DNA of 64,000 nt from Cytophagales bacterium (lineage in GTDB: Bacteria; Bacteroidota; Bacteroidia; Cytophagales; Cyclobacteriaceae), in assembly GCA_022360015.1 (NCBI GenBank), contig JAKSDQ010000028.1, positions 17,317 to 81,316 of the forward strand, written 5' to 3'. The notes beneath the pieces are model-generated. The model was given only the letters and a program-made list of their open reading frames with translations. It was not told the origin of the DNA and ran no database searches. The stretch's first letter is position 1, and each line of letters starts with the position of its first letter. Position numbers and translations under genes: made by a program. Shown here in pieces: positions 1 through 64,000 of the stretch.

Positions 1-3000
1 AGTATCGATGGGCTGTTTGAACGTTTTGATAACCGATCAAAATATCAAATAATGGTGAGCGGCTAGTATCACGTTCTAACGTTAGATCAGAAATCAGCGA
101 TTCAAAAGGATAATCTTGGTGCTCGTATGCATCAATAACGGACCGCCTTACTTTTGCCAATAGCCCAATGAATGTTTCGTTGGAGGCATCAAATATCGTT
201 CTGATCGCCAAAGTATTCAAATAACAACCAATTTGACCTTCTAAATCTTCATGTCGTCTATCAGCTATTGGGGTGCCTATGATAATATCATCCTGCCTGG
301 TGTATTTGAAGATAAGGATATTGATGGCAGTTAGCAATATCATAAACAAACTGGCTTCATTATCCCGACTAATCTCAATTAGATTTGATCTTATTTGCCT
401 ATTAATATAAAAACTCACTGAATTCCCCTTATATGATTGTTTTAAGGGGCGAGTAAAATCTAAGGGTAAGGTTAAAACCGGAATTTCGCCACTAAACTTA
501 TCTTTCCAGTATTTCTTATTAATTTCATTTTTTTCGCCTTCTAACTTATATTTTAGCCAGTGAATACAATCTTTGTACTGGATGTTCAATAGAGGTAAAG
601 GACTTTCTTTGCCATTGATAAAAGCGTTATATAATATGCTTAACTCCTTGATTAGAATATTAATTGACCAACCATCTGCAATCGTGTGATGAATTGCAAA
701 TAATAATATGCAAGTATGATCTTTCAATCTTAACAGTTTCACGCGAAGTAGTAAATCTGTGTTTAGGTCAAAAACCTGTTGGGCATTTTGGTTGGCAATA
801 GACCTGACAACATTGCAGGCATATTTATTTTGCTTTATATCAATGCATTCAATTTTGAAATTATCCTGATCAAATTTATTTAAGAATTGTTTCAGGGTTC
901 CATTAACAGTTCTAAACCGGGTACTTAAAATTTGGTGGCGTTTAATCAGTGCTCTGAATGATCTGCTAAGTATCTCAACATCTAAATGCCCTTCAAATTT
1001 GTAAGCCCACGATAAATTGTAAGCCTTTTGACTTTCTTCAAATTGACTGAGTACCCATAAACGCTTTTGTATATTAGAAGCCTCATAGAATTCCTGTTCT
1101 TCAATGGGCACTATGTGGTTTGAAGCTTCTTTATTCTGTCCTGACAGAAAAGAGCCAAGATCTCGTACACTAGGGTTTTCAAAAATATCCCTGATATGAA
1201 TCCGGACTTTCAGCTCTATCGCAATTTTACTGATCAATTGCATGGCTAATATTGAATTGCCGCCCATATCAAAAAAATTGGTTGTAACACCTAAATTTCG
1301 AGTTTCAAATACCTCATTCCATATAGATAATAACTTTTTCTCTTTGGGATTGATAGGTATTGAATTTTCATTATGAGTTCCCCCGTTTTGAAAAGGATCA
1401 GGGAGTGCGGAAAGATCTATCTTACCACCTGGATTTTTATTAAACCTTTCTACCTGAACAAAATAAGCAGGAATCATGTAGTGAGGCAGAACAGTAGCAA
1501 GTGATTTTCTAATATTCCGTATGTTTATAAGTTGGTTGCTTTCAATATAAGCAGCGAGAGATTTTTCATCATATCTTTCAACCACCCTTACTACCACATG
1601 TTGGGTCTTAAGATGTAAAATTATTTGTGCTTCGATCTCTCTAGGATCTATTCTATATCCGTTAATTTTTATATGAAAGTTCTTTCTGCCAATAAACTCA
1701 ATCTTTCCATCCTCGGTCCACTTGCCAATATCTCCGGTCCGGTAAAACCTACTTCCACGTGCCTCATTATTCTTTACAAATGAATTGTGAGTTTCCTCCA
1801 CTAAATTTATGTACCCATCGGCCAGACCTGACCCGGAAATACATATTTCACCAGGAAATCCAATTGGAACCGACTTTTGCTGTTCATCAAGAACATAAAT
1901 CTCATGATTTGGCAATGGATAACCTAAAATATTTGTCTCACTTGGTTGTTCGATTTTATTGTAGGTTACACATACCGTTGCCTCTGTGGGACCATAGGTA
2001 TTAAATAAATTAAGATTAAAAGTTAAGTTATCAAAATGTTCTGGTCTTAACGCTTCTCCTCCACTGATTAGCGTTCTTAAGGAGGTGAGTTTTTCCGGGT
2101 TTTTGTTTAATGAACTTATTATAAGTGGTGTTGTACTCAGTATGGTAGCCCTTTGTGATTGAATTACTTTTTGAAGCCCTTGAATATCTTTCCCTCCACC
2201 CTTTACTATTAAAAGTTGAGCACCCACAGTAAGCGCAGGAAAAATTTCTTCAATGCACAAGTCAAATGATAAGGATGATTGCTGCACTATACGATCATTT
2301 GAAGTCAATTCGAAATAGTTCTTGAAAGTCTGTATGTAATCGGTTAATGCATCATGTGAAATAATTACTCCTTTTGGCCAGCCGGTAGACCCCGATGTAT
2401 ATATTATGTATGCTGGCAAATTACCTTTAACATATATTCCGGGAGAAGTGGAATTGTAGGTATATATCTCTTCATTTGTCATATCACAGATCTCAATGAC
2501 TCTTATGGTTTGAGATAGTGATGTAATATTATCAGTCAGTAATAGGCCGGTATTGCTATCTTCAATCATGAAGTTAATTCGAATTTCAGGGAGGTCTGCA
2601 TCCAACATTACAATTGTTGCCCCGGTTTTTAAGAGAGCCAAAATTCCTATAATCATATTGTTAGATCGGCTAATTAAAATACCGCCCTTATCATCTCTCC
2701 TGATATTATATTTCTGAATTAAGTAGTTAGCTAACTGGCTTGATCTATAATGTAGTTCGTTATATGTGAGTGTAGAACTTTCATCAAACACAGCAACTTT
2801 GTCTGCAAATTCTAAAGCCATCTTCTCGAATTGCTCTATGAAGCTCGGAAGTGCAGAATAAGATACAATATTAGAATTATTGAATCGTGAAAGTAGCCAT
2901 TCCTCTTGTCCAGTCAACATAGAATATTCCGATATTAATTTGTTCGGGTCAACTAGAATAACTTCAAGTAAATACTGAAAGTGAGTCTTTAGTTTTTCAA

Positions 3001-6000
3001 TTTGTTTTACATCAAAAATGTCGGTATTAAAATTTATGTCTAATACCAGATTTTCATCTCTTTTTAAAAATTCAAACTGCAGGTCAATAATGCTGGTATC
3101 TGTTCTAACATCATAAGAAGAGACGGTGAGATCTTTACTTATCTCCCCAAAATTGAACGAATGATCAAAGTTCTGGAATAGTAAAAGAGTATTAAATGAT
3201 GACCCAACAGAATCATGAAATTTTGACTTTAAATCTTCTATTAACAAATCGAAGGGATAAAATTGATGCCCGTACGCAGCTACAATTTTATCTCTCACCT
3301 TCTTTAGGAAAGTAAGAAATTTGTCACCTGGGGAGACCGTCTGCCTAATCGGTAAGGTATTTACAAAATACCCCAATTGGTCCTCAACTAGCCGATTATC
3401 ACGTCCAGCTGTGTTGATTTCAATTATAATATCTGTCTGCCCGGAATACTTATGTAAGAGTACCTGAATTGCAGCTGTTAAAACTATAAATACCGTAATT
3501 TCATTGGCTTCACAAAATTCATCTATCAACTTTGTGAGTTCTGCCGTAAAAACCAAATCGACATGATCACCATTAAATGTCAGTCCTGATTTTTTTCTAT
3601 TGGAAATTGATAAATTCAAGGCCTCAAACTCATCGTTGAACTCTTGAAGCCAAAGTTCTTTATGCTTTTTTGACACTTCAGAAGAAACATTCTGAACTTG
3701 CCATACTGCGTAGTCCTTATATTGCAACCGTGGATTTTGATCAGGATAGTCTTCATTCAAATGGTAATGGCGATACAACCTTTGAATCCTTTTAATCATT
3801 ACCCCGGCAGACCACCCATCAAAAACAATATGATGGACGACAACCAAAAGTAAGTTTCTAAAATCACTGACCTGAAAAATATATACCTTTATTGGTAGAT
3901 TATTTTCTAAATCAAATGATTTTTTGACAATCAATTTTGCTCTCTCCCTAGCGATTGACTCTGGTTCGGGAGTATTTCTTAAGTCAGTCTTTTCAATTTG
4001 GAACGAAAAAGAAACATTTGGTAAAACGCTCTGTCTCACCGTCTCGCCAACTTGTCGAAATGTTGTTCTAAGGATCTCATATTCTTCAATTAGTTTGAAA
4101 AAGGACATTTCTAACGCCGACACATTCAAATCTCCATCTATAAAGCAGGCATTGGATAAGTTAAAAGCATACTGTTGGTCAACATAATTGTGTAATAGAA
4201 AAAATTTGTTTTGCGCATACGTTACCGGGTAATGCTCCTGTTCTTCAATGGAAGTAATATTAAATTGATTACTTTTGATTCCAGTGTGGATATGTTGAGC
4301 TAATTCTAAGATCGTAGGAAACCTGAAGAGATCGCTTAAAAATAAATCCGTTTTGTACTTTTCCTGAATGCGATTAAATAACCTAGTGGTTTTTATACTA
4401 TCAAGCCCTATGCTTAACAAGTTGTGGGCAACATTTATATCTTTAGACTCAGTAAATTGATTAAGCAGTTGGAGTATATGTTTTTCAATGTTTCTTAGAC
4501 CACTATTTTCGCCCTGAATCGAAGAAAATTGTAATTCTTTTAATATATCCTCATAATATGCATTTTTATAGTTCTCAAGTAATTTGAAATTTTGGATTTT
4601 ACCACTTGTTGTTTTAGGCACTTTTTTTATAGGTACTACATCTTTAACGTTAAGTGCCAAACTCTCATAAACTATGTCCTTGACCAATTTAACATATTTT
4701 GCAAATTTCTTTGTTGCACCCCTGTGTTGCAGAAATATTATGATTTCTTCTGATCCTGTCAATTCATTTTTATAACCTAATGCCACGACCTTCCCTATGG
4801 CAAATTCTCTTATGTTTGAACAGATCAGATTTTCTATGTCACTTGGATAATAATTTTGTCCATTTATTATTATTATATTCTTTTTCCTACCTACAACTAC
4901 AATTTTATTTTCGAATAAAAAACCCACATCGCCTGTTTTAAGCCAACCATCTGGTGAAAAAGTATCTTCTGTAAGTGATTGATTATTGTAGTATCCTTGA
5001 GTTACATTATATCCTTTTATTTGTATTTCACCTACAACTTGGGCCTCAAAAGGATTATTATCTTCATCACAAATTCTAACTTTACAATTTGATATAGGGC
5101 TTCCGACTTCCAATACTTTAGTGCTATGAGGACTTGTATCAGCAATAATTCTAATCTTATCACCTAAATTCAATCGAGATTTATCAAGGCTGTGGCATGT
5201 CAGATTATCGGAGGCTTTACGAATTGAAACAGCCACTGAAGCTTCTGCCAATCCGTAGCATGGGAAAAGACAGTCATTTCTTAATCGATAAATTCTAAAC
5301 TGTTCCAAAAATTTTTTAAGAATACTTTGAGAAATCAACTCAGCCCCTATATAGATCATTCGGACACAAGATAAATCCCATTGATATTTTTGGCCAGAAC
5401 TTAGAAAAGACATTAAATAGTTAAGCCCAAAATTGGGTGAATACAATAGAGTCGACCTGTGTCTTGTTGTCAAGTCAAACCAAAGAGAAGGACGCTTTAT
5501 GAACAGGCTTGTAGGTATTAGAATTTGATTGATCCCAGCCACCAGCCCGGTTAAGTGGACCCCAATTAAACCCATATCGTGAGTTAATGGCATCCAGCTT
5601 AACATGGAATCACGAGTATTAATATTGGAATGTGTTATTATATCATGGGTATTATAACTCAAATTCTGGTGTGTTAAGATTATCCCTTTTGGATGTCCTG
5701 TTGAGCCAGACGAATACTGAATATACGCAATATCGTTGGGAAGAATATTAATATTTCCTATCTCACCCTCATATTTTGAAAACTCATTTAGATCAACCCT
5801 TTTGGACTCTATTTCCAAGAAATTGCTGACTGAACGTTTAGCAAAGTAGTTCCTTACTTTGTCAAACAATGTGTCCTCACAAATTAGAAATGGGTTATTT
5901 AGTGTCAACCAAATTTTGTAAAACTTGGAAATATATTCATCCTCTCCCCTTGCCGATAAAGGCACCGGAATTATCCCGCCTAAGATGCATGCCCAAAAAG

Positions 6001-6214
6001 TTACGATAAAAGATTCTTGATCACTAAAGTATAAAACCAGTTCATCATTCTTTTTAATCCCAATTTTGTAAAAGTAAGAGCAGGTATCTCTAGCCTTTGT
6101 GTACAGGGAACAATAGCTAACAAAATCTTCTGACTTTGAATCCCTTAAAAACAATATTCCTTTATCTTTAATATGACTTACGGAATACAATGAGTCAATA
6201 AGGGTAGCCCCCAT
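1..6214 (-). CDS. Nonribosomal peptide synthetase, FAAL-T-C-A-T-C, 3' end beyond window
   Basis: The frame is open from ATG at 6214 to the left edge (about 2,071 codons, no stop), so the C-terminus is missing. The N-terminal adenylating domain has SSGSTGHPKG near residue 170 and YGLAEAS in place of the amino-acid-type YGPTEA, which fits a fatty acyl-AMP ligase loading domain. A carrier domain follows with GLDSIK (Ser606). A condensation domain has HHIVFDG at 794-800. An amino-acid adenylation domain has TSGSTGWPKG from 1273, then YGPTEA and YRTGD. A second carrier has GGNSI (Ser1654), and a second condensation domain has HHTIADG near 1842. Inferred role: activate a fatty acid, load it on the first carrier and condense it with amino acids. 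By eye against GrsA the A-domain pocket reads roughly D-L-E-S-I-G-T-V-C, which I cannot assign. It is the last visible gene of the operon, about 90 bp after the Roco gene. Confidence 0.93.
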   Translation of the reverse strand, partial: MGATLIDSLYSVSHIKDKGILFLRDSKSEDFVSYCSLYTKARDTCSYFYKIGIKKNDELVLYFSDQESFIVTFWACILGGIIPVPLSARGEDEYISKFYKIWLTLNNPFLICEDTLFDKVRNYFAKRSVSNFLEIESKRVDLNEFSKYEGEIGNINILPNDIAYIQYSSGSTGHPKGIILTHQNLSYNTHDIITHSNINTRDSMLSWMPLTHDMGLIGVHLTGLVAGINQILIPTSLFIKRPSLWFDLTTRHRSTLLYSPNFGLNYLMSFLSSGQKYQWDLSCVRMIYIGAELISQSILKKFLEQFRIYRLRNDCLFPCYGLAEASVAVSIRKASDNLTCHSLDKSRLNLGDKIRIIADTSPHSTKVLEVGSPISNCKVRICDEDNNPFEAQVVGEIQIKGYNVTQGYYNNQSLTEDTFSPDGWLKTGDVGFLFENKIVVVGRKKNIIIINGQNYYPSDIENLICSNIREFAIGKVVALGYKNELTGSEEIIIFLQHRGATKKFAKYVKLVKDIVYESLALNVKDVVPIKKVPKTTSGKIQNFKLLENYKNAYYEDILKELQFSSIQGENSGLRNIEKHILQLLNQFTESKDINVAHNLLSIGLDSIKTTRLFNRIQEKYKTDLFLSDLFRFPTILELAQHIHTGIKSNQFNITSIEEQEHYPVTYAQNKFFLLHNYVDQQYAFNLSNACFIDGDLNVSALEMSFFKLIEEYEILRTTFRQVGETVRQSVLPNVSFSFQIEKTDLRNTPEPESIARERAKLIVKKSFDLENNLPIKVYIFQVSDFRNLLLVVVHHIVFDGWSAGVMIKRIQRLYRHYHLNEDYPDQNPRLQYKDYAVWQVQNVSSEVSKKHKELWLQEFNDEFEALNLSISNRKKSGLTFNGDHVDLVFTAELTKLIDEFCEANEITVFIVLTAAIQVLLHKYSGQTDIIIEINTAGRDNRLVEDQLGYFVNTLPIRQTVSPGDKFLTFLKKVRDKIVAAYGHQFYPFDLLIEDLKSKFHDSVGSSFNTLLLFQNFDHSFNFGEISKDLTVSSYDVRTDTSIIDLQFEFLKRDENLVLDINFNTDIFDVKQIEKLKTHFQYLLEVILVDPNKLISEYSMLTGQEEWLLSRFNNSNIVSYSALPSFIEQFEKMALEFADKVAVFDESSTLTYNELHYRSSQLANYLIQKYNIRRDDKGGILISRSNNMIIGILALLKTGATIVMLDADLPEIRINFMIEDSNTGLLLTDNITSLSQTIRVIEICDMTNEEIYTYNSTSPGIYVKGNLPAYIIYTSGSTGWPKGVIISHDALTDYIQTFKNYFELTSNDRIVQQSSLSFDLCIEEIFPALTVGAQLLIVKGGGKDIQGLQKVIQSQRATILSTTPLIISSLNKNPEKLTSLRTLISGGEALRPEHFDNLTFNLNLFNTYGPTEATVCVTYNKIEQPSETNILGYPLPNHEIYVLDEQQKSVPIGFPGEICISGSGLADGYINLVEETHNSFVKNNEARGSRFYRTGDIGKWTEDGKIEFIGRKNFHIKINGYRIDPREIEAQIILHLKTQHVVVRVVERYDEKSLAAYIESNQLINIRNIRKSLATVLPHYMIPAYFVQVERFNKNPGGKIDLSALPDPFQNGGTHNENSIPINPKEKKLLSIWNEVFETRNLGVTTNFFDMGGNSILAMQLISKIAIELKVRIHIRDIFENPSVRDLGSFLSGQNKEASNHIVPIEEQEFYEASNIQKRLWVLSQFEESQKAYNLSWAYKFEGHLDVEILSRSFRALIKRHQILSTRFRTVNGTLKQFLNKFDQDNFKIECIDIKQNKYACNVVRSIANQNAQQVFDLNTDLLLRVKLLRLKDHTCILLFAIHHTIADGWSINILIKELSILYNAFINGKESPLPLLNIQYKDCIHWLKYKLEGEKNEINKKYWKDKFSGEIPVLTLPLDFTRPLKQSYKGNSVSFYINRQIRSNLIEISRDNEASLFMILLTAINILIFKYTRQDDIIIGTPIADRRHEDLEGQIGCYLNTLAIRTIFDASNETFIGLLAKVRRSVIDAYEHQDYPFESLISDLTLERDTSRSPLFDILIGYQNVQTAHRY

Positions 6215-6304
6215 GCCATTTCTTTTCGGCTTCAATGGATCAATCTTTAAATATTATATTTTGTTGGTCAGGTAGCTTTGGGGAAGCTAGATGATGAGTT
6301 TCAA

Positions 6305-8596
6305 CTATAAGACATTCATCAATGAAGCTAAGCTCACTTCAGCTCCACTTTTAGGGCAACTTATATGTTGATTCCCTACATAATAGAGTTTTTTTGTATA
6401 GTCATAGCTATATACTGCCGGTTCATTATCCTCCAAACAGTTTCTACAATTGCAGATTAATTGTGTTTCGATGGTAATATTGGAAAACAGAATACTACCT
6501 TGGATTTGGTAGAGAAGGTCCTGAATTCTTTCGACTACAAAATCTAGCATTGTTATGGAGTGTTTTCCGTTGACTCGAACCAAAATACTCTTATTTCGCC
6601 AGTCTTCAATTAAGTGTGCATAAGTATCCATGTGATGGAAAACGACCTCTGTATTCCAACATAAATTTTGAAATATTTTGTGGTGATTGACCACAGCTAA
6701 CTGCGAAATTATGTCTGCAGGTAGAACCGAATCAAAACAAACCTTTGCCGACAGGCTATTAGCAGATCTTTTATCGATGGAATAAGATGGTAATTCTTTT
6801 ATAGATAAAGAAGGAACTCTATAAATGGTTTTATTATCTTCTTTTACCTTGTAAAACAAGCGTAAGGCTTTCATAACCTCCATAAGTTTATTAAAATCAT
6901 CTTGATTATAATTTGCCCATATAGAGAGGATATCTTCGCTGGAAAATTCACCTCCATTGTTTTTGGTTTTGCTGAACCCTAAAATATCATACGCTGCCTT
7001 TCTAACCCAATTAGGTTTTAAAATAACCATTTTCTTTAATGCGAGAATCTTGGGAAAATATAGAACACTACCAATTGAACTTAAATAATTAATCCATACC
7101 ACGCCGTCCTTCTCTGACACCCCATAGGCGGCGCAAACATCCATGTATTCTGCAAAACTAATATAATCCTTATCAAGTGAGTCCAGATGCTCCTTCACCT
7201 TTATCCAACTGATGTTAAATGGTATCCCTAAAATACCTAAAACCTTTAGGTTTGCCTCTATCAAATCCTTTAGATACTCCAGTCCATCGCCAGTTTTACA
7301 ACTAACATCAACAAAGTCGATTACATTAGAGAATTTCCGCTGCATTTGATACTTTGACCATTCACCTACTTTAATATCGCTCTTGGTATGTACAAATATT
7401 ACGGGGCATTTTATGCCTACATTTGAGCTAAAAAGATTAATAAAATTGAGCCAATATTCGAACCCTACATATCTGTCTTCTTTGTGTATATGTTCGTCTT
7501 CTGGTTCTGTTACAAATAAATATAAAGAATTTCTACTACAAAAGAACTGTTGAATCGCTCTATACTCTCCTTGCCCTCCAAAGTCCCAAATATTTAGATC
7601 ACAATTTTCATCATTCCTAAATTTAAAACCCCACTTTCTAACGTCTAAGCCAGTTGTGCTTTTGTGATTGGTTAATTTATAGTTACGATTAATAAGGTTC
7701 TCTTTAAGGGTTGTTTTTCCTACCTGACCGTTACCGATAAGAATTAATTTGGCCTCAAAAAGTTTTCCGATTTTGGAAGGATCCTGGACACTTTTGAACC
7801 ACTGCTTTATGGCCTCAACACCTTGCTCACAAATTTCTAATGGTGGCACGGTTAGAGGGTTGCCCGTCGTATGTATAACCTTCAGATTGCTTAATTTTGT
7901 TATTTCAACCGGTAGGCATTGAATATCATTGTACTCCAGGTGCAATTCCCTTAGGTTGTTTAAATCACCTATCTGACGGGGTAATTCTTTTAATCCATTT
8001 CTATTAAGATATAATTCTTGTAGGTTTTTCAAACCGCCGATTTTTGTTGAGAGCGATTCCAGGCCATTGTTATTCAACCGTAATTCTACAAGTTGATCTA
8101 AATCGTAAATAGACTCAGGTAGCGAAATAATTTCGTTATCACTCATGTACAATTTCTTAAGATTTCGAAGATTGTTAATATGAGCAGAGATTACTCGAAG
8201 CCGATTGTTATTAAGATGAAGTCTTTGAAGGTTAAACAGTGAACAAATTACTGAGGGAAATTCATCAAATTCATTTTGCGCCAACACCAAAGTATCAAGC
8301 CTTTCAAGAAAAGCCATTTCTGGAGGAAGACTATGCAATTTGTTACTTTCTAAATACAATGCCACCAAATTCTTTAGCCGTTTGATTTCAGACGGAATAT
8401 TGGCAATGGTATTTCTTGAACCTGGAAAAAACTGTGTAAATAGCCCGCCTAGTTTTAGTATCCTTAGATTAGTCAGACCAAAAACCTCTTCCGGAAAGTA
8501 ATTTAAATTGGCATCTGCAATATCTAAATAATCTCTATTTTTTGATCTCGCTTCTTCAATCTTGTTTTTGGCCTTGCTTGAATTATTTCTTAGCAT
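6305..8596 (-). CDS. LRR-Roc-COR GTPase (bacterial Roco protein)
   Basis: 763 residues. About ten leucine-rich repeats span roughly residues 25-250, with the repeated pattern LxxLxxLxLxxNxLxxLPxxI. The Roc GTPase domain follows: P-loop GNGQVGKT at 288-295, G3 DFGGQ at 338-342, G4 HTKSD at 403-407 and a VSCKTGDGL segment. The G4 box has HTKSD where canonical GTPases have NKxD, as in many Roco proteins. The rest (about 460-650) fits a COR dimerisation domain, with a Cys-containing tail (CNCRNC) near the C-terminus. Roco proteins are GTPases that dimerise through COR and act in signalling; bacterial members have no settled role. It lies same-strand between small unknown genes and the NRPS, suggesting cotranscription. 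A role in regulation, self-protection or scaffolding is speculation. Confidence 0.92.
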   Translation of the reverse strand: MLRNNSSKAKNKIEEARSKNRDYLDIADANLNYFPEEVFGLTNLRILKLGGLFTQFFPGSRNTIANIPSEIKRLKNLVALYLESNKLHSLPPEMAFLERLDTLVLAQNEFDEFPSVICSLFNLQRLHLNNNRLRVISAHINNLRNLKKLYMSDNEIISLPESIYDLDQLVELRLNNNGLESLSTKIGGLKNLQELYLNRNGLKELPRQIGDLNNLRELHLEYNDIQCLPVEITKLSNLKVIHTTGNPLTVPPLEICEQGVEAIKQWFKSVQDPSKIGKLFEAKLILIGNGQVGKTTLKENLINRNYKLTNHKSTTGLDVRKWGFKFRNDENCDLNIWDFGGQGEYRAIQQFFCSRNSLYLFVTEPEDEHIHKEDRYVGFEYWLNFINLFSSNVGIKCPVIFVHTKSDIKVGEWSKYQMQRKFSNVIDFVDVSCKTGDGLEYLKDLIEANLKVLGILGIPFNISWIKVKEHLDSLDKDYISFAEYMDVCAAYGVSEKDGVVWINYLSSIGSVLYFPKILALKKMVILKPNWVRKAAYDILGFSKTKNNGGEFSSEDILSIWANYNQDDFNKLMEVMKALRLFYKVKEDNKTIYRVPSLSIKELPSYSIDKRSANSLSAKVCFDSVLPADIISQLAVVNHHKIFQNLCWNTEVVFHHMDTYAHLIEDWRNKSILVRVNGKHSITMLDFVVERIQDLLYQIQGSILFSNITIETQLICNCRNCLEDNEPAVYSYDYTKKLYYVGNQHISCPKSGAEVSLASLMNVL

Positions 8597-8647
8597 TTAC
8601 ATGTTAGTCATTTAGACTATTATAACTTCGTTACCGTCAAAAAGGAA

Positions 8648-9049
8648 TCAATGTATTTCATTTAACATTTCATTGCATTCCGGCTTGTATTTATCTTGCC
8701 AATGTAATTTTGCCTTTTCTCTCTGTTCTTCTCCTGAATCCTCTAAAACTTTATAAATTAACGATTTTATCTTTATAGATTGCATAAATTGCCGTAAACA
8801 ATCATGTGATTCCGAAGAATCAAAATGCTTCATTATGCTCTCTTTTAGATTGGACGTAACTCCAACAAATCTTGGATTTACAGGTTGCCCATTTACTCTT
8901 CCACAAATTGCATAAACGGCAGCTTGTTCCGGAAGTTCGTTTAAATTATCAAGCTCATCAAGATTGTTATCTTTTTTGTAAAGAACAACGTATTTAATCT
9001 CAACGTCATCCGATAACTGAATATAGTTATGATCTTTGTTCATGATCAA
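8648..9049 (-). CDS. Small protein with degenerate GIY-YIG-like core
   Basis: 133 residues. The central stretch AAVYAICGRVNG...RFVGVTSNL..SIMKHF has the layout of a GIY-YIG nuclease core: an aliphatic-x-Tyr strand, a short hairpin, an (R/Y)-(F/I)-(V/I)-G strand, and a helix ending in His-Phe. The usual catalytic Arg in the following helix appears as Lys or Glu, so activity is doubtful. A Glu/Trp-rich C-terminal helix follows (EEQREKAKLHWQDKY). It sits 52 bp upstream of the Roco gene on the same strand. The fold assignment is pattern recognition only; it could be an unrelated conserved small protein of this operon. Confidence 0.6.
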   Translation of the reverse strand: MIMNKDHNYIQLSDDVEIKYVVLYKKDNNLDELDNLNELPEQAAVYAICGRVNGQPVNPRFVGVTSNLKESIMKHFDSSESHDCLRQFMQSIKIKSLIYKVLEDSGEEQREKAKLHWQDKYKPECNEMLNEIH

Positions 9050-9176
9050 AATTATTTTATTTTTAAATTATATTTACTATTAGTTTTTTGTGTAAAACTT
9101 AATTCTAATTCTTTCAAAAAATTATAAATTGGTTATTCAAACGAAAATGTTTGATCAATTCTCTGATTGAGGAAAT

Positions 9177-9524
9177 TTATCCATTTCCCACGATCTCATT
9201 GTATTGTTCTTCCTCTATTGGCTCCAAATAACCCTCTCCTTCCAAGGAATTCAAATCAATATCTGCCACACATTTCACATTTTCATAATTCAACTTTACC
9301 CCACCCTCAAAATGTGCTGTCCCTGAACCTTTCTCAAAATCACAACCGGTAAAATCACAATTTTTACTATCCAGTTTTATTCCCAATTCAGTACCTGTTT
9401 CTTTAAATAAAATGTGCAGATAGCCTATTTCAATTCTCTCTTTTAAAGTAATTGCCTTTGTTTCAGGACGGTTGGCTTGAACCTGACGCTTTCCATCAGA
9501 AAGCCGTTTTACTAAGTCATTCAT
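9177..9524 (-). CDS. Hypothetical protein in NRPS operon
   Basis: 115 residues, not recognised. There is no signal peptide or membrane segment. The N-terminal half looks helical (KETKAITLKERIEIGYLHILF-type composition). The second half has short beta-like segments and a pair of close Cys residues in NCDFTGCDFEKG. It is acidic at the C-terminus. It lies between the carbamoyltransferase (57 bp upstream) and the GIY-YIG-like gene on the same strand. It does not show the conserved Trp pattern of MbtH proteins, so I do not call it an NRPS chaperone. Confidence 0.6.
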   Translation of the reverse strand: MNDLVKRLSDGKRQVQANRPETKAITLKERIEIGYLHILFKETGTELGIKLDSKNCDFTGCDFEKGSGTAHFEGGVKLNYENVKCVADIDLNSLEGEGYLEPIEEEQYNEIVGNG

Positions 9525-9580
9525 AATTTTAGTATTTATTGATTAGAGTAATAAAATCATATAATAAAGTTTTACAACCA

Positions 9581-11293
9581 TTAGAGGTAGTTTGTAAAGT
9601 CAGCTTTTTCATTTTTACTAAATAAAATATTATTGGCCCAGACATAGTTCAACCTGTCCCAGCCCGTAGCACTTTTAACATCTGGGAAAAAGCCGCTGCC
9701 GTTATAGTTTGCACTTGTGTTACATAATAATGGCACTCCACTTACTTTGACATATTCTCTTAGTAGAGCGTAAATTGTTTCATTATCTTTGTTATTAATT
9801 GTTTGCAACCTTGCGGTACCATCAAGATGACATATAGCAGGGACTCTGTCTTTCCACTCAGTTCGCACAAAATGCTCAAAAAGCATGTACGGATCAGAAC
9901 ACCCTGGGTCAAAAACCTTAGAAGCCTCTTCTTCTAAACACATCGGAGCTACAGGTCTATAAGACTCTCGGCCTTTAACTTCATTCAAAAGATCTTTCAT
10001 TTTTGGGCTCGTTGCCGGAGCTAATATTGATCGATTCCCTAACGCCCTTGGGCCCAGCTCGGCCCTACTGTTCAAAACAACCACGGGCTCTCCGGTTAAA
10101 TGCATATGTCTCGCTAGTTCTTCAACCGAAAAATTCTGTCGAGACCATCCTTCGGAGGGTGAATTGATTTTAACATCTGGGCCACTATATACATTCCAGG
10201 TAATGTTCGACTTATTAGTTTGAAATAAATATTCACAGCATGCAACGCCTATCGCACTTCCCGAATCATTCGGAAACGGTGGCACATACATTGATTTAAA
10301 AAGACCACTGCTTCGTATCTTACTATTCCATTTAATATTCAACCCTGAACCTCCCGAAAAACAAAGATTTCGTTCATACTGTGGATACTTGCTAATTTTT
10401 TGATCCAATGTGGATAATAACAGATCTTCCAGGTATTTGTGCATTGTTGCCAGAACATCTTCGTCCCGATATATTTCCTTGCGAACCAGTTTTCGAATGG
10501 TTTGAGAAAACAAATGCTCAAATTCATTATTTACAACTACATTTTTACGATGCACTTTTGAAAAAATTTCAAGTAGCTCTGGTTTAACCTTGCCTAAGGC
10601 AATGTATGCCATTATTTTTCCTGGAACTGTATAACCTCCAAAAAAACCTTCAATTCGTTTTTCGCTTTTATCAATTTTTAATTGTGCCTGAGACTTTTTA
10701 TAAGGCCCAAAGTACTGTGGAAAAATACCATATATGGTTCCAAGAAACATAAACAGGTGACCCAAATTTTTAATTTCATTAGTCTTTGCCTCAAAATAAT
10801 ATAGTCTAGGATATTGTCCTCCATCCCATGCGAGAATGTAGGAACTCTCTCCAGATTTTGCGAACGGACTGGAACAATAGGCACCCGCAACATGACCAGA
10901 GACATGCATGAAGCTTGAATATTCAAATTTCCTGTTATCGAGGGTTATGTTTTGTGAGTACAAAAATCTTTGGAGTATATTTTCGGAAAGACTTTTTTCA
11001 TTATAGGGTGCGACATTTAGCATTAAGTTCTTTGAGCCATGCTTTAAGGTAATGCTGGATGATCCACCCCAAAATTCCTCTACACCATGCCAACCATCAA
11101 TAGCCACGTAATCAATGTTTCCAATGCCGTAGCCATTAGACCTTATAATCTCAGGAATAATGGAAAGGTCACAAATCTCTTTATGCCTAACATTATTGTT
11201 GATCTTTTCTATCTCCGTACAAAATTTCAAAACGCCATCTTCAATTAGTGCTACTGCTCCATCGTGAGTAAGTTTAATTCCAAGAATTACCAT
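9581..11293 (-). CDS. Carbamoyltransferase, NodU/CmcH family
   Basis: 570 residues, the usual length of the family. The N-terminal Kae1-like domain starts with GIKLTHDGAVALIEDG and carries the metal/carbamoyl-phosphate motif HVSGHVAGAY and the ATP-site segment AWDGGQYP. A second nucleotide-binding element is SGGSGLNIKWN. The C-terminal YrdC-like domain has NSRAELGPRALGNRSILA, typical of NodU, TobZ and CmcH. These enzymes make carbamoyl-adenylate from carbamoyl phosphate and ATP and pass the carbamoyl group to a hydroxyl of an antibiotic or lipo-oligosaccharide. In this operon the acceptor could be the hydroxyl made by the CmlA-like enzyme or one on the acyl chain; that is inference. Confidence 0.93.
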   Translation of the reverse strand: MVILGIKLTHDGAVALIEDGVLKFCTEIEKINNNVRHKEICDLSIIPEIIRSNGYGIGNIDYVAIDGWHGVEEFWGGSSSITLKHGSKNLMLNVAPYNEKSLSENILQRFLYSQNITLDNRKFEYSSFMHVSGHVAGAYCSSPFAKSGESSYILAWDGGQYPRLYYFEAKTNEIKNLGHLFMFLGTIYGIFPQYFGPYKKSQAQLKIDKSEKRIEGFFGGYTVPGKIMAYIALGKVKPELLEIFSKVHRKNVVVNNEFEHLFSQTIRKLVRKEIYRDEDVLATMHKYLEDLLLSTLDQKISKYPQYERNLCFSGGSGLNIKWNSKIRSSGLFKSMYVPPFPNDSGSAIGVACCEYLFQTNKSNITWNVYSGPDVKINSPSEGWSRQNFSVEELARHMHLTGEPVVVLNSRAELGPRALGNRSILAPATSPKMKDLLNEVKGRESYRPVAPMCLEEEASKVFDPGCSDPYMLFEHFVRTEWKDRVPAICHLDGTARLQTINNKDNETIYALLREYVKVSGVPLLCNTSANYNGSGFFPDVKSATGWDRLNYVWANNILFSKNEKADFTNYL

Positions 11294-11376
11294 TTGTTAA
11301 TTTTTAGGGATGATTGAATTGGATGCGAAACGATCTTGATTTAAAATCCAATATATCAATGCGAACTCTTGTCCAC

Positions 11377-13029
11377 TTAAGTCGTCTCGGTTAGGCTAGT
11401 TTTAAAATCGCTGGCTATCTTTCCGTAATCGAATTTTAATATTCTATCCGCGGTATGAAAATAGTCATCATCATGGGTAGCAAGCAAAACCGTTTTGCCG
11501 CTTGATCGCAGTTTTGGCAATAATTCTTCATAGAAAAATTTTCGTGCTTCGGGGTCCTGTTCTGCAGCCCATTCATCCAAAATAATCATAGGTTTCTGAT
11601 CCAATAATGCATAGACCAATCCCAATCGTTTTTGTTGCCCTTTTGATAAGTTGTTATGTATCGTGTTCTTCGCAGGAATAAAATGTAAATCAAAAAGCCT
11701 AAGTTGCTTCAAATAGTTGACCAACCTATCGTTATTTGGTGATATGTCGTGTTCAGTATAATTTTCAAAGAAAAGGTAATTCGATGAAAACACCGCTGAC
11801 ATATTATCACGATAGTTCTCATGATTTTGGAGTGTAACTATCTCATCATTGAATTTAATGGTTCCTTCACTCTGTCGGTATAGACCTGTTAGTAAATTGA
11901 TGAAAGTACTTTTTCCACTTCCATTGCCCCCAACTATGAAAATCAGTTCGCCTGGGGTTATTGTCAAATTGATTGGCCCCAGAGAAAAACCATTCTCATC
12001 ATTTTGATTAGCATACTTATATGTCACGTTTTCGAAAGTAATAGCTTCAAAACTTCTTTTGAATTTTATTTTATTCTTATATGGTAATTCATCTGACAGA
12101 GTGTCGCTTACCTCCTTGTTAAATTTGATCAACCGTTGAATAGCTATTTTGATATTTGTATAAAATGGTATTATCGTCACCAGTACGGTAACTGGCCCGA
12201 TAAGATATAGCACAGTAATTAGAAAAGCAGAAGTTTCATTCAGTGAAAGTCCGAAAAATCTGGGTAAAAGGAATATCACTACACCGAATAACACATACCA
12301 ACTGTAGCTGCCAGTTAGTTCATTATTCATGTAACTGATATTTGTCGAAATGGTAATATCTTTTGATTTTTTTCTATTCACCTCCAGAAAATCACTATAA
12401 ATTCGGTTGTTACTTCCAGGGTTCATTTTTAGCTCTTTAAATCCAGAAAGCATATCTACCAGATAGCGGTGATAATCATCTATTAGATTTCTGTGAATGT
12501 TTAAATCTTTTTCGATTTTATTGTTTCTGACTAGGTAAACCGTCAATAAAACAGCTATAATTGTAACCACTATCCCAGCCCCGACAGGAGAAACTATGTA
12601 CATATAAAGTATGCAGCAAAGAACGACAATTATGGCATTGAAGGCATTCATGAAAACCTCGGGCAAATTCGCCATAGCCCGAATATCGCCAATAGCTGTA
12701 TAGACTTTTCCCTGCCCAAGCCGCTCAAAATTTTCATATGATGCCCGGTTTATCTTTCTCAAAACTGCCAGCTCAAACTCCATGTTTAATTCAGAAGTCA
12801 ATCTCACCATATATGACTGAAAAAAAATGTTAATTAAAAGGGATATAAAAACTATTCCTATAAATAATAGCCAATCATATTCAGGGAAAAACGCAATCGG
12901 GGATTGCGTCACAGCCATATCAATAAATCTTAAAAGTGCTACATTAAATGCACCTTTGAGAAGCCCCAAAAAAAGCATAAAAAGATAAAAAGCCTTTGAC
13001 CTGTTGAACAGTAGCTTCAAAAATTCCAT
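11377..13029 (-). CDS. Cyclic/lipopeptide export ABC transporter (SyrD/PvdE type)
   Basis: 550 residues, a half-transporter with membrane and ATPase domains fused. About six transmembrane segments lie within residues 10-290. The nucleotide-binding domain has Walker A GGNGSGKST (367-375), signature LSKGQ (461-465) and Walker B MIILDEWAAEQDP (481-493). The DEWAA.QDP form is characteristic of the SyrD/PvdE cyclic-peptide exporter subfamily, whose members move nonribosomal lipopeptides or siderophore precursors across the inner membrane. The location between the hydroxylase and carbamoyltransferase genes fits export of the NRPS product. Confidence 0.93.
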   Translation of the reverse strand: MEFLKLLFNRSKAFYLFMLFLGLLKGAFNVALLRFIDMAVTQSPIAFFPEYDWLLFIGIVFISLLINIFFQSYMVRLTSELNMEFELAVLRKINRASYENFERLGQGKVYTAIGDIRAMANLPEVFMNAFNAIIVVLCCILYMYIVSPVGAGIVVTIIAVLLTVYLVRNNKIEKDLNIHRNLIDDYHRYLVDMLSGFKELKMNPGSNNRIYSDFLEVNRKKSKDITISTNISYMNNELTGSYSWYVLFGVVIFLLPRFFGLSLNETSAFLITVLYLIGPVTVLVTIIPFYTNIKIAIQRLIKFNKEVSDTLSDELPYKNKIKFKRSFEAITFENVTYKYANQNDENGFSLGPINLTITPGELIFIVGGNGSGKSTFINLLTGLYRQSEGTIKFNDEIVTLQNHENYRDNMSAVFSSNYLFFENYTEHDISPNNDRLVNYLKQLRLFDLHFIPAKNTIHNNLSKGQQKRLGLVYALLDQKPMIILDEWAAEQDPEARKFFYEELLPKLRSSGKTVLLATHDDDYFHTADRILKFDYGKIASDFKTSLTETT

Positions 13030-13202
13030 AATTAGAAAATATGGTTTGGGATAAAAACTGATCTGAAAGAATTATAGTAACAACCAAATAAGGAGTACAA
13101 TATTAAGTTCAATCTTCAATAGTTAAACAATTGTACTTAAGCACCGGTCATCAATAAAAAATCTAACTTGCGTTATTAAGCCGGCCGACCCCAAGCAATT
13201 AA

Positions 13203-14816
13203 TCAGTTAACTTCAGCATTATAGTATTCGTATAGTAGCTCTTTCTCTCCAAACAGTCTTTCTGCGACTATACCTCTTTTCATGCATTCTTTAATTAATT
13301 TGTCAGACTGAATAATCGGGTTTGATTGATCGGTATATTTTATGCTACTGATAAATTCAACCCAAGGTTCTTGTCCCATAGCATATACATAGATTTCTTT
13401 GGGGTTAAAAATATTGACTAAATTTATCCCTCTCTCGAAATTCGATCCAGAAAATCTTCTGCTGTTGTCCTGATCTCTTCGAAGTTCTTTATTCAAAAGC
13501 GGCCCGTATAGCCAGCTTATGGGAGCTCCATCACACTCCATGCCTAGAAAAATAACATCAACATCACCAATTGTTTTATGGATATGCTGATATAGTATCG
13601 GCTCAACAATATTGGAGTCAGCAAAAAACATCATTGAAAACTCTTCAATTTGAAGATGGTAACAAAGTTTTGTCTGAATGTTCAGATCCCCATGCTCACC
13701 CGTAAATGGAATTCCCATGATTTTTACATTATCAAAGGTAATAGCTTCCATTTCATCCAACTCAATTATTTGATTGAATCCAATATTATTAAACATCAAT
13801 TTTAGATTGGGATCCTGAATCGATTTCCCACTTCTAGGCACCACTATATTTCTTATTTTATGCCTCAGGGGAAGTAATGTTTCCAATAGTATGTGATCTT
13901 GATGATTATGTGTTATTAAAACGTAATCTATCACGTCTGGAAGGTTAACGTCGGAAAAATGTTCAACGCTTGAAGTATATCCATAGTAACTAATTAGAGG
14001 GTCAATCAGAACACTTACATTCTTTGTTTCGATAAGTATGCATGCATGACCAAAATAACGCATGCGTATTTTATCGCCACTATAATTTTGATAGATCGGA
14101 GGGGCTTCCTTTGTAAAAAATGAATTAAAAAGAGCTTCATTTTTGTCATTTATTTCTAAAATATTCTTTAATTCAGTTAGTTCCTTAGCTGTTCTCTTCA
14201 TTTTACCAATTTCATCAATGACAGGATGATGGAAAGGGATGTTGAAATGAATAGCATTCTCGTCATTAAGTCTAGGTGTACTCAAACAAAATGGGCGCTC
14301 ATCATTATTTGTAATCCACATGGCAACGCTTTGTGAATGGGTATTGTAATAATCACTATCGTATAATAAAGCTTCAAAAAAGCGAAAGGACGCCTGATTG
14401 TTTAAGTCATAATGTAGTTCTATAAGCCCTTTTAAAGGTTGAGGTATCTCAGCGTACAATGGTTCAAGTGAGAACCCATTAGCCTTTTGTTCCAACATTT
14501 TATTAAGTTCTTTTATTGCATCAGACAGTTCTATCAATCTACTTTGGCTTTTTAATGTCTGCTCTCTCAGTTCTTTAATTTCTTTGGTTTTGGGGCTAGG
14601 AAAATCCATAAAGGGGCCTCCACGCATCTTAGGGTTTTTGACAGCAGCAATGTGGACTTGCGTTGCTTGAATATAAGAAGTCATTATTTTTAAATGACGT
14701 CCTGTTATATTCAGGGCAGCTGTGACTGGCGAGATTAAATGTGACCATGCATACCATTTATCAAATAACGGTTCCAGGACTACATTAGGCTTTAAATAAT
14801 ATTTACCAGATTCCAT
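13203..14816 (-). CDS. CmlA-like diiron beta-hydroxylase (MBL fold)
   Basis: 537 residues, close to chloramphenicol-pathway CmlA (about 532). The first 245 residues form a helical domain without metal motifs; the rest is a metallo-beta-lactamase fold with THNHQDH. By eye the CmlA iron ligands and their spacing are reproduced: H303, H305, D307, H308, E374 (in FTGEHGDL), H387 and D400 (in FFADSN). A Glu in place of a MBL hydrolase His is the hallmark that separates CmlA-type oxygenases from hydrolases. CmlA hydroxylates the beta-carbon of an amino acid tethered to an NRPS carrier. It starts 3 bp after the thioesterase stop, so the two are probably translationally coupled. An ordinary MBL hydrolase is the alternative. 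Confidence 0.82.
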   Translation of the reverse strand: MESGKYYLKPNVVLEPLFDKWYAWSHLISPVTAALNITGRHLKIMTSYIQATQVHIAAVKNPKMRGGPFMDFPSPKTKEIKELREQTLKSQSRLIELSDAIKELNKMLEQKANGFSLEPLYAEIPQPLKGLIELHYDLNNQASFRFFEALLYDSDYYNTHSQSVAMWITNNDERPFCLSTPRLNDENAIHFNIPFHHPVIDEIGKMKRTAKELTELKNILEINDKNEALFNSFFTKEAPPIYQNYSGDKIRMRYFGHACILIETKNVSVLIDPLISYYGYTSSVEHFSDVNLPDVIDYVLITHNHQDHILLETLLPLRHKIRNIVVPRSGKSIQDPNLKLMFNNIGFNQIIELDEMEAITFDNVKIMGIPFTGEHGDLNIQTKLCYHLQIEEFSMMFFADSNIVEPILYQHIHKTIGDVDVIFLGMECDGAPISWLYGPLLNKELRRDQDNSRRFSGSNFERGINLVNIFNPKEIYVYAMGQEPWVEFISSIKYTDQSNPIIQSDKLIKECMKRGIVAERLFGEKELLYEYYNAEVN

Positions 14817-14819
14817 ACA

Positions 14820-15512
14820 TTATTTTATTAATTTTGAGTGTATTATTTTCATTATTTCAGCTTCATAATTAAAAATGAAAAAATGATTACCCTTAAATGT
14901 ATCCAGTTCAACCTCTTGAGTAGTTTCATTTTTCCAACTTAATATTTCGTCCCTTGTTACTTTTTCCTTATCACCTATGAAAAGATTAATTGGGATATCA
15001 AAAGGTGGGTTTTGCCGGTAAGTATAGGTTTCGACGGATTGGAAATCAGCCCTCAGAATTGGCTCAAAAAAATCCAGTACCGCTTCATCTTCATATGTAC
15101 TTTCTGGCAGGCCACCTAATTCCATTATTTTTTTAAAAAAACTTTCTCGTGGTAAATTGTATCTGGGTGGATCAAATTTGAAAGCTGAAGGACCTATTGA
15201 ACCTGAAAAGAATAGGCGTTCTGGCTTTCTTAAACCTGTGAAAATGATTTTGATGGTTAAAAGATACCCTAAAAGCGAACCCATACTATGCCCATAGATA
15301 GCGTAAGGGTGCAATAAAGCATCCTTTATTTGGTCAAAAATATCATCTACTATATCATGAGCATTGAATAAAAGTCTTTCTTTAATACGCCTCCCTCTTC
15401 CGGGCAACTCAATCGGGATTACATTCACCCAGTTTGTACTAAATTTTTCAAATGTTTTAAAGGCATACGAACTCCCCCCAGCGAATGGTAAACAGAATAA
15501 ATTAATTCTCAT
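14820..15512 (-). CDS. Type II thioesterase (GrsT-like)
   Basis: 230 residues, alpha/beta hydrolase. Visible features are the oxyanion-region motif LPFAGGSSYAF (8-18), nucleophile elbow GHSMG (Ser76), an Asp in the NLFIGDKE strand and the catalytic His in FKGNHFF near the C-terminus. Stand-alone type II thioesterases remove misprimed or stalled acyl groups from NRPS carrier domains. It directly precedes the CmlA-like gene. Its own role as an editing enzyme is family knowledge; the rest of the operon supports it. Confidence 0.93.
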   Translation of the reverse strand: MRINLFCLPFAGGSSYAFKTFEKFSTNWVNVIPIELPGRGRRIKERLLFNAHDIVDDIFDQIKDALLHPYAIYGHSMGSLLGYLLTIKIIFTGLRKPERLFFSGSIGPSAFKFDPPRYNLPRESFFKKIMELGGLPESTYEDEAVLDFFEPILRADFQSVETYTYRQNPPFDIPINLFIGDKEKVTRDEILSWKNETTQEVELDTFKGNHFFIFNYEAEIMKIIHSKLIK

Positions 15513-15740
15513 CTTTTACTATTAGTAACACAAGAGCTAGAGACCTTTAATCCAAAACTTCTTTTAATAAACTCGCTGATAACCAACCACATATCTTTGC
15601 ATCACTGAAGAATGTAATCAGATATTAACCGAAAATCGACCTTAGCTGTTTGAGTCATTAATTTTATTCAGGCCAGTTATAAATGCAATATCCTGATCTC
15701 TCTTTAAAGCGGAATTTTAGCGACTTTTTCTCAATGCCCC

Positions 15741-15923
15741 TTATCCAATTGGGGTAAATAACCTATAAACAGCTTTATTCAACTTTTTTAAAAATCTCTT
15801 TTTGTGAGGTTTCGAGAAGCTGTTTTTCTTTAAGTATAAGTTTGTTAGCCAATTATTAGCAACCTTAATAAAAGAACTAAAATAGATCAAATCTAATTCA
15901 AGGCGATTTTGTTTCATTGGCAT
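15741..15923 (-). CDS. Possible small basic protein
   Basis: 60 codons overlapping the end of the upstream 103-residue gene by 26 bp on the same strand. The peptide is strongly basic in its second half, with many Lys and Phe. I do not recognise it. The overlap could mean translational coupling, but the ORF may be chance. Nothing else is visible in the 15,513-15,740 gap before the thioesterase. Confidence 0.25.
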   Translation of the reverse strand: MPMKQNRLELDLIYFSSFIKVANNWLTNLYLKKNSFSKPHKKRFLKKLNKAVYRLFTPIG

Positions 15924-16209
15924 TGCTTAATGCTTTCTCCTTTTCTTCCTTACTAAAGGTTACTCTAAACATTAGATCTGAAAGTTTTTTTTCCACATTA
16001 AGCCTAGAACTAAAATTCTCATACTTACCTAACTCTTTCCATATCATTTTCAGAGACGGTTCATTATCATCCTTAGGTGTCAAAAAGAAAATCGCCGCGC
16101 TACGGCGAGTCAATAGATTTTCATAGGGAAGCTCCCAGTCCTTTATTATTTCTTTTTTCTTCAAAGCTTCCAAGTGCTCTTTAACTTCAATAATCTCTGG
16201 TATGTGCAT
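15898..16209 (-). CDS. Hypothetical protein at head of NRPS operon
   Basis: 103 residues, unrecognised, predicted soluble and mostly helical. It is charged at both ends, with a central RRSAAIFFLTPKDD segment and the stretch MIWKELGKYENFSS. It is the first gene after the NusG-like antiterminator, following a 284-bp leader-like gap, and is same-strand with the biosynthetic genes. No transmembrane segment or signal peptide is seen. The position suggests a role in the pathway, but no function can be read from the sequence. Confidence 0.6.
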   Translation of the reverse strand: MHIPEIIEVKEHLEALKKKEIIKDWELPYENLLTRRSAAIFFLTPKDDNEPSLKMIWKELGKYENFSSRLNVEKKLSDLMFRVTFSKEEKEKALSNANETKSP

Positions 16210-16493
16210 AATTATTAAATTTTGTATTGAATGTTCTATTATAAATGTTATTTACTCTTAAATGAAAACTGATATGACACTTTTTATCAATGGGGCTACC
16301 ACAAGGCACGTTCGAGGTATCATGATATTTTTTTATTTAGCCTTGTTAATAGGAATATTATAACAACATTCCAGGTTTCAACCAGATTTTCTCATGGTGA
16401 TATCAGGAGTCACCTTTGATTCAATCTAGCTAACACAAGGAAATGCAATTAAGTGATTCAAACGTTGTATTTTAAATCCATTACCTAAGATAC

Positions 16494-16994
16494 TTATACC
16501 TGTACAACATTATATGGTGAAATATCCAACATTAGATTCTTTTCTAAGGTATTGATGTGAATTACGATCCGGTCTTTTCCCTTTTTTCTCACTAACTTTC
16601 CTTTTATACCTTTCATTGGACCTGAAGTTATAACTACCTCTGAACCCACTTTATAATTAAAGTTAGAAGTTTCAATATTTCCCAAAATTAGTTTTCTAAT
16701 AAGATCGATCTCTTGATCTTTAATTATTGAAGGATTTGAATTGGATCCAAGAAATTTAATGACGCCCGGTGTTTCAAAAATTTTAAACTTATCCATTAAA
16801 GGGATCCTAACGAAGAGATAATTTGGAAAAAGTGGCATGTCTATTTTTTTCTTTCTATCATGCCATTTTCTCACCACTTTGGTTAATGGCAGAAAGGTGT
16901 TAATGTTTTTTTTTTGTAGACGCCGGTCAACTTTTTTTTCATGTTTGGAATAGGTATAAACGGCTAGCCAAACAATAGATTGTTTAGTGCTCAT
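16494..16994 (-). CDS. NusG-like transcription antiterminator (UpxY/LoaP type)
   Basis: 166 residues. The N-terminal NGN domain reads WLAVYTYSKHEKKVDRRL...FLPLTKVVRKWHDR...MPLFPNYLFVRI, the pattern of Bacteroidota UpxY proteins. The C-terminal KOW domain is GSEVVITSGPMKGIKGKLVRK. Specialised NusG paralogues load on RNA polymerase near the start of one long operon and stop early termination; UpxY does this for capsule loci and LoaP for antibiotic loci. Here it is the first gene upstream of a same-strand operon of at least 16 kb that ends in an NRPS, so the natural inference is that it supports read-through of that operon. The 16,210-16,493 gap after it is where a recognition element would be expected. 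Confidence 0.9.
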   Translation of the reverse strand: MSTKQSIVWLAVYTYSKHEKKVDRRLQKKNINTFLPLTKVVRKWHDRKKKIDMPLFPNYLFVRIPLMDKFKIFETPGVIKFLGSNSNPSIIKDQEIDLIRKLILGNIETSNFNYKVGSEVVITSGPMKGIKGKLVRKKGKDRIVIHINTLEKNLMLDISPYNVVQV

Positions 16995-17250
16995 GTGTTT
17001 AAAAGGGTAGAGAATTGGTGGAAAGAGATCAGATATTTACGTTTCCCATAGCTTGCGCTACTCAAAGTAACATTACCTTGAAAAGAAAATTAAAGAAATT
17101 GGGACTCAACTTTGAGTGGAAAAATAAGCAATTATTAAGTTATAATAGCTCTTAACAATTATAACAAAAGTAAACAAAAAAAAAAATCAAGAACATAAAA
17201 ATTCCAATAATTTTTAATCGTTAAAACGTTTTAGATTACCGTATTATTTT

Positions 17251-17754
17251 ATGGTTGAAAATGTATCAAAGTTTAAGCACGTGGATCTTTATGCCTTTTT
17301 GTTTACCTTAGCACAAGGTATGGTGTCCCAGAGTACAAAAAACATTATAAATATGGATGTATTTTTAAAAATGAAAAGCTTGAAATGTGAGAGATTACGT
17401 CTTTTAGTCCATATCTATCTTCTCGATGGCTTGAAGAAAAGAATGAAAGAATACATGAGGCAATATCTTGTCTCCAATCTTAGGTCTAAAAAGGAAAAAG
17501 ATGGTTCAGCAAACTGTAGCAACTGGGATAGCAAATTAAAACATCTGATCAAACACTTCCGAAATGATCTCAGGTTTTCAAGTATCGATACATTTTGGTT
17601 AGATTTTTTTAAGGATTACTTCAAAAACGAAACATGTAGTAAGAATAATACTTCTCTTCGTCAAAATTCGTTTTATTCCTACCTTTACCAAAGTAAAGAT
17701 CTGCTTCAAAAAGACTGTAAAAGAAAAATTGATTGCCTATACTATGGAAGTTGA
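17251..17754 (+). CDS. Hypothetical protein, divergent from NRPS operon
   Basis: 167 codons from ATG, unrecognised. The product is basic, Lys/Phe/Tyr-rich, with a helical N-terminal half and no signal peptide. Base usage is AT-rich like the flanking non-coding DNA, so coding status is uncertain. It points away from the antiterminator gene with a 256-bp shared upstream region and overlaps the next ORF by 26 bp. Confidence 0.4.
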   Translation: MVENVSKFKHVDLYAFLFTLAQGMVSQSTKNIINMDVFLKMKSLKCERLRLLVHIYLLDGLKKRMKEYMRQYLVSNLRSKKEKDGSANCSNWDSKLKHLIKHFRNDLRFSSIDTFWLDFFKDYFKNETCSKNNTSLRQNSFYSYLYQSKDLLQKDCKRKIDCLYYGS

Positions 17755-18085
17755 AAGCTTTAAGCGGATGAATACAGAGAGGGAATATCAAATCATTGTA
17801 GAACTAAAAGACGATCACGAACAAAATGCGAAATATCCAAACTTAAATACGGATTCATATCTGGTTCACCTACCTAACCCAAGGTGGTCAGATATTCAAA
17901 AGTTTATATGGAAAGGAATACAGCACTTTAAAGAGCTTAGTGGTAATATTGGTTTTAGGCAGAAAAAACTAGAGATACAGAAACAATATCTACTTATCTA
18001 CAAACCCCTAACCTTATTAGCACCACACAGGAGTATCATAAGCTATTCTTTAAACCCTCAATGTACCTTAGATTACTTAGCTTAG
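17729..18085 (+). CDS. Hypothetical ORF
   Basis: 118 codons, overlapping the previous ORF in another frame. The peptide (KYPNLNTDSYLVHLPNPRWS region) is not low-complexity but matches nothing I know. It could be a continuation of the preceding gene after a frameshift, since the two ORFs together would give about 270 residues, or chance. The 18,086-18,272 gap that follows shows nothing recognisable. Confidence 0.3.
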   Translation: MIAYTMEVESFKRMNTEREYQIIVELKDDHEQNAKYPNLNTDSYLVHLPNPRWSDIQKFIWKGIQHFKELSGNIGFRQKKLEIQKQYLLIYKPLTLLAPHRSIISYSLNPQCTLDYLA

Positions 18086-18272
18086 GACTCACGCAACGCC
18101 TTAATTAAAGTAGATATTACCTTTCAACGTATGCCAGGCCTATGCTATGCCGTAACAGACATGGAAAATACATATAAGTGTCATTGAAATTATTAGGAAG
18201 TTGAAAATTATTAATAAGCTATAAAACGATAGTCCGTTACTTGTGTATTCTTAGTTAATCTTAATCCAAATA

Positions 18273-20624
18273 ATGCTTAGAAATTATTTCAAAATAACAG
18301 TAAGAAACCTGATAAAAAAGAAGATTTTCTCATTAATCAATATATTAGGATTGTCCCTCGGTTTGATGTGTTCCATTCTTATTTTGCTATGGGTAAAACA
18401 CGAATTAAGTTTTGATCAATTTCACAAAAACCATAACCGTATTTACAGAGTTCTCCAAGAGATGCCTTTCACTGAGGAAACCACTTGGGCCATTACCCAA
18501 GGGCCTCTTGCCCCTGCTTTGGTGGAAGAAATCCCTGAAATAGAATATGCTACCAGAATCGCAAGTGGCCCATGGAATATCAAATATGGAAATGATAGAT
18601 TTCAGCAATCTGCCATATACATTGACAAGTCGTTTTTCAATATTTTCGATTTTAAATTACTTAGAGGTGATCCTGAAAATGCCTTGATCAAACCAAATTC
18701 AGTTATACTTACTCAGAAGACCGCCCGTAAATTATTTGGGGATGAAGATCCGATTGGTAAGTATTTAAAGCTATTTGATCTGCTTGACGTGGAGGTAACG
18801 GGCTTGCTAGAGGTTCCTCCTCAAAATTCCCATTTGCAGTTTGACATGCTGGGATCATTGGATCTGGCGAACCAACTTGGTTATACCGTAGATAAATGGA
18901 ATAATAGTGGATTTGTAACTTACATTTTATCTAGGGAGGATGCTTCATTTGATATTATCAATTCGAAAATTCGAAACACTCTCGATGATAAACCCACACT
19001 GGAAAATAATTCAAAATTATTCATACAACCGCTAGCCGATATTCATCTTAGTTCAGATATTGATTTTGAAACCGCAAATATTGGCAACAAGAAATATGTT
19101 ATCATATTTTTTGGATCTGCTCTATTCATTTTATTTGTTGCTTGCATCAACTTTATGAACTTATCAACTGTGCAAGCCACCCAACGAGCAAGAGAGGTTG
19201 GACTTAGAAAGGCCATTGGAGCTAGTCGGAACCAACTATTAAAACAGTTCTTATTGGAATCAATCATTCTTATCTTCGTAGCGTTTGTTGTTGCTATAGT
19301 AATGACTGAATTGTTCTTGCCTACGTTTAATGACTTTACTGGAAAGGATTTGCATTTACATTACTTCAGTCTTTCTAACTTATTTTTAATTATTAGTTTA
19401 CTATTACTTACTAGTCTGTTATCTGGTTCATATCCTGCATTTGTTCTTGCCTCATTTCAGCCAATTAAAGTATTAAAAGGAAATGCTGATCAAAAAACTA
19501 GGGGAACAGGCTTCAAAAAAATACTGGTAGTTTTTCAGTATGCTATATCTATGATCTTACTAATCGGGACACTTGCTGTTTATACTCAGATAAATTTCAT
19601 GAAAAACAAAAATCAAGGATACAATAGAGAAAACCTAATTTATTTGGAGATAAATAATGATATCAGACAACATCTTAACACTTTTAAGTCCGTATTGCTT
19701 GAACATAAAGATATAGTGAATGTTGCAGGCTCTATTGTATCGAGTGGCTTTTTGTATTCCAACAATCAGTGGTCCTGGCCAGGTAAAGGGCCCAAAACCG
19801 ATATTCTCTTTCGTGTTAGTCCCGTTGACTTCGACTATATCGAGACTTTCGAAATGGAGATCGTTGCCGGCAGGGCATTCTCCAAGGAATTTGCGAGTGA
19901 CTCAAAAAGTGTAATTCTTAATGAGACGGCAATTAACGCAATGGGTTTAGAAAATCCTGTAGGAAGTATACTAACTTCTTCTGAATCAGGAATTCATCAT
20001 GAAATAATTGGAATAGTCAAAGACTACAATTTTCGCTCTTTACATGCAGAAATCGAACCGTTGATTCTATTGAAGGAATCTGATAACCTTAACTTTCTCT
20101 GGATTAGGATAAACTCTCAGAACATTAATGAAACCATCGAATTTATGCAAAGTAAATGGCATGAATTCTCGCCCTCCTACGAATTTAAATATGAGTTTAT
20201 GAGTCAGAAAGCACAATTTATGTATAAAACAGAAATGCAAATTGGTAAAGTCCTACAAGTTTTTTCTGCAATAGCATTAGCCGTTTTATTTTTGGGACTT
20301 TCCGGTCTTCTTGGATTCTCATTAAGGCAAAGGTATAAGGAGATATCTATACGTAGAGTATTAGGCGCAAGTACCTCGGCAATCTTGTTTGTACTTTCTA
20401 TTGATTACATCCGACTTATGTTGATTGCAATTGTTTTTGCAATTCTTGTTGCTAATTACCTTATCAAACTATGGCTTGAAGGATTCGCATTTAGGACGGA
20501 AATTGGTGTATTTGTTTATGTAATTCCCAGTGTTACATTATTTACAGTGGCATCTATAGTAATTGTCTTTCAATCTTTAAGAGCAACAAATATTGACGTT
20601 TCAAAGGTTTTGAGAAATGAGTAA
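18273..20624 (+). CDS. MacB/FtsX-type ABC transporter permease
   Basis: 783 residues. The N-terminus MLRNYFKITVRNLIKKK followed by a transmembrane segment (about 20-42) is the standard start of the Bacteroidota FtsX-like permeases. A periplasmic MacB-core region with conserved FDQFHKN..RIYRV follows, then a block of three or four membrane helices (about 275-440). A second periplasmic region and a final three-helix block (about 670-770) contain the second FtsX domain, including RYKEISIRRVLGAS. These proteins pair with a MacB-like ATPase, often encoded elsewhere, to drive efflux or lipoprotein work. No ATPase gene is adjacent. Lone permeases of this kind are common near antibiotic loci, but no link to the NRPS is shown. 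Confidence 0.92.
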   Translation: MLRNYFKITVRNLIKKKIFSLINILGLSLGLMCSILILLWVKHELSFDQFHKNHNRIYRVLQEMPFTEETTWAITQGPLAPALVEEIPEIEYATRIASGPWNIKYGNDRFQQSAIYIDKSFFNIFDFKLLRGDPENALIKPNSVILTQKTARKLFGDEDPIGKYLKLFDLLDVEVTGLLEVPPQNSHLQFDMLGSLDLANQLGYTVDKWNNSGFVTYILSREDASFDIINSKIRNTLDDKPTLENNSKLFIQPLADIHLSSDIDFETANIGNKKYVIIFFGSALFILFVACINFMNLSTVQATQRAREVGLRKAIGASRNQLLKQFLLESIILIFVAFVVAIVMTELFLPTFNDFTGKDLHLHYFSLSNLFLIISLLLLTSLLSGSYPAFVLASFQPIKVLKGNADQKTRGTGFKKILVVFQYAISMILLIGTLAVYTQINFMKNKNQGYNRENLIYLEINNDIRQHLNTFKSVLLEHKDIVNVAGSIVSSGFLYSNNQWSWPGKGPKTDILFRVSPVDFDYIETFEMEIVAGRAFSKEFASDSKSVILNETAINAMGLENPVGSILTSSESGIHHEIIGIVKDYNFRSLHAEIEPLILLKESDNLNFLWIRINSQNINETIEFMQSKWHEFSPSYEFKYEFMSQKAQFMYKTEMQIGKVLQVFSAIALAVLFLGLSGLLGFSLRQRYKEISIRRVLGASTSAILFVLSIDYIRLMLIAIVFAILVANYLIKLWLEGFAFRTEIGVFVYVIPSVTLFTVASIVIVFQSLRATNIDVSKVLRNE

Positions 20625-20739
20625 GAGATTTGTCCATTTAATATTCCAACCTGACTCCTGTTGGCAGCATTCTAAGGGCTCTCCGAATCCTCCAACCACT
20701 GATATTCGCAGCTTGTATAGAATAAGAGTAAATTTGTGA

Positions 20740-21078
20740 TTGTTTGCCCCAAAGCACAAAGGCCCAGGAGCCCTCCTTGGTTTTCTTCCAATGGATGTTG
20801 GTGGTTTGATGTTTGTGAAAGTCTACCCAAATCTCAGCGATGAAAACCTGATAGAACGCTTCAATTCTGACTGGGGCTTACAGCTATTCTGTGGCAAGCT
20901 GCTTTCGGATAACCAACAGATCAGGGATAAAGCCATTGTGAGCAGGGTGCGTAGCTACCTGGCAGAATATGCGGATTGGCAGCAACTCCAGGGGATGTTA
21001 GTTAAGCACTGGAAGCGTGATATGAACAATACTCATGTGTTACTGATGGATGCCCTGGTTAAGTACATTTTGAAGTGA
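20740..21078 (+). pseudogene. Transposase N-terminal fragment (IS1182-like)
   Basis: 112 codons. The core MFVKVYPNLSDENLIERFN followed by WGLQLFCGKLL and IRDKAIVSRVRSYLA matches the N-terminal part of IS1182-type transposases in Bacteroidota. The conserved continuation after VLLMDA (normally leading to the first catalytic block) is replaced by a short unrelated tail and a stop. No DDE region follows and no terminal inverted repeats were seen. This is an insertion-sequence relic at the left side of the decayed island. Confidence 0.65.
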
Positions 21079-21110
21079 CATACAAAAAATACTTCTATGC
21101 CCCCATACTT

Positions 21111-21665
21111 TTATATGTTTTCACGATTCCACCTCTTGATAGCATCTTTTAACCATTGTGGCTTGGTTTCCATCGATATAGTTGACATATCATAATTTTT
21201 AGTGGCCTCCTCTGCAATCTCGTAAAGTTTCCGAAGTGGGGGAACGTCCCATTCCGCCCTTTCTTCATCAGTTGTTTTAGGATCAACATCCCAAACCCTT
21301 AATTTTATTCCATCCGGTACATACTGTAATCCAAATTTTTGAGGCTTTCCTTGATACATCAACCACTTATCGTAAGCAGCAGCTGCAAATCGTTTGGCTT
21401 CCTTATAATTATTTTCAATACTTTTCAACCCAAAATTATAAGATTGCCAAAAGTCTTCGGGACTAGTACCATGCATAAATATTATACACATATGAAAATA
21501 GTCCTCACCCGTGAATTGCCTATTTGATTTAATTATCGATTTGACGCGTTCGATTCGAAGCCTACATCTTTTTTTTAATGCTTTGTGTTTTGAAGTTCCA
21601 TCAGGTGGTGGATTAAGACAGTCACGCTGATCCTTATCAAATAAACTCTTTAATTGGCTATTCAT
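21111..21665 (-). CDS. DUF6624-like protein
   Basis: 184 residues. The part from about residue 55 to 160 resembles DUF6624: a helix with HMCIIFMHGTSPEDFWQSY, then AAAAYDKWLMYQGKPQKFG.QYVPDG, then the D..DERAEWDVPPLRKLYE ending. There is no signal peptide, and the function of the family is unknown. The N-terminal 50 residues are basic and family-external. It is followed by a promoter-less AT-rich gap. Confidence 0.6.
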   Translation of the reverse strand: MNSQLKSLFDKDQRDCLNPPPDGTSKHKALKKRCRLRIERVKSIIKSNRQFTGEDYFHMCIIFMHGTSPEDFWQSYNFGLKSIENNYKEAKRFAAAAYDKWLMYQGKPQKFGLQYVPDGIKLRVWDVDPKTTDEERAEWDVPPLRKLYEIAEEATKNYDMSTISMETKPQWLKDAIKRWNRENI

Positions 21666-21770
21666 TTCTTTGTTCCTTCCAATAATGGATAACTTTAAAT
21701 ATAGCGCTTATTTAGGGATAACCAATAAGTTTAAATTTAAAATAGCACTCAATTTTTGGTAAGGTACTTG

Positions 21771-21862
21771 TTCTTGGATATTTCTGTCCCCATTTTAAAC
21801 CCTGCACCTATAAATATCTGATAATCGCACTATTTTACTTCCTGTATTGGGAAATAGCTTCT
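21771..21862. repeat. Copy A of a diverged direct repeat
   Basis: This stretch (GATATTTCTGTCCCC, then CCTATAAATATCTGATAATC, then TATTGGGAAATAG) has a diverged copy at about 23,240-23,340 in the same orientation. The alignment by eye extends over about 90 bp with several small gaps. The two copies flank the frameshifted TPR gene and the toxin-antitoxin remnant. They may be old recombination scars or non-coding tails of related genes. Confidence 0.4.
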
Positions 21863-21883
21863 AAAATTCCTTAATGCAACATA

Positions 21884-22430
21884 TCATATATCGTAGCCAA
21901 ACTTTCTTGCCCTTTCATAATTCTTTATGGCCTGATCCTTTCGATCTTGTAGCTCATATATCTGTCCTAATTGATAGTATATGTCCGCATTTTTCTTATA
22001 AAAAGATACTTTTTTTTAAGTTGATAATGGCACTGTCGAAATCTCCGGATTCCACAAATTGTTTACCCTTGATCATATGGTATTCACTCCAATCTTTGTT
22101 TTTTAATTGATCTAGTGAAAAGCCTATTGGAATTACAAATTTTCTAACCTCGTTTTGAGGCTTTACAAACTCGGGTTTTTTATAATCTGGGGATTCTTTA
22201 ATCACCTCTATTACAAGAAATTCCAGACCATGTAGTTTATTCAAAGACTTCACAGAATCCTCAATTATTTTTCATTTTGAATCTAAATAAAACCCTATGT
22301 AAACTTTGCCTTCTACTTTTTTATCGATTGCATCGACGGTATATTTTCCGCCAACAAAAGTATAGTCCTGTGCTAAAACCATCGGGGAAATTGGCAACAC
22401 TATTAATACAAAAAATATTTTGATGCTCAT
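21884..22430 (-). pseudogene. Secreted TPR protein, broken by frameshifts
   Basis: Three frame segments read in order on the minus strand. From ATG at 22,430 there is a signal peptide (FFVLIVLPISPMVLAQ) and about 35 residues of mature protein, ending at a TGA near 22,270. An 85-codon segment (22,253-21,996) follows with a TPR motif (KGKQFVESGDFDSAIINLKKS). Then, after an A-homopolymer at about 22,011-22,018, another TPR (NADIYYQLGQIYEL...AIKNYERA) runs to a stop at 21,884. At least two frameshifts or internal stops are needed to join them. Either a true pseudogene or homopolymer sequencing error. Confidence 0.6.
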
Positions 22431-22597
22431 CTCAAATAATTGAAATTACTCAAATAAAATGATATTTTTATGGGACACAGCTTGATAACTGATATGAAAT
22501 GGATTCGGATTTTTTAAACCAATAAGATATTTTGACAATTTTTAATGTGCGTTGGCACACATAATTTCATTGACCACACTTTTTGGGATTCCTTCTG

Positions 22598-22862
22598 TTA
22601 CCAAAAAAAATCAAAATTATAACCTCCCTTTTTGTATACTTGTGAAAAATCGTAACTCGCTTTTCTATTACAAATCCATATATTCCCTTTTTACTATCTT
22701 CAATTGTTCCAATATTGGGAAAGTCTGTAATAATATCAAAAAATAAGTAAGTTCTTTCAATGAATTTGAGAGCGGATGCCCTGCCGAAATCTCCGTTTAA
22801 GTAATCTAATATTTCATCGAATTTTTTGTCAGCCTTTTTGTAAGTCTTACTTTTCTCGCCAT
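22598..22862 (-). pseudogene. ParE/RelE-like toxin, frameshifted
   Basis: ATG at 22,862 overlaps the antitoxin stop and starts MARKVRLT. A one-base loss in the A-run of TTACAAAAAGG shifts the frame. In the next frame the reading continues with KKADKKFDEILDYLNGDFG, FIERTYLFFDIITDFPNIG and FVIEKRVTIFHK, the classic ParE/RelE fold pattern of Bacteroidota toxins. The usual LLNFFDNRQNP end is also disturbed (NFDFFW then stop), suggesting a second lesion near 22,600. Inactive as read. Confidence 0.65.
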
Positions 22863-23101
22863 TTCAAATGCTTCTTCTCAATATCCTTTAAATCTATTAA
22901 GTTAGCATCATCAAAGCTTTCATCGTAAGCTTCATACAGTTCCTTTTTTTGATTTTCTGTCAATTTGTTCAATAGCTTACTTGTTTTATTATTACTTTTG
23001 GAATTTAGCAATTGTTAAACCATTTCCAATAGATCATGGTTATCAATTTTGTCTATCAGACTATGAAGGCTATTTTTTATATCAAATGTCTTTCTCGTAA
23101 T
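22847..23101 (-). pseudogene. Antitoxin partner of ParE-like toxin, nonsense-disrupted
   Basis: Reads TFDIKNSLHSLIDKIDN, an in-frame TAA after LLEMV, then QLLNSKSNN and LTENQKKELYEAYDESFDD...LKDIEKKHLKW. The layout is that of the short Bacteroidota antitoxins encoded just before ParE-type toxins. No ATG is present at the expected start (ATT at 23,101-23,099). The 3' end overlaps the toxin start, as is normal for these pairs. Confidence 0.6.
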
Positions 23102-23527
23102 CTAAAAATACAAAATAAAATTGTATGTAGTGCTATGATTTAATTACCCCTGTTGTTCCGGATCCTTTAAAAATAAGGTAACAGCAATTGTTTGCTAGTT
23201 ATGACCGATTTAAATCACTGAATTAGATATATCAAGAATTATTCTTTGATATTTTCTGTCCCTTTTTTGCACCCCAAACTTATAAATAGCTGATAATCAG
23301 CATTGTATTACTTTTTTGTATTGGAAAGTAATATAATAACATTGGCTATTTCTCTATCCTTCCCTTTCATCTAACACTTACATAAATCTGTTAGCTAAAT
23401 TGATAATATGGACCCCGGCCATAGGGAGACTAACCTCTAACCTAGTCACTACCTCTTCAACTAATTGCTAAAATGCTTCAGTTTCTATGCACATTAGGTT
23501 GATTGTTGACTCCATAAAATTTTTTGT
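23102..23527. other. Gene-free gap with repeat copy B
   Basis: Contains the second copy of the approximately 90-bp repeat at about 23,240-23,340 (including TATAAATAGCTGATAATCAG and GTATTGGAAAG) and AT-rich DNA before traK. No ORF or RNA is recognised. Conjugation genes traL to traN, normally expected downstream of traK, are absent here. Confidence 0.4.
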
Positions 23528-24178
23528 TTAATTAATTGACAATATTTTGTGCATTTCATCATGAATCCTAAGAAAGTTATTTTGTAAATGAATTTCAACT
23601 TCCTGTACCCCGAAATCAACAAATGGTAAAATAGGCGAGTCTCGTTTTTCCTCAATCAAAATCTTATCATAAAAAAATGCCTTTTTCCCTTTCGCCCCCG
23701 TAACTTTATCCACAAACTCGCCTTGATTTAAAGACATTATCTCTCCAGGCCTGATGAGTTCCTTTTCCTGCAAGGAATAGTTTTTATTATTATTTCCGTC
23801 CCCGGATTGCATAGAGTTTGACGAATACCCCACTGACTGCATTATTTTTTCTTCCTTGCCAATCAAGGCTAACGCCCTATTGATATTCCTCTCAAAGTTA
23901 TGCTGGTCAAAAGCAAACATATTAAGGTAGAAATCTTCAATATGGCCTTCCACATCAAATTTTCGCTCCTCCAGATCATATGATACCCTCGCCGTATAGG
24001 TTTGTTTGCCTTGTCGTATATAAATCCTGTTTAGGGCATCCTTGTAAGCTGATCTTACCAAATAAATACTTCCGACACTAACAATCGTGGTGAGTGCTAA
24101 CATTATAAAAAAGCTGGTCTTCAATGTATTAAAAGCTTTACTTGCCGATTTAACCTGGTTGTACTTTGTTTCTTTCAT
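23528..24178 (-). CDS. traK: Conjugal transfer protein TraK
   Basis: 216 residues. A short cytoplasmic N-terminus and one membrane segment at about 21-43 precede a periplasmic domain with RIYIRQGKQ, DVEGHIEDFYLNMFAFD and ERNINRALALIGKE, the layout of Bacteroides TraK (VirB8-like). Its role is as an inner-membrane scaffold of the type IV secretion apparatus. It is the last gene of the tra block, 13 bp after traJ. An insertion of Gly/Asn-rich sequence near residue 120 is unusual. Confidence 0.75.
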   Translation of the reverse strand: MKETKYNQVKSASKAFNTLKTSFFIMLALTTIVSVGSIYLVRSAYKDALNRIYIRQGKQTYTARVSYDLEERKFDVEGHIEDFYLNMFAFDQHNFERNINRALALIGKEEKIMQSVGYSSNSMQSGDGNNNKNYSLQEKELIRPGEIMSLNQGEFVDKVTGAKGKKAFFYDKILIEEKRDSPILPFVDFGVQEVEIHLQNNFLRIHDEMHKILSIN

Positions 24179-24191
24179 GGAATTTTGATTA

Positions 24192-25163
24192 TCATTTTAA
24201 AATGTTAGAAGCCGGCGAACCCAACACACCGTCATCGGATGAGGAACTGCCTCCTCCACCACTATTTTGACGCCCATAAGTCAAATAATTAATAGCGCCC
24301 GACTTTCCTATAGCGCCGATCGCACCAAAAGCCCCTGCCAACGCCATGCGACTACCGGTGGTAATCATGCCTGCTACATTTGAGTAAAATATTCCGGCAA
24401 CGCTCGATCCTGTAAACTGGCTGGTTAGCCAGGGTATCATGAAGTACATGAAAAGCAGTATTATGTTGATTACCAGAAACAATGGCGATGCATAAAACGC
24501 CTGGATATTCGGGCTAATAACATTTATAAAAATTTTGGTAATAAGCTCATCCAATAATTGTAAGGATATCGCCCAACAGGATACATTGAGCCACAATGTA
24601 AACCACTTTTTAACAAGCATCGACATTCCCGGAATGGTTGAAAGTGTTAAAGCAATCGGTCCGACAATGAGTACAAAGCCCAATATAAACTCCCTTAAAA
24701 ACAGGATAACATCTCGGGCCAGTATCGATAAGCCACTGGTAATAAAACTCACGCCAAGATTTTGCAGGCTGGACATCATTCCTAAAAAACCCTTAATGCT
24801 ATCCAAAGCCCCCGCTTCATCAGGATTAACCGGCCTGGGTCCTGCTAAAGAGCTAAGAATATTGTTGATTTTGTCCTCTCCGGAGGAAGTTGGCATGGCA
24901 TTCACCATCCAGTCAATTACTCCGGTGAGGTTATGCATAATTTCCACATAACCAAAAACCCCCGCCCAAATCAATACACCTGTGAGTATACTATTTACAG
25001 GCGGGTTCTTAGAATGATCGCCACTAAAACCAACGAGTACCAACCATCCGGTCCTGATTATAAAAATTGCCGGTATTAATACCAGGCACACATTCCTAAC
25101 CTCCACCACAATTTCTTTGAAGGTATCAAAAAAGGCCTGGGTATGTAATAGTATTTCTTCCAT
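24192..25163 (-). CDS. traJ: Conjugal transfer protein TraJ (VirB6-like)
   Basis: 323 residues, multi-spanning membrane protein. Hydrophobic segments are visible near 25-45, 60-80, 155-180, 190-205 and 225-250. The C-terminus is Gly/Ser-rich (QNSGGGGSSSSDDG). The pattern and gene order match Bacteroides TraJ, a VirB6/TrbL-type inner-membrane channel component. Its start codon overlaps the traG stop region at 25,163, so translation is probably coupled. Confidence 0.8.
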   Translation of the reverse strand: MEEILLHTQAFFDTFKEIVVEVRNVCLVLIPAIFIIRTGWLVLVGFSGDHSKNPPVNSILTGVLIWAGVFGYVEIMHNLTGVIDWMVNAMPTSSGEDKINNILSSLAGPRPVNPDEAGALDSIKGFLGMMSSLQNLGVSFITSGLSILARDVILFLREFILGFVLIVGPIALTLSTIPGMSMLVKKWFTLWLNVSCWAISLQLLDELITKIFINVISPNIQAFYASPLFLVINIILLFMYFMIPWLTSQFTGSSVAGIFYSNVAGMITTGSRMALAGAFGAIGAIGKSGAINYLTYGRQNSGGGGSSSSDDGVLGSPASNILK

Positions 25164-27583
25164 TAGATTCCATTTCCATTTTGTTCTTCTACAAATTGTT
25201 GGGTAGCAAATTGGGCATTGCCGTCATAAAAATCGGTCAAGGAAGTCATTTGCGATCTATCGGTCGGATTTGAAGAAAAGGCAGCGTGAGCATAAGGCGA
25301 TAATTCCAAACGGTATACTTTGGCCTCCTCACCCATCAAAAGCAGGAACTCAGCCCAATGTGCTGATCTTTTTATACTGCATAACAATTCAACCTGGTGA
25401 GCGGTTAATCCAAGATGTTTTTGTAAATCCGGGATTAAGGCAATATTGGTACTATGGTCCAATATCTTTTTGATGGCTGCATTGCCTATGATGGTTTTAC
25501 CAAATGGAGAATTGTTTAGTTCTTCAATACCTTGGGTTATGGTATTGATAGCACCATTGGACTTTCTGACAGTCCTGAACATATTCATGATAAACTCCGC
25601 CATACCTGCAGTGTCACTGAGCATGCTCCAGGCCTCATCCATTATGATGTGCTTTCTGACCGCCAGCAGATCTTTCCTTCTGATTTTATCCAAGACCAGC
25701 TCAATGATCAGTAGTGAAATCACAGGATATAATTCCGGGTTTTCTTTTATACCTTCCATATCAAATACGACCATTCGCTGATCAGAAATATCCATGTTGT
25801 GTTCAGTATCCAGCAATTTTGCAAACCTGCCTTCCACCCATTCTTCAATAACCAGAAAGAAGCTTTCAACATCCAGAAATTTCAGCCACAACCTGTATTC
25901 TTCCTCCAGCTTGTGATCAAAATGATAGGATTTAAAAAACCTGTAAAATGATGGCAATGATGGTGCGCATTCTGCATTATCATTTATGAAATCATAATAA
26001 AGCTTTAATATTTTATACAAAATCGAAGTAACTTCTTTTGACAAGTTTCGTTCACCTGCTCCCTTCCATAAAGCAGATAAGAAAGCGATTAAAAAGTTGG
26101 CCTTGTAGTCGCTTAATTCATAGTCACCTTTATCATTTTTACCTACCAAAAATGGGTTAAATCTTAAAGGGTTTGCTTCATTATATTCAAAGTACAGACC
26201 TCCAAGTATTTTGCATAAGGTTTTATAGGAGCCATTTTTGTCAATAATGGTCAAGTCATCTCCAATTTCAGAATAGTGGGTAATCTCATGATTGGTATTA
26301 TAAGATTTACCACTTCCTGTAGTACCAACAGTCAACATATTTTTGTTAATCAACCAATCCGGCCAAAGGTTAACTGTCACCGGGTTTCCCTGACGGTCTG
26401 CATATAAAATACCTTCATTAGATTTAAAGCTAGTCACTGTATTAAGATAGCAAGCTGCCTGTTCCAAAGGGGTTATCAAATACCTGAAATTTTGCCCACC
26501 ATTTCCAGGACTATTGGAAAAGTAAAGATTGGCTACATCAAAATTTTCAACAAGGCTTCCTGCCCCATACATTTCCGCAAAGCCACTTACTGTCTTATCA
26601 ATCTTCTCTTTTAGCTTATAAGCATCGATATCATAGACCATCACATTCACCGCCAATTCTACCAGGTGCTTGCCCTCAGCCCTGATTTCAGCAGTGAAAT
26701 TTTCAAGACCAATTTCCTGGATTTGATTATCCTGGTTATGAGCTGAAAACCCCGCAATTAAAAAACGGTTTTGATCGATCTCTTTTAGCTTCTGTCCCTG
26801 GTCACAGACATAGATAGCCACATTGTAAATATGGGGGAATTGCAAACCAAAGGTTATTGGGTTAACCATTGGAACCGCCACGCCATTGCTGTTAAAAATG
26901 TAAGATGAGGCACTGCTCCCCTGCCCTTTCAGTGAAATTACACTTAACTTTTTCTCTCCAACTCCAAAATAATTGATTTCACTTTGAAAATTCCTGTCCA
27001 GGGAAGTAGGTGATCTGGAAAATTCCAGGTTAAAGTATTGATAAATATAATCCCATAAAACCTCATCGGTCATTCGGCGGAATCCAAATCCTTTTAAACC
27101 TGAAAGCCCTGTAATAAAAGTACCAGCTACATTTTCTGCTTGCTCAATTCTATGTTCAATGTTTTGCCAGGGATTCTTAAAAACCCCTCCTGCAAACCAG
27201 GTATTACCCGGGCTATGCTTGAATGGTTTTTCTCCAGGAAAACAAAGAAAGAGGTAGGCTTTATGCTTTAAAACGGGTCTGTATAAAAAGTGATCAATAT
27301 TTTTGTTAGTGAAAAAGCCTTTGTCCTCCCGGTTTAGTTCCGGTTCAGCATAATAGAACACATTTTGAAAATGAGCTACCGTTCCAACGGGTAAAGTCTT
27401 TATGGTGTTACTTAGATAGAATTGTATGTTTCTATACTGATCCGCAGGAACTGTTTCAATTTCCGGTAATTCCATTTCATAGCCAATAGCAATTTTCCCA
27501 TCTTTAGCCACCATCAAATTATCTTCCAGGAAGGCTATGGGAAATACATCTTCAAAATTCGCTGTCTTACTGTTTTTTTGCAT
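25163..27583 (-). CDS. traG: Conjugation ATPase TraG (VirB4 type)
   Basis: 806 residues. Walker A is GTTGSGKS at 420-427, followed by DLTIIDKNGSYKTLC. Walker B is in KHIIMDEAWSML. The N-terminal 400 residues form the VirB4-like domain, including YRPVLKHKAYLFLCFPG. The length matches Bacteroides TraG. It powers pilus or channel assembly of the conjugative type IV system on the inner face of the inner membrane. It overlaps traF by 17 bp. The gene is intact although the operon around it is incomplete. Confidence 0.92.
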   Translation of the reverse strand: MQKNSKTANFEDVFPIAFLEDNLMVAKDGKIAIGYEMELPEIETVPADQYRNIQFYLSNTIKTLPVGTVAHFQNVFYYAEPELNREDKGFFTNKNIDHFLYRPVLKHKAYLFLCFPGEKPFKHSPGNTWFAGGVFKNPWQNIEHRIEQAENVAGTFITGLSGLKGFGFRRMTDEVLWDYIYQYFNLEFSRSPTSLDRNFQSEINYFGVGEKKLSVISLKGQGSSASSYIFNSNGVAVPMVNPITFGLQFPHIYNVAIYVCDQGQKLKEIDQNRFLIAGFSAHNQDNQIQEIGLENFTAEIRAEGKHLVELAVNVMVYDIDAYKLKEKIDKTVSGFAEMYGAGSLVENFDVANLYFSNSPGNGGQNFRYLITPLEQAACYLNTVTSFKSNEGILYADRQGNPVTVNLWPDWLINKNMLTVGTTGSGKSYNTNHEITHYSEIGDDLTIIDKNGSYKTLCKILGGLYFEYNEANPLRFNPFLVGKNDKGDYELSDYKANFLIAFLSALWKGAGERNLSKEVTSILYKILKLYYDFINDNAECAPSLPSFYRFFKSYHFDHKLEEEYRLWLKFLDVESFFLVIEEWVEGRFAKLLDTEHNMDISDQRMVVFDMEGIKENPELYPVISLLIIELVLDKIRRKDLLAVRKHIIMDEAWSMLSDTAGMAEFIMNMFRTVRKSNGAINTITQGIEELNNSPFGKTIIGNAAIKKILDHSTNIALIPDLQKHLGLTAHQVELLCSIKRSAHWAEFLLLMGEEAKVYRLELSPYAHAAFSSNPTDRSQMTSLTDFYDGNAQFATQQFVEEQNGNGI

Positions 27584-27896
27584 CAGACAATCGGGCTAAT
27601 TTGATCTTAGGGGATACTACTGAAATTCTTTTAGGTTGATTCAGCCTAAAGGAAATAAGGGACATAATGAAAGTAGGATGATTATTTTTGTTCAGCCTTC
27701 GTAAAATGGGAAAAGAGGACAGAAAAAGTAACACCACCACAAGAAAATATATCCTGGAGTAAATGTTTAAGACCATTAGCAGGCCTCCTATCAATACAAA
27801 AAGCATAAAGGCGACCATCACAATTTTAAGTTCACTAATGGGCACACCCAAAATTCTGGGTTTTAATTCCAGTTGCTTGTATGTCTTAAATTTCAT
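27567..27896 (-). CDS. traF: Conjugal transfer protein TraF (DUF4133, VirB3-like)
   Basis: 109 residues. The motif KPRILGVPISELKIVMV followed by two membrane segments (about 27-45 and 50-68) and a short cytoplasmic tail matches DUF4133/TraF. It overlaps traG and lies 8 bp after traE. VirB3-like proteins assist the VirB4 ATPase, consistent with this order. Confidence 0.8.
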   Translation of the reverse strand: MKFKTYKQLELKPRILGVPISELKIVMVAFMLFVLIGGLLMVLNIYSRIYFLVVVLLFLSSFPILRRLNKNNHPTFIMSLISFRLNQPKRISVVSPKIKLARLSDAKKQ

Positions 27897-27903
27897 CCCG
27901 GGA

Positions 27904-28206
27904 TTAAAAGAATGAGCTTATATCACCAATAATTGCTTGTATGCCAAACCAAATGACCAATCCTCCGACCAAACCAATGGCCTGTCGTCCCCAATCTCTG
28001 TCATTGTGAGTGGCTTTCTGAAATATCTGGTATCCACCATAGATCCCATACCCTATCACCAGGATATTGAGCACACGGATGCCCCACTGCACAAATTTTT
28101 GTAATCCCGTTTCCGTCTGGCCTACTTGTAAAAGAATAGTGGAAAGTTCTGGCTGTTTAAACAATTGAAACATCACATCAATTGATAAAAAAGTAATTGT
28201 AAGCAT
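27904..28206 (-). CDS. traE: Conjugal transfer protein TraE (DUF4134, VirB2-like)
   Basis: The frame is open to 28,359, but ATG at 28,206 is the likelier start. It gives a 100-residue protein with a hydrophobic N-terminus, a soluble patch (QTETGLQKFVQWG), and two membrane helices around a DRDWGRQ loop, as in DUF4134/TraE. Codons above 28,206 overlap the truncated protease gene on the other strand and look non-coding in this frame. Role: pilin-like or channel component. It is the first gene of the tra block. Confidence 0.7.
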   Translation of the reverse strand: MLTITFLSIDVMFQLFKQPELSTILLQVGQTETGLQKFVQWGIRVLNILVIGYGIYGGYQIFQKATHNDRDWGRQAIGLVGGLVIWFGIQAIIGDISSFF

Positions 28207-30365
28207 ATGTAATTGGCTTATTCTCCCATGAACTCGCCCATCATCTTTTCCTGCAAAGTAAATTTTTGAGCAGTAATGAAAACGATACAGAAACCAACTA
28301 TAAATTGGAATTGGAGGCTGACGAATGGGCAGGCTACATATTAGGATACTTAGACGCAAGTGAATTTGAAGCGATCCATATGCTTGACCTTATAACAAGT
28401 GATAGTGCAAGTTTGACTCATCCTGCAAAAGAAAAGCGAAAAATTAAAATCCTTTCGGGTTGGAATCGCGGTCGTAGTAATAAGGCAAATACCAGGGTCA
28501 ATAAAAAGTATTTGATTCATCAAAACCGGTCAAAACAATATTATGATAGTTTTGACTTTCCGAATGCCAAATTGGAATTAGACACTGCGATAAAATATAA
28601 CCCTTTTAACGATGAATTGTATGCTTCCAGAGCTTCTTGCTTTAGCAATATGAACTACTTTAGCAATGCCTTGTCGGACGCCAATAGATCACTTGAAATT
28701 AACACCAATAATGTAGAAGCACTTAGAATACGAGCATGGATAAATTTGACAGGAGCCAACTTAATCCAAGCCAAACTTGACGTGGAAAAATTAATGAAAA
28801 TTGATTCATCCAAGTTCGCCTTTTTTCTACATGGGTTATTACTCTATCGTCAAAGAGACTACGAGGGTGCTTTAAGGAATTATAACCAAGTTGTACAAAT
28901 TGATAGTTCATATTACGTAGTTTACCAGTTTCGAGGGCATTTATTCGATTTCCTGGATAGAAATAATGAAGCCGAGAAAGATTATAATAAACTTATCCAA
29001 TTATTTCCATTCAGTCAGTCTTATTTATTAAAGGCAGATTTGAATTTCAAGATACACAACCTAGATACTGCCTTTAAGTATTACGATCTGGCAGTGGCAG
29101 CAGATACAAACAATTTCAAGGCTCTATATAAAAGGGGTTCTGCTCACTTACAAATCGCTCTTGTAACAAATCCTATCAATTGGGATTATTTATATAAAGC
29201 AAAAATAGATTTTGCCAAAGTCTTGCAACAAAATCCAAATGACTTGAATACACTATCCAGTTTATCAAAAGCCCTCCTACCTTCCAAGCCAGATTCCGCT
29301 ATACTAATTCTTAACAAGCTAATTAAGCTCAACCCCAATCCCTTAAATTATTACGCAAGAGGAAGTGCATACATTGTTAATGAGGAATATATAAAAGCAA
29401 TACAGGATTTTAATCAAATCATAGTGAATCATCCACGTGATTTTTTAGCGATTCATGAGAGAGGTGTGGCTAAAATGTATAATAATAATTATGAAGATGC
29501 CATATCTGATTTTTCATTAGTATTGAGCATTAACCCACATCATTACATTTCAAAGTTTGGTCTAGCTCTTTCAAATTATAAGTTAGAAAAATATGATACG
29601 GCAATTGAGTTAACCTTGGAATTAATAGATATCTCTGAGTTACTAACTATAAACCGTGTTCTTTTTGCAAAATTTAGACATTATAATAATCTAAAAGCTT
29701 TTCTCCATTATTTAATATCTGAAATTTATGATTTAAAAGGTGATTCGGTAAAACATCTTGAATTCTTAAATAAGACTATTGAATTAGAAGAAAGCTACGC
29801 TGATGCTTATTTTAAAAGAGGCGAGCATTACTATTTCATTGATCAGGATAGAAAAGCTGAAGATGATTTCTATAAATCCATATTGTACTATAACAAACTA
29901 CTTGAATCAAATTCAGATTCCTATTGCCATCAGCAGATTGCTGAAGCCCTTTGCTACGTTGAAAATTATGATGAGGCATTGATTTCGATTAATAAGGCAA
30001 TTGACCTTAGTCCTACAAATAACTATCTATTTGTAGTAAGAGCGGAGATTTTTTTCGAAAGGAAAGAATATAATAAAGCTATTTTAGATCTAAATAAAAT
30101 AATTGGAGACAATATGAGTTATCATTATTATTTAAGAGCACGTTGCAACTACTATTTGGATAATTGGGACGCTACCATTCAGGATATTAACGCAGCTTTT
30201 AAAATTGAAAATGAAGAAAATGGTGGATATTATTATTATCGTGGGCTTGCAAATAGGGAACTTGAAAATACTCAAGCCGCTTGCTTGGATTTCGCTAAGG
30301 CAAAAGAACTCGATTATTTTACAATGGAATTAGACTCTTTTATAAAGGAATACTGTAACAACTGA
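28203..30365 (+). pseudogene. 5'-truncated M48-type metalloprotease with C-terminal TPR array
   Basis: The first plausible start is TTG at 28,266 (699 codons), but the frame is open from 28,203, and this upstream stretch reads GLFSHELAHHLFLQSK, containing the zinc motif HELAH. The third-ligand segment LELEADEWAGYIL and the STHP-like SLTHPAKEKR follow, as in M48 peptidases. From residue about 90 to the end are roughly fourteen tetratricopeptide repeats (AKLELDTAIKYNP, YEGALRNYNQVVQID and so on). The N-terminal approximately 100-150 residues of an M48 domain and an ATG are missing; a TAA at 28,200 and the divergent traE start mark the break. It probably once encoded a membrane or periplasmic protease-TPR protein. 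Expression today would yield only the part after the zinc helix. Confidence 0.7.
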
Positions 30366-30852
30366 TTGCTTAAAAATATTGAATAAGATTCTGTCTGGCT
30401 ATGATTTGCTTATCGGTGATGTGCATATTGGGCTGTGAATTTATGGATAACTTTTCCAAGTCACCCACAAAACCACAGCTTAGCAATCGTAATATTTTAA
30501 GAAAATGTGAAAATCAAAAATGTAGCATATCTCTTGAACCATCACAACTAATGGTTGATCATAAAAACTCTAAGGTGTCCTTCAAAACCCTGCGCCTTAC
30601 CTTCATCACCATCGCTTCAATATTAGCCGGAGATCAATATGATTTATCCAGAAACACACGCAAGCCGATACCACACCGAAGCATTATTACGACAAATCCC
30701 TTGCGGTATTCTTGATAACCGGGCAAGACTTTTTTGATATAAACCTCTAATGAAATACCCATCTTTAACGGAAAGTTACAGGAACAAAAAATGAAGTTTC
30801 ACTCCTCGCCAAGGTCGGCAGGTAGAAAATCAAGGATAATTTGGGGTTGTTT
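30366..30852. other. Gap with decayed coding remnants
   Basis: An ORF of 104 codons at 30,401 begins like a lipoprotein (LSVMCILGCEF) but continues into improbable sequence. The minus strand over about 30,570-30,630 reads in part NIEAMVMKVRRRVLKD, which resembles a gene fragment. I see no intact gene. Confidence 0.3.
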
Positions 30853-30930
30853 TCAGGCCGGCAGGATTCGAACCTGCGGCCCCCTGCTCCCAAAGCAGGT
30901 GTACATCTACCAATCTACTCCATGGATATC
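30853..30930 (-). tRNA. tRNA-Pro(UGG)-like gene with defective 5' half
   Basis: On the minus strand a perfect anticodon arm CCTGC-TTTGGGA-GCAGG (anticodon TGG), a perfect T arm GCAGG-TTCGAAT-CCTGC and the 3' acceptor strand CGGCCTG are visible. The matching 5' acceptor strand CAGGCCG is absent; the sequence there reads TATCCATGG, and the D stem has a mismatch. It is probably a tRNA-Pro remnant, for example a 3' fragment left by integration into a tRNA gene. A working tRNA cannot be built from it as read. Confidence 0.5.
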
Positions 30931-31122
30931 CAACTAATAAAAAGTCCCATTTAAGTAGCGATAAATAAGACAAGCCTTAAAAATGGCTTGTAAATTGAAA
31001 ATGTTAGGCAAATAAAAAAGAGTTGCAATTATAACTTTTTAACTATTTGATTATCAATATTTTGCATCGCGAATCCAACCGATTGTCCACCGATTACCGG
31101 ACAGATGTAGTTAAATGTTTCA

Positions 31123-31656
31123 TTATTCTTTGCACCTACGCTGATGCGCTATCTTCGACATATCACTCTCAAATCGCCGACCACAGTTCCCACAAGTTAG
31201 CTCTTTGATGCGTTTATTTTTATATGCCCTCAATTGCTTTAGCTCTAATTCTAGCTGCGCATGCCCTGCATTGGTCATGCGTTTGGCTGCATACATTCTG
31301 CTGAATATGTATATGGAAGCCGTAAACATGGTAGAGTAAGTTACTGCAGCCAATACTTTTTCATACGCTGCATTAAGCCAGAAAGTGCGGAAGTCGTAGT
31401 AAAGCATAGATAAAACAAATAGCATCATTGTGAAAAACAAAGCTGCTTTATGATCTCCTTTCACAACAAACACAATAATGCTTAATTCAATAATGATCAC
31501 TACGGCAACGGAATGGGCCTTATTCATCCAGGCTAAATCAAAAACCTGTCTGGCGACTTGGTAATGAACATAGGCGCAATGTTCAACATTGTTTATCATA
31601 ACTAGCAAAATGACCAGCAAAATAAAATTATCTATAGATAAAATCCGTTTTAACAT
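31123..31656 (-). CDS. Membrane protein with C-terminal zinc-finger-like motif
   Basis: 177 residues. Four hydrophobic segments lie in the first 120 residues, then a charged helix (ELELKQLRAYKNKR). The tail has LTCGNCGRRF...MSKIAHQRRC, a C-x2-C...H-x4-C arrangement that could bind zinc. I do not recognise the family. It follows mobB by 10 bp on the same strand, so it is probably part of the mobilisation operon. Confidence 0.7.
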   Translation of the reverse strand: MLKRILSIDNFILLVILLVMINNVEHCAYVHYQVARQVFDLAWMNKAHSVAVVIIIELSIIVFVVKGDHKAALFFTMMLFVLSMLYYDFRTFWLNAAYEKVLAAVTYSTMFTASIYIFSRMYAAKRMTNAGHAQLELELKQLRAYKNKRIKELTCGNCGRRFESDMSKIAHQRRCKE

Positions 31657-31666
31657 GTTTACATTC

Positions 31667-32509
31667 TCAATTAATTCGTTTTCGCCTTTTCTTCTTTACA
31701 AATAACTCAAGCTCTACCAAATTTTCCTTCTCATCCAATACCAATTCGTCAAAAAGCTGAAAATTCGTACTTAGTTCCATTGTCATATTTCCATTTTTTT
31801 CTTTTTGTCTGGCTAGGTACCTTTTAACTTCCTGATCTGATCCATATTTGAAGGTTCTGTATCTTTTTAACTCGTTTATTTCCCTCTTAAAATTAAATTG
31901 CCGATCAAACCGATCGATAGCCATATATTTGAATGCCACCCTGCTGAAGCCTCCTTTTACTGGCCCCTTGACGGTGCTGCGATGATTGGTCATGGGACTC
32001 AGCTTCAATTTATTGTTTCTATCCTTTCGGCTAACTATGATATGAACATGGGTATTAAGTCCTGGCTTCTTAGTGCCCTGCTTTGCCTTACCTTCTTTAA
32101 CCCTGCGATCAGTACCTTTGTAATACCGGGTATCTACAATTTTGGTATACCAAACAATGTCATCCGGTTTAAGCTCCCTGCCCTTAAAATTCCGGTCATA
32201 ATCTTCCATTACGCCGCGAGTATAGTCTTTAATTTTTTCTTTGTGATTCCGGATATGTTTTAGCTCAGCCGGGGAAAAATTGAGGGTAATCATATAAAAC
32301 TTAGCTTCATCTTTTCGGAGCTGACCGACATTTTGATCAATATGTTGGATGACTTCTTTACTTTTGACCCTATCTTCATTAGCCGAAAAGAAAAAGGTCC
32401 TATTCGCCAATGATCCTGAAACATTTTCCTTGTTAAGGTAATTGACCAACTTTTGGCAACTACCTTTGTTATCGTCAATTTCACCACCATTTATTTTCAC
32501 ATATGGCAT
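31667..32509 (-). CDS. mobB: MobB-type relaxase (DUF5712)
   Basis: 280 residues. The N-terminus MPYVKINGGEIDDNKGSCQ and the motif NTHVHIIVSRKD are typical of Bacteroidota MobB/DUF5712 proteins; the His-x-His pair would be the metal-binding HUH element. FYMITLNFSP is the preceding strand. The C-terminus is Lys/Arg-rich. The predicted role is nicking DNA at oriT for mobilisation. Start codon and upstream stop share 32,509, indicating coupling to bfmA. Confidence 0.85.
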   Translation of the reverse strand: MPYVKINGGEIDDNKGSCQKLVNYLNKENVSGSLANRTFFFSANEDRVKSKEVIQHIDQNVGQLRKDEAKFYMITLNFSPAELKHIRNHKEKIKDYTRGVMEDYDRNFKGRELKPDDIVWYTKIVDTRYYKGTDRRVKEGKAKQGTKKPGLNTHVHIIVSRKDRNNKLKLSPMTNHRSTVKGPVKGGFSRVAFKYMAIDRFDRQFNFKREINELKRYRTFKYGSDQEVKRYLARQKEKNGNMTMELSTNFQLFDELVLDEKENLVELELFVKKKRRKRIN

Positions 32510-32931
32510 CAGGATTTTGAATTTATTTTTGCCAACTCTGTTTCTATGGTCTTATCGTCAAAACCTTTGTACTTCAAATAGATGTAATGCAGTTTCTTGT
32601 AAACCACTAGTTGATTATGGTTGAGCCTATCAACCTTTTTCATCATTTGATTTTGATCCTGGATCAAAATAGCCAGTTCCTCCAACAGAGGGCTTAGCTT
32701 TTCCTTTTCCTGGGTTTTGATGAAGCCGATTATTCGTTTATCTAATGCTTTAATGGCCGCCGATGCACTGTCATGATTTAAATCAGAGGGGTCAGCGCCG
32801 GTATGCCTAAAATAACTAACCATTTCCGAGAAAAACTTGATCATAGACTTGTTGTGTTTTGTAGCGAGTTTTCCAAAAAGTTTATGATCAGTCAAATTTA
32901 CCTGTAAGGATCTTCTTTCATTTTTTTTCAT
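32509..32931 (-). CDS. bfmA: BfmA/BtgA-family mobilisation accessory protein
   Basis: 140 residues, mainly helical. The N-terminus RRSLQVNLTDHKLFGKLATKHN looks like a ribbon-helix-helix DNA-binding region, and the C-terminal half (IQDQNQMMKKVDRLNHNQ) is coiled-coil-like. It matches the BfmA/BtgA family, which helps the relaxase bind oriT. It is the first gene of the mob operon, about 160 bp from an array of palindromes that could be its target. Confidence 0.8.
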   Translation of the reverse strand: MKKNERRSLQVNLTDHKLFGKLATKHNKSMIKFFSEMVSYFRHTGADPSDLNHDSASAAIKALDKRIIGFIKTQEKEKLSPLLEELAILIQDQNQMMKKVDRLNHNQLVVYKKLHYIYLKYKGFDDKTIETELAKINSKS

Positions 32932-33029
32932 AAGTTATGTATACATAGATGTATAGATATTAATATTGATTATCAGTCCGTTAAGCTTCGTTGTATACTA
33001 CCTGGGTACAAAGACAAACCATCAGAATG

Positions 33030-33060
33030 GGCCAAATGGCCAAATAGCGCGATTTCGCGC
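33030..33060. repeat. Two short palindromes upstream of the mob operon
   Basis: GGCC-AAAT-GGCC at 33,030-33,041 and GCGCGA-TT-TCGCGC at 33,047-33,060, the latter a perfect 6-bp-arm palindrome. They stand between bfmA and the three tandem palindromic repeats. Could be part of an oriT or a protein-binding region. Confidence 0.5.
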
Positions 33061-33092
33061 ATGTCAACGATACAAAGTACCGTTCCCGCTTG

Positions 33093-33170
33093 CTATCCTG
33101 TGGGCAGGATACAGTTAACTATCCTGTGGGCAGGATACAGTTAACTATCCTGTGGGCAGGATACAGTTAA
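33093..33170. repeat. Three perfect 26-bp tandem repeats, each with a palindrome (possible oriT or operator)
   Basis: Three identical copies at 33,093-33,118, 33,119-33,144 and 33,145-33,170. Each holds TATCCTG-TGGG-CAGGATA, a 7-bp-arm inverted repeat with a 4-nt loop, followed by CAGTTAAC. No spacer variety is present, so it is not a CRISPR. The location about 160 bp upstream of bfmA-mobB suggests iterons, an operator or the transfer origin. Confidence 0.75.
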
Positions 33171-33293
33171 CTTGTTCAGATTTTTCATTGCATAGATTGT
33201 GTTGAAAGCATCGTTGGAAATTGATGGAGGAAAATTAATGATTTTGTTTATAATTTACAATTTTGTTCTAACATTTAAGATTAATAAAAGGAC

Positions 33294-33998
33294 TCATAAG
33301 AGCCCTTCATCAACAAAACTATAATAATTGTTGCCACAGTGAATAACATGATCCAATACACCGATTTCCAACAATTTTCCGGATGCGACCAGATTCTTTG
33401 TCAATCTGATATCGGCTTCACTAGGTTTTGGGCTCTCTGAGGGGTGGTTATGAACCAGGATAATTGCTGATGAAGTATACTGCAGAGCTGCTTTGAATAT
33501 TACTTTTGGATCAGCGAAAGTTCCGGATACGCCACCTTTAGAGACATGATGTTTATGTATAACAGCATTTCGTCTATTGAGCATCAAGACCCAAAAATGT
33601 TCTACCGTTTCATCTCTTAGGATTGGGTCCATCAGTCGATACACATCAGTGGAGGAATTAATAAAATATGGTTTGTCAAGGTTTTCTTCTGACCGTCGTC
33701 TACCTAATTCTAATGCTGCGAAAATCCTGCAGGCTCTGGCCTTTCCTATTTGTTCTATTTTCATTAAATCGGAAACCGACATTTTATAAAGGGTGTTGAG
33801 ATTTCCGTTGGCATGTGTTAAAACAGTTCTGGCTAGTCCAACAGAATTCTGCATTTGTTCAGTACCAAGTATCATGGCTAATACTTCGGAGTCTGTAAGG
33901 TGGCTTTTACCGTTTTTTAATAATTTTGCCTGTGGGCAATCATTCATGATCCATAGATTTTTGGGGGATTTAGGTTGATTATAATTTTTTTCTGACAT
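33294..33998 (-). CDS. radC: RadC-family (JAB/MPN) protein
   Basis: The frame opens at 34,079 but ATG at 33,998 (MSEKNYNQ, 235 residues) fits the family better. The N-terminal part has SHLTDSEVLAMILGT and a helix-hairpin-helix-like IEQIGKARACRIFAALELGRR. The JAMM metal motif is in LVHNHPSESPKPSEAD. Despite the name, a repair role is unproven; RadC-like proteins are frequent on mobile elements, which matches this setting. Confidence 0.88.
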   Translation of the reverse strand: MSEKNYNQPKSPKNLWIMNDCPQAKLLKNGKSHLTDSEVLAMILGTEQMQNSVGLARTVLTHANGNLNTLYKMSVSDLMKIEQIGKARACRIFAALELGRRRSEENLDKPYFINSSTDVYRLMDPILRDETVEHFWVLMLNRRNAVIHKHHVSKGGVSGTFADPKVIFKAALQYTSSAIILVHNHPSESPKPSEADIRLTKNLVASGKLLEIGVLDHVIHCGNNYYSFVDEGLL

Positions 33999-34379
33999 TG
34001 TAATGTGGTTTGAATTGAACATCATTTTGCCAGTGCAGGGGAGTGTGCGAATAAAATGAGAAAAGGAAACGGAAGGCAAACCAGCGTGGGCAGTGGGTTG
34101 GCTTTCAGCCGTAGTCTTTTCGAATTTTAGTAGAACCCTCCATCTTGCAATAATGATGGGAAAGTCAAACCATCGGAAATGGTAGAAAACAATTTCTAAC
34201 CCCTATAAAATTGTGGAAATAAGAAGTTAGATGGGCAGGTAAGAAGTATTGTAATTATAGCTCAGGTCTTATCCGGAACTGAACTATCTGTAAAATTTTG
34301 ATTTAGTAATTTTGAGTATTATTCTTGTACCAATTTTTGGTTTGACCTTATAATTTTTTTAACTAATAGCGCACCAGTT
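33999..34379. other. Intergenic gap
   Basis: Divergent region between radC and the B-box protein gene. AT-rich, with no ORF, RNA or convincing promoter recognised. Confidence 0.4.
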
Positions 34380-34811
34380 ATGAAATGTTACAATCATATC
34401 AATTCTGATGCTGTAGCCACGTGCGGGGATTGTGGCAAGGGACTCTGTAAAAGTTGTGCCAATAAATTTGCCACACCAATTTGTGATACCTGTGGCTTAC
34501 AAAGAGTAAATAATGACAAAAGGAGAATTTACAACGAGTTTATCTGGATGCTTGGAGTTGTAGTAGTAAGCGTCTTTTTAATTTTCAATTTCCCTGAGTT
34601 TTGGCAAGTCACAGAGCCGCAGCTATTGGAAACAGTCGCTTTGCTATATGGCGGGGTGAGTATTGTCGGTGGCTGGTATACCCTGTCAAAATTTACATCT
34701 AAATACTTTCTTTTTTTGCCGATAATAGGTTGGATAATTTACTTCATTCTGAAGCTTTATGTTTCTGCCCTGATTGGTCATTTCGTCTTTATACGAATAC
34801 CAGACGGTTGA
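34380..34811 (+). CDS. B-box-type zinc finger membrane protein
   Basis: 143 residues. The N-terminus has CYNHINSDAVATCGDCGKGLC...C...CDTC, the Cys/His spacing of B-box zinc fingers found in many bacterial membrane proteins. Three hydrophobic segments follow (about 57-75, 85-105, 112-135). Function unknown; presumably an inner-membrane protein with a cytoplasmic zinc domain. Confidence 0.75.
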   Translation: MKCYNHINSDAVATCGDCGKGLCKSCANKFATPICDTCGLQRVNNDKRRIYNEFIWMLGVVVVSVFLIFNFPEFWQVTEPQLLETVALLYGGVSIVGGWYTLSKFTSKYFLFLPIIGWIIYFILKLYVSALIGHFVFIRIPDG

Positions 34812-35189
34812 TAGGGTTAGGGAAAGTTCAAAAGTCAGCAGTTTATTGATATTAACTTATCTGCCGTTTCATATAATGAATTTCTTAGAAACTTTCGAAA
34901 TTTTCATTTGTCACATGACAATGACTAAAGATTAATTAATAGCCTTACAGAATCTTTGAGGCAATTTTTATCGATACATTGTTCTTTACAAGGAGCAATA
35001 AAGGTTGGTGGGCCAAAAAAGACGGTGAGCAATTTGCATAAAGGAGCTATTTTGCAATTTATCCCCGAAGCTTAAAAGGTGAAGATCAATATGTTAAGTT
35101 TTTCATGATCAAAATTACTAGTATATACTTTAGTCTGTTGAAAATTAAATTACAACTACTTGACATTCAAATAGTTGTAATTATAAGTG
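34812..35189. other. Intergenic gap
   Basis: AT-rich DNA between the B-box protein gene and tRNA-Arg. Nothing beyond short chance ORFs was seen. Confidence 0.4.
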
Positions 35190-35263
35190 TGAACTCGGAG
35201 GGATTCGAACCCCCAACCTCCTGGGCCGTAACCAGGTGCACTATCCAGTTATGCTACGAGTCC
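35190..35263 (-). tRNA. tRNA-Arg(ACG)
   Basis: Complete cloverleaf on the minus strand. Acceptor GGACTCG pairs with CGAGTTC (one G-T pair). The D arm is GCAT...GTGC. The anticodon arm is CCTGG-TTACGGC-CCAGG with anticodon ACG. The T arm is GGGGG-TTCGAAT-CCCTC (one mismatch-type pair). Discriminator A; CCA is not encoded. Confidence 0.93.
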
Positions 35264-35626
35264 TATTTGCCCACTTAGCTTCAACAAATGTGAGCCATAA
35301 ATAAAGCTCCGGCTGGCTCTTTCCTCCTCATGCTCCGTAGCAAAGATGAAAGTGGCAATGCGATAGGCACTGCCCACCGAAGCCTTAGCCTAAGTGAAAA
35401 CAAATCTATACAAATATTAAGCTTTTACCCAAATTTTCACTCACGAAAATTTTAGGCCCATAGTTAACCATGAAGACTAAACCCCCACCCCACCCCCCAA
35501 ATTCACACTCAAACTCTATTCGTGGGCAAAGATTAATACACCATATAACAAGAAAAATTATATAATGCTCCTTAAATTATACTATATTTGCCCAGCTATT
35601 TGTCTGTTTGACTACTTAATCCTAAG
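35264..35626. other. Intergenic gap with promoter for downstream barrel gene
   Basis: Contains an imperfect inverted repeat (CCACTTAGCTTC near 35,271 and a CTTAGCCTAAGTG copy near 35,387), a C-rich tract at about 35,481-35,500, and the promoter element at 35,583. No gene seen. Confidence 0.4.
35583..35590 (+). promoter_or_regulatory. Bacteroidota -7 promoter element
   Basis: TATATTTG matches the Bacteroidota sigma-A -7 consensus TAnnTTTG and lies 36 bp before the start codon of the barrel protein gene. A clear -33 TTTG was not found. Confidence 0.5.
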
Positions 35627-36364
35627 ATGAGAAAAATAACTGCACTTTTGATGGCCCTTCTTCTTTCTTTTGGTGCCGTTGCGTTGGAAAATGATGATGA
35701 CAATGACAAGAAAAAGAAAAAGCAGAAGGCACGACCTGATCTGCCGGGTATTTTGCTAATAGATGTAGGGTTCAACTTCCTTCAGGATAACCCGGAGGGG
35801 ATGGATGTCGGGTTCTGGGGTTCAAAAATTGTGAATTTCTACTACTACCTGGATATTCCCATAGGAAAATCCCACTTTTCCTTTGGACCGGGCATAGGTT
35901 TTGGGTTGGAAAAGTACAGTTTTGACGACAATAATACCTTGACATTGAATAATTCAGGCAACACAGAGATTACTGAATTGGCTAATCTTCTCAATGATGA
36001 CGTAGAAATAAAAAAGAGTAAAATTGCAGCTAACTACATCGACATACCTGTGGAATTCCGGTTTCATGTCAACAAAGAAAACCATGACCAGGGATTCAGG
36101 GCTGCCATTGGTGGCAAGGTAGGTTTTCTGTTTGACGGACATACAAAAATCAAGTATGAAGAAGACGGGGATAACAAAAAAATCAAGCAAAAAGATAATT
36201 TCAATTTACAACGCTTCCGCTATGGTGTGACAGCCCGAATCGGTTTTCCGGGAATTAACCTGTTTGGCTATTACAGCCTGTCGGAGCTATTCGAAAGTGG
36301 CAGAGGGCCCGACGAAACCACCGCAACTTCCTTCAATCTAGGCATTTCCATATCAGGTTTTTAA
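35627..36364 (+). CDS. Outer-membrane beta-barrel protein (PorT-like)
   Basis: 245 residues. A signal peptide (ITALLMALLLSFGAVAL) is followed by an Asp/Lys-rich linker. Alternating hydrophobic strands then follow: SHFSFGPGIGFGLEKY, NYIDIPVEFRF, FRAAIGGKVGFLFDG and a terminal ATSFNLGISISGF that ends in Phe, as outer-membrane barrels do. It resembles PorT/OmpW-like proteins of Bacteroidota. The precise role is unknown. Confidence 0.8.
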   Translation: MRKITALLMALLLSFGAVALENDDDNDKKKKKQKARPDLPGILLIDVGFNFLQDNPEGMDVGFWGSKIVNFYYYLDIPIGKSHFSFGPGIGFGLEKYSFDDNNTLTLNNSGNTEITELANLLNDDVEIKKSKIAANYIDIPVEFRFHVNKENHDQGFRAAIGGKVGFLFDGHTKIKYEEDGDNKKIKQKDNFNLQRFRYGVTARIGFPGINLFGYYSLSELFESGRGPDETTATSFNLGISISGF

Positions 36365-36596
36365 AATCTCAGAAAACTTCGGTAGCCCACACACAAGCCG
36401 TAAACTTTCACCGCATTGGACTTAAGTTCCGGACGTTGCCACGATAAACAGGATCAATGAAGAAAAAAACTAACTTCCTAAGGCTTCACACCAACATTCC
36501 ATCGTTCTATTTTCCCAATACCGCACTACTCCGCCATTCCAACACTCCAACTTCGCAACCTCCAACCACCGTCTCAAATCCAAACCACCCAACTGC

Positions 36597-37325
36597 TCAC
36601 ACAAAAAAATAAATCGACCCAAAACTGACACCAAACCCCAGCAAAGCCCCGGCATATACCTGACTGCTGTCATGATCATTCAATTGCAGGCGTGACGACA
36701 TCACTAATCCTGACAAAATGATCAAAGCCAGAATAGGATACATCAACTGATTGTCCTGGAATTTCAGACTCACGGCCAGTATAAAGCCTAATGCGCCCAC
36801 AATTCCTGCACTATGGGCACTGATTTTCCATCTGATGGTAATAATGGTGATCAAAAAAATCGTAATGGTAATGCTCAGTAGAATCACGCTGAAAATCACA
36901 TTAAATTTCCACTGCATCAAAAACAAGTAGGAGCACAGTCCATAATAAATAGTGATAAAAACAAATGGTACCACCCTTTCTTCCTTACTTTTCATCCAGA
37001 GACTTTTGGGCGCGGGAAACTCCTCGTTATAATCTTCACTTTCATTGATGACAGCCACCGCGTCGTTATAAGAGATGTTTTTGACATATTTTAACCTAAG
37101 CACCCGGATGAAATAGACCACATAGTTAAGTCTGATTAAAGACACACTGATCAGGGGCAGCACATAGGTAAGAAAAAAAATTATGGTCAAAAGCTGCAGG
37201 AAAGCTGAATCCGGAAGGGGCTTCACAGCAAGTGGCACGAAGTACAACAATATGGCAAATACCAGGGTAGGCATCAGCAGGGGATGCAAAACAAGGGATG
37301 TAATCTTTGCTAACCTGTTAGACAC
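36597..37325 (-). CDS. Multi-spanning membrane protein, PAP2-like
   Basis: 242 residues with about six membrane segments. The stretch IRWKISAHSAGIVGALGF resembles the Ser/His segment of PAP2 phosphatases (SxHxxG), though other PAP2 motifs are weak. Its start shares position 37,325 with the end of rpoN, suggesting coupling. Conserved in Bacteroidota near rpoN as far as I recall; function not established. Confidence 0.7.
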   Translation of the reverse strand: MSNRLAKITSLVLHPLLMPTLVFAILLYFVPLAVKPLPDSAFLQLLTIIFFLTYVLPLISVSLIRLNYVVYFIRVLRLKYVKNISYNDAVAVINESEDYNEEFPAPKSLWMKSKEERVVPFVFITIYYGLCSYLFLMQWKFNVIFSVILLSITITIFLITIITIRWKISAHSAGIVGALGFILAVSLKFQDNQLMYPILALIILSGLVMSSRLQLNDHDSSQVYAGALLGFGVSFGSIYFFV

Positions 37326-38773
37326 TATAACTCTTTTCTAAGCCTGGCCACCGGCAGGTTAAGCTGCTCACGGTACTTGGCAACCGTCCTTCGCGCAATG
37401 TTGTACCCTTTGGACTTTAAAAGTTTCTCTAATTTATCATCAGACAGTGGTTTTTTCTTGTCTTCATCCTCAATCAGGTTCTGCAAGGCGTGTTTGACCT
37501 CCCTGCTGCTGACGTCTTCACCGGAATCGGTAGAAATACCTTCGGAAAAGAAATACTTCAAGGGAAAAATACCAAATTCTGTTTGTATCGATTTACTGTT
37601 CGCCACCCGCGATACGGTAGATATATCCATGTTGATTCTGCTGGCAATATCTTTTAGTATCATGGGACGCAGCTTGCTTTCATCACCTTCCTGGAAAAAC
37701 TCATATTGATAGGTAATAATGGCATTCATCGTATTTAGCAGTGTTTGTTGCCGCTGCTTGATAGCATCGATGAACCATTTTGCCGCATCCAGCTTTTGTT
37801 TTACAAAAGATACTGTTTCTTTAAGCTTTTTATCCTTCTTGTTGCTTTTGTCATAAGCAGACAACATGTCTGAATAAGAACGGCTTACCCTGAGTTCGGG
37901 GGCATTCCTGGAATTCAGTGTTAAATCCAGTTCACCGTTATTATTTGTCAATATAAAATCCGGTATCAGGTACTGGGTTTTAACCAGCCCTCCTGAAACA
38001 CCACCTGGTTTCGGGTTTAACTTGGTTATGACGGCGATGGCTTCCTTCAGCAAGTCTTCGTCATCGACATTCAGTTTTTTGAGTATTTTGTCATAGTGTT
38101 TTTTGGTGAACTCATCAAAGCAATCATTGACAATGCGGGAAGCCAGTACCACAGCATCGCTTTGATCCAGCTTTCTTCTGAGTTGAATAGATAAACACTC
38201 CTGAAGATTCCTGGCGGCAATACCGGAGGGGTCGAAGTCCTGTATCTTAAACAGTATGTCTTCTACTTCATCCAAATCGGTTTCCAGGTTCTGTGAGAAT
38301 GCCAGATCGTTAACAATGGCATCCAGGTCCCTTCTGATATATCCGTCACTTTCAATACTGCCAATTAACTGCAGGGAAATAGTTTCCTGCCTTTGGTCCA
38401 AACGCAAAAACCCCAGTTGGTCCAATAACTGTTCGTTGAGTGTAGCAGCAGTCGTGATAGGAATATCCTTATCTTCTTCAGTCGGGTAATTGCCATCTCC
38501 CTGCATTTTGTAGCCGCTGAAATCTTCATCCCTCAAATAATCTTCGACATTTACGTCATCTTCTTTGTTATAAGTATCTTCCTCAAAATCATCCTGTGAT
38601 GATATCTCCTCCGGAGTCTCTTCCTTTCCTTCCTCCAGCGCAGGGTTAATTTCCAGCTCCTCTTCGATCCGGGTTTCCAGCTCCACAGTCGGGATTTGTA
38701 ACAGCTTGATAAACTGGATCTGCTGTGGTGATAACTTCTGCGATAAAGTTTGACTTAAATTAAGCTTCTGCAT
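37325..38773 (-). CDS. rpoN: RNA polymerase sigma-54 factor
   Basis: 482 residues. N-terminal activator-interacting region I is QTLSQKLSPQQIQFIKLLQI. An acidic region II with many Glu/Asp (about 45-100) follows, then the core-binding domain. The C-terminal RpoN box reads ARRTVAKYREQLNLPVARLR and contacts the -24 element. Length and domain order are normal. It directs transcription that requires an enhancer-binding ATPase; no such activator is encoded in this window. Confidence 0.96.
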   Translation of the reverse strand: MQKLNLSQTLSQKLSPQQIQFIKLLQIPTVELETRIEEELEINPALEEGKEETPEEISSQDDFEEDTYNKEDDVNVEDYLRDEDFSGYKMQGDGNYPTEEDKDIPITTAATLNEQLLDQLGFLRLDQRQETISLQLIGSIESDGYIRRDLDAIVNDLAFSQNLETDLDEVEDILFKIQDFDPSGIAARNLQECLSIQLRRKLDQSDAVVLASRIVNDCFDEFTKKHYDKILKKLNVDDEDLLKEAIAVITKLNPKPGGVSGGLVKTQYLIPDFILTNNNGELDLTLNSRNAPELRVSRSYSDMLSAYDKSNKKDKKLKETVSFVKQKLDAAKWFIDAIKQRQQTLLNTMNAIITYQYEFFQEGDESKLRPMILKDIASRINMDISTVSRVANSKSIQTEFGIFPLKYFFSEGISTDSGEDVSSREVKHALQNLIEDEDKKKPLSDDKLEKLLKSKGYNIARRTVAKYREQLNLPVARLRKEL

Positions 38774-39452
38774 GTACAGCTCTTCAATTAAATCTTTTGT
38801 CGTTTGAAATTTTAATAAAGATAAACGGCGAAATTCTCATCTTTTGTATAATTTAACTTAAAAGATATACATGTTAAGATCATACAATTTTTACACCGGC
38901 TCATCACACTTTATTAAAAGGATTAAAATAGCTGATCTCAGCTAATCAACCTAAATTTGAATTAATTGTTATTTAATTCAAATTTATAATAATTCTTTTA
39001 TTCTTTGATAAAAACAGCAAATTATCGTTTTTTTGCGAACATTTTACAGGAGGTTGGTGCACCTGATATTAGGGGAATCTTTTAAGGCAGGTTGTTGCAT
39101 GATAAAGGTTGTAGTAAAAAGAAATGAAGGTAAGGTTTCAAGGGAAAAAAACTGTTACCTTGTGAATGAAAGCAAAAGAACCAACTGGTGTGATGTTACA
39201 TGTTTGGTTTACGAATAGCTCATAGCTTAGCGCAAGCGTCCCGTGGGTGTAGCACAGCGTTTTCGACAAAATTCTTGGTGCCTTTGTGGTTAACTATTTT
39301 TCACCACGAAGGCGCAAAGAGACACGGAGGTTTTCATATGTAAAATAAAAGTACATATTCTTAAGTTGTGCAATAGCCACGGGGCGCTAGAGTTTAGTGT
39401 GAGATGCTTACGCCAGAGGCAGGGAAATTTCCAGGATAAAATTTTAATTAAG
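38774..39452. other. Divergent rpoN/asnS intergenic region
   Basis: 679 bp without a convincing gene. It holds an imperfect inverted repeat at 39,278-39,290 and 39,303-39,315 and the likely promoters of both genes, not clearly identifiable by motif. A 61-codon ORF at 39,033 looks like chance. Confidence 0.4.
39278..39315. repeat. Imperfect palindromic repeat
   Basis: GTGCCTTTGTGGT and ACCACGAAGGCGC form arms that match at 11 of 13 positions with a 12-nt loop. It is followed by AAAGAGACACGGAGG. This type of sequence recurs in many bacterial genomes as an interspersed palindrome; no second copy is seen in this window. Confidence 0.5.
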
Positions 39453-40916
39453 ATGTTAGTAAAAGTGAGTAAAAGCAAAAGAACCAGGATCATTGATGTG
39501 TTGAACAGCGATCAGTTTGAATCGACTGTGGTGGTAAAAGGCTGGATAAGGACAAAAAGGGACAGCAAAAACGTAGTCTTTATCGCCATGAATGACGGCT
39601 CGGTTATCCGCAATTTGCAGGTCGTTGTCGATGCAGGTTCTGTCAGCGAAGAAATTCTGGATAAAATCACTACCGGTGCCTGTATATCGGTGACCGGAAA
39701 GATCACCGCATCGCAGGGTAAGGGACAGGCGGTAGAAGTATTGGCGCAGGAAATAGAGGTGCTGGGCGAGGCCGATCCCGAGAAATTCCCATTACAACCT
39801 AAGCGGCATTCACTGGAATTTTTGCGGGAAATTGCCCACCTCAGGCCGAGAACCAATACTTTTGGTGCTATTTTTCGCATTCGCCATGCCATGATCATTG
39901 CTGTACATCAATTTTTTACAGAAAAAGGCTTTTTAAATGTGCATACACCCATTATCACGGCTTCTGATGCTGAGGGTGCCGGGGAAACTTTTGTCGTTAC
40001 CAACATAGATTTGGAAAAACCTCCAAGAGGTGATGACGGACAGATTGATTACAGTAAAGATTTTTTCGGAAAAAAAACCAACCTCACCGTATCGGGCCAG
40101 TTGGAAGGGGAGTTGGCAGCCCTGGCATTGTCGGAGATATATACCTTCGGGCCTTCCTTCCGGGCCGAAAACTCTAATACCAGTCGTCATTTATCAGAGT
40201 TCTGGATGATTGAACCGGAGATGGCATTCTATGACCTGGAAGACAATATGGATCTGGCCGAAGAATTTGTAAAACACCTGGTTAAATACGCGATGGAACA
40301 TTGCCGGGAAGATTTGGCGTTTTTAAACAAGAGGGCTGAAGATGAAGACAAAAACAAAAAACAGGAAGACCGGAGGCCCATGTCTTTACTGGAAAGCCTG
40401 GAGTTTGTAGGAAATCATGATTTCAAAAGGATTTCCTATACCGAAGCTATCGAGATATTAAAAAACTCTAAACCCAACAAAAAGAAGCGCTTTCAGTTTT
40501 TAATCGAGGACTGGGGGGCTGACCTGCAATCCGAACATGAACGTTACCTGGTAGAAAAACACTTTAAAAAACCTGTGATTATCTACAATTATCCAGCTAA
40601 TATCAAGGCTTTTTATATGCGTGTCAATGAAGATGGAAAAACTGTGGCGGCCATGGACGTACTCTTTCCCGGGATTGGTGAAATAATCGGAGGTTCACAA
40701 AGAGAGGAACGTTATACCCGGTTGGTGGAAAAAATGGAAAAAACAGGTATTCATGTTGATGATCTACAATGGTATTTGGACACCCGGAAATTCGGAACAG
40801 CTCCTCACAGTGGTTTTGGACTTGGTTTTGAAAGGTTTTTGCAATTTGTTACAGGCATGAATAACATCAGGGATGTCATTCCTTTCCCCAGAACACCCGG
40901 TAATGCTGAGTTTTAA
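39453..40916 (+). CDS. asnS: Asparagine--tRNA ligase
   Basis: The frame opens at 39,366 but the natural start is ATG at 39,453 ([13 protein letters not shown], 487 residues). The N-terminal OB-fold anticodon-binding domain ([19 protein letters not shown]) is followed by the class II catalytic core: motif 2 region [20 protein letters not shown] and motif 3 [13 protein letters not shown]. The ending [11 protein letters not shown] is typical of AsnS. It charges tRNA-Asn in the cytoplasm. Confidence 0.96.
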
Positions 40917-41207
40917 TATTAAAGTTAAAGCTTCAACCGGAACTCGTTGAGACAATAACCTTGGCTTCAGACTGTCAATAAATAAAATTTTTGGACAATC
41001 GACTCAACACAAATCAAATTACAAACTTGCGTCATTTTAGGCGAAAGTTTCAAACTTCACCGAGAGAATACATTCAGGAGGCAGGTTCAGTCTCCCACTA
41101 AAGCTATCAATGGGTGGGATTTTAAATGTCAGTAAGTCTGGCACAAGCTAAAACCTAAGTTATTTAAGAAGAAAAAAGCGATTGAAGTTCAACCGCCTTT
41201 AAAACAA

Positions 41208-41576
41208 TTACCTTATAACTTTCTGAAATTTAAATGCCCTCCTGTAGAGGGTACCATTATCTTTAATAATCAATATATAATGTCCTGCAGCATATTGCCG
41301 AACAGGAATTCTGTATTGACTGTCGTCGATTTTTACTACTTCTGTACGAACTTTGTTGCCTATCAGGCTCACTACCTCAAACGCCGGGTCCACAAAATTA
41401 TCTCCTGAAGATTTTATATTCAGATATTCAAAAGCCGGATTAGGAAACAACTCTACCTGATAATCCTTTTTAACTACTTCCCCGTTAACTCTCGCTATAT
41501 GAGGCTTTTGCTGACCATTGACCCACCCAACAAAACCGAAAACACACAAAATTAATAATAGTAATAATCTTTTCAT
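41208..41576 (-). CDS. Short secreted protein with type IX secretion sorting domain
   Basis: 122 residues. A signal peptide (LLLLLILCVFGFVGWVNGQ) is followed almost at once by FPNPAFEYLNIKSS, the start of a T9SS type A C-terminal sorting domain. The domain then runs through VVSLIGNKV and YAAGHYILIIKDNGTLYRRAFKF. There is essentially no cargo domain. It may be a secreted mini-protein or the remains of a larger one. Confidence 0.75.
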   Translation of the reverse strand: MKRLLLLLILCVFGFVGWVNGQQKPHIARVNGEVVKKDYQVELFPNPAFEYLNIKSSGDNFVDPAFEVVSLIGNKVRTEVVKIDDSQYRIPVRQYAAGHYILIIKDNGTLYRRAFKFQKVIR

Positions 41577-41869
41577 ATCTTGAACCTATCATTTCACCAA
41601 ATTACTTATATAAAGTATACAGCAAAAAGCACACCAAGGTTTTATATTTTCCTAAAAAATTAAAAAGCCCTTGTATAACTTTTGTATCAGGGTCAGAATT
41701 TAAAACAGTATATATAAGTAAAAGGGTGTTAGGAAGGTTTGTTTTATATTAAACCATAACAAATGTACAAAAAAAAATTCCCAAAGCCAGTAACTAGTAC
41801 TTAATTTGTGTTGACGGCCAGGTAATATTGTAGCAAATATTCACATTTTTTATCCTGATAATTAATTGT

Positions 41870-43399
41870 TTAAGTATAAAGTTCAGGTTTTTCAGGGCAC
41901 TTGGATCGCAGTTGCCGGAATGCAGCGGACAGGAATTCAATAATATCACCGGAGATCAAAGCCTCTTCCCCTTTTTCAGCCGCCACCAGATCGCCTGCCA
42001 AACCATGCAGGTAAACACCCAGGGTAGCCGCTACCTCAGCTATGTAGCCCTGGCCAAGCAAAGAGGTAATAATTCCTGTCAACACATCACCACTGCCGGC
42101 AGTGGCCATGCCCGGATTGCCCGTACTGTTAAAAAAGGTACGCCCGTCCGGTGTGGAAATAGTGGTGTGGGCACCTTTGAAAACTATGTATACATTGTAT
42201 TGTTGCGAAAATTCCCTTTGCAAATCCAGGCGTTGATAGTCATTATCCCAGGTGCCTGCAATTCTTTCAAACTCCTTGGGATGTGGGGTCAGAATCGATT
42301 GAGGGGGGATTTTATCCCGTAAGTGTTTGTGCTGACTTATTATATTCAGCCCGTCGGCATCAATAACAACAGGTCGGTGATACTGATTCAGCAATTCCTC
42401 CATCAGGCGTGCCGTTTCTTCGTGGGTGTCAATGCCCGGGCCAATGCCGATGACATCGCAATCCGGCTTTTCAGGAAGCCATGATATAAACCGGTCCCCT
42501 TCATCAATAGAAACCATCGCCTCCGGCACGGCAATCTGCATGATTTCATATCCGCACCGGGGCACATGCACAGTCAGCAACCCCGTACCTGTCCTCAAAC
42601 AGGCACGGCTCGACAGTATGGCCGCTCCCATCTTACCGGCACTCCCTGTAAAAAGCAAAGCCCTGCCAAAATTTCCTTTATGAGCAAACTTGTCCCTGGT
42701 TTTTAGCATAGGCTGCATATCAGCCGGTTGCAGAAAAAAATCAGCACATTCTGTCTGATCGATAAACTCCGGGCTCAGGCCAATATCCACTACTTCCCAC
42801 TCCCCTACCCAAAGCCGGTTTTCAGGTAATAAAAATGCCATTTTTGGTAATTGAAATGAAATGGTTAGTTGCGGCTCTATGACGACACCACCTGAACCCG
42901 GCCGGTCTGCAAACAACCCCGACGCAATATCAACCGAAACCACGATAGCGCCCGACTGGTTTATTGTCTCAATCACCTCAGCAAATAAACCAGTGACCGG
43001 CCTGTCCAGCCCTGAACCGAAAATAGCATCGATTAGCAGTATGTTTTCAGGTATTTGAGGTATTTCATGGCTGCTGCCTATTGTTGACTTTTCTACACCT
43101 TCAGGAATTCTTTTTTCATTGATGGCAAAATCGGCAGATGATTTATCACTAACGCTTACTACAAAAATTTTGACGTCATATTTTTTTTCAGTCAATATCC
43201 TGCCAATGGCCAGCCCGTCACCCCCATTGTTGCCAGTGCCGCAAAAAATCCATACGGCTTTATCCGTCATATAATGCTGCACAAAACTTTTTACAAAAGC
43301 CAGCGATGCCCGCTCCATGAGATCAATGGAAGGAATCGGTTCACTCCTGATCGTGTAAGCGTCGGCCGCTCTGATTTGTGCTGAAGAAAATATTTTCAT
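41870..43399 (-). CDS. nnr: Bifunctional NAD(P)H-hydrate epimerase/dehydratase
   Basis: The frame opens at 43,444 but the start MKIFSSAQIRAADAYT at 43,399 gives the usual 509 residues. The N-terminal epimerase (YjeF_N) has FCGTGNNGGDGLAIGR and DAIFGSGLDRP. The C-terminal ADP-dependent dehydratase (ribokinase-like) has FTGSAGKMGAAILSSRAC, DADGLNI and the ATP-site GNPGMATAGSGDVLTG. The enzyme repairs damaged NAD(P)HX in the cytoplasm. Confidence 0.95.
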   Translation of the reverse strand: MKIFSSAQIRAADAYTIRSEPIPSIDLMERASLAFVKSFVQHYMTDKAVWIFCGTGNNGGDGLAIGRILTEKKYDVKIFVVSVSDKSSADFAINEKRIPEGVEKSTIGSSHEIPQIPENILLIDAIFGSGLDRPVTGLFAEVIETINQSGAIVVSVDIASGLFADRPGSGGVVIEPQLTISFQLPKMAFLLPENRLWVGEWEVVDIGLSPEFIDQTECADFFLQPADMQPMLKTRDKFAHKGNFGRALLFTGSAGKMGAAILSSRACLRTGTGLLTVHVPRCGYEIMQIAVPEAMVSIDEGDRFISWLPEKPDCDVIGIGPGIDTHEETARLMEELLNQYHRPVVIDADGLNIISQHKHLRDKIPPQSILTPHPKEFERIAGTWDNDYQRLDLQREFSQQYNVYIVFKGAHTTISTPDGRTFFNSTGNPGMATAGSGDVLTGIITSLLGQGYIAEVAATLGVYLHGLAGDLVAAEKGEEALISGDIIEFLSAAFRQLRSKCPEKPELYT

Positions 43400-43723
43400 A
43401 AAATTTTTCAAATTATCAAAGGCCCGCAAACCTGTTGGATCCAATCATCGACAAATACCAATAATTTAAGCTACAAATTTTCATGTAAAAACCGAAGATT
43501 AAACTTTTAAGGTCAAAAATCCACTACACTTTAATAAAAAAAAATTTTAATGTGTACTTGAAGTAATGAAGCGATAATTATTATCAAATTTTTAGAAATC
43601 AGATCGTTATGTAATTTTGAGGTGACTTTTAGAGAGAATTCGCTCTTAAATTGTTTTAGGAATACTTTAAATTAGTGCTAACTTTGGATTGAATCCGTAT
43701 TACCAACCAAAACAACAGATGCT
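43400..43723. other. Divergent gap upstream of bactofilin
   Basis: Holds the bactofilin promoter at 43,679; the remainder is AT-rich, with nothing else recognised. Confidence 0.4.
43679..43686 (+). promoter_or_regulatory. Bacteroidota -7 promoter element for bactofilin
   Basis: TAACTTTG matches TAnnTTTG, 38 bp before the ATG. A T-rich TTGTTTT at 43,651-43,657 could serve as the -33 region. Confidence 0.5.
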
Positions 43724-44230
43724 ATGTTCAATAATAAACAAGAGGAAAAGCTAGCGCAAGAAGCCAGTAACATCAGCAATACCATAGGTAAAGGTACTAC
43801 ACTGAATGGTAGTATCGAGACTTATGGTAATTTAAGAATCGAGGGAAAAGTTTATGGAGATATTACTGCCAAATCAAAGGTTGTCATAGGTAAATCTGCC
43901 TATATAGAGGGCAACATTCTGGCGCAAAACGCTGATATTGAGGGTGAGGTCAAAGGTAAGGTTGAGATCAGTGACATCCTGGTTTTAAAGCCCACTGCAA
44001 AAATCCGCGGTGATATCCTCACTAATAAGTTAATTGTCGAATCAGGTGCCCAGTTTAACGGTCAAAGTAAAATGGGACAAAAGGTCAGGGAAATTCAAAT
44101 TGGAAAAAGCGACTACGGCAATGCTATGCCAAAATATGCCAGGAAAGAAACGCCCAAAAGCGAAGAGCCTGTGAAGGAAAACACCAAAATGGCCAAAGAT
44201 ATGCCTAAACCTTCAGTAGCTTCCAATTAA
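43724..44230 (+). CDS. Bactofilin (polymer-forming cytoskeletal protein)
   Basis: 168 residues. The bactofilin core is visible from TIGKGTTLNGSIETYGNLRIEGKVYGDI, with repeating beta-helix turns (VVIGKSAYIEGNI, ADIEGEVKGKVEI, LVLKPTAKIRGDI). The N-terminal tail is short and the C-terminal tail is Lys/Pro-rich and probably disordered. Bactofilins polymerise without nucleotide and organise cell envelope processes. Confidence 0.92.
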   Translation: MFNNKQEEKLAQEASNISNTIGKGTTLNGSIETYGNLRIEGKVYGDITAKSKVVIGKSAYIEGNILAQNADIEGEVKGKVEISDILVLKPTAKIRGDILTNKLIVESGAQFNGQSKMGQKVREIQIGKSDYGNAMPKYARKETPKSEEPVKENTKMAKDMPKPSVASN

Positions 44231-45010
44231 GAAAAAGACTGATTAATCAATTAACATAACCCGGAAGAACTTTTTGCAGGAGGCTGTTTGTTAGCTTGTC
44301 TAAAACCTCCTAATATAATGGCAGATTGAAAGATCTGGACCAGATGGCTATGCTCTGGCCAATCACTAATGCTTTTAGAAGAGCGGGCACCATCATATCA
44401 GCTTTGTTGCAAAGAAATCCCCATAAAAATTGTCAAGGTATTGGTAGTTTGTGCGCAACGAATCAACTGTATGAATAAAGCGGTTAGCAAACGCACGCTT
44501 TTAAAATATTCGATCGTCAAATTTAAAACCACTTGCCTGCCCAAAGTTTGAAATACTGTAGTTTCCCATAGTAACCTGTAACAAATTGTCTCGGACAAAA
44601 TAATTCTTACTTCTTAAAATCTGTAAAATCCGGCTATTAAAATCAAGCAACTTGAACTTATCTAAAAAAGATGCGCATAGATACAAGAATATCGATCTGA
44701 ACCAGAAAAGAATCGCCATTAAATTACCTGGTAACAAAATGGTGTTTTACTGGTAGATTTTTGCAACAATATTGAAGATTTTAGGGACTTAGTTGCTTAA
44801 TAGAATAATTGAATTATTAATTAGTATTAAAATGTAAGTTTAACTGTGTTTTTTGAGTTTATTATCATGAGATAGTTTTTTTATCGGATTCAACCGCATA
44901 CAACATACTCGGCTAACCCTAATTTACATACCTGTCCATAAACCGGGCAATACAAACTTTCGACTAACCCTGACAGAAAACCAATTTAGACTAAGTAAAA
45001 CGGAAATGAA
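44231..45010. other. Gene-free stretch
   Basis: 780 bp. The plus strand around 44,340-44,480 reads WPITNAFRRAGTIISALLQ without a start codon, possibly a decayed gene, but I cannot name it. Several chance ORFs lie on the other strand. No RNA or repeat recognised. Confidence 0.35.
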
Positions 45011-45253
45011 ATGGTAAATGAAAAATTTGCAGCGGCAGACATCAGATTTCAGGAACAATTCATGTGTGTGGAGTTAATGGACGGTAGTATTTTCAAAGTC
45101 CCGCTGAAGTATTTGCCAATATTGAATCAATCCACCCAGGATGAGCGCGAAAATTGGGAATTATGTGGCAATGGCTTCGCTATTTGCTGGCCAGATCTGA
45201 ATAACTACATTCTGACAGCCTCAGAATTAATCAGGGAGTTTAAAGAAGTGTAG
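45011..45253 (+). CDS. DUF2442 protein
   Basis: 80 residues with the DUF2442 pattern: VELMDGSIFKVPLKYLPIL, RENWELCGNGFAICWPDLN and a final helix TASELIREF. Such small proteins are often the antitoxin-side partner of a DUF4160 protein; no partner is seen here. Confidence 0.85.
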   Translation: MVNEKFAAADIRFQEQFMCVELMDGSIFKVPLKYLPILNQSTQDERENWELCGNGFAICWPDLNNYILTASELIREFKEV

Positions 45254-45356
45254 TGTGGGTTTGAGTGTGGGGGGGAACTTTTGGTTTTGAAGAAATAATG
45301 TGGGTGGAAAGGGTTAAGTAAGGCCTTGTTAACTATCGTAGACATTTTAGTGTGTA

Positions 45357-45734
45357 TTAGCAGCCAATGTCCTCTCCATTCTTCCAAAGTTCGACAGCCC
45401 GGTCTACAAATTCGTCAATGCGGGTATCTGAAATAGCCACCGACTTTTTGAACCTGATACATCCTTTGCCTACGTCAATCCCCTTCAATAAGCTGCCATT
45501 GGGGTCTATTTTTTTTGCATCACCCGTATAAAGGCTTACATAATTTTTTTGCGCATTTAGATAAAAAATGGTGCCCCTATCATCACTGTAATTAAGCATT
45601 TTGTATTCGATACCTTCCACAAAATCCGGCGCTTTTGACTTAATCAACGTTCTCAGGTGCTCCAGCTTTTCACGTCTCCAATCATCCTCGAGTGCCTCGA
45701 TATATTCTTCCGGTGTTTTTACGTCATATTGCAT
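45357..45734 (-). CDS. DUF1801 protein (YdhG-like)
   Basis: 125 residues. TPEEYIEAL..DWRREKLEHLRTLI, EGIEYKMLNYS and KGCIRFKKSVAI are the three conserved blocks of DUF1801. A small soluble protein; function not settled. Confidence 0.85.
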   Translation of the reverse strand: MQYDVKTPEEYIEALEDDWRREKLEHLRTLIKSKAPDFVEGIEYKMLNYSDDRGTIFYLNAQKNYVSLYTGDAKKIDPNGSLLKGIDVGKGCIRFKKSVAISDTRIDEFVDRAVELWKNGEDIGC

Positions 45735-45898
45735 GGTATAGCTCCTCAGATATTTTTGGAGAAATTACAGCATTTACTTTTGCTATACAATCGCAAATTA
45801 TAAAAAAATCCTGAAAACCAACGGAGTAATAGTATGCAACAATTATTCAAAGAATTAAGTATATTGGCTGACACGATACAATATCTTTGTGAAAAATA

Positions 45899-47353
45899 AT
45901 GGAAGACAGCTTAAAATACTATCTCGACAATACAGTAGTTACCAAAGCAGCTATTGAAAGCCGTTTATTCCACCCCATAACAAAGCTGCGATATCCTGCA
46001 AGGCTGGTATATGTGCTTCTTCGAAAATATGCCAAAGACTTTTTAAAATCCGGAATCGAACCCCGATTTGTCAGCCTGTCAGGGCTTAGAGGGGTTGGAA
46101 AAACTACTTTGTTATGGCAAACAGCCAATTACATCTATCATGAACACTCAAAAAATATCTATTTTTTTAATGTCAACACATTAAAAAACCTGGGAATCGA
46201 TCTGCATATCGCCTTGGAAGAATTTCAAAGAAATATCATAAAAAATCGGTTTAATGAATTAAAAGAGCCTATTACATTGCTGTTTGACGAAGTTCACGAT
46301 GACGAGCACTGGAGCAAAACCTTAAAAATTCTCTATGATGAAGCGAGATCAGCCTTTATTCTTTGCACGGGTTCATCGGCCTTATTGCTGAATCAGACGG
46401 CTGACTTAGCGAGAAGAATGCGCATTGAAAAAATTTATCCCTTCAAGTTTATTGAATTTATTACGGCAAAAACCTGTATGGAGCATGATGGAAATATGGT
46501 TTTCCCTGAAAAGGGACTGGCGGCTGATTTGAAGGAAGCCTTGTTTTACAGCGAAAATGCGGAAGAGGCTTTTATCAAAGTTCAGTCATTTGGCAGCATG
46601 GTCACTACCTATTATAACAAAATTGAATCTTTAAAATCCTTAGAAATAAAAAAGCTCCTGCAGGGTTACATCAGTTATCAGAATATACCCAATTTTTTGT
46701 TTTTCAAAGATAAATTCACAATAAACGATAGTATTCTCGATTTGTTTAAAAGAATAATTCTGGAGGACATTCCCAAGCTAAATCCGACCTATTCGGATCA
46801 TGTAAAAATAGAGCGGCTTATTCTGAGACTGGCAGGCTCTGACGAAATTAATACCGAAAAACTGGCGGGGTTAGTGGGCATTAAAAAGACTGAAATTAAT
46901 GACCTGATTGACATACTGGCCAAAGCTGAATTACTAAACGTGTTAATACCTTTTGGCGGTTTGGACACTAAAATCTTGAAAAACAAAAAGGCATTTTTTA
47001 TGTCTCCTTCACTGCGAAGGGCATTGCTATCCACGTTGTATGGACAAACTCTACCTGAGCAGTTCAGGAGTAAGCTGGTTGAAGACATCGTGGTAATGTA
47101 TTTAAGAAGAGTGCTGAGAGATGGTGTAATTTCATATACAACCGGTAGCCATAAAGTAAATCCCGATTTTGTAGTTGAAACAAGGGAAAAGCCTGTATTA
47201 CTCGAAATAGGCACTAGTAAAACCGCTATGAAACAACTCAGGCACAGTAAGGTTAACTACCGTTATGGTTTGTTGATATCGAGCGGAGCTTCCTCCCCCG
47301 CCTTAAAAAATGATTGCATACATATTCCCCTCAGTTGGTTTTTATTATTATAA
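45899..47353 (+). CDS. AAA-type ATPase with DUF4143-like C-terminus
   Basis: 484 residues. Walker A is SGLRGVGKTTLLWQ, Walker B is ITLLFDEVHDDEHW, and sensor 1 is in FILCTGSSALLL followed by ADLARRM. The C-terminal part (VVMYLRRVLRDG, NPDFVVETREKPVLLEIG) resembles the nuclease-like DUF4143 domain with Asp/Glu-x-Lys-type residues degenerate. This family occurs widely in bacteria and archaea, sometimes in defence or toxin-like settings; role unknown. Confidence 0.82.
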   Translation: MEDSLKYYLDNTVVTKAAIESRLFHPITKLRYPARLVYVLLRKYAKDFLKSGIEPRFVSLSGLRGVGKTTLLWQTANYIYHEHSKNIYFFNVNTLKNLGIDLHIALEEFQRNIIKNRFNELKEPITLLFDEVHDDEHWSKTLKILYDEARSAFILCTGSSALLLNQTADLARRMRIEKIYPFKFIEFITAKTCMEHDGNMVFPEKGLAADLKEALFYSENAEEAFIKVQSFGSMVTTYYNKIESLKSLEIKKLLQGYISYQNIPNFLFFKDKFTINDSILDLFKRIILEDIPKLNPTYSDHVKIERLILRLAGSDEINTEKLAGLVGIKKTEINDLIDILAKAELLNVLIPFGGLDTKILKNKKAFFMSPSLRRALLSTLYGQTLPEQFRSKLVEDIVVMYLRRVLRDGVISYTTGSHKVNPDFVVETREKPVLLEIGTSKTAMKQLRHSKVNYRYGLLISSGASSPALKNDCIHIPLSWFLLL

Positions 47354-47612
47354 AACAAAGATCAAACACCAGGGTATTTATGATAAGAAAAGAAGTAAAA
47401 GGAGTAAAATAAAGGCACACCTTTGTAATTACTCCCTGAAAATAAAAGTAATAGTGTTTTCGTTGCGTTGAATTAGAGGGCCTGGTTAAAAAAATTCAGG
47501 GTTAGTACATTATTGGCTCATCTTGTGACTGAAAAACGAAACCTTGCTCTGAAACCCCAATCACGCCACAATTAAAACGGTTCATAGGTAAACTCCTAAC
47601 GTTTCCACTACA

Positions 47613-47804
47613 TTAACTATCGGCTTCCGTGGCTTTTTCAACGTCATGAATTTTCATCAAACCCTCATCTATCCCATGCTTTGCGGCTATCAATCGCAAA
47701 AGAAACTCCTTCAGCACGCTGTAATCGAGCGCTTTATGCATTTCTTTTTTGAATTCAAGCTCTTCTGCATGTTCTATAGAGTAAACTACTTTATATTTAT
47801 GCAT
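47613..47804 (-). CDS. Small hypothetical protein
   Basis: 63 residues, starting HKYKVVYSIEHAEELEFKKE, acidic overall and probably an alpha/beta mini-domain. There is no family match I can name. AT-rich DNA on both sides; no partner gene. Confidence 0.45.
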   Translation of the reverse strand: MHKYKVVYSIEHAEELEFKKEMHKALDYSVLKEFLLRLIAAKHGIDEGLMKIHDVEKATEADS

Positions 47805-48522
47805 GACAAAAAGTTTTGGTTAAACACAAAAAATTCACCTGATACCTATATATACGTGAATAAGAATTTTAGTAACCTTCTCAAGCTTTAAGTGACCTTG
47901 ATTTAAATTGTTCATACAGAACACTTTAGGCTGTTAAAAGCATTGTTATATGGCCAAAACCTCTCATCGCACCCACTATCGTCCGCATTTCACGCAGGCC
48001 CTAGGGTAAAGCTAATGCGGAGGCCATGACCTGGCATTTGCAACGCCGGGGAAATGGTTTTTATAAGGAGGTGTAGCTTTGTTTTAGTTAAAATGAGTTG
48101 AAAACTCAGTACCAGGGAATCCTCATCACAGATGAGGACTAAGGGGTCCAGGGGGGAATCATCATTGCGAAGAGGTACCAGAAGTGCTAAAGTGATCGGG
48201 ATCAAAAAGAAATGGAGGATTGAAGCGAATCAGTCAAGTAACAGAAGAATGTGGATCAAGGGCAAGGGGCTGAGAAGATTTTTATGTTATCAGTGGACAG
48301 CACCAATATTAAACACATTATCTTTCTGATTATCAATCATTTAAATTAGCAACTATTTGCTAATTTTTTACCTTGTCCACTGTCGTTAATACTGTACTCA
48401 CAGTATGTTAACATTTTAGTTAAAAAAGCTTGATCTAAACTTAGGCATTTGATAACCTGCTTTTCGGCTTTCGGGAAAGGTCATGCCATAATTTTGCTAA
48501 CAGTTCACTCATCCACCAATGC
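47805..48522. other. GC-richer structured region between genes
   Basis: Three stem-loops follow each other on the plus strand. They are TCCGCATT/AATGCGGA (47,982-47,989 with 48,014-48,021), TGAGTT/AACTCA (48,094-48,108) and TCCTCATC-ACA-GATGAGGA (48,120-48,138, perfect). The 47,950-48,300 segment looks richer in G and C than the surroundings. No protein family fits it. It may be an uncharacterised RNA or an element remnant. The remainder up to the SusC fragment is AT-rich. Confidence 0.4.
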
Positions 48523-49059
48523 ATGATAAGTATGAAAAGGACACTTTACCTGATTATTCTATTGACGTCCATTCCGTGTCTGGGTTTTGCCCAACAGGTG
48601 ATAAAGGGCCGGGTGGTTGCGCAAAAGACCAGTGAGCCGCTACCTGATGTTAACATTGTTATCCAGGAAACAATGACCGGAACCATTACTAATCATAACG
48701 GTGATTTTAGTCTTGAAATTGATCCGTCGAAGCACAACATGATCGTCGTAAGTTTTGTCGGTTTTAGTTCAAAAACCATTGATCTCAGCGAATTGAATGA
48801 CCTTGAAAACCTCAGCATTACCCTTCAGGAAAAAATGACAGGTCTGGAAGAGGTGGTCATCAGCGGCCAGGGTGATAATATCAGTAAGCGCAGGCTTTCA
48901 ACTGAGGTAACTTCGGTCGATGGGCAGTCCTTGAGGGAGATACCGGGCAGCAGGCTAGATCAACTGCTGCAATCCAAACTGCCCAATGTGCAACTCAGGT
49001 TGGCCAGCGGGCAGCCGGGTACGGCTTCGATCACCAGGTCGCGGGGTTCTTCAAAATAA
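48523..49059 (+). pseudogene. SusC/RagA-type TonB-dependent receptor, N-terminal fragment
   Basis: 178 codons. A signal peptide (LYLIILLTSIPCLGFAQ) is followed by a carboxypeptidase-regulatory-like domain (IKGRVVAQKTSEPLPDVNI...GTITNHNGDFSLEI) and the first part of the plug (LEEVVISGQGDN, STEVTSVDGQSL, LLQSKLPNVQL). It ends SITRSRGSSK followed by a stop, just where the plug should continue with a TPLIYVDG-like strand. About 900 residues of barrel are missing. Confidence 0.8.
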
Positions 49060-49080
49060 TAAGGCCAGATACCGTAAGTT

Positions 49081-49461
49081 TCACCGGCGCTGTCCTGATC
49101 TTGTGCCGCTATTATCAGCTTCGATCACTTTATGGGCACGTTCAATATATCCGGGATCACCGGTCTCCAGCAGCTTTCCCGCATAACGCAAAGTACCTCT
49201 GACAGGATGATTGTACATGCCCACACGGGTGGAATGGTAACGGTTGGCAGTTTTGGGGATAAAAGTTTTCAGAGAATTGTATTCGGGGTCAAATTCATCT
49301 TCCATCGCGTTCACCTCTTTGATCATCAATGCCCTGGCCTCTTCATCAGGCCTGAACTTTTTCGAATTTTCAATAAGGGCCTGGTGTACTGAGGGCTTGC
49401 AACCGAAGAAAAGCAATAATACAGAAATTATAGAAAGTGGTGTCACATAATCGTTTTTCAT
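49081..49461 (-). pseudogene. Truncated lipoprotein, N-terminal part
   Basis: 126 codons. A lipoprotein signal (LSIISVLLLFFGC) is followed by HQALIENSKKFRPDEEARALM and YHSTRVGMYNHPVRGTLRYAGKLLETGD. The latter resembles the N-terminal region of certain Bacteroidota carbohydrate-active proteins of (alpha/alpha) fold. The frame ends in unrelated sequence (NSGTRSGQRR) facing the truncated SusC gene end, so the two truncations share one junction. Confidence 0.5.
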
Positions 49462-49766
49462 GTTTATCTTTATTTGGATTTATCACCTGAATACTAATTT
49501 ATCGCCTCCGGGTCAAGCTGACTTTCCTCACCCTTTTCTTTTGCTTTTATCGCGCTATGGAATTCTCAAGAATCGACAGACCATATTTCTTTTATAAGCA
49601 TCAAATATATTAAAACCGGACAAAAGTACTGAAGGATGGCAGCCATGGCTTACGGCCATAGCAAGAGTAAATGGCAACTGGATTTGGATGCTTTCCGGAA
49701 GTAAAGCTGTCTTTTCCTTTTGAGCATACCTGAGAACAGATTTGATTTTGGTAATGGCGCTATTTA
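49462..49766. other. Intergenic gap
   Basis: About 305 bp without an ORF or recognised signal. Confidence 0.4.
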
Positions 49767-50216
49767 TCAGAAACCACTGAATTGGTAATAGCCTGTGCTA
49801 TGCTGCGCCTTTAAATCCAACAGCTTTTTAAAAAATGACTTATTCTCTTTGTAACTCCCATTTTTCCCAAACTGAATAAACCGTCCTTGCGCATGGATGC
49901 TGATGCTGTCGGTTTTGTAGATAACCAACTGATAGTAGGGAATTGCCCAGCTATAGGTTTTCGAATGGCCCGAAATATTGATCACAATGCCCTTGGGACG
50001 CCGTTCAATCCTGCCCCGGAGAGCTTCCGAAACCGGATCGAAGTATGAATTCAAATTTGGGCCCACTTTCTCAATCAACATCCAGCGGGAACGAACATTT
50101 TTTAATTTTATCTTTTGAAAAAATGAGTAAGGCTTATCCACCAGTTCAGCAATGAATTGCTTATCTGTTCTGTTGATATGGGTGGTTTCTAAAATCATGG
50201 GATGAATAATTGACAA
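49767..50216 (-). CDS. Hypothetical protein
   Basis: 149 residues, unrecognised. A beta-rich core (RGRIERRPKGIVINISG, YYQLVIYKTDSISIH) lies between basic ends; soluble, no signal. It is isolated from neighbours by gaps on both sides. Confidence 0.6.
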   Translation of the reverse strand: MSIIHPMILETTHINRTDKQFIAELVDKPYSFFQKIKLKNVRSRWMLIEKVGPNLNSYFDPVSEALRGRIERRPKGIVINISGHSKTYSWAIPYYQLVIYKTDSISIHAQGRFIQFGKNGSYKENKSFFKKLLDLKAQHSTGYYQFSGF

Positions 50217-50383
50217 TACACTTAAGTTTTAAAACAAATCACCTTCAGGGAGATTAATAAACTCAACGAGATTATGCTATAAGGTCAAAAGTACCTGTAA
50301 CAATAAAACACTACCGGACCGAAGAAGTTTGAAATTCATCTTATTGAATGTCGACAGAATTTAGCGGATCGGCATATTTTCCT

Positions 50384-50656
50384 TTAAAGGGCTGTCAAAA
50401 TTTCCGCAATAAATGTCGAAGTATCTATAATTTTTTGTATATCAATTAATTCAATCGTATCCTTTTCGGAATGTATCACAGTATCCGTAATATTAAAAAT
50501 ATTTTGAGAAGTGATGGCCAGTGCCGGAATACCGCTACCCACAAACAACATATTCATACCTCTGAGATGCAAAGCAACAGGGTTCTCCCGGTACTGGTCG
50601 CTTGTTTCTGAAAATGTATGGGCAATGTCTGTTTCATGAGAAATAGGGTGCCTCAT
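50384..50656 (-). CDS. M28 peptidase C-terminal-like fragment
   Basis: 90 codons. GSGIPALAITSQNI followed by HSEKDTIELIDIQKIIDT resembles the end of M28 (leucine aminopeptidase-like) enzymes, where the last metal ligand His precedes the (T/S)xxDT motif. The front two thirds of an M28 domain are absent. Its ATG overlaps the stop of the upstream sensor gene (ATGA), so it may be translated by coupling. Probably a remnant. Confidence 0.55.
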   Translation of the reverse strand: MRHPISHETDIAHTFSETSDQYRENPVALHLRGMNMLFVGSGIPALAITSQNIFNITDTVIHSEKDTIELIDIQKIIDTSTFIAEILTAL

Positions 50657-52731
50657 TCCCCGGTTCCACGTACCCCTGCCAAAACCTGTTTGTTTTTCAC
50701 TTCCTTGATGATGGCCAGTTTGATCACTTTTGTTACTGCTCCTTCCTGATCAATAACTGGTGTATAGGTGGCAGAAATCAATACTTCGGATCCATCTTTC
50801 GCTACATGCTTAAAGTCGCCGGACTGTTGTTTTCCATTTGCCAGGTTTTCCCAAAGTGAGTGGTACTCATCCGAGTTTGCCAGTTCCGTATCCACAAAGA
50901 TCCTGTGGTGTTTTCCCTGTATTTCTTCCAATGAATATTGCATCGCCTCGGTAAAGAGTTTATTTGCCTTCAATACATAGCCCTTTGGATCGAATTCTAT
51001 TTGAGCCACAGTGGAGTTTATAGCTTCAAGTTGCGCTGAAATTTCCAATTCCTTCCTCGCCATTTCTTCCTGAGTCGCTTCCAGTTCTTCAACATTTTGT
51101 CGCATTTCTTCTTCCTGTGCCCTCATTTCTTCTGCCTGTTCCTGCGATTCCTGAAGCAGGTAGGTGGTCCGGATGTTTACCTTAATATTTGAAATGACCG
51201 AAGCAATTTGCTCTCCGATCTTTTTTACGAAATCTATCTGGTAATCTTCAAAGGATTTGAAGCTTGCCATTTCAATGACCCCGTTTACCGTCTCGTTGGT
51301 CATTACCGGGCAAATTAAGATACTTCTAGGCCTGGTACCACCAAGCCCGGAGGTTATGTTGATGTAATCTTCAGGAATCTCAGTCAATACAGTCGACTTT
51401 TTTTCAAGATAAACCTGACCCACCAGCCCTTCTCCGGGTTTTACTTCTTTTTCCAAAAATTTTTGACGGTTGTAGGCATAACAAGCCATCATTTTTAGGG
51501 TTAAGTTTTCATCTTCGTCCTCCTCAACCTGAAAAATTGCACCCTGATTGGCATCGAGATATTTGACCAGAAAAGTAATAATGCCATAGTGCAACTCATC
51601 GAAATTTTCATTTGATCTGAGAATTTCACCCAAATCAGCCATGCCCTTGGTCACCCAGTTTCGTTTTTTATCCTCTATAGCAACTGCCTGCAGTTTATCT
51701 CTCATCTGAACCAGGGCATTACCTAAGGAATCTTTCTCACCAGATGGTTGAAATTTATATTCAAACCGCCCCTCTCCGATCTCCAGGGCAAAGTCCGATG
51801 CCTTTTTAAGATTAGCAGATAGATTCTTGCTCGCCTGAATGATGTCATTTAATTCATCTTTTGAGGCCAAAGTATCCTCGGGCAGTTCGCCTGCTTCCAG
51901 ACGTTTAAGAATATCTACCGGTTTTTGGATCGAAAATTTTAAAGAACGGATAATAAAAAGGGCTACAAACAACCAAAGCAACGATGACCCCAGTGACAGT
52001 ATGATCACTAAAGTATTGGTATGTTTGATATCTTCTTTCAGTTGAACAACATCGGACTTCAATACTTCCCGCTGTGTGTTATTCAAAGGCAACAACAGGT
52101 TTCGAAGTTCTTTTCGCATATCGGAGGCAGACCTTGCCACCAGGTTGTTGAGTTCATCTCTGAATGCTTCTCGTTGAACAATATCATAAGCATATAAGTC
52201 TATCGTGGAAGTATCAAAGGCTGTCAGCTTTGCTTCAATATTTTTGAGATGGGTTTCGTAGTATTGGTCGAGCTCATTTTGTAAATCTTTGTATTTACCG
52301 GCAACGACTATAGCTTTCTCCAAATTCTGCTGATCTTCTTCATTTAACAGACTCTTCAGACTGATTAAGTTTTTGATGGCGGGGTCTATCTGGTTTTCCC
52401 AAATATCCAAACGCTCTTCTTTAAAAAGTGTTTCACCTGTCATAAAGTAGGCCCGCTGTGAAGCGGATACCCTGTTTGTTCCGCTAATAACATCGGCTGT
52501 CGTAATAGGAACAGGAATGCGAATCTTTCGAATCAGGTCCACAGTATCCAAGGCCGTTAGGTTTTGAGTGGTTACGATGAAAGTGAATATTACCATCGTC
52601 AACATAAATACCAGAATCATGGCCATTACCTTGCCACTTATCTTATGGTAATTTAAAATCCCTCGAATCTTTTGAAAGCTATTTTGAGGATTTTGCTGGT
52701 CATTGGTGTTGTTTATATTTTCCATAGTCAA
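50653..52731 (-). CDS. Membrane sensor: HAMP-GAF-coiled coil-PAS, no output domain
   Basis: 692 residues. The first membrane segment is at about 33-55. A periplasmic helical sensor (55-240) follows, then a second segment (about 240-262) and a HAMP-like stretch. A GAF domain (LDANQGAIFQVE to SVISNIKV) and a Glu-rich coiled coil (EEMRAQEEEMRQNVEELEA) come next. A C-terminal PAS (AQIEFDPKGYVLKANKLFTE) ends the protein. There is no histidine kinase, GGDEF, EAL or MCP signalling domain. This domain order with a missing transmitter is seen in Cytophagales; partner unknown. Confidence 0.88.
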   Translation of the reverse strand: MTMENINNTNDQQNPQNSFQKIRGILNYHKISGKVMAMILVFMLTMVIFTFIVTTQNLTALDTVDLIRKIRIPVPITTADVISGTNRVSASQRAYFMTGETLFKEERLDIWENQIDPAIKNLISLKSLLNEEDQQNLEKAIVVAGKYKDLQNELDQYYETHLKNIEAKLTAFDTSTIDLYAYDIVQREAFRDELNNLVARSASDMRKELRNLLLPLNNTQREVLKSDVVQLKEDIKHTNTLVIILSLGSSLLWLFVALFIIRSLKFSIQKPVDILKRLEAGELPEDTLASKDELNDIIQASKNLSANLKKASDFALEIGEGRFEYKFQPSGEKDSLGNALVQMRDKLQAVAIEDKKRNWVTKGMADLGEILRSNENFDELHYGIITFLVKYLDANQGAIFQVEEDEDENLTLKMMACYAYNRQKFLEKEVKPGEGLVGQVYLEKKSTVLTEIPEDYINITSGLGGTRPRSILICPVMTNETVNGVIEMASFKSFEDYQIDFVKKIGEQIASVISNIKVNIRTTYLLQESQEQAEEMRAQEEEMRQNVEELEATQEEMARKELEISAQLEAINSTVAQIEFDPKGYVLKANKLFTEAMQYSLEEIQGKHHRIFVDTELANSDEYHSLWENLANGKQQSGDFKHVAKDGSEVLISATYTPVIDQEGAVTKVIKLAIIKEVKNKQVLAGVRGTGE

Positions 52732-53302
52732 TTATCAACCGTAATTTGTCTCCCAATACCAACAAAATTAAAAATTACTGAATTGTTTAGACATCACGAC
52801 GAATTGCAGATATGGCTAATGTAATAAATCCATGAAAAGCTTATCCTGAGAATCGGTTAATATGTCAACTATCGATTTATCAGATAATGAAGCATTTGGA
52901 GCGGTAACTTGTTCTGTTTAAAATGCTCCCGTATAAAACCCAATAACTTTTATCACTGATAAACAGCGGCTTAATAACTGCAATACCAAAACGATCAAAC
53001 GTAACCGGAATCCGGGCGGGTAGTGGTTACCGGTGATGTGTCTTGGTAAAAAGTGGTTCCGGACTGCCTGATCCAACCATGATTGGTGCTGTACTTGTGC
53101 CTGAATGACAAATTATTGAGAGGTTTGATTTATTTTTAATACAGAAATTTAATTATTATTTAGCAAAAACCAGGGCAATTTATTACCTGGTTCTAAAAGG
53201 GGAAAAGGGATTCATTATCTTAAAATTATTAAGTATCCTGGTCATACATGGTTCTAATAGTTAACCAATAACATAGTTGGAAATGCTAATCATAGTTATT
53301 GT
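52732..53302. other. Intergenic gap
   Basis: 571 bp between the sensor gene and the MntR-type regulator gene. Some GC-richer DNA lies at about 52,990-53,100, but no ORF or RNA family could be named. Confidence 0.35.
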
Positions 53303-53974
53303 TTAGCAATAGCTAACATAAAGATTATCGGCTACCTTTTGGGATACAGTATGGTGCTTTCCATCTACTTCAATGACCAAAGAATTGTCAAAAGAAACTT
53401 TATCCATAACCGAAACACATGTCCCCACATGAATAGATAGCCGCTCTAAATATTGAAGAAAAGCAGCAGATGTATCCTTAACCATCATAACCTTACATAC
53501 GTCACCCTTCTGCATACTTGAAAGTACCGCGGAAGGAGTAGTTGGTGTACTTCCATCAGAACGCGGAATCGGATCTCCGTGTGGGTCATATTCGGGATGG
53601 CCAAGAAACCAATCCAGCTTTTCAACAAGTTCATCGGAACGAATATGCTCAAGTTGTTCAGCAATATCATGTACCCTATCCCAGCTAAAACCAAGCTTAT
53701 CAACCAAAAATGTCTCCCAAAGCCTATGTTTCCTTACAACCAGAAGGGCAATTTGCCTTCCTTTATCCGTGAAAGATATTTTTCCGTATTTCTCATAATC
53801 AATAAGCTCCTTCTTCCGGAGCTTTTTGAGCATGTTGTTCACGCTGGCAGGTTTTAAAGATAACAAATCGGCCAGTGCATTGGTACCAGCCTCCTGTTTT
53901 CCTTGCTTTCCGGAAACGAGGCGGAACAATGCTTTTAAATAATCTTCTTCCGTGTGTGAAATCATAATACTCAC
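53303..53974 (-). CDS. mntR: DtxR/MntR-family metal-dependent transcriptional regulator
   Basis: 223 residues. A winged-helix DNA-binding domain (EEDYLKALFRL, DLLSLKPASVNNMLKKLRKK) and dimerisation region (HRLWETFLVDKLGFSWDRVHDIAEQLEH), with HDIAEQLEHI containing metal ligands, are followed by a FeoA/SH3-like C-terminal domain. The family senses Mn or Fe and represses transport and stress genes. It is divergent from the sod operon, with a palindromic operator between them at 54,005. Confidence 0.92.
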   Translation of the reverse strand: MSIMISHTEEDYLKALFRLVSGKQGKQEAGTNALADLLSLKPASVNNMLKKLRKKELIDYEKYGKISFTDKGRQIALLVVRKHRLWETFLVDKLGFSWDRVHDIAEQLEHIRSDELVEKLDWFLGHPEYDPHGDPIPRSDGSTPTTPSAVLSSMQKGDVCKVMMVKDTSAAFLQYLERLSIHVGTCVSVMDKVSFDNSLVIEVDGKHHTVSQKVADNLYVSYC

Positions 53975-54001
53975 AAAAGTAAAATAATTTAACTAATAAG
54001 T

Positions 54002-54033
54002 ATTGTTAGATATATCTAACTTTTATATTTTTG
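54002..54033 (+). promoter_or_regulatory. Promoter of the sod operon
   Basis: ATTG at 54,002-54,005 (-33-like) and TATTTTTG at 54,026-54,033 (-7 consensus TAnnTTTG), with 20 bp between. A palindrome fills the space between the two elements. Confidence 0.55.
54005..54020. promoter_or_regulatory. Perfect 16-bp palindrome, likely MntR operator
   Basis: GTTAGATATATCTAAC, a perfect inverted repeat, between the -33 and -7 elements of the sod promoter and 31 bp from the regulator's start codon. Its TTAG...CTAA arms resemble DtxR-family operators. Binding here would block both directions. Confidence 0.6.
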
Positions 54034-54039
54034 CGTGTC

Positions 54040-54051
54040 TAACACGTGTTA
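54040..54051. promoter_or_regulatory. Second palindrome near the sod transcription start
   Basis: TAACACGTGTTA, a perfect 12-bp inverted repeat 7 bp after the -7 element. A second protein-binding site is possible; different in sequence from the first. Confidence 0.4.
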
Positions 54052-54066
54052 AAACATGATATCATT

Positions 54067-54243
54067 ATGGAATACGTCATAGAATTATTGGAAGCGGAAA
54101 AAAGACAAATAGACCGAAAAATCAAAGATTCAGGTCTTATGAAAAAAGATATGAAAAAAGCAGTGGTTGAACTATCTAAGGTCACCGAAATAAAAAAAGC
54201 TTTAAAGATTTTAAAATTGAAAACCAATAAACATAGAAATTAA
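54067..54243 (+). CDS. Small coiled-coil-like protein, first gene of sod operon
   Basis: ATG at 54,067 (MEYVIELLEAEKRQ, 58 residues) is likelier than GTG at 54,046. Highly charged and helical, with a Lys-rich end. It ends 3 bp before sod. Unknown function. Confidence 0.55.
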   Translation: MEYVIELLEAEKRQIDRKIKDSGLMKKDMKKAVVELSKVTEIKKALKILKLKTNKHRN

Positions 54244-54246
54244 CAT

Positions 54247-54849
54247 ATGAAGATTACACATCAACTCCCTGAATTACCGTATGATAAAGAAGCACTTGCC
54301 CCCATCATAACCAAAGAGGCCTTCGACTATCATTATGGCAAGCACCACCTGGCTTATGTGAACAACTTAAATGAATTGATTAGAGATACGCCATTGGCCG
54401 ATGCTTCTATGGAGAAGATTATACAAACCGGATTTCAGGATAACAACGCAGGGCTTTTTAATAATGCTGCCCAACACTGGAATCACAGTTTTTTTTGGCA
54501 CTGCCTTTCTCCCAATGGCGGGAACGAGCCGGAAGGAAAAATCAAAGAACTCATTGTACGGGATTTTGAAAGTTTTGAAAAGTTTAAAGAAGAATTCTCT
54601 GCCAGTGCTACTAAATTGTTTGGTTCCGGTTGGGCCTGGTTGGCCCAAAACCAGGAAGGAACCTTAGAAATTCTACCGATGAAAGATGCCCAAACACCTA
54701 TAATTGAAAACAAAATCCCTATCCTCACCCTCGATGTATGGGAGCATGCTTATTACATTGATTACAGAAATGCACGCCCAAAATTCGTAGAAATTTTTTG
54801 GGACATTGTAAACTGGAACTTCGCCAACAAAAACCTAAGATTAAAATGA
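54247..54849 (+). CDS. sodB: Superoxide dismutase, Fe/Mn family (Fe-type)
   Basis: 200 residues. Metal ligands by comparison with E. coli FeSOD are H29 (in YHYGKHH), H80 (in WNHSFFW), D163 and H167 (in LDVWEHAYY). Gln76 in NNAAQHWNH indicates the Fe-specific rather than Mn-specific second shell. No signal peptide, so cytoplasmic. It dismutes superoxide. Its operon with the metal regulator and peroxiredoxin fits an oxidative-stress unit. Confidence 0.95.
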   Translation: MKITHQLPELPYDKEALAPIITKEAFDYHYGKHHLAYVNNLNELIRDTPLADASMEKIIQTGFQDNNAGLFNNAAQHWNHSFFWHCLSPNGGNEPEGKIKELIVRDFESFEKFKEEFSASATKLFGSGWAWLAQNQEGTLEILPMKDAQTPIIENKIPILTLDVWEHAYYIDYRNARPKFVEIFWDIVNWNFANKNLRLK

Positions 54850-55298
54850 GCGAATTATGTTTACACCGGATTGAGAACCATTGGAAAGCAAAAATCACTG
54901 GATCCAACGAACTGTTCGGCAAGGAGAAATTCCAAGAAGCTTTAATGGGTTATGAGGAGGCGCTGTACCGTGCCGAGGTATTAAACAATCATCCACTCGA
55001 ATGTATGCAGGCAGGTATTCCATTTATTCAGATATACATTATATCGTGCAATAACCTCGCCAACACTTATGTAGAATTGAAACAGCCGCAGAAAGGAGAA
55101 AATATCTTAAAACGGGTGTTTCACCACCTCTTACATCTGGCAAGCAAAGATTATTTAAACACAGATGAAGTTCAAAGTGAATTAAAGCGGGCTTCCTTGA
55201 CCTTAACAGATTTTATAAAGAAAAACGGAGTGCACCAAAAACAACCGGAAGACCTGTTTGCTCCGCTGAAAGAACAAAAATCAACAAGAAATTACTAA
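54846..55298 (+). CDS. TPR-like protein of the sod operon
   Basis: ATG at 54,846 overlaps the sod stop (ATGA), giving 150 residues. FGKEKFQEALMGYEEALYRA and SCNNLANTYVELKQPQKGE read as two tetratricopeptide-type helical hairpins. Coupling to sod and to the peroxiredoxin gene 9 bp later suggests a joint function, perhaps as an adaptor; no family name is certain. Confidence 0.7.
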   Translation: MSELCLHRIENHWKAKITGSNELFGKEKFQEALMGYEEALYRAEVLNNHPLECMQAGIPFIQIYIISCNNLANTYVELKQPQKGENILKRVFHHLLHLASKDYLNTDEVQSELKRASLTLTDFIKKNGVHQKQPEDLFAPLKEQKSTRNY

Positions 55299-55306
55299 AG
55301 AACTGA

Positions 55307-55933
55307 ATGTATATGCGTAATTCATTAAAAAAACCAATCAATGGCCAACAAATGCAACTTATTCAAAAAGGGCCATTAACCATCGGTGACAAACTCCCGG
55401 CATTTACCAAAAAAGCGGTTATTTCAACTGAAAATGGTGTTGAAATAACAGAAATTAATCACAAATATATCGATGGTAAATGGGCTTTACTCTTTTGGTG
55501 GCCTAAAGACTTTACCTTTGTGTGCCCCACCGAAATTATCGGATTTGACAAAAAGTCTGCTGAATTTTCTATGCGGAATGCAAACATAATCGGAGCCTCT
55601 ACCGATTCGGAATACGTACATTTAAGCTGGAGACAACATCATCCTGATTTGGCAAATCTATCTTTTCCAATGATTGCCGATACCTCTAAATCCTTAGCAG
55701 AAGAAATGGGTATTTTAGATGAAGATGAAAAAGTGGCTTATCGTGCGACATTTATCATTGACCCGCAAGGTGTCATACAATGGGTTAGCGTGTATTCCAT
55801 GAATGTAGGAAGGAATGTCGATGAAGCACTTCGGGTACTGGACGCCTTGCAAACCGAAGAATTAACAGCCTGTGGTTGGAACAAAGGTGAGCAGACCCTG
55901 ACCGCTACGTTAAAGGAGGAAAAATCAGATTAA
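55307..55933 (+). CDS. ahpC: Peroxiredoxin (AhpC-type)
   Basis: 208 residues. The peroxidatic Cys is in KDFTFVCPTEI and the catalytic Arg in YRATFIIDPQG. A resolving Cys is likely in ELTACGWNKGEQTL, as in AhpC-type enzymes of the mycobacterial kind. It reduces peroxides in the cytoplasm. Last gene of the sod operon. Confidence 0.92.
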   Translation: MYMRNSLKKPINGQQMQLIQKGPLTIGDKLPAFTKKAVISTENGVEITEINHKYIDGKWALLFWWPKDFTFVCPTEIIGFDKKSAEFSMRNANIIGASTDSEYVHLSWRQHHPDLANLSFPMIADTSKSLAEEMGILDEDEKVAYRATFIIDPQGVIQWVSVYSMNVGRNVDEALRVLDALQTEELTACGWNKGEQTLTATLKEEKSD

Positions 55934-56094
55934 AACAATCAAAATTTGCATTATAACTAGAATTGATTTGGGTCGGGTACCGATCGTCTTCCTATAACCT
56001 GGAAAACCGTTCAGAGGCTCTAACGTGTACATAGAAGAATCATAAGTAAGCGGTTTTCACCATAGAAATTACTGTAGAAAGCCCTTAAAATATC

Positions 56095-56130
56095 AATATG
56101 TTTTGGAAACATTCATTTCCAAAACATATT
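56095..56130. other. Perfect 15-bp hairpin
   Basis: AATATGTTTTGGAAA and TTTCCAAAACATATT are exact complements separated by six bases (CATTCA). There is no T-tract after it on either strand, so it is not a standard terminator. It lies 25 bp before the likely start of the next gene. Confidence 0.6.
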
Positions 56131-56154
56131 GTATTGTCAATACTAACTGAAAAA

Positions 56155-56448
56155 ATGGAAAATGCTGTTCAACTTGCTTTTAAGTCTTTGGCCATTGAAA
56201 ACACTTTTTCAGAGGATACCGGTTTCGAAAAACTGAAAGAACATTTAATAGCTGAAATAAACCACCTCTTCAACACTGATTTTAACAGGTTGTTAAACAT
56301 GCTTTACCGTCTTGATATTTCGGAAGAACGACTGAAATTAGCTTTGTTTTCTAAGACTGAAAGCCAACCCATAGCCCGTTTAATTACAGATCTTATCATT
56401 GAAAGGCAACTGCAAAAGATCGCATCTAAAAAACAATATAAAGCATGA
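56155..56448 (+). CDS. Hypothetical protein
   Basis: The frame opens at 56,098 inside the hairpin, but ATG at 56,155 (MENAVQLAFKSL, 97 residues) is more likely. Small, helical, with ENTFSEDTGFEKLKEHLIAE and LDISEERLKLAL. The stop overlaps the next ATG. A conserved Bacteroidota-type protein of unknown role. Confidence 0.6.
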   Translation: MENAVQLAFKSLAIENTFSEDTGFEKLKEHLIAEINHLFNTDFNRLLNMLYRLDISEERLKLALFSKTESQPIARLITDLIIERQLQKIASKKQYKA

Positions 56449-56822
56449 AAAACTTAATTAACACTTCGCTAAAGACCATAGCTATAGATTTTGACGGTAC
56501 AATCGTCGAACATAGATACCCGAAAATTGGAAAACAGAAGTTATTTGCTTTTGCCACCATCCAGGCCTTGCAAAGAAAAGGCCACAAACTCATTCTTTGG
56601 ACCTACCGGCAGGGTAAAAGCCTGGAAGATGCTGTGAACTACTGTAAAAGTAACGGCGTAGAATTTTATGCTGTGAATGAAAATTATCCGGGCGAATCAC
56701 TACAAAAAGGATATAGCAGAAAAATTAACGCTGATATTTTTATAGATGACAGAAATGTAGGTGGATTTTTGGGATGGGACAGGGTTTGGCAAATAATTTG
56801 CGGCGAAGTAAGCCATAGGTAA
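56445..56822 (+). CDS. HAD-like hydrolase (BT0820-type)
   Basis: 125 residues. Motif I is IAIDFDGTIV, motif II is KLILWTYRQG, and the motif IV region is DIFIDDRNVGG. This is the short cap-less HAD form seen in Bacteroidota (BT0820-like phosphatase). Substrate unknown. Coupled to the upstream hypothetical gene (ATGA overlap). Confidence 0.82.
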   Translation: MKNLINTSLKTIAIDFDGTIVEHRYPKIGKQKLFAFATIQALQRKGHKLILWTYRQGKSLEDAVNYCKSNGVEFYAVNENYPGESLQKGYSRKINADIFIDDRNVGGFLGWDRVWQIICGEVSHR

Positions 56823-56972
56823 ACCAAGGGTAATGATATTATCAGTCCGTTCGATGTCCAATCGGGCAGCCATAGTACTGATTCCTTATCGGGTGCAACT
56901 TTTCCTTTTTACTTATGTCTTTATTAGCAAGAACTCAAAAATTAGACATAAACGTATTAACTACACCCGAAT

Positions 56973-58997
56973 ATGCATCCGGCACATTTCAACACTCCGC
57001 TTTGGCTTACTCATTGCCTTTTCTGTATCAGCTTTTTCCTCTTTACTCAAAATACCCTGGCCAATAATGGCACTATCGGGTATGCCTATCCCATTAAGGA
57101 TATAACCGTCGATGGCGATCTGTCCGACTGGCCAGCGGATCTTATCAAGTATCCCCTCACCAATTTCTCCAATCAATCCGATTCTGTGAAAGACAGGGAC
57201 CTGCGGGCCTATCTTATGATGGGTTATAACCTGGCCGAGCAGTGTCTGTATGTTGCAGTGGAAGCATGGGATGACGATATTGTTCGAAATCCTGAAAATC
57301 CATTATGGTATACCCACGATATGCAGGTTTTATATCTCGACCCGGCCCATAAGCCTGAGGGGACAGGAGTCATTGGTTACGAAATTAACCTGGATACTGC
57401 AAAGATCGTGGAGCAGCCAAACATGCTTTGGTATGAGCAGGTTAAGCATGCGACCTGGGATAATGTAAAAGTGAAAATCATTCACGGGGAAAACAAAATT
57501 ATCTATGAATGGCGCATATTGTTAAACGAACACATAGTACCGGGTCGAACCATCGGGTTTGACTATAGTGTATTTGACAAAGATACGGATCAGCGTTGGA
57601 CCGCTGCTTCCTGGGGTGACAACAACATGAAGCACGCTTCCTACAAAAATATTGGAGATGTTGTTTTAATGCCAACAGCGGAAAAACCGGAAAAAGTAAG
57701 TGGGGTTCTAAAATGGGAAGAGGAACAAGGATATTCTTTCCCTCGAACCATTCAGTGCTCATCGACAACAAATCCCCAACTTAGGCTGCAGGTTGCGGTT
57801 GATTCTACCGGCCAATATACCGCACAACTACCATTGGCTGGTTACAATATTTCCATACCCGATCCACTCATCTGGCACAAGCATGATGTATTTAAAGCCA
57901 AACTCAGGGAACCATTCACTTTAGAGATCAATGGTAACCATCCTACTATAGTACCGCCTTTAATGATTACCAAAGAAGTGGTCGCTGACTTAATCCCCGA
58001 AAGGGGTTTGTTACACAATTTCGATGCCACTGAAACCAATAAGATGGATGAATTTATCCAGCACTATCAAGCTTTCTACGATATACCAGGGGTGTCGCTG
58101 TCATTGATTAAAGACGGCCAATTGGTTTTCCACAAAACCTATGGGGTTCAGAATGCTGTAACCAGGGAGCCCATTAAAGAGCAGTCCCTGTTTGAGGCGG
58201 CTTCAGTTACCAAACCGGTATTTGCTTATGTAGTCAACCGGCTGGCTGAGCGGGGGGCCTTTGATCTGGACAAACCCCTGCATGAATATTTGCCTTTCGA
58301 AGATTTGAAAGAATATGAGGAATATAAATTGATGACCGGACGCCATGTGCTCATGCATGTTTCAGGTTTACCAAATTGGGGCAGGGAAATGAAGTTCAAA
58401 CCAGGAACAAAATATGGCTATTCAGGAGAAGGATTTGAGTATTTAAAACGGGCTGTGGCCCATGTAATAGGAAAAGATATCCAGCAGATCCTTAATGAAG
58501 AACTCATTGAACCGCTTGACTTATACAATATGTATTTCGTCGATAGTCCGGAGTTGCGTGAAGTGGGAGTTTCAGGGCATCGCAGAGGAGTGCCTACAAT
58601 TCAATACTGGCCCGAGGAGCCCGGTATGGCATGGAGTATGTTTACCGAAGCCAAAGCTTTTTCCCGATTTGCCATAGCCCTGCTTGAAGGGCGAGGATTG
58701 GCACCTGCAACCTATAGCAATATGTTCACTTTGCTTACAGAATTTCCACTGGAAGAGGGCCAACCGAAACCGGAATATCCGGAAGGAATGGGTTTAGGTA
58801 TGGCCATTCGCGAGAGCCCCTTTGGGAAAGTGTTTGGACATGGTGGTAATAATGGCGATTTTCAATGCCAGTTTGAGATCTATAAGGATCTAAAAATGGG
58901 ATACATAGTTTTCACCAACTCCGATGTAGGCTATCATTTGCATAAAAATTTGGTTCAATTTTTAGTCGAGGGAAAAAAAATTGAACAGACGGATTAA
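56973..58997 (+). CDS. Secreted CBM9-like domain fused to beta-lactamase-type serine hydrolase
   Basis: 674 residues. A signal peptide (LFCISFFLFTQNTLAN) is followed by a CBM9-like beta-sandwich (about 40-230; DITVDGDLSDWP, LYVAVEAWDDD). The class C beta-lactamase/penicillin-binding fold spans about 350-665, with the nucleophile motif SVTK in FEAASVTKPVFAY, YSGEG as the Tyr motif and HGG near the end. Family knowledge: such hydrolases act as esterases or D-aminopeptidases. The pairing with a carbohydrate-binding-like domain is uncommon. Confidence 0.85.
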   Translation: MHPAHFNTPLWLTHCLFCISFFLFTQNTLANNGTIGYAYPIKDITVDGDLSDWPADLIKYPLTNFSNQSDSVKDRDLRAYLMMGYNLAEQCLYVAVEAWDDDIVRNPENPLWYTHDMQVLYLDPAHKPEGTGVIGYEINLDTAKIVEQPNMLWYEQVKHATWDNVKVKIIHGENKIIYEWRILLNEHIVPGRTIGFDYSVFDKDTDQRWTAASWGDNNMKHASYKNIGDVVLMPTAEKPEKVSGVLKWEEEQGYSFPRTIQCSSTTNPQLRLQVAVDSTGQYTAQLPLAGYNISIPDPLIWHKHDVFKAKLREPFTLEINGNHPTIVPPLMITKEVVADLIPERGLLHNFDATETNKMDEFIQHYQAFYDIPGVSLSLIKDGQLVFHKTYGVQNAVTREPIKEQSLFEAASVTKPVFAYVVNRLAERGAFDLDKPLHEYLPFEDLKEYEEYKLMTGRHVLMHVSGLPNWGREMKFKPGTKYGYSGEGFEYLKRAVAHVIGKDIQQILNEELIEPLDLYNMYFVDSPELREVGVSGHRRGVPTIQYWPEEPGMAWSMFTEAKAFSRFAIALLEGRGLAPATYSNMFTLLTEFPLEEGQPKPEYPEGMGLGMAIRESPFGKVFGHGGNNGDFQCQFEIYKDLKMGYIVFTNSDVGYHLHKNLVQFLVEGKKIEQTD

Positions 58998-59154
58998 TTG
59001 TGAGTGCTTTATTTTTTTATCTATGTTTCGAAACAGTACCAATCCCGCTATTAGTGCTAATAGGATCATTAAAATTCAGTGGCAAAATGTTATATGGCTT
59101 CGGCAAATAAACCTTATTATTTTCTCCCAATATGTGGTACATTTACTGAATACT

Positions 59155-60066
59155 ATGATTAAAAATAAACCGTCTAAATCCCCAACAATAGAATCCTTTT
59201 ACGAAGGTTTTCTAAATATAAAGTCAGGTAATCTAAGAAAAGAGCTTGGTCACTTCACGGTATTCAACTTGAAAGATTATGACTTGTATCGTGATAATTA
59301 TATCCCTTTTTCACGAAAAGAGTATCTCAAAATTTGCTACGTTAAAGGAAAAAGTACCATTCATCATCAAAAGGGCAGTGAACATTTACACGGAGAAAAC
59401 ATAATCTTTCTAAATTCATTGATTCCATATAGTTGGGAGCACATAGAAAAACCAGAAGGATTCTCATGTGTATTTACGTTGGATTTTTTTAACCAATTCG
59501 GTAAGATTGAAGACTATCCGATTTTCAATACGTCTCAAATTCCAATTTTTAAGCTCGACAAAACGGAAGTAACCCATATTAAAAACATTTATGAAAGAAT
59601 GTTGGTCGAGATAAATTCGGATTACGAATATAAGTACGATGTGCTTAAGAGTTTGATTTTATGGCTCATCCACATGTCCATGAGGAATCACATGGATGTG
59701 CTTACAAAGAACAAATTTTCAAGAGCTTCCCAGCGGATATCCAATGCATTTTTGGAACTCCTCGAAGAACAATTCCCTATTGTCGAACCTAATCAGAGAA
59801 TACGACTGCGAACTGCGTCAGACTATGCTCATAAGCTGTCCATTCATGTAAATCATTTGAACAAAGCCATACAGGATTATTTAAATAAATCTACTACGGA
59901 AATCATTTTAGAAAGAATGGGCATCGAAGCAAAAAGATTGTTAAACCATACAAATTGGAGCATTTCCGAAGTAGGGTATTGCCTTGGCTTTGAAGAGCCT
60001 TCCAATTTCTCCAGTTTTTTTAAGAAAATTACTAACAAATCTCCTCGCCAATTTAGAATGGTTTGA
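59155..60066 (+). CDS. AraC-family transcriptional regulator
   Basis: The frame opens at 58,981 inside the preceding gene's end; ATG at 59,155 (MIKNKPSKSP, 303 residues) is more natural. An N-terminal cupin-like sensing part (FSRKEYLKICYVKGKSTIH) is followed by a C-terminal double helix-turn-helix (YAHKLSIHVNHLNKAIQDYL; WSISEVGYCLGFEEPSNFSS). It likely controls the two genes that follow. Confidence 0.9.
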   Translation: MIKNKPSKSPTIESFYEGFLNIKSGNLRKELGHFTVFNLKDYDLYRDNYIPFSRKEYLKICYVKGKSTIHHQKGSEHLHGENIIFLNSLIPYSWEHIEKPEGFSCVFTLDFFNQFGKIEDYPIFNTSQIPIFKLDKTEVTHIKNIYERMLVEINSDYEYKYDVLKSLILWLIHMSMRNHMDVLTKNKFSRASQRISNAFLELLEEQFPIVEPNQRIRLRTASDYAHKLSIHVNHLNKAIQDYLNKSTTEIILERMGIEAKRLLNHTNWSISEVGYCLGFEEPSNFSSFFKKITNKSPRQFRMV

Positions 60067-60117
60067 TTTTCATAAGTATTTGATTGATTGTAAAATATTC
60101 AAGACGCCTTGTCAAGG

Positions 60118-60125
60118 TAAATTTG
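60118..60125 (+). promoter_or_regulatory. Bacteroidota -7 promoter element
   Basis: TAAATTTG fits TAnnTTTG and lies 27 bp before the SnoaL-like gene's ATG; -33 is unclear. Confidence 0.4.
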
Positions 60126-60152
60126 TATCCGGAATATTAAACATCAATTCAT

Positions 60153-60728
60153 ATGAAAATCACATTTCTAAAAACAAAATTAAAAAGCAGCCTGTTCGTA
60201 TTTGGCTTTTTGGGAGTTTTAGCTTGTGGCAATGCAAATAAAAACTCCGCCCGGAAAAATACAGAAAAAGAACGGGAGTTAAGTGCAAAAGTAAATGATC
60301 GTGCGGAAAATAAAGAAAAGCTAGTAAGTTTACTAGGAGCCTTTGGTCAAGGTAGAGACAATATCCTAAGACACTTTCATCAAGATGCCCTTATAGAGTT
60401 CCCATATGCAAAATCAATTGGAACTCCGGAAAAATTAAACTACCTGGAGTACCATACATATTTGACAGATATCCTTGGGCACTTTGATGCCATAAGTTTT
60501 AGTAACACCAGAATATATCCAATGAACCATACAGAAACATTTGTAATGGAAACCCATGGCGAGGTTGATTTACCAAATGGGAAAACATACCGTCAGGATT
60601 ATGTCATGATTGTAGAGTTCTTGGATGGAAAAATTTACCGATATAAAGAGTATTGGAATCCCTTGGAAATTAAGGTCTTCGAAACCTCTTCGACAAACGA
60701 TTTAAAAGAATCCCTAAAAAAACAATAA
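60153..60728 (+). CDS. SnoaL/NTF2-like lipoprotein
   Basis: 191 residues. A lipoprotein signal (LFVFGFLGVLACGNA) is followed by a linker and an NTF2-like fold: HFHQDALIEFPYA, DILGHFDAISFSNTRIY, YRQDYVMIVEFLDGKIYRYKEYWNP. The latter is the classic SnoaL ending. Substrate unknown. It is 2 bp before the NmrA-like gene. Confidence 0.82.
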   Translation: MKITFLKTKLKSSLFVFGFLGVLACGNANKNSARKNTEKERELSAKVNDRAENKEKLVSLLGAFGQGRDNILRHFHQDALIEFPYAKSIGTPEKLNYLEYHTYLTDILGHFDAISFSNTRIYPMNHTETFVMETHGEVDLPNGKTYRQDYVMIVEFLDGKIYRYKEYWNPLEIKVFETSSTNDLKESLKKQ

Positions 60729-60730
60729 GT

Positions 60731-61603
60731 ATGAAAATAGCAATAGCAGCTGCTACAGGAAATATAGGGGCCAGAGTAGCGCAAATAATTTCAGAAAACA
60801 GGGAAATTTCTCTATTACTGGGAAAAGACAAGGAGCAGTTGGAAAAGCAAAAAACGTCTTATGCTATTCCAGTCCCTACTGACATATCAAAACCTGAAGA
60901 AGTAATTGCAAATACTAAAGAGGTTGATGCATTGTTATGGTTAGTCCCTCCCGTTGTACATGTGCCTAGCATAAAAGAATGGTACGATCAAGTGATAAAA
61001 GCAGGCACTAAGACCGTTAAACATAACAACATAAAAAGAGTGGTGTTGATTTCTTCGCTAGGTGCAGGATATAAACAAAAGACCGGAACAGTTGGGTATG
61101 TAGGTAATATGGAGCGTGAATTTGATAAAGTTACCACCAATATGGTTAGTATTAGGCCAGGATACTTTATGGAAAACTTTCTTCTACAAAAAGATAAAAT
61201 CATTGGTAATGATGTTATCTCATTTCCATATGATGAAGATCATGACATCCCTTTTATAAGTTCTGATGATATCGCCGATGCGGCCGCCCATTATCTTATG
61301 GACGATACATGGAGCGGAAGATGGGTAAAAAATCTAATGGGTCCTGCAAATTTAACTTTAACCGAAGCCACTCAAATTTTTTCTGAAAAATTGAAGAAAA
61401 AAATAACGTACAATAAGCAGCAATACGCAGATATAAAAACTCAGTTTGAAGCCTTTGGAGCAAATGAAAATGTACAACAAGAAATGGTTGACTTGTTTAA
61501 AGCACTGGGAGATAAAGACGGTATTTATGCCACCCCAAGAACTTATGAGGCATATACTTCAACAACCCTGGAGGATTTTATAGAAAATAAGTTTCTTGCT
61601 TAA
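60731..61603 (+). CDS. NmrA-like NAD(P)-binding reductase
   Basis: 290 residues. The nucleotide-binding motif AAATGNIGARV and a Rossmann-like core (VVLISSLGAG, VSIRPGYFMENFL) are followed by a C-terminal extension (LTLTEATQIFSEKL). Family members sense or reduce quinones and related compounds. Probably cotranscribed with the SnoaL-like gene under the AraC regulator. Confidence 0.88.
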   Translation: MKIAIAAATGNIGARVAQIISENREISLLLGKDKEQLEKQKTSYAIPVPTDISKPEEVIANTKEVDALLWLVPPVVHVPSIKEWYDQVIKAGTKTVKHNNIKRVVLISSLGAGYKQKTGTVGYVGNMEREFDKVTTNMVSIRPGYFMENFLLQKDKIIGNDVISFPYDEDHDIPFISSDDIADAAAHYLMDDTWSGRWVKNLMGPANLTLTEATQIFSEKLKKKITYNKQQYADIKTQFEAFGANENVQQEMVDLFKALGDKDGIYATPRTYEAYTSTTLEDFIENKFLA

Positions 61604-61762
61604 TTTGCCATTTTTATCTATCGTTTTTGGGTGTTTTTATTTCCTCTTTTTCGATGAAGAACCAAACATTACTTTTCATGCTTAACCTAACTTAATTCTT
61701 CATCTAACTTATTTAACTCGATTTTGATATTCCGTAAACGAACTTGCCAAAAATCACAGGAA

Positions 61763-62107
61763 TTAAAGGGTTGTGTTTACCGCTTCTATGACATAATATC
61801 CGTCACCTTGGTCCATCAACCAATAAACTTCTTTTCGAACATTGCCTTTTATCGTATATCTCAAAAGCTTTTTATTGGTTCTCAAATTCATTATCTCAAT
61901 TAATTCCCGCATGCTGTCTTCAACCAAATCGCTTGCAATACTATCCAGCTCGACCAGGTCATTAGGATAGTCCAAATATTCTTCGAGCCTGTATTGATTC
62001 GCACCGATTATGTGTTCAATCCGCCTCGTCTTATACCTGTTATAGATAAAAATTGAAAAAACTATTATGATCGTTAGGAGTATTAATGAAAAAATGATCC
62101 TTTTCAT
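61763..62107 (-). CDS. Small membrane-anchored protein
   Basis: 114 residues. An N-terminal membrane segment (IIFSLILLTIIIVFSIFIYN) is followed by a soluble domain with LDYPNDLVELDSIASDLVED. No family recognised. Convergent with the reductase gene; the 61,604-61,762 gap has a GATGAAGAA/TTCTTCATC inverted repeat. Confidence 0.6.
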   Translation of the reverse strand: MKRIIFSLILLTIIIVFSIFIYNRYKTRRIEHIIGANQYRLEEYLDYPNDLVELDSIASDLVEDSMRELIEIMNLRTNKKLLRYTIKGNVRKEVYWLMDQGDGYYVIEAVNTTL

Positions 62108-62203
62108 TGTTTAATAACTTTGAATAATAACCATTATAATGCCAACAGCCAGGATTCTCATGGTTATGAACCGAAGGATATTACCAGTACAAATTGTGAC
62201 TAT

Positions 62204-63007
62204 TTATTTTATAGAAAATTCGTTTTCAAAAACTACAGTGTCTATTTGACTTCCTTCGGTTTCAATATCCCATTGAAGTATCTTTGTTTGTGTTTTGACT
62301 GCCAAGTCTTTTGTGATTGTTCCTTTCGTGGTAGCAGAGTATCCTGGCCCACCTGAACAATTTACAAATTTAAAAAATGCAACATCTTCAATTTCCTCAC
62401 CTTTCAGATTAAATTTTGTCAAAATGGGATAAAAAGTATCTGCAATGTAGCCATAAATTATCCCTACCTCATTTTCTGAACTATATAATTTTCCGATTAC
62501 CAAGGCCCCTTCCGGATTATACTTTCGAATAAAAGGATTTGTATGGTTAATATCAGCTTCTTGAAACCCATTTTCACAAGTGAAATCCAATGGAAGTTTT
62601 ATGTCAGGGATTAAGCTTAGGTATTCGATAAACTTTTCATCCGGAGTAGCATTACCGAAATCTTTTTCCACATTTTTAATGAAATTAATATTGTATTTAT
62701 CGATTTCCGTTAAGTGTCCCTCAATGCTTATCCCATCAAATTGCGGCTGGTACCAGTCAAATTGTTTAAAATATCGATCCAGATCCGCAGATTTAAATTT
62801 GTATCCTTTCCGGGCAAAAATTTCATTTCGCAATAACCTCAATGTTGCCGGTTGCAGGTTTTTCAGGTTACTGGCTTCGATTCTTTCAGTCAAATCGATG
62901 CCCGCTACTACCATGGAAGAAATCTCTGGTAAACGGTCATTTCCGGTTTGGGAATGACAATTAAATAATAATCCGAATAATAATAATAGGAAGGATATTT
63001 TTTTCAT
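62204..63007 (-). CDS. YARHG-domain lipoprotein
   Basis: 267 residues. A lipoprotein signal (LLLFGLLFNC) precedes the YARHG motif region LLRNEIFARKGYKFKS followed by YFKQFDWYQP. The C-terminal half is unassigned. YARHG domains sit in extracellular or periplasmic proteins; role unknown. Confidence 0.82.
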   Translation of the reverse strand: MKKISFLLLLFGLLFNCHSQTGNDRLPEISSMVVAGIDLTERIEASNLKNLQPATLRLLRNEIFARKGYKFKSADLDRYFKQFDWYQPQFDGISIEGHLTEIDKYNINFIKNVEKDFGNATPDEKFIEYLSLIPDIKLPLDFTCENGFQEADINHTNPFIRKYNPEGALVIGKLYSSENEVGIIYGYIADTFYPILTKFNLKGEEIEDVAFFKFVNCSGGPGYSATTKGTITKDLAVKTQTKILQWDIETEGSQIDTVVFENEFSIK

Positions 63008-63169
63008 GTTTTACAACAAAAATAGTTAGCCTCCTCCGTTACGGTTTGAGTGTATTTCAGCGTTATACATTTTCAGCATGAAGGTAGCACCTTATGTTTT
63101 TATCGCCATATCAAACCCTCCAAAACACTTACATGAATGACTTCAAACAGCAACCTGCGAATTTAGGGG

Positions 63170-63559
63170 CTAATTAATCCTCGTGGGTAGAGGAGGACAG
63201 GCCGGAAAGATCTCTCCAATTGGCTTCAATTCAATAGCCGTAATTCCCAAATCCTTTAAGTAATCAATTTTATCAATAATACCTGCATACGTACCATGAT
63301 TGCCTTCAGAAACATTGGCGTTTGGGTATTTTATAAATTGTCTAACATGCATTTCATAAATTATAAGCTCTGATTGTGGAATATTTGGTTTTTTCACACC
63401 TTCCCAATCGAAGTCATCTGAGCAGGCACATATAATTCCCCATGGACGCTTACCCTCGTTGTGTCCAAATTGAGATGCAGCAGACCTGCTGAAATTCCTT
63501 GGGAAAAACAAGTCATTAATTAAGTGGATGACCTGATGTAAAAAATGGAGTTTGTTCAC
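63170..63559 (-). pseudogene. Fragment of glycogen-debranching enzyme (GlgX-like)
   Basis: The central section PWGIICACSDDFDWEG, LIIYEMHVRQFIKYPNANV and GTYAGIIDKIDYLKDLGITA is the early catalytic region of GlgX/isoamylase. Both ends are unrelated (FPACPPLPTRIN at the tail), and the catalytic Asp/Glu residues lie outside it. A decayed fragment, not functional. Confidence 0.7.
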
Positions 63560-63665
63560 CAGGGGTTAAGAAATAAATTAAAAATTTGGTAACTTATATT
63601 ATTAGTATCTGATTCCTGAATTCAATTATTTTTAGATTGTTTTTAAAGCGAATAATTAAAAGAAA

Positions 63666-64000
63666 GTGTCAAAATTCGAGAGGCTATCAGATGAAGAATT
63701 AAATTCCCTGGTCCACAAGGGAAACGACATTGCCTTTCGGGAATTATTCAATAGATATTGGGAGAAATTATATATTGCCGCTTACAAGGTTCTTGGTGAT
63801 GAAATGGTTTGTGAAGATATTGTTCAGGACATCTTTCTTGATCTTCTGGTCCGATCCTCCGGTATGACAATTGAAAATGTCAAGGCCTATCTTTACAAGG
63901 CCGTGCAATTTCAGGTAGCTGGTCATATTAAAAAACTCCGTTTCCTACGTAAAAGAGCCGAAATTATTGAAAATTATACTATCGGTAATAATATCGAAGA
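63666..64000 (+). CDS. ECF sigma factor, 3' end beyond window
   Basis: Starts at GTG 63,666, with an in-frame TAA just upstream leaving no earlier start. Reads SKFERLSDEELNSLVHKGN then FRELFNRYWEKLYIAAYKVL, GDEMVCEDIVQDIFLDLL and VKAYLYKAVQFQ, i.e. sigma-70 region 2 of the Bacteroidota ECF type often paired with FecR and SusC/D systems. The region 4 part lies past the edge. Confidence 0.88.
   Translation, partial: MSKFERLSDEELNSLVHKGNDIAFRELFNRYWEKLYIAAYKVLGDEMVCEDIVQDIFLDLLVRSSGMTIENVKAYLYKAVQFQVAGHIKKLRFLRKRAEIIENYTIGNNIE

Follow-up and report, generated by a model that had tools for sequence, protein, structure and literature searches.

A FAAL-started NRPS cluster with a CmlA-type hydroxylase, carbamoyltransferases and recurrent small proteins in a Cytophagales bacterium

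We identified a nonribosomal peptide synthetase (NRPS) cluster that is real, is without a known product, and is a variant of known lipopeptide assembly lines with an odd, conserved accessory set. Judged from its genes, this FAAL-started cluster, with a second contig (C231) likely included, would produce a cationic acyl depsipeptide-polyketide for export, bearing beta-hydroxyl and O-carbamoyl groups; we place good though incomplete confidence in this prediction. New beyond the initial annotation is the recurrence of small proteins of 103, 133 and 115 aa in such operons.

Layout of the ten-gene operon

Ten co-directional minus-strand genes run from position 16994 down to 1 of the window, by which we mean the whole 64,000-nucleotide stretch of DNA analyzed (bases 17317-81316 of contig C340; the genome comprises 7.31 Mb in 340 contigs). 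They lead from an UpxY antiterminator to a FAAL-started NRPS, with intergenic gaps of 3-385 b. The initial annotation had described such a one-strand run, and Pfam or NCBIfam profiles support every gene name in it; the small genes it mentions next to the Roco GTPase number two, of 115 and 133 aa, and UpxY is followed by a further one of 103 aa.

16494..16994, minus strand: UpxY-family NusG-like antiterminator, first gene of the operon (NF033644, 140.5 bits, cut-off 100)
15898..16209, minus strand: sm103, conserved protein of 103 aa following UpxY, without a Pfam or NCBIfam match
14820..15512, minus strand: stand-alone (type II) thioesterase (PF00975, 120.0 bits), 3 b before CmlA
13203..14816, minus strand: CmlA-type diiron beta-hydroxylase (CmlA_N PF18456, 315.5 bits; HxHxDH intact)
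11377..13029, minus strand: cyclic-peptide export ABC transporter, SyrD/PvdE type (TIGR01194, 329.5 bits, cut-off 286.2)
9581..11293, minus strand: Carb1, CmcH/NodU-type O-carbamoyltransferase (Carbam_trans_N/C, PF02543 and PF16861, 211.1/157.7 bits)
9177..9524, minus strand: CBFb115, 115 aa, with a modest match to the CBF-beta profile (PF02312, 30.1 bits, cut-off 25)
8648..9049, minus strand: GIY133, 133 aa, predicted GIY-YIG fold, likely start ATG at 9043
6305..8596, minus strand: LRR-Roc-COR (Roco) GTPase (Roc PF08477, COR-A/COR-B PF16095 and PF25497, LRR)
1..6235, minus strand: NRPS1, N-terminal part, continuing to contig base 13826, left of the window
4541..6208, minus strand: FAAL loading domain of NRPS1, from PDB relatives
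4271..4498, minus strand: T domain following FAAL, from the domain reading
2897..4261, minus strand: C domain 1, motif HHIVFDG, from the domain reading and C-domain alignment
1355..2908, minus strand: A domain 1, code DLESIGTVC, presumably Lys-like
1127..1357, minus strand: T domain 2, from the domain reading
1..1117, minus strand: C domain 2, cut by the window edge, from the domain reading

The family scores of UpxY, thioesterase, CmlA, exporter, Carb1, Roco and the NRPS domains all lie above the curated Pfam or NCBIfam cut-offs, and the SyrD/PvdE assignment of the exporter holds on that basis. Since all large ORFs match a family strongly and comparable gene sets are present in other genomes, we regard the ten-gene cluster as real and not a product of chance. 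The UpxY gene falls outside the LoaP family (NF033641, 72.0 bits, under the cut-off of 125). No Rfam match at gathering scores was found in positions 1-20000 of the window, and the two long gaps in the operon header showed no clear folding advantage over shuffled sequences (z -1.46 and -0.11).

The proposed CmlA-like enzyme is confirmed by its profile score, its structural relatives and its motif. It contains both CmlA_N and a metallo-beta-lactamase domain with the HxHxDH metal motif (HNHQDH at residue 303), and it matches PDB 8a90 (461.9 bits) and CmlA 4jo0 (391.2 bits) over nearly its whole length. Its predicted role is that of a hydroxylase of a carrier-bound amino acid. CmlA is widespread, with 339 relatives in one scan; the best 80 of these 339 were taken further, and 6 of the 46 named genomes picked from the 80 loci carry a carbamoyltransferase at E<=1e-60.

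The carbamoyltransferase stands as a CmcH/NodU-type enzyme, with both Carbam_trans domains and with carbamoyltransferase 7xb6, TobZ and GdmN among its PDB relatives. Carb1 and the second carbamoyltransferase, Carb2 (described below), both match CmcH/NodU/TobZ-type families and score under the model for NodU proper (NF041651, 607.9 bits for Carb1 and 627.6 for Carb2, cut-off 1000 bits). A phylum-wide draw searched with Carb1 matched its own genome alone (1/395 at E<=1e-120). Order-wide, a carbamoyltransferase at E<=1e-60 occurs in 4 of 390 genomes at 6 places (at most 3 candidates scored per genome), and NRPS domains lie in the examined stretch at all of these places except one (5/6; G076 is without). 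Among the 79 Chitinophaga-genus genomes, 8 carry one at E<=1e-120; eight of the 12 places involved have NRPS domains, those without being the second G870 copy, G894, G857 and G798. At E<=1e-60, with 3 of 4 candidates scored, the source genome shows Carb1 and Carb2. In Chitinophaga sp. GbtcB8, two further carbamoyltransferases adjoin NRPS genes on another contig (G895:C376; L167, L168).

A Roco GTPase inside an NRPS operon possibly serves immunity or regulation. It had no match in the related NRPS loci searched for it, and its place (6305-8596) before FAAL is held by an S8 peptidase in GbtcB8 and, by eye, in the Chitinophagaceae SCN18 MAG (G834). To the right of the operon lie a phage-integrase SAM-like fragment (17251-17754, plus strand), a MacB/FtsX permease (18273-20624, plus strand) and a TraG conjugation ATPase (25163-27583, minus strand); the cluster may therefore adjoin a mobile element.

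The assembly line left of the window and its probable part on contig C231

Within the window the NRPS has two stretches each of Condensation, AMP-binding and PP-binding, in the order FAAL-T-C-A-T-C that the initial annotation had given, the last C being cut by the window edge. By sequence, the first adenylating domain of NRPS1 is of FAAL type, not an amino-acid A domain, and T and C domains stand behind it. Its top PDB relatives are McyG, amino acid adenylation domain-containing proteins, Saframycin Mx1 synthetase B, Fatty Acyl-Adenylate Ligase and Polyketide synthase, followed by FadD23, FadD32, FadD28 and Acyl-CoA synthase entries, with a plain CoA ligase first appearing at rank 19. The motif HDMGLIG in this domain is one that we take to be the FAAL motif.

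Extension to the left, which had been suggested as a check, yielded the 17,316 further bases of C340, where the same strand carries the rest of the assembly line. NRPS1 totals 3241 aa (FAAL-T-C-A-T-C-A-T-C) and NRPS2 1852 aa (half-C, A, T, C, FkbH); a 276-aa methyltransferase-like protein, a 591-aa T-C protein and a 620-aa asparagine-synthase-like protein (amidotransferase, AsnS) follow, and then A-T-C-A runs off the contig end. The FkbH domain (TIGR01686, 293.7 bits, cut-off 146.65) occupies the place of an A domain, in the order C-FkbH, methyltransferase gene, T-C. Such C-FkbH fusions are common: among at least 1404 relatives (E<=1e-3, scored among the 7989 candidates sharing most words), 112 of the best 120 cover at least 95% of the C-FkbH stretch. 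The HHxxxD motif is kept in 10 of 11 aligned C domains, and the eleventh, on a small contig, C202, reads NH. No releasing domain was seen among the cluster domains read.

Contig C231 (10,693 b) carries T-C-C-A-T (the Thr module), Carb2, and KS-T-T-C with the start of an A domain. In Chitinophaga sp. GbtcB8 (G895) and the SCN18 MAG, FAAL, Carb2, KS-T-T-C, AsnS, A4-T-C and CmlA lie within one stretch, and since FAAL, Carb2-KS-T-T-C, AsnS and CmlA are thus together in those genomes, C231 probably belongs to the C340 cluster. The membership is also supported by the 140 b that the ends of the two contigs share at 97% identity, by Carb1 and Carb2 being the two carbamoyltransferases seen in this genome at E<=1e-60 among the candidates scored, and by the Carb2 clade described next. 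As the contigs are unjoined in the assembly, we infer this membership. The same assembly line could also extend to another small contig, C202 (L010, C202:1-6552), which encodes T-C and A(Leu-like)-T-C-A(Pro-like).

Carb2-type enzymes from this genome, G261, GbtcB8, SCN18 and G131:C182 form one clade with support 100/99 among 45 rows. KS-T-T-C lies behind Carb2 in all five, with another carbamoyltransferase in between in GbtcB8. All five KS proteins have the catalytic Cys-His-His, and the GHSxG acyltransferase motif is absent from all five; a malonyl unit would therefore come in trans, or the KS merely passes the chain on.

Substrate prediction for the A domains, also suggested at the outset, succeeded in part: Orn, Thr and a Lys-like residue were suggested by the specificity codes, and two domains, A3 and A4, remained without a match. 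We read the nine code positions off an alignment in which the C231 A domain served as ruler and compared them with a table of known codes. Because this domain was the ruler, and the position-278 column was chosen so that it reads Thr, its code DFWNIGMVH, presumably Thr (9/9 positions), is partly circular. A2 (DVGEIGSID) agrees at 9/9 positions with what we take to be the Orn code, A1 (DLESIGTVC) is assumed to be Lys-like, without an exact match in the table, and the C202 codes DAWFFGNVV and DVQSIAHVV are presumably Leu-like and Pro-like. The unmatched codes have close counterparts elsewhere, A3 (DAKHSGTVN) as DAKHSGTIN in G131:C208 and A4 (DVRHFALLA) as DARHFALMA in GbtcB8 and SCN18.

By the same codes, the A domain before Carb2 presumably reads Thr here, Ser in G131:C182 and Glu-like (DSKDLGVVD) in GbtcB8 and SCN18; none was seen before Carb2 in G261. 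A Ser/Thr hydroxyl therefore cannot be the Carb2 substrate in all four readable cases, and we rejected the notion that Carb2 always follows a Ser/Thr module, which holds in two of them. A Thr carbamate is still likely in the present cluster, going by its gene order, though it is no rule of the Carb2 clade. In GbtcB8 (by Pfam) and SCN18 (by eye), genes for a methylaspartate mutase and for an Asp/Glu racemase lie ahead of A4; both are absent between AsnS and A4 in our cluster. The mutase gene in GbtcB8 lies directly before the A4 module (L152, 12938-14875), which suggests methyl-Asp there.

Predicted product and competing readings

Gene order, domains, motifs, conservation and co-occurrence were observed directly, and from these we infer every chemical step, as well as release and bioactivity. 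In the proposed route, UpxY would keep RNA polymerase going through the long operon, and FAAL would adenylate a fatty acid for loading onto the first T domain. Successive modules would then add a Lys-like residue, Orn and one unassigned residue, after which the C-FkbH-T module would add a glyceryl unit from 1,3-bisphosphoglycerate, likely via an ester bond, and T-C and A4-T-C would continue the chain. Because the Thr module on C231 is followed by Carb2 and the AT-less KS-T-T-C, Thr is likely O-carbamoylated on its carrier by Carb2 and then ketide-extended. CmlA would hydroxylate one carrier-bound residue, and Carb1 would carbamoylate that hydroxyl or another one. The type II thioesterase may clear stalled carriers, and the TIGR01194 exporter would carry the product out. 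The N-acylated, exported NRPS product first proposed remains the best reading of the genes, and that proposal was incomplete: FkbH, the methyltransferase, the AsnS-like protein and, very probably, a second carbamoyltransferase with a KS also belong to the cluster, making a depsipeptide-polyketide hybrid the likelier product.

This route depends on C231 and C340 forming one cluster. If they are two, C340 alone would direct an acyl-glyceryl peptide that is smaller, lacks a ketide and bears a single carbamoyl group, a reading to which the unjoined contigs, the presence of NRPS genes on several contigs of this genome, and a left end of C340 that runs into an unseen A domain lend some room. We consider it unlikely, given the single stretch that joins Carb2-KS-T-T-C to FAAL, AsnS and CmlA in GbtcB8 and SCN18, and the identity between the contig ends. 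A different fate of the hydroxyl would alter the product: the beta-hydroxy residue could be dehydrated, with the carbamoyl as leaving group or put elsewhere, giving few or no carbamates. Described CmcH-type enzymes yield stable carbamates, and we know of no NRPS that uses a carbamate as leaving group, both of which argue against this reading. The KS adjoining Carb2 could nonetheless act on an activated hydroxyl, and CrpA, a Pedobacter CmlA relative, is proposed to feed dehydrovaline formation (PMC12181424). On this evidence a dehydrated product with few or no carbamates appears quite improbable.

A decayed or silent relic without a product would fit the half C domain at the N-terminus of NRPS2, the mobile genes nearby and a Roco gene unseen in relatives. 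Yet the translated frames are free of stops across about 34 kb, the CmlA and KS motifs are intact, and HHxxxD persists in nearly all aligned C domains (10/11), and we therefore regard a relic as very unlikely. A monobactam reading, prompted by the Flexibacter antibiotics, was dropped, there being no supporting gene.

FAAL, FkbH, CmlA and carbamoylation each have precedent singly in described compounds. The initial annotation named no described product for the combination, and we found no described cluster with this gene set in the open-access PMC literature, a search without MIBiG and weak evidence of absence; the combination itself is not unique, as related clusters occur in Chitinophaga sp. 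GbtcB8, a Chitinophagaceae MAG and a Cytophagales MAG. Vioprolides and cystomanamides likewise use FkbH in place of an A domain to put glyceryl on T, and vioprolide combines this with FAAL and an ester-forming C domain (PMC8949500). In vioprolide, however, glycerate is joined straight to the fatty acid. Three amino-acid modules precede FkbH in our cluster, which also has CmlA and carbamoyltransferases.

Among Bacteroidota, chitinopeptins (PMC9248904) and cryopeptins (PMC12181424) are also NRPS lipopeptides with CmlA-like enzymes, and neither text contains the word carbamoyl or FAAL. Chitinopeptin clusters have an ABC transporter and an S8 peptidase, the latter as before FAAL in GbtcB8 and, by eye, SCN18 (PMC9248904). 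Celebesides, sponge depsipeptides with a polyketide part and 3-carbamoylthreonine (PMC12986191), show a possible outcome of the Thr-Carb2-KS order, a likeness by predicted chemistry alone and not by genes. The cyanobacterial heinamides and laxaphycins, compared via one review, share a candidate FAAL, hydroxylated residues and, in the B-type, O-carbamoyl-homoserine (PMC8471579). Their candidate FAAL lies outside the cluster, their hydroxylases are cupin-like and no carbamoyltransferase is assignable there, whereas here FAAL, CmlA and Carb1 share one operon (PMC8471579).

Small proteins shared by related operons

The three small proteins sm103, GIY133 and CBFb115 recur in such NRPS operons, and they are likely accessory factors of this operon type that may act as dedicated helpers of the assembly line. 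Three further NRPS headers carry sm103 relatives at 52-59% identity, and of 79 Chitinophaga-genus genomes 4 have the protein, each time beside GIY133. CBFb115 lies near GIY133 again in G868, G877:C1, G899 and G893. At each of the 11 GIY133 places found, NRPS genes lie in the stretch read, and 8 of these places have FAAL within 5 kb. The converse, that the small proteins accompany every FAAL cluster, was rejected: only 5 of at least 83 FAAL places lie within 5 kb of a GIY133 gene. These places occur in at least 42 of 79 Chitinophaga-genus genomes (E<=1e-70), a lower bound with at most 17 candidates scored per genome.

Two of these loci have features of their own. The sm103-GIY133-CBFb115-FAAL operon of G877:C1 (L188) also carries a PLP enzyme and ornithine-cyclodeaminase-like and ornithine-carbamoyltransferase-like genes, perhaps a diaminopropionate/ureido route. 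In G868:C1:6345001-6365000 (L195), a C-A-T-C at about 115-4689 lies on the opposite strand within a one-strand NRPS run, an inversion or an assembly fault.

The GIY-YIG fold of GIY133 comes from a predicted structure model; against PF01541 the protein scores 17.0 bits, under the cut-off of 22.6, and 5 of 32 members match at E 0.01. Searched against the PDB, the GIY133 profile had no match up to E 10, and neither the CBFb115 nor the sm103 sequence had one under E 0.1. The structure model of sm103 is weak (pLDDT 67.4, two alignment rows). The catalytic sites, Arg 71 or 70 and Glu 114, were placed by eye from the UvrC sequence and are presumed positions. At these positions Arg occurs in 0 (column 71) or 1 (column 70) of 32 rows, with R in 11 at column 69, and Glu occurs in 1 of 32 at column 114, with E in 19 and 17 of 32 at columns 116 and 118. 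GIY133 apparently lacks the usual catalytic Arg, as far as the presumed site goes. An MbtH-like motif, in the form we presume for it, appears in 0 of 197 sequences, a weak test. A GIY-YIG protein in a bacterial NRPS cluster was not found in the open-access PMC literature, where the papers listed were three on fungi; this is weak evidence of absence.

We tentatively suggest, while regarding it as doubtful, that FAAL-started NRPS lines in Bacteroidota may have taken on a GIY-YIG nuclease fold, its catalytic Arg seemingly lost, as a dedicated partner. Together with sm103 and the CBF-beta-like protein, this partner might form an accessory set for lipo-initiation or carrier handling, in a role comparable to that of MbtH-like proteins.

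In summary, carbamoyltransferases occur inside FAAL-NRPS clusters, with one clade beside an AT-less KS. For the heinamides, the review gives no assignable carbamoyltransferase (PMC8471579); the location of such enzymes inside the clusters here opens the question to gene deletion and mass spectrometry. The small-protein set, the less expected part of the cluster, is already usable as a marker by which clusters of this family can be located. A nuclease fold lying beside NRPS genes at every place found would be an added protein class in NRPS biology, provided that it proves to have a physical role.
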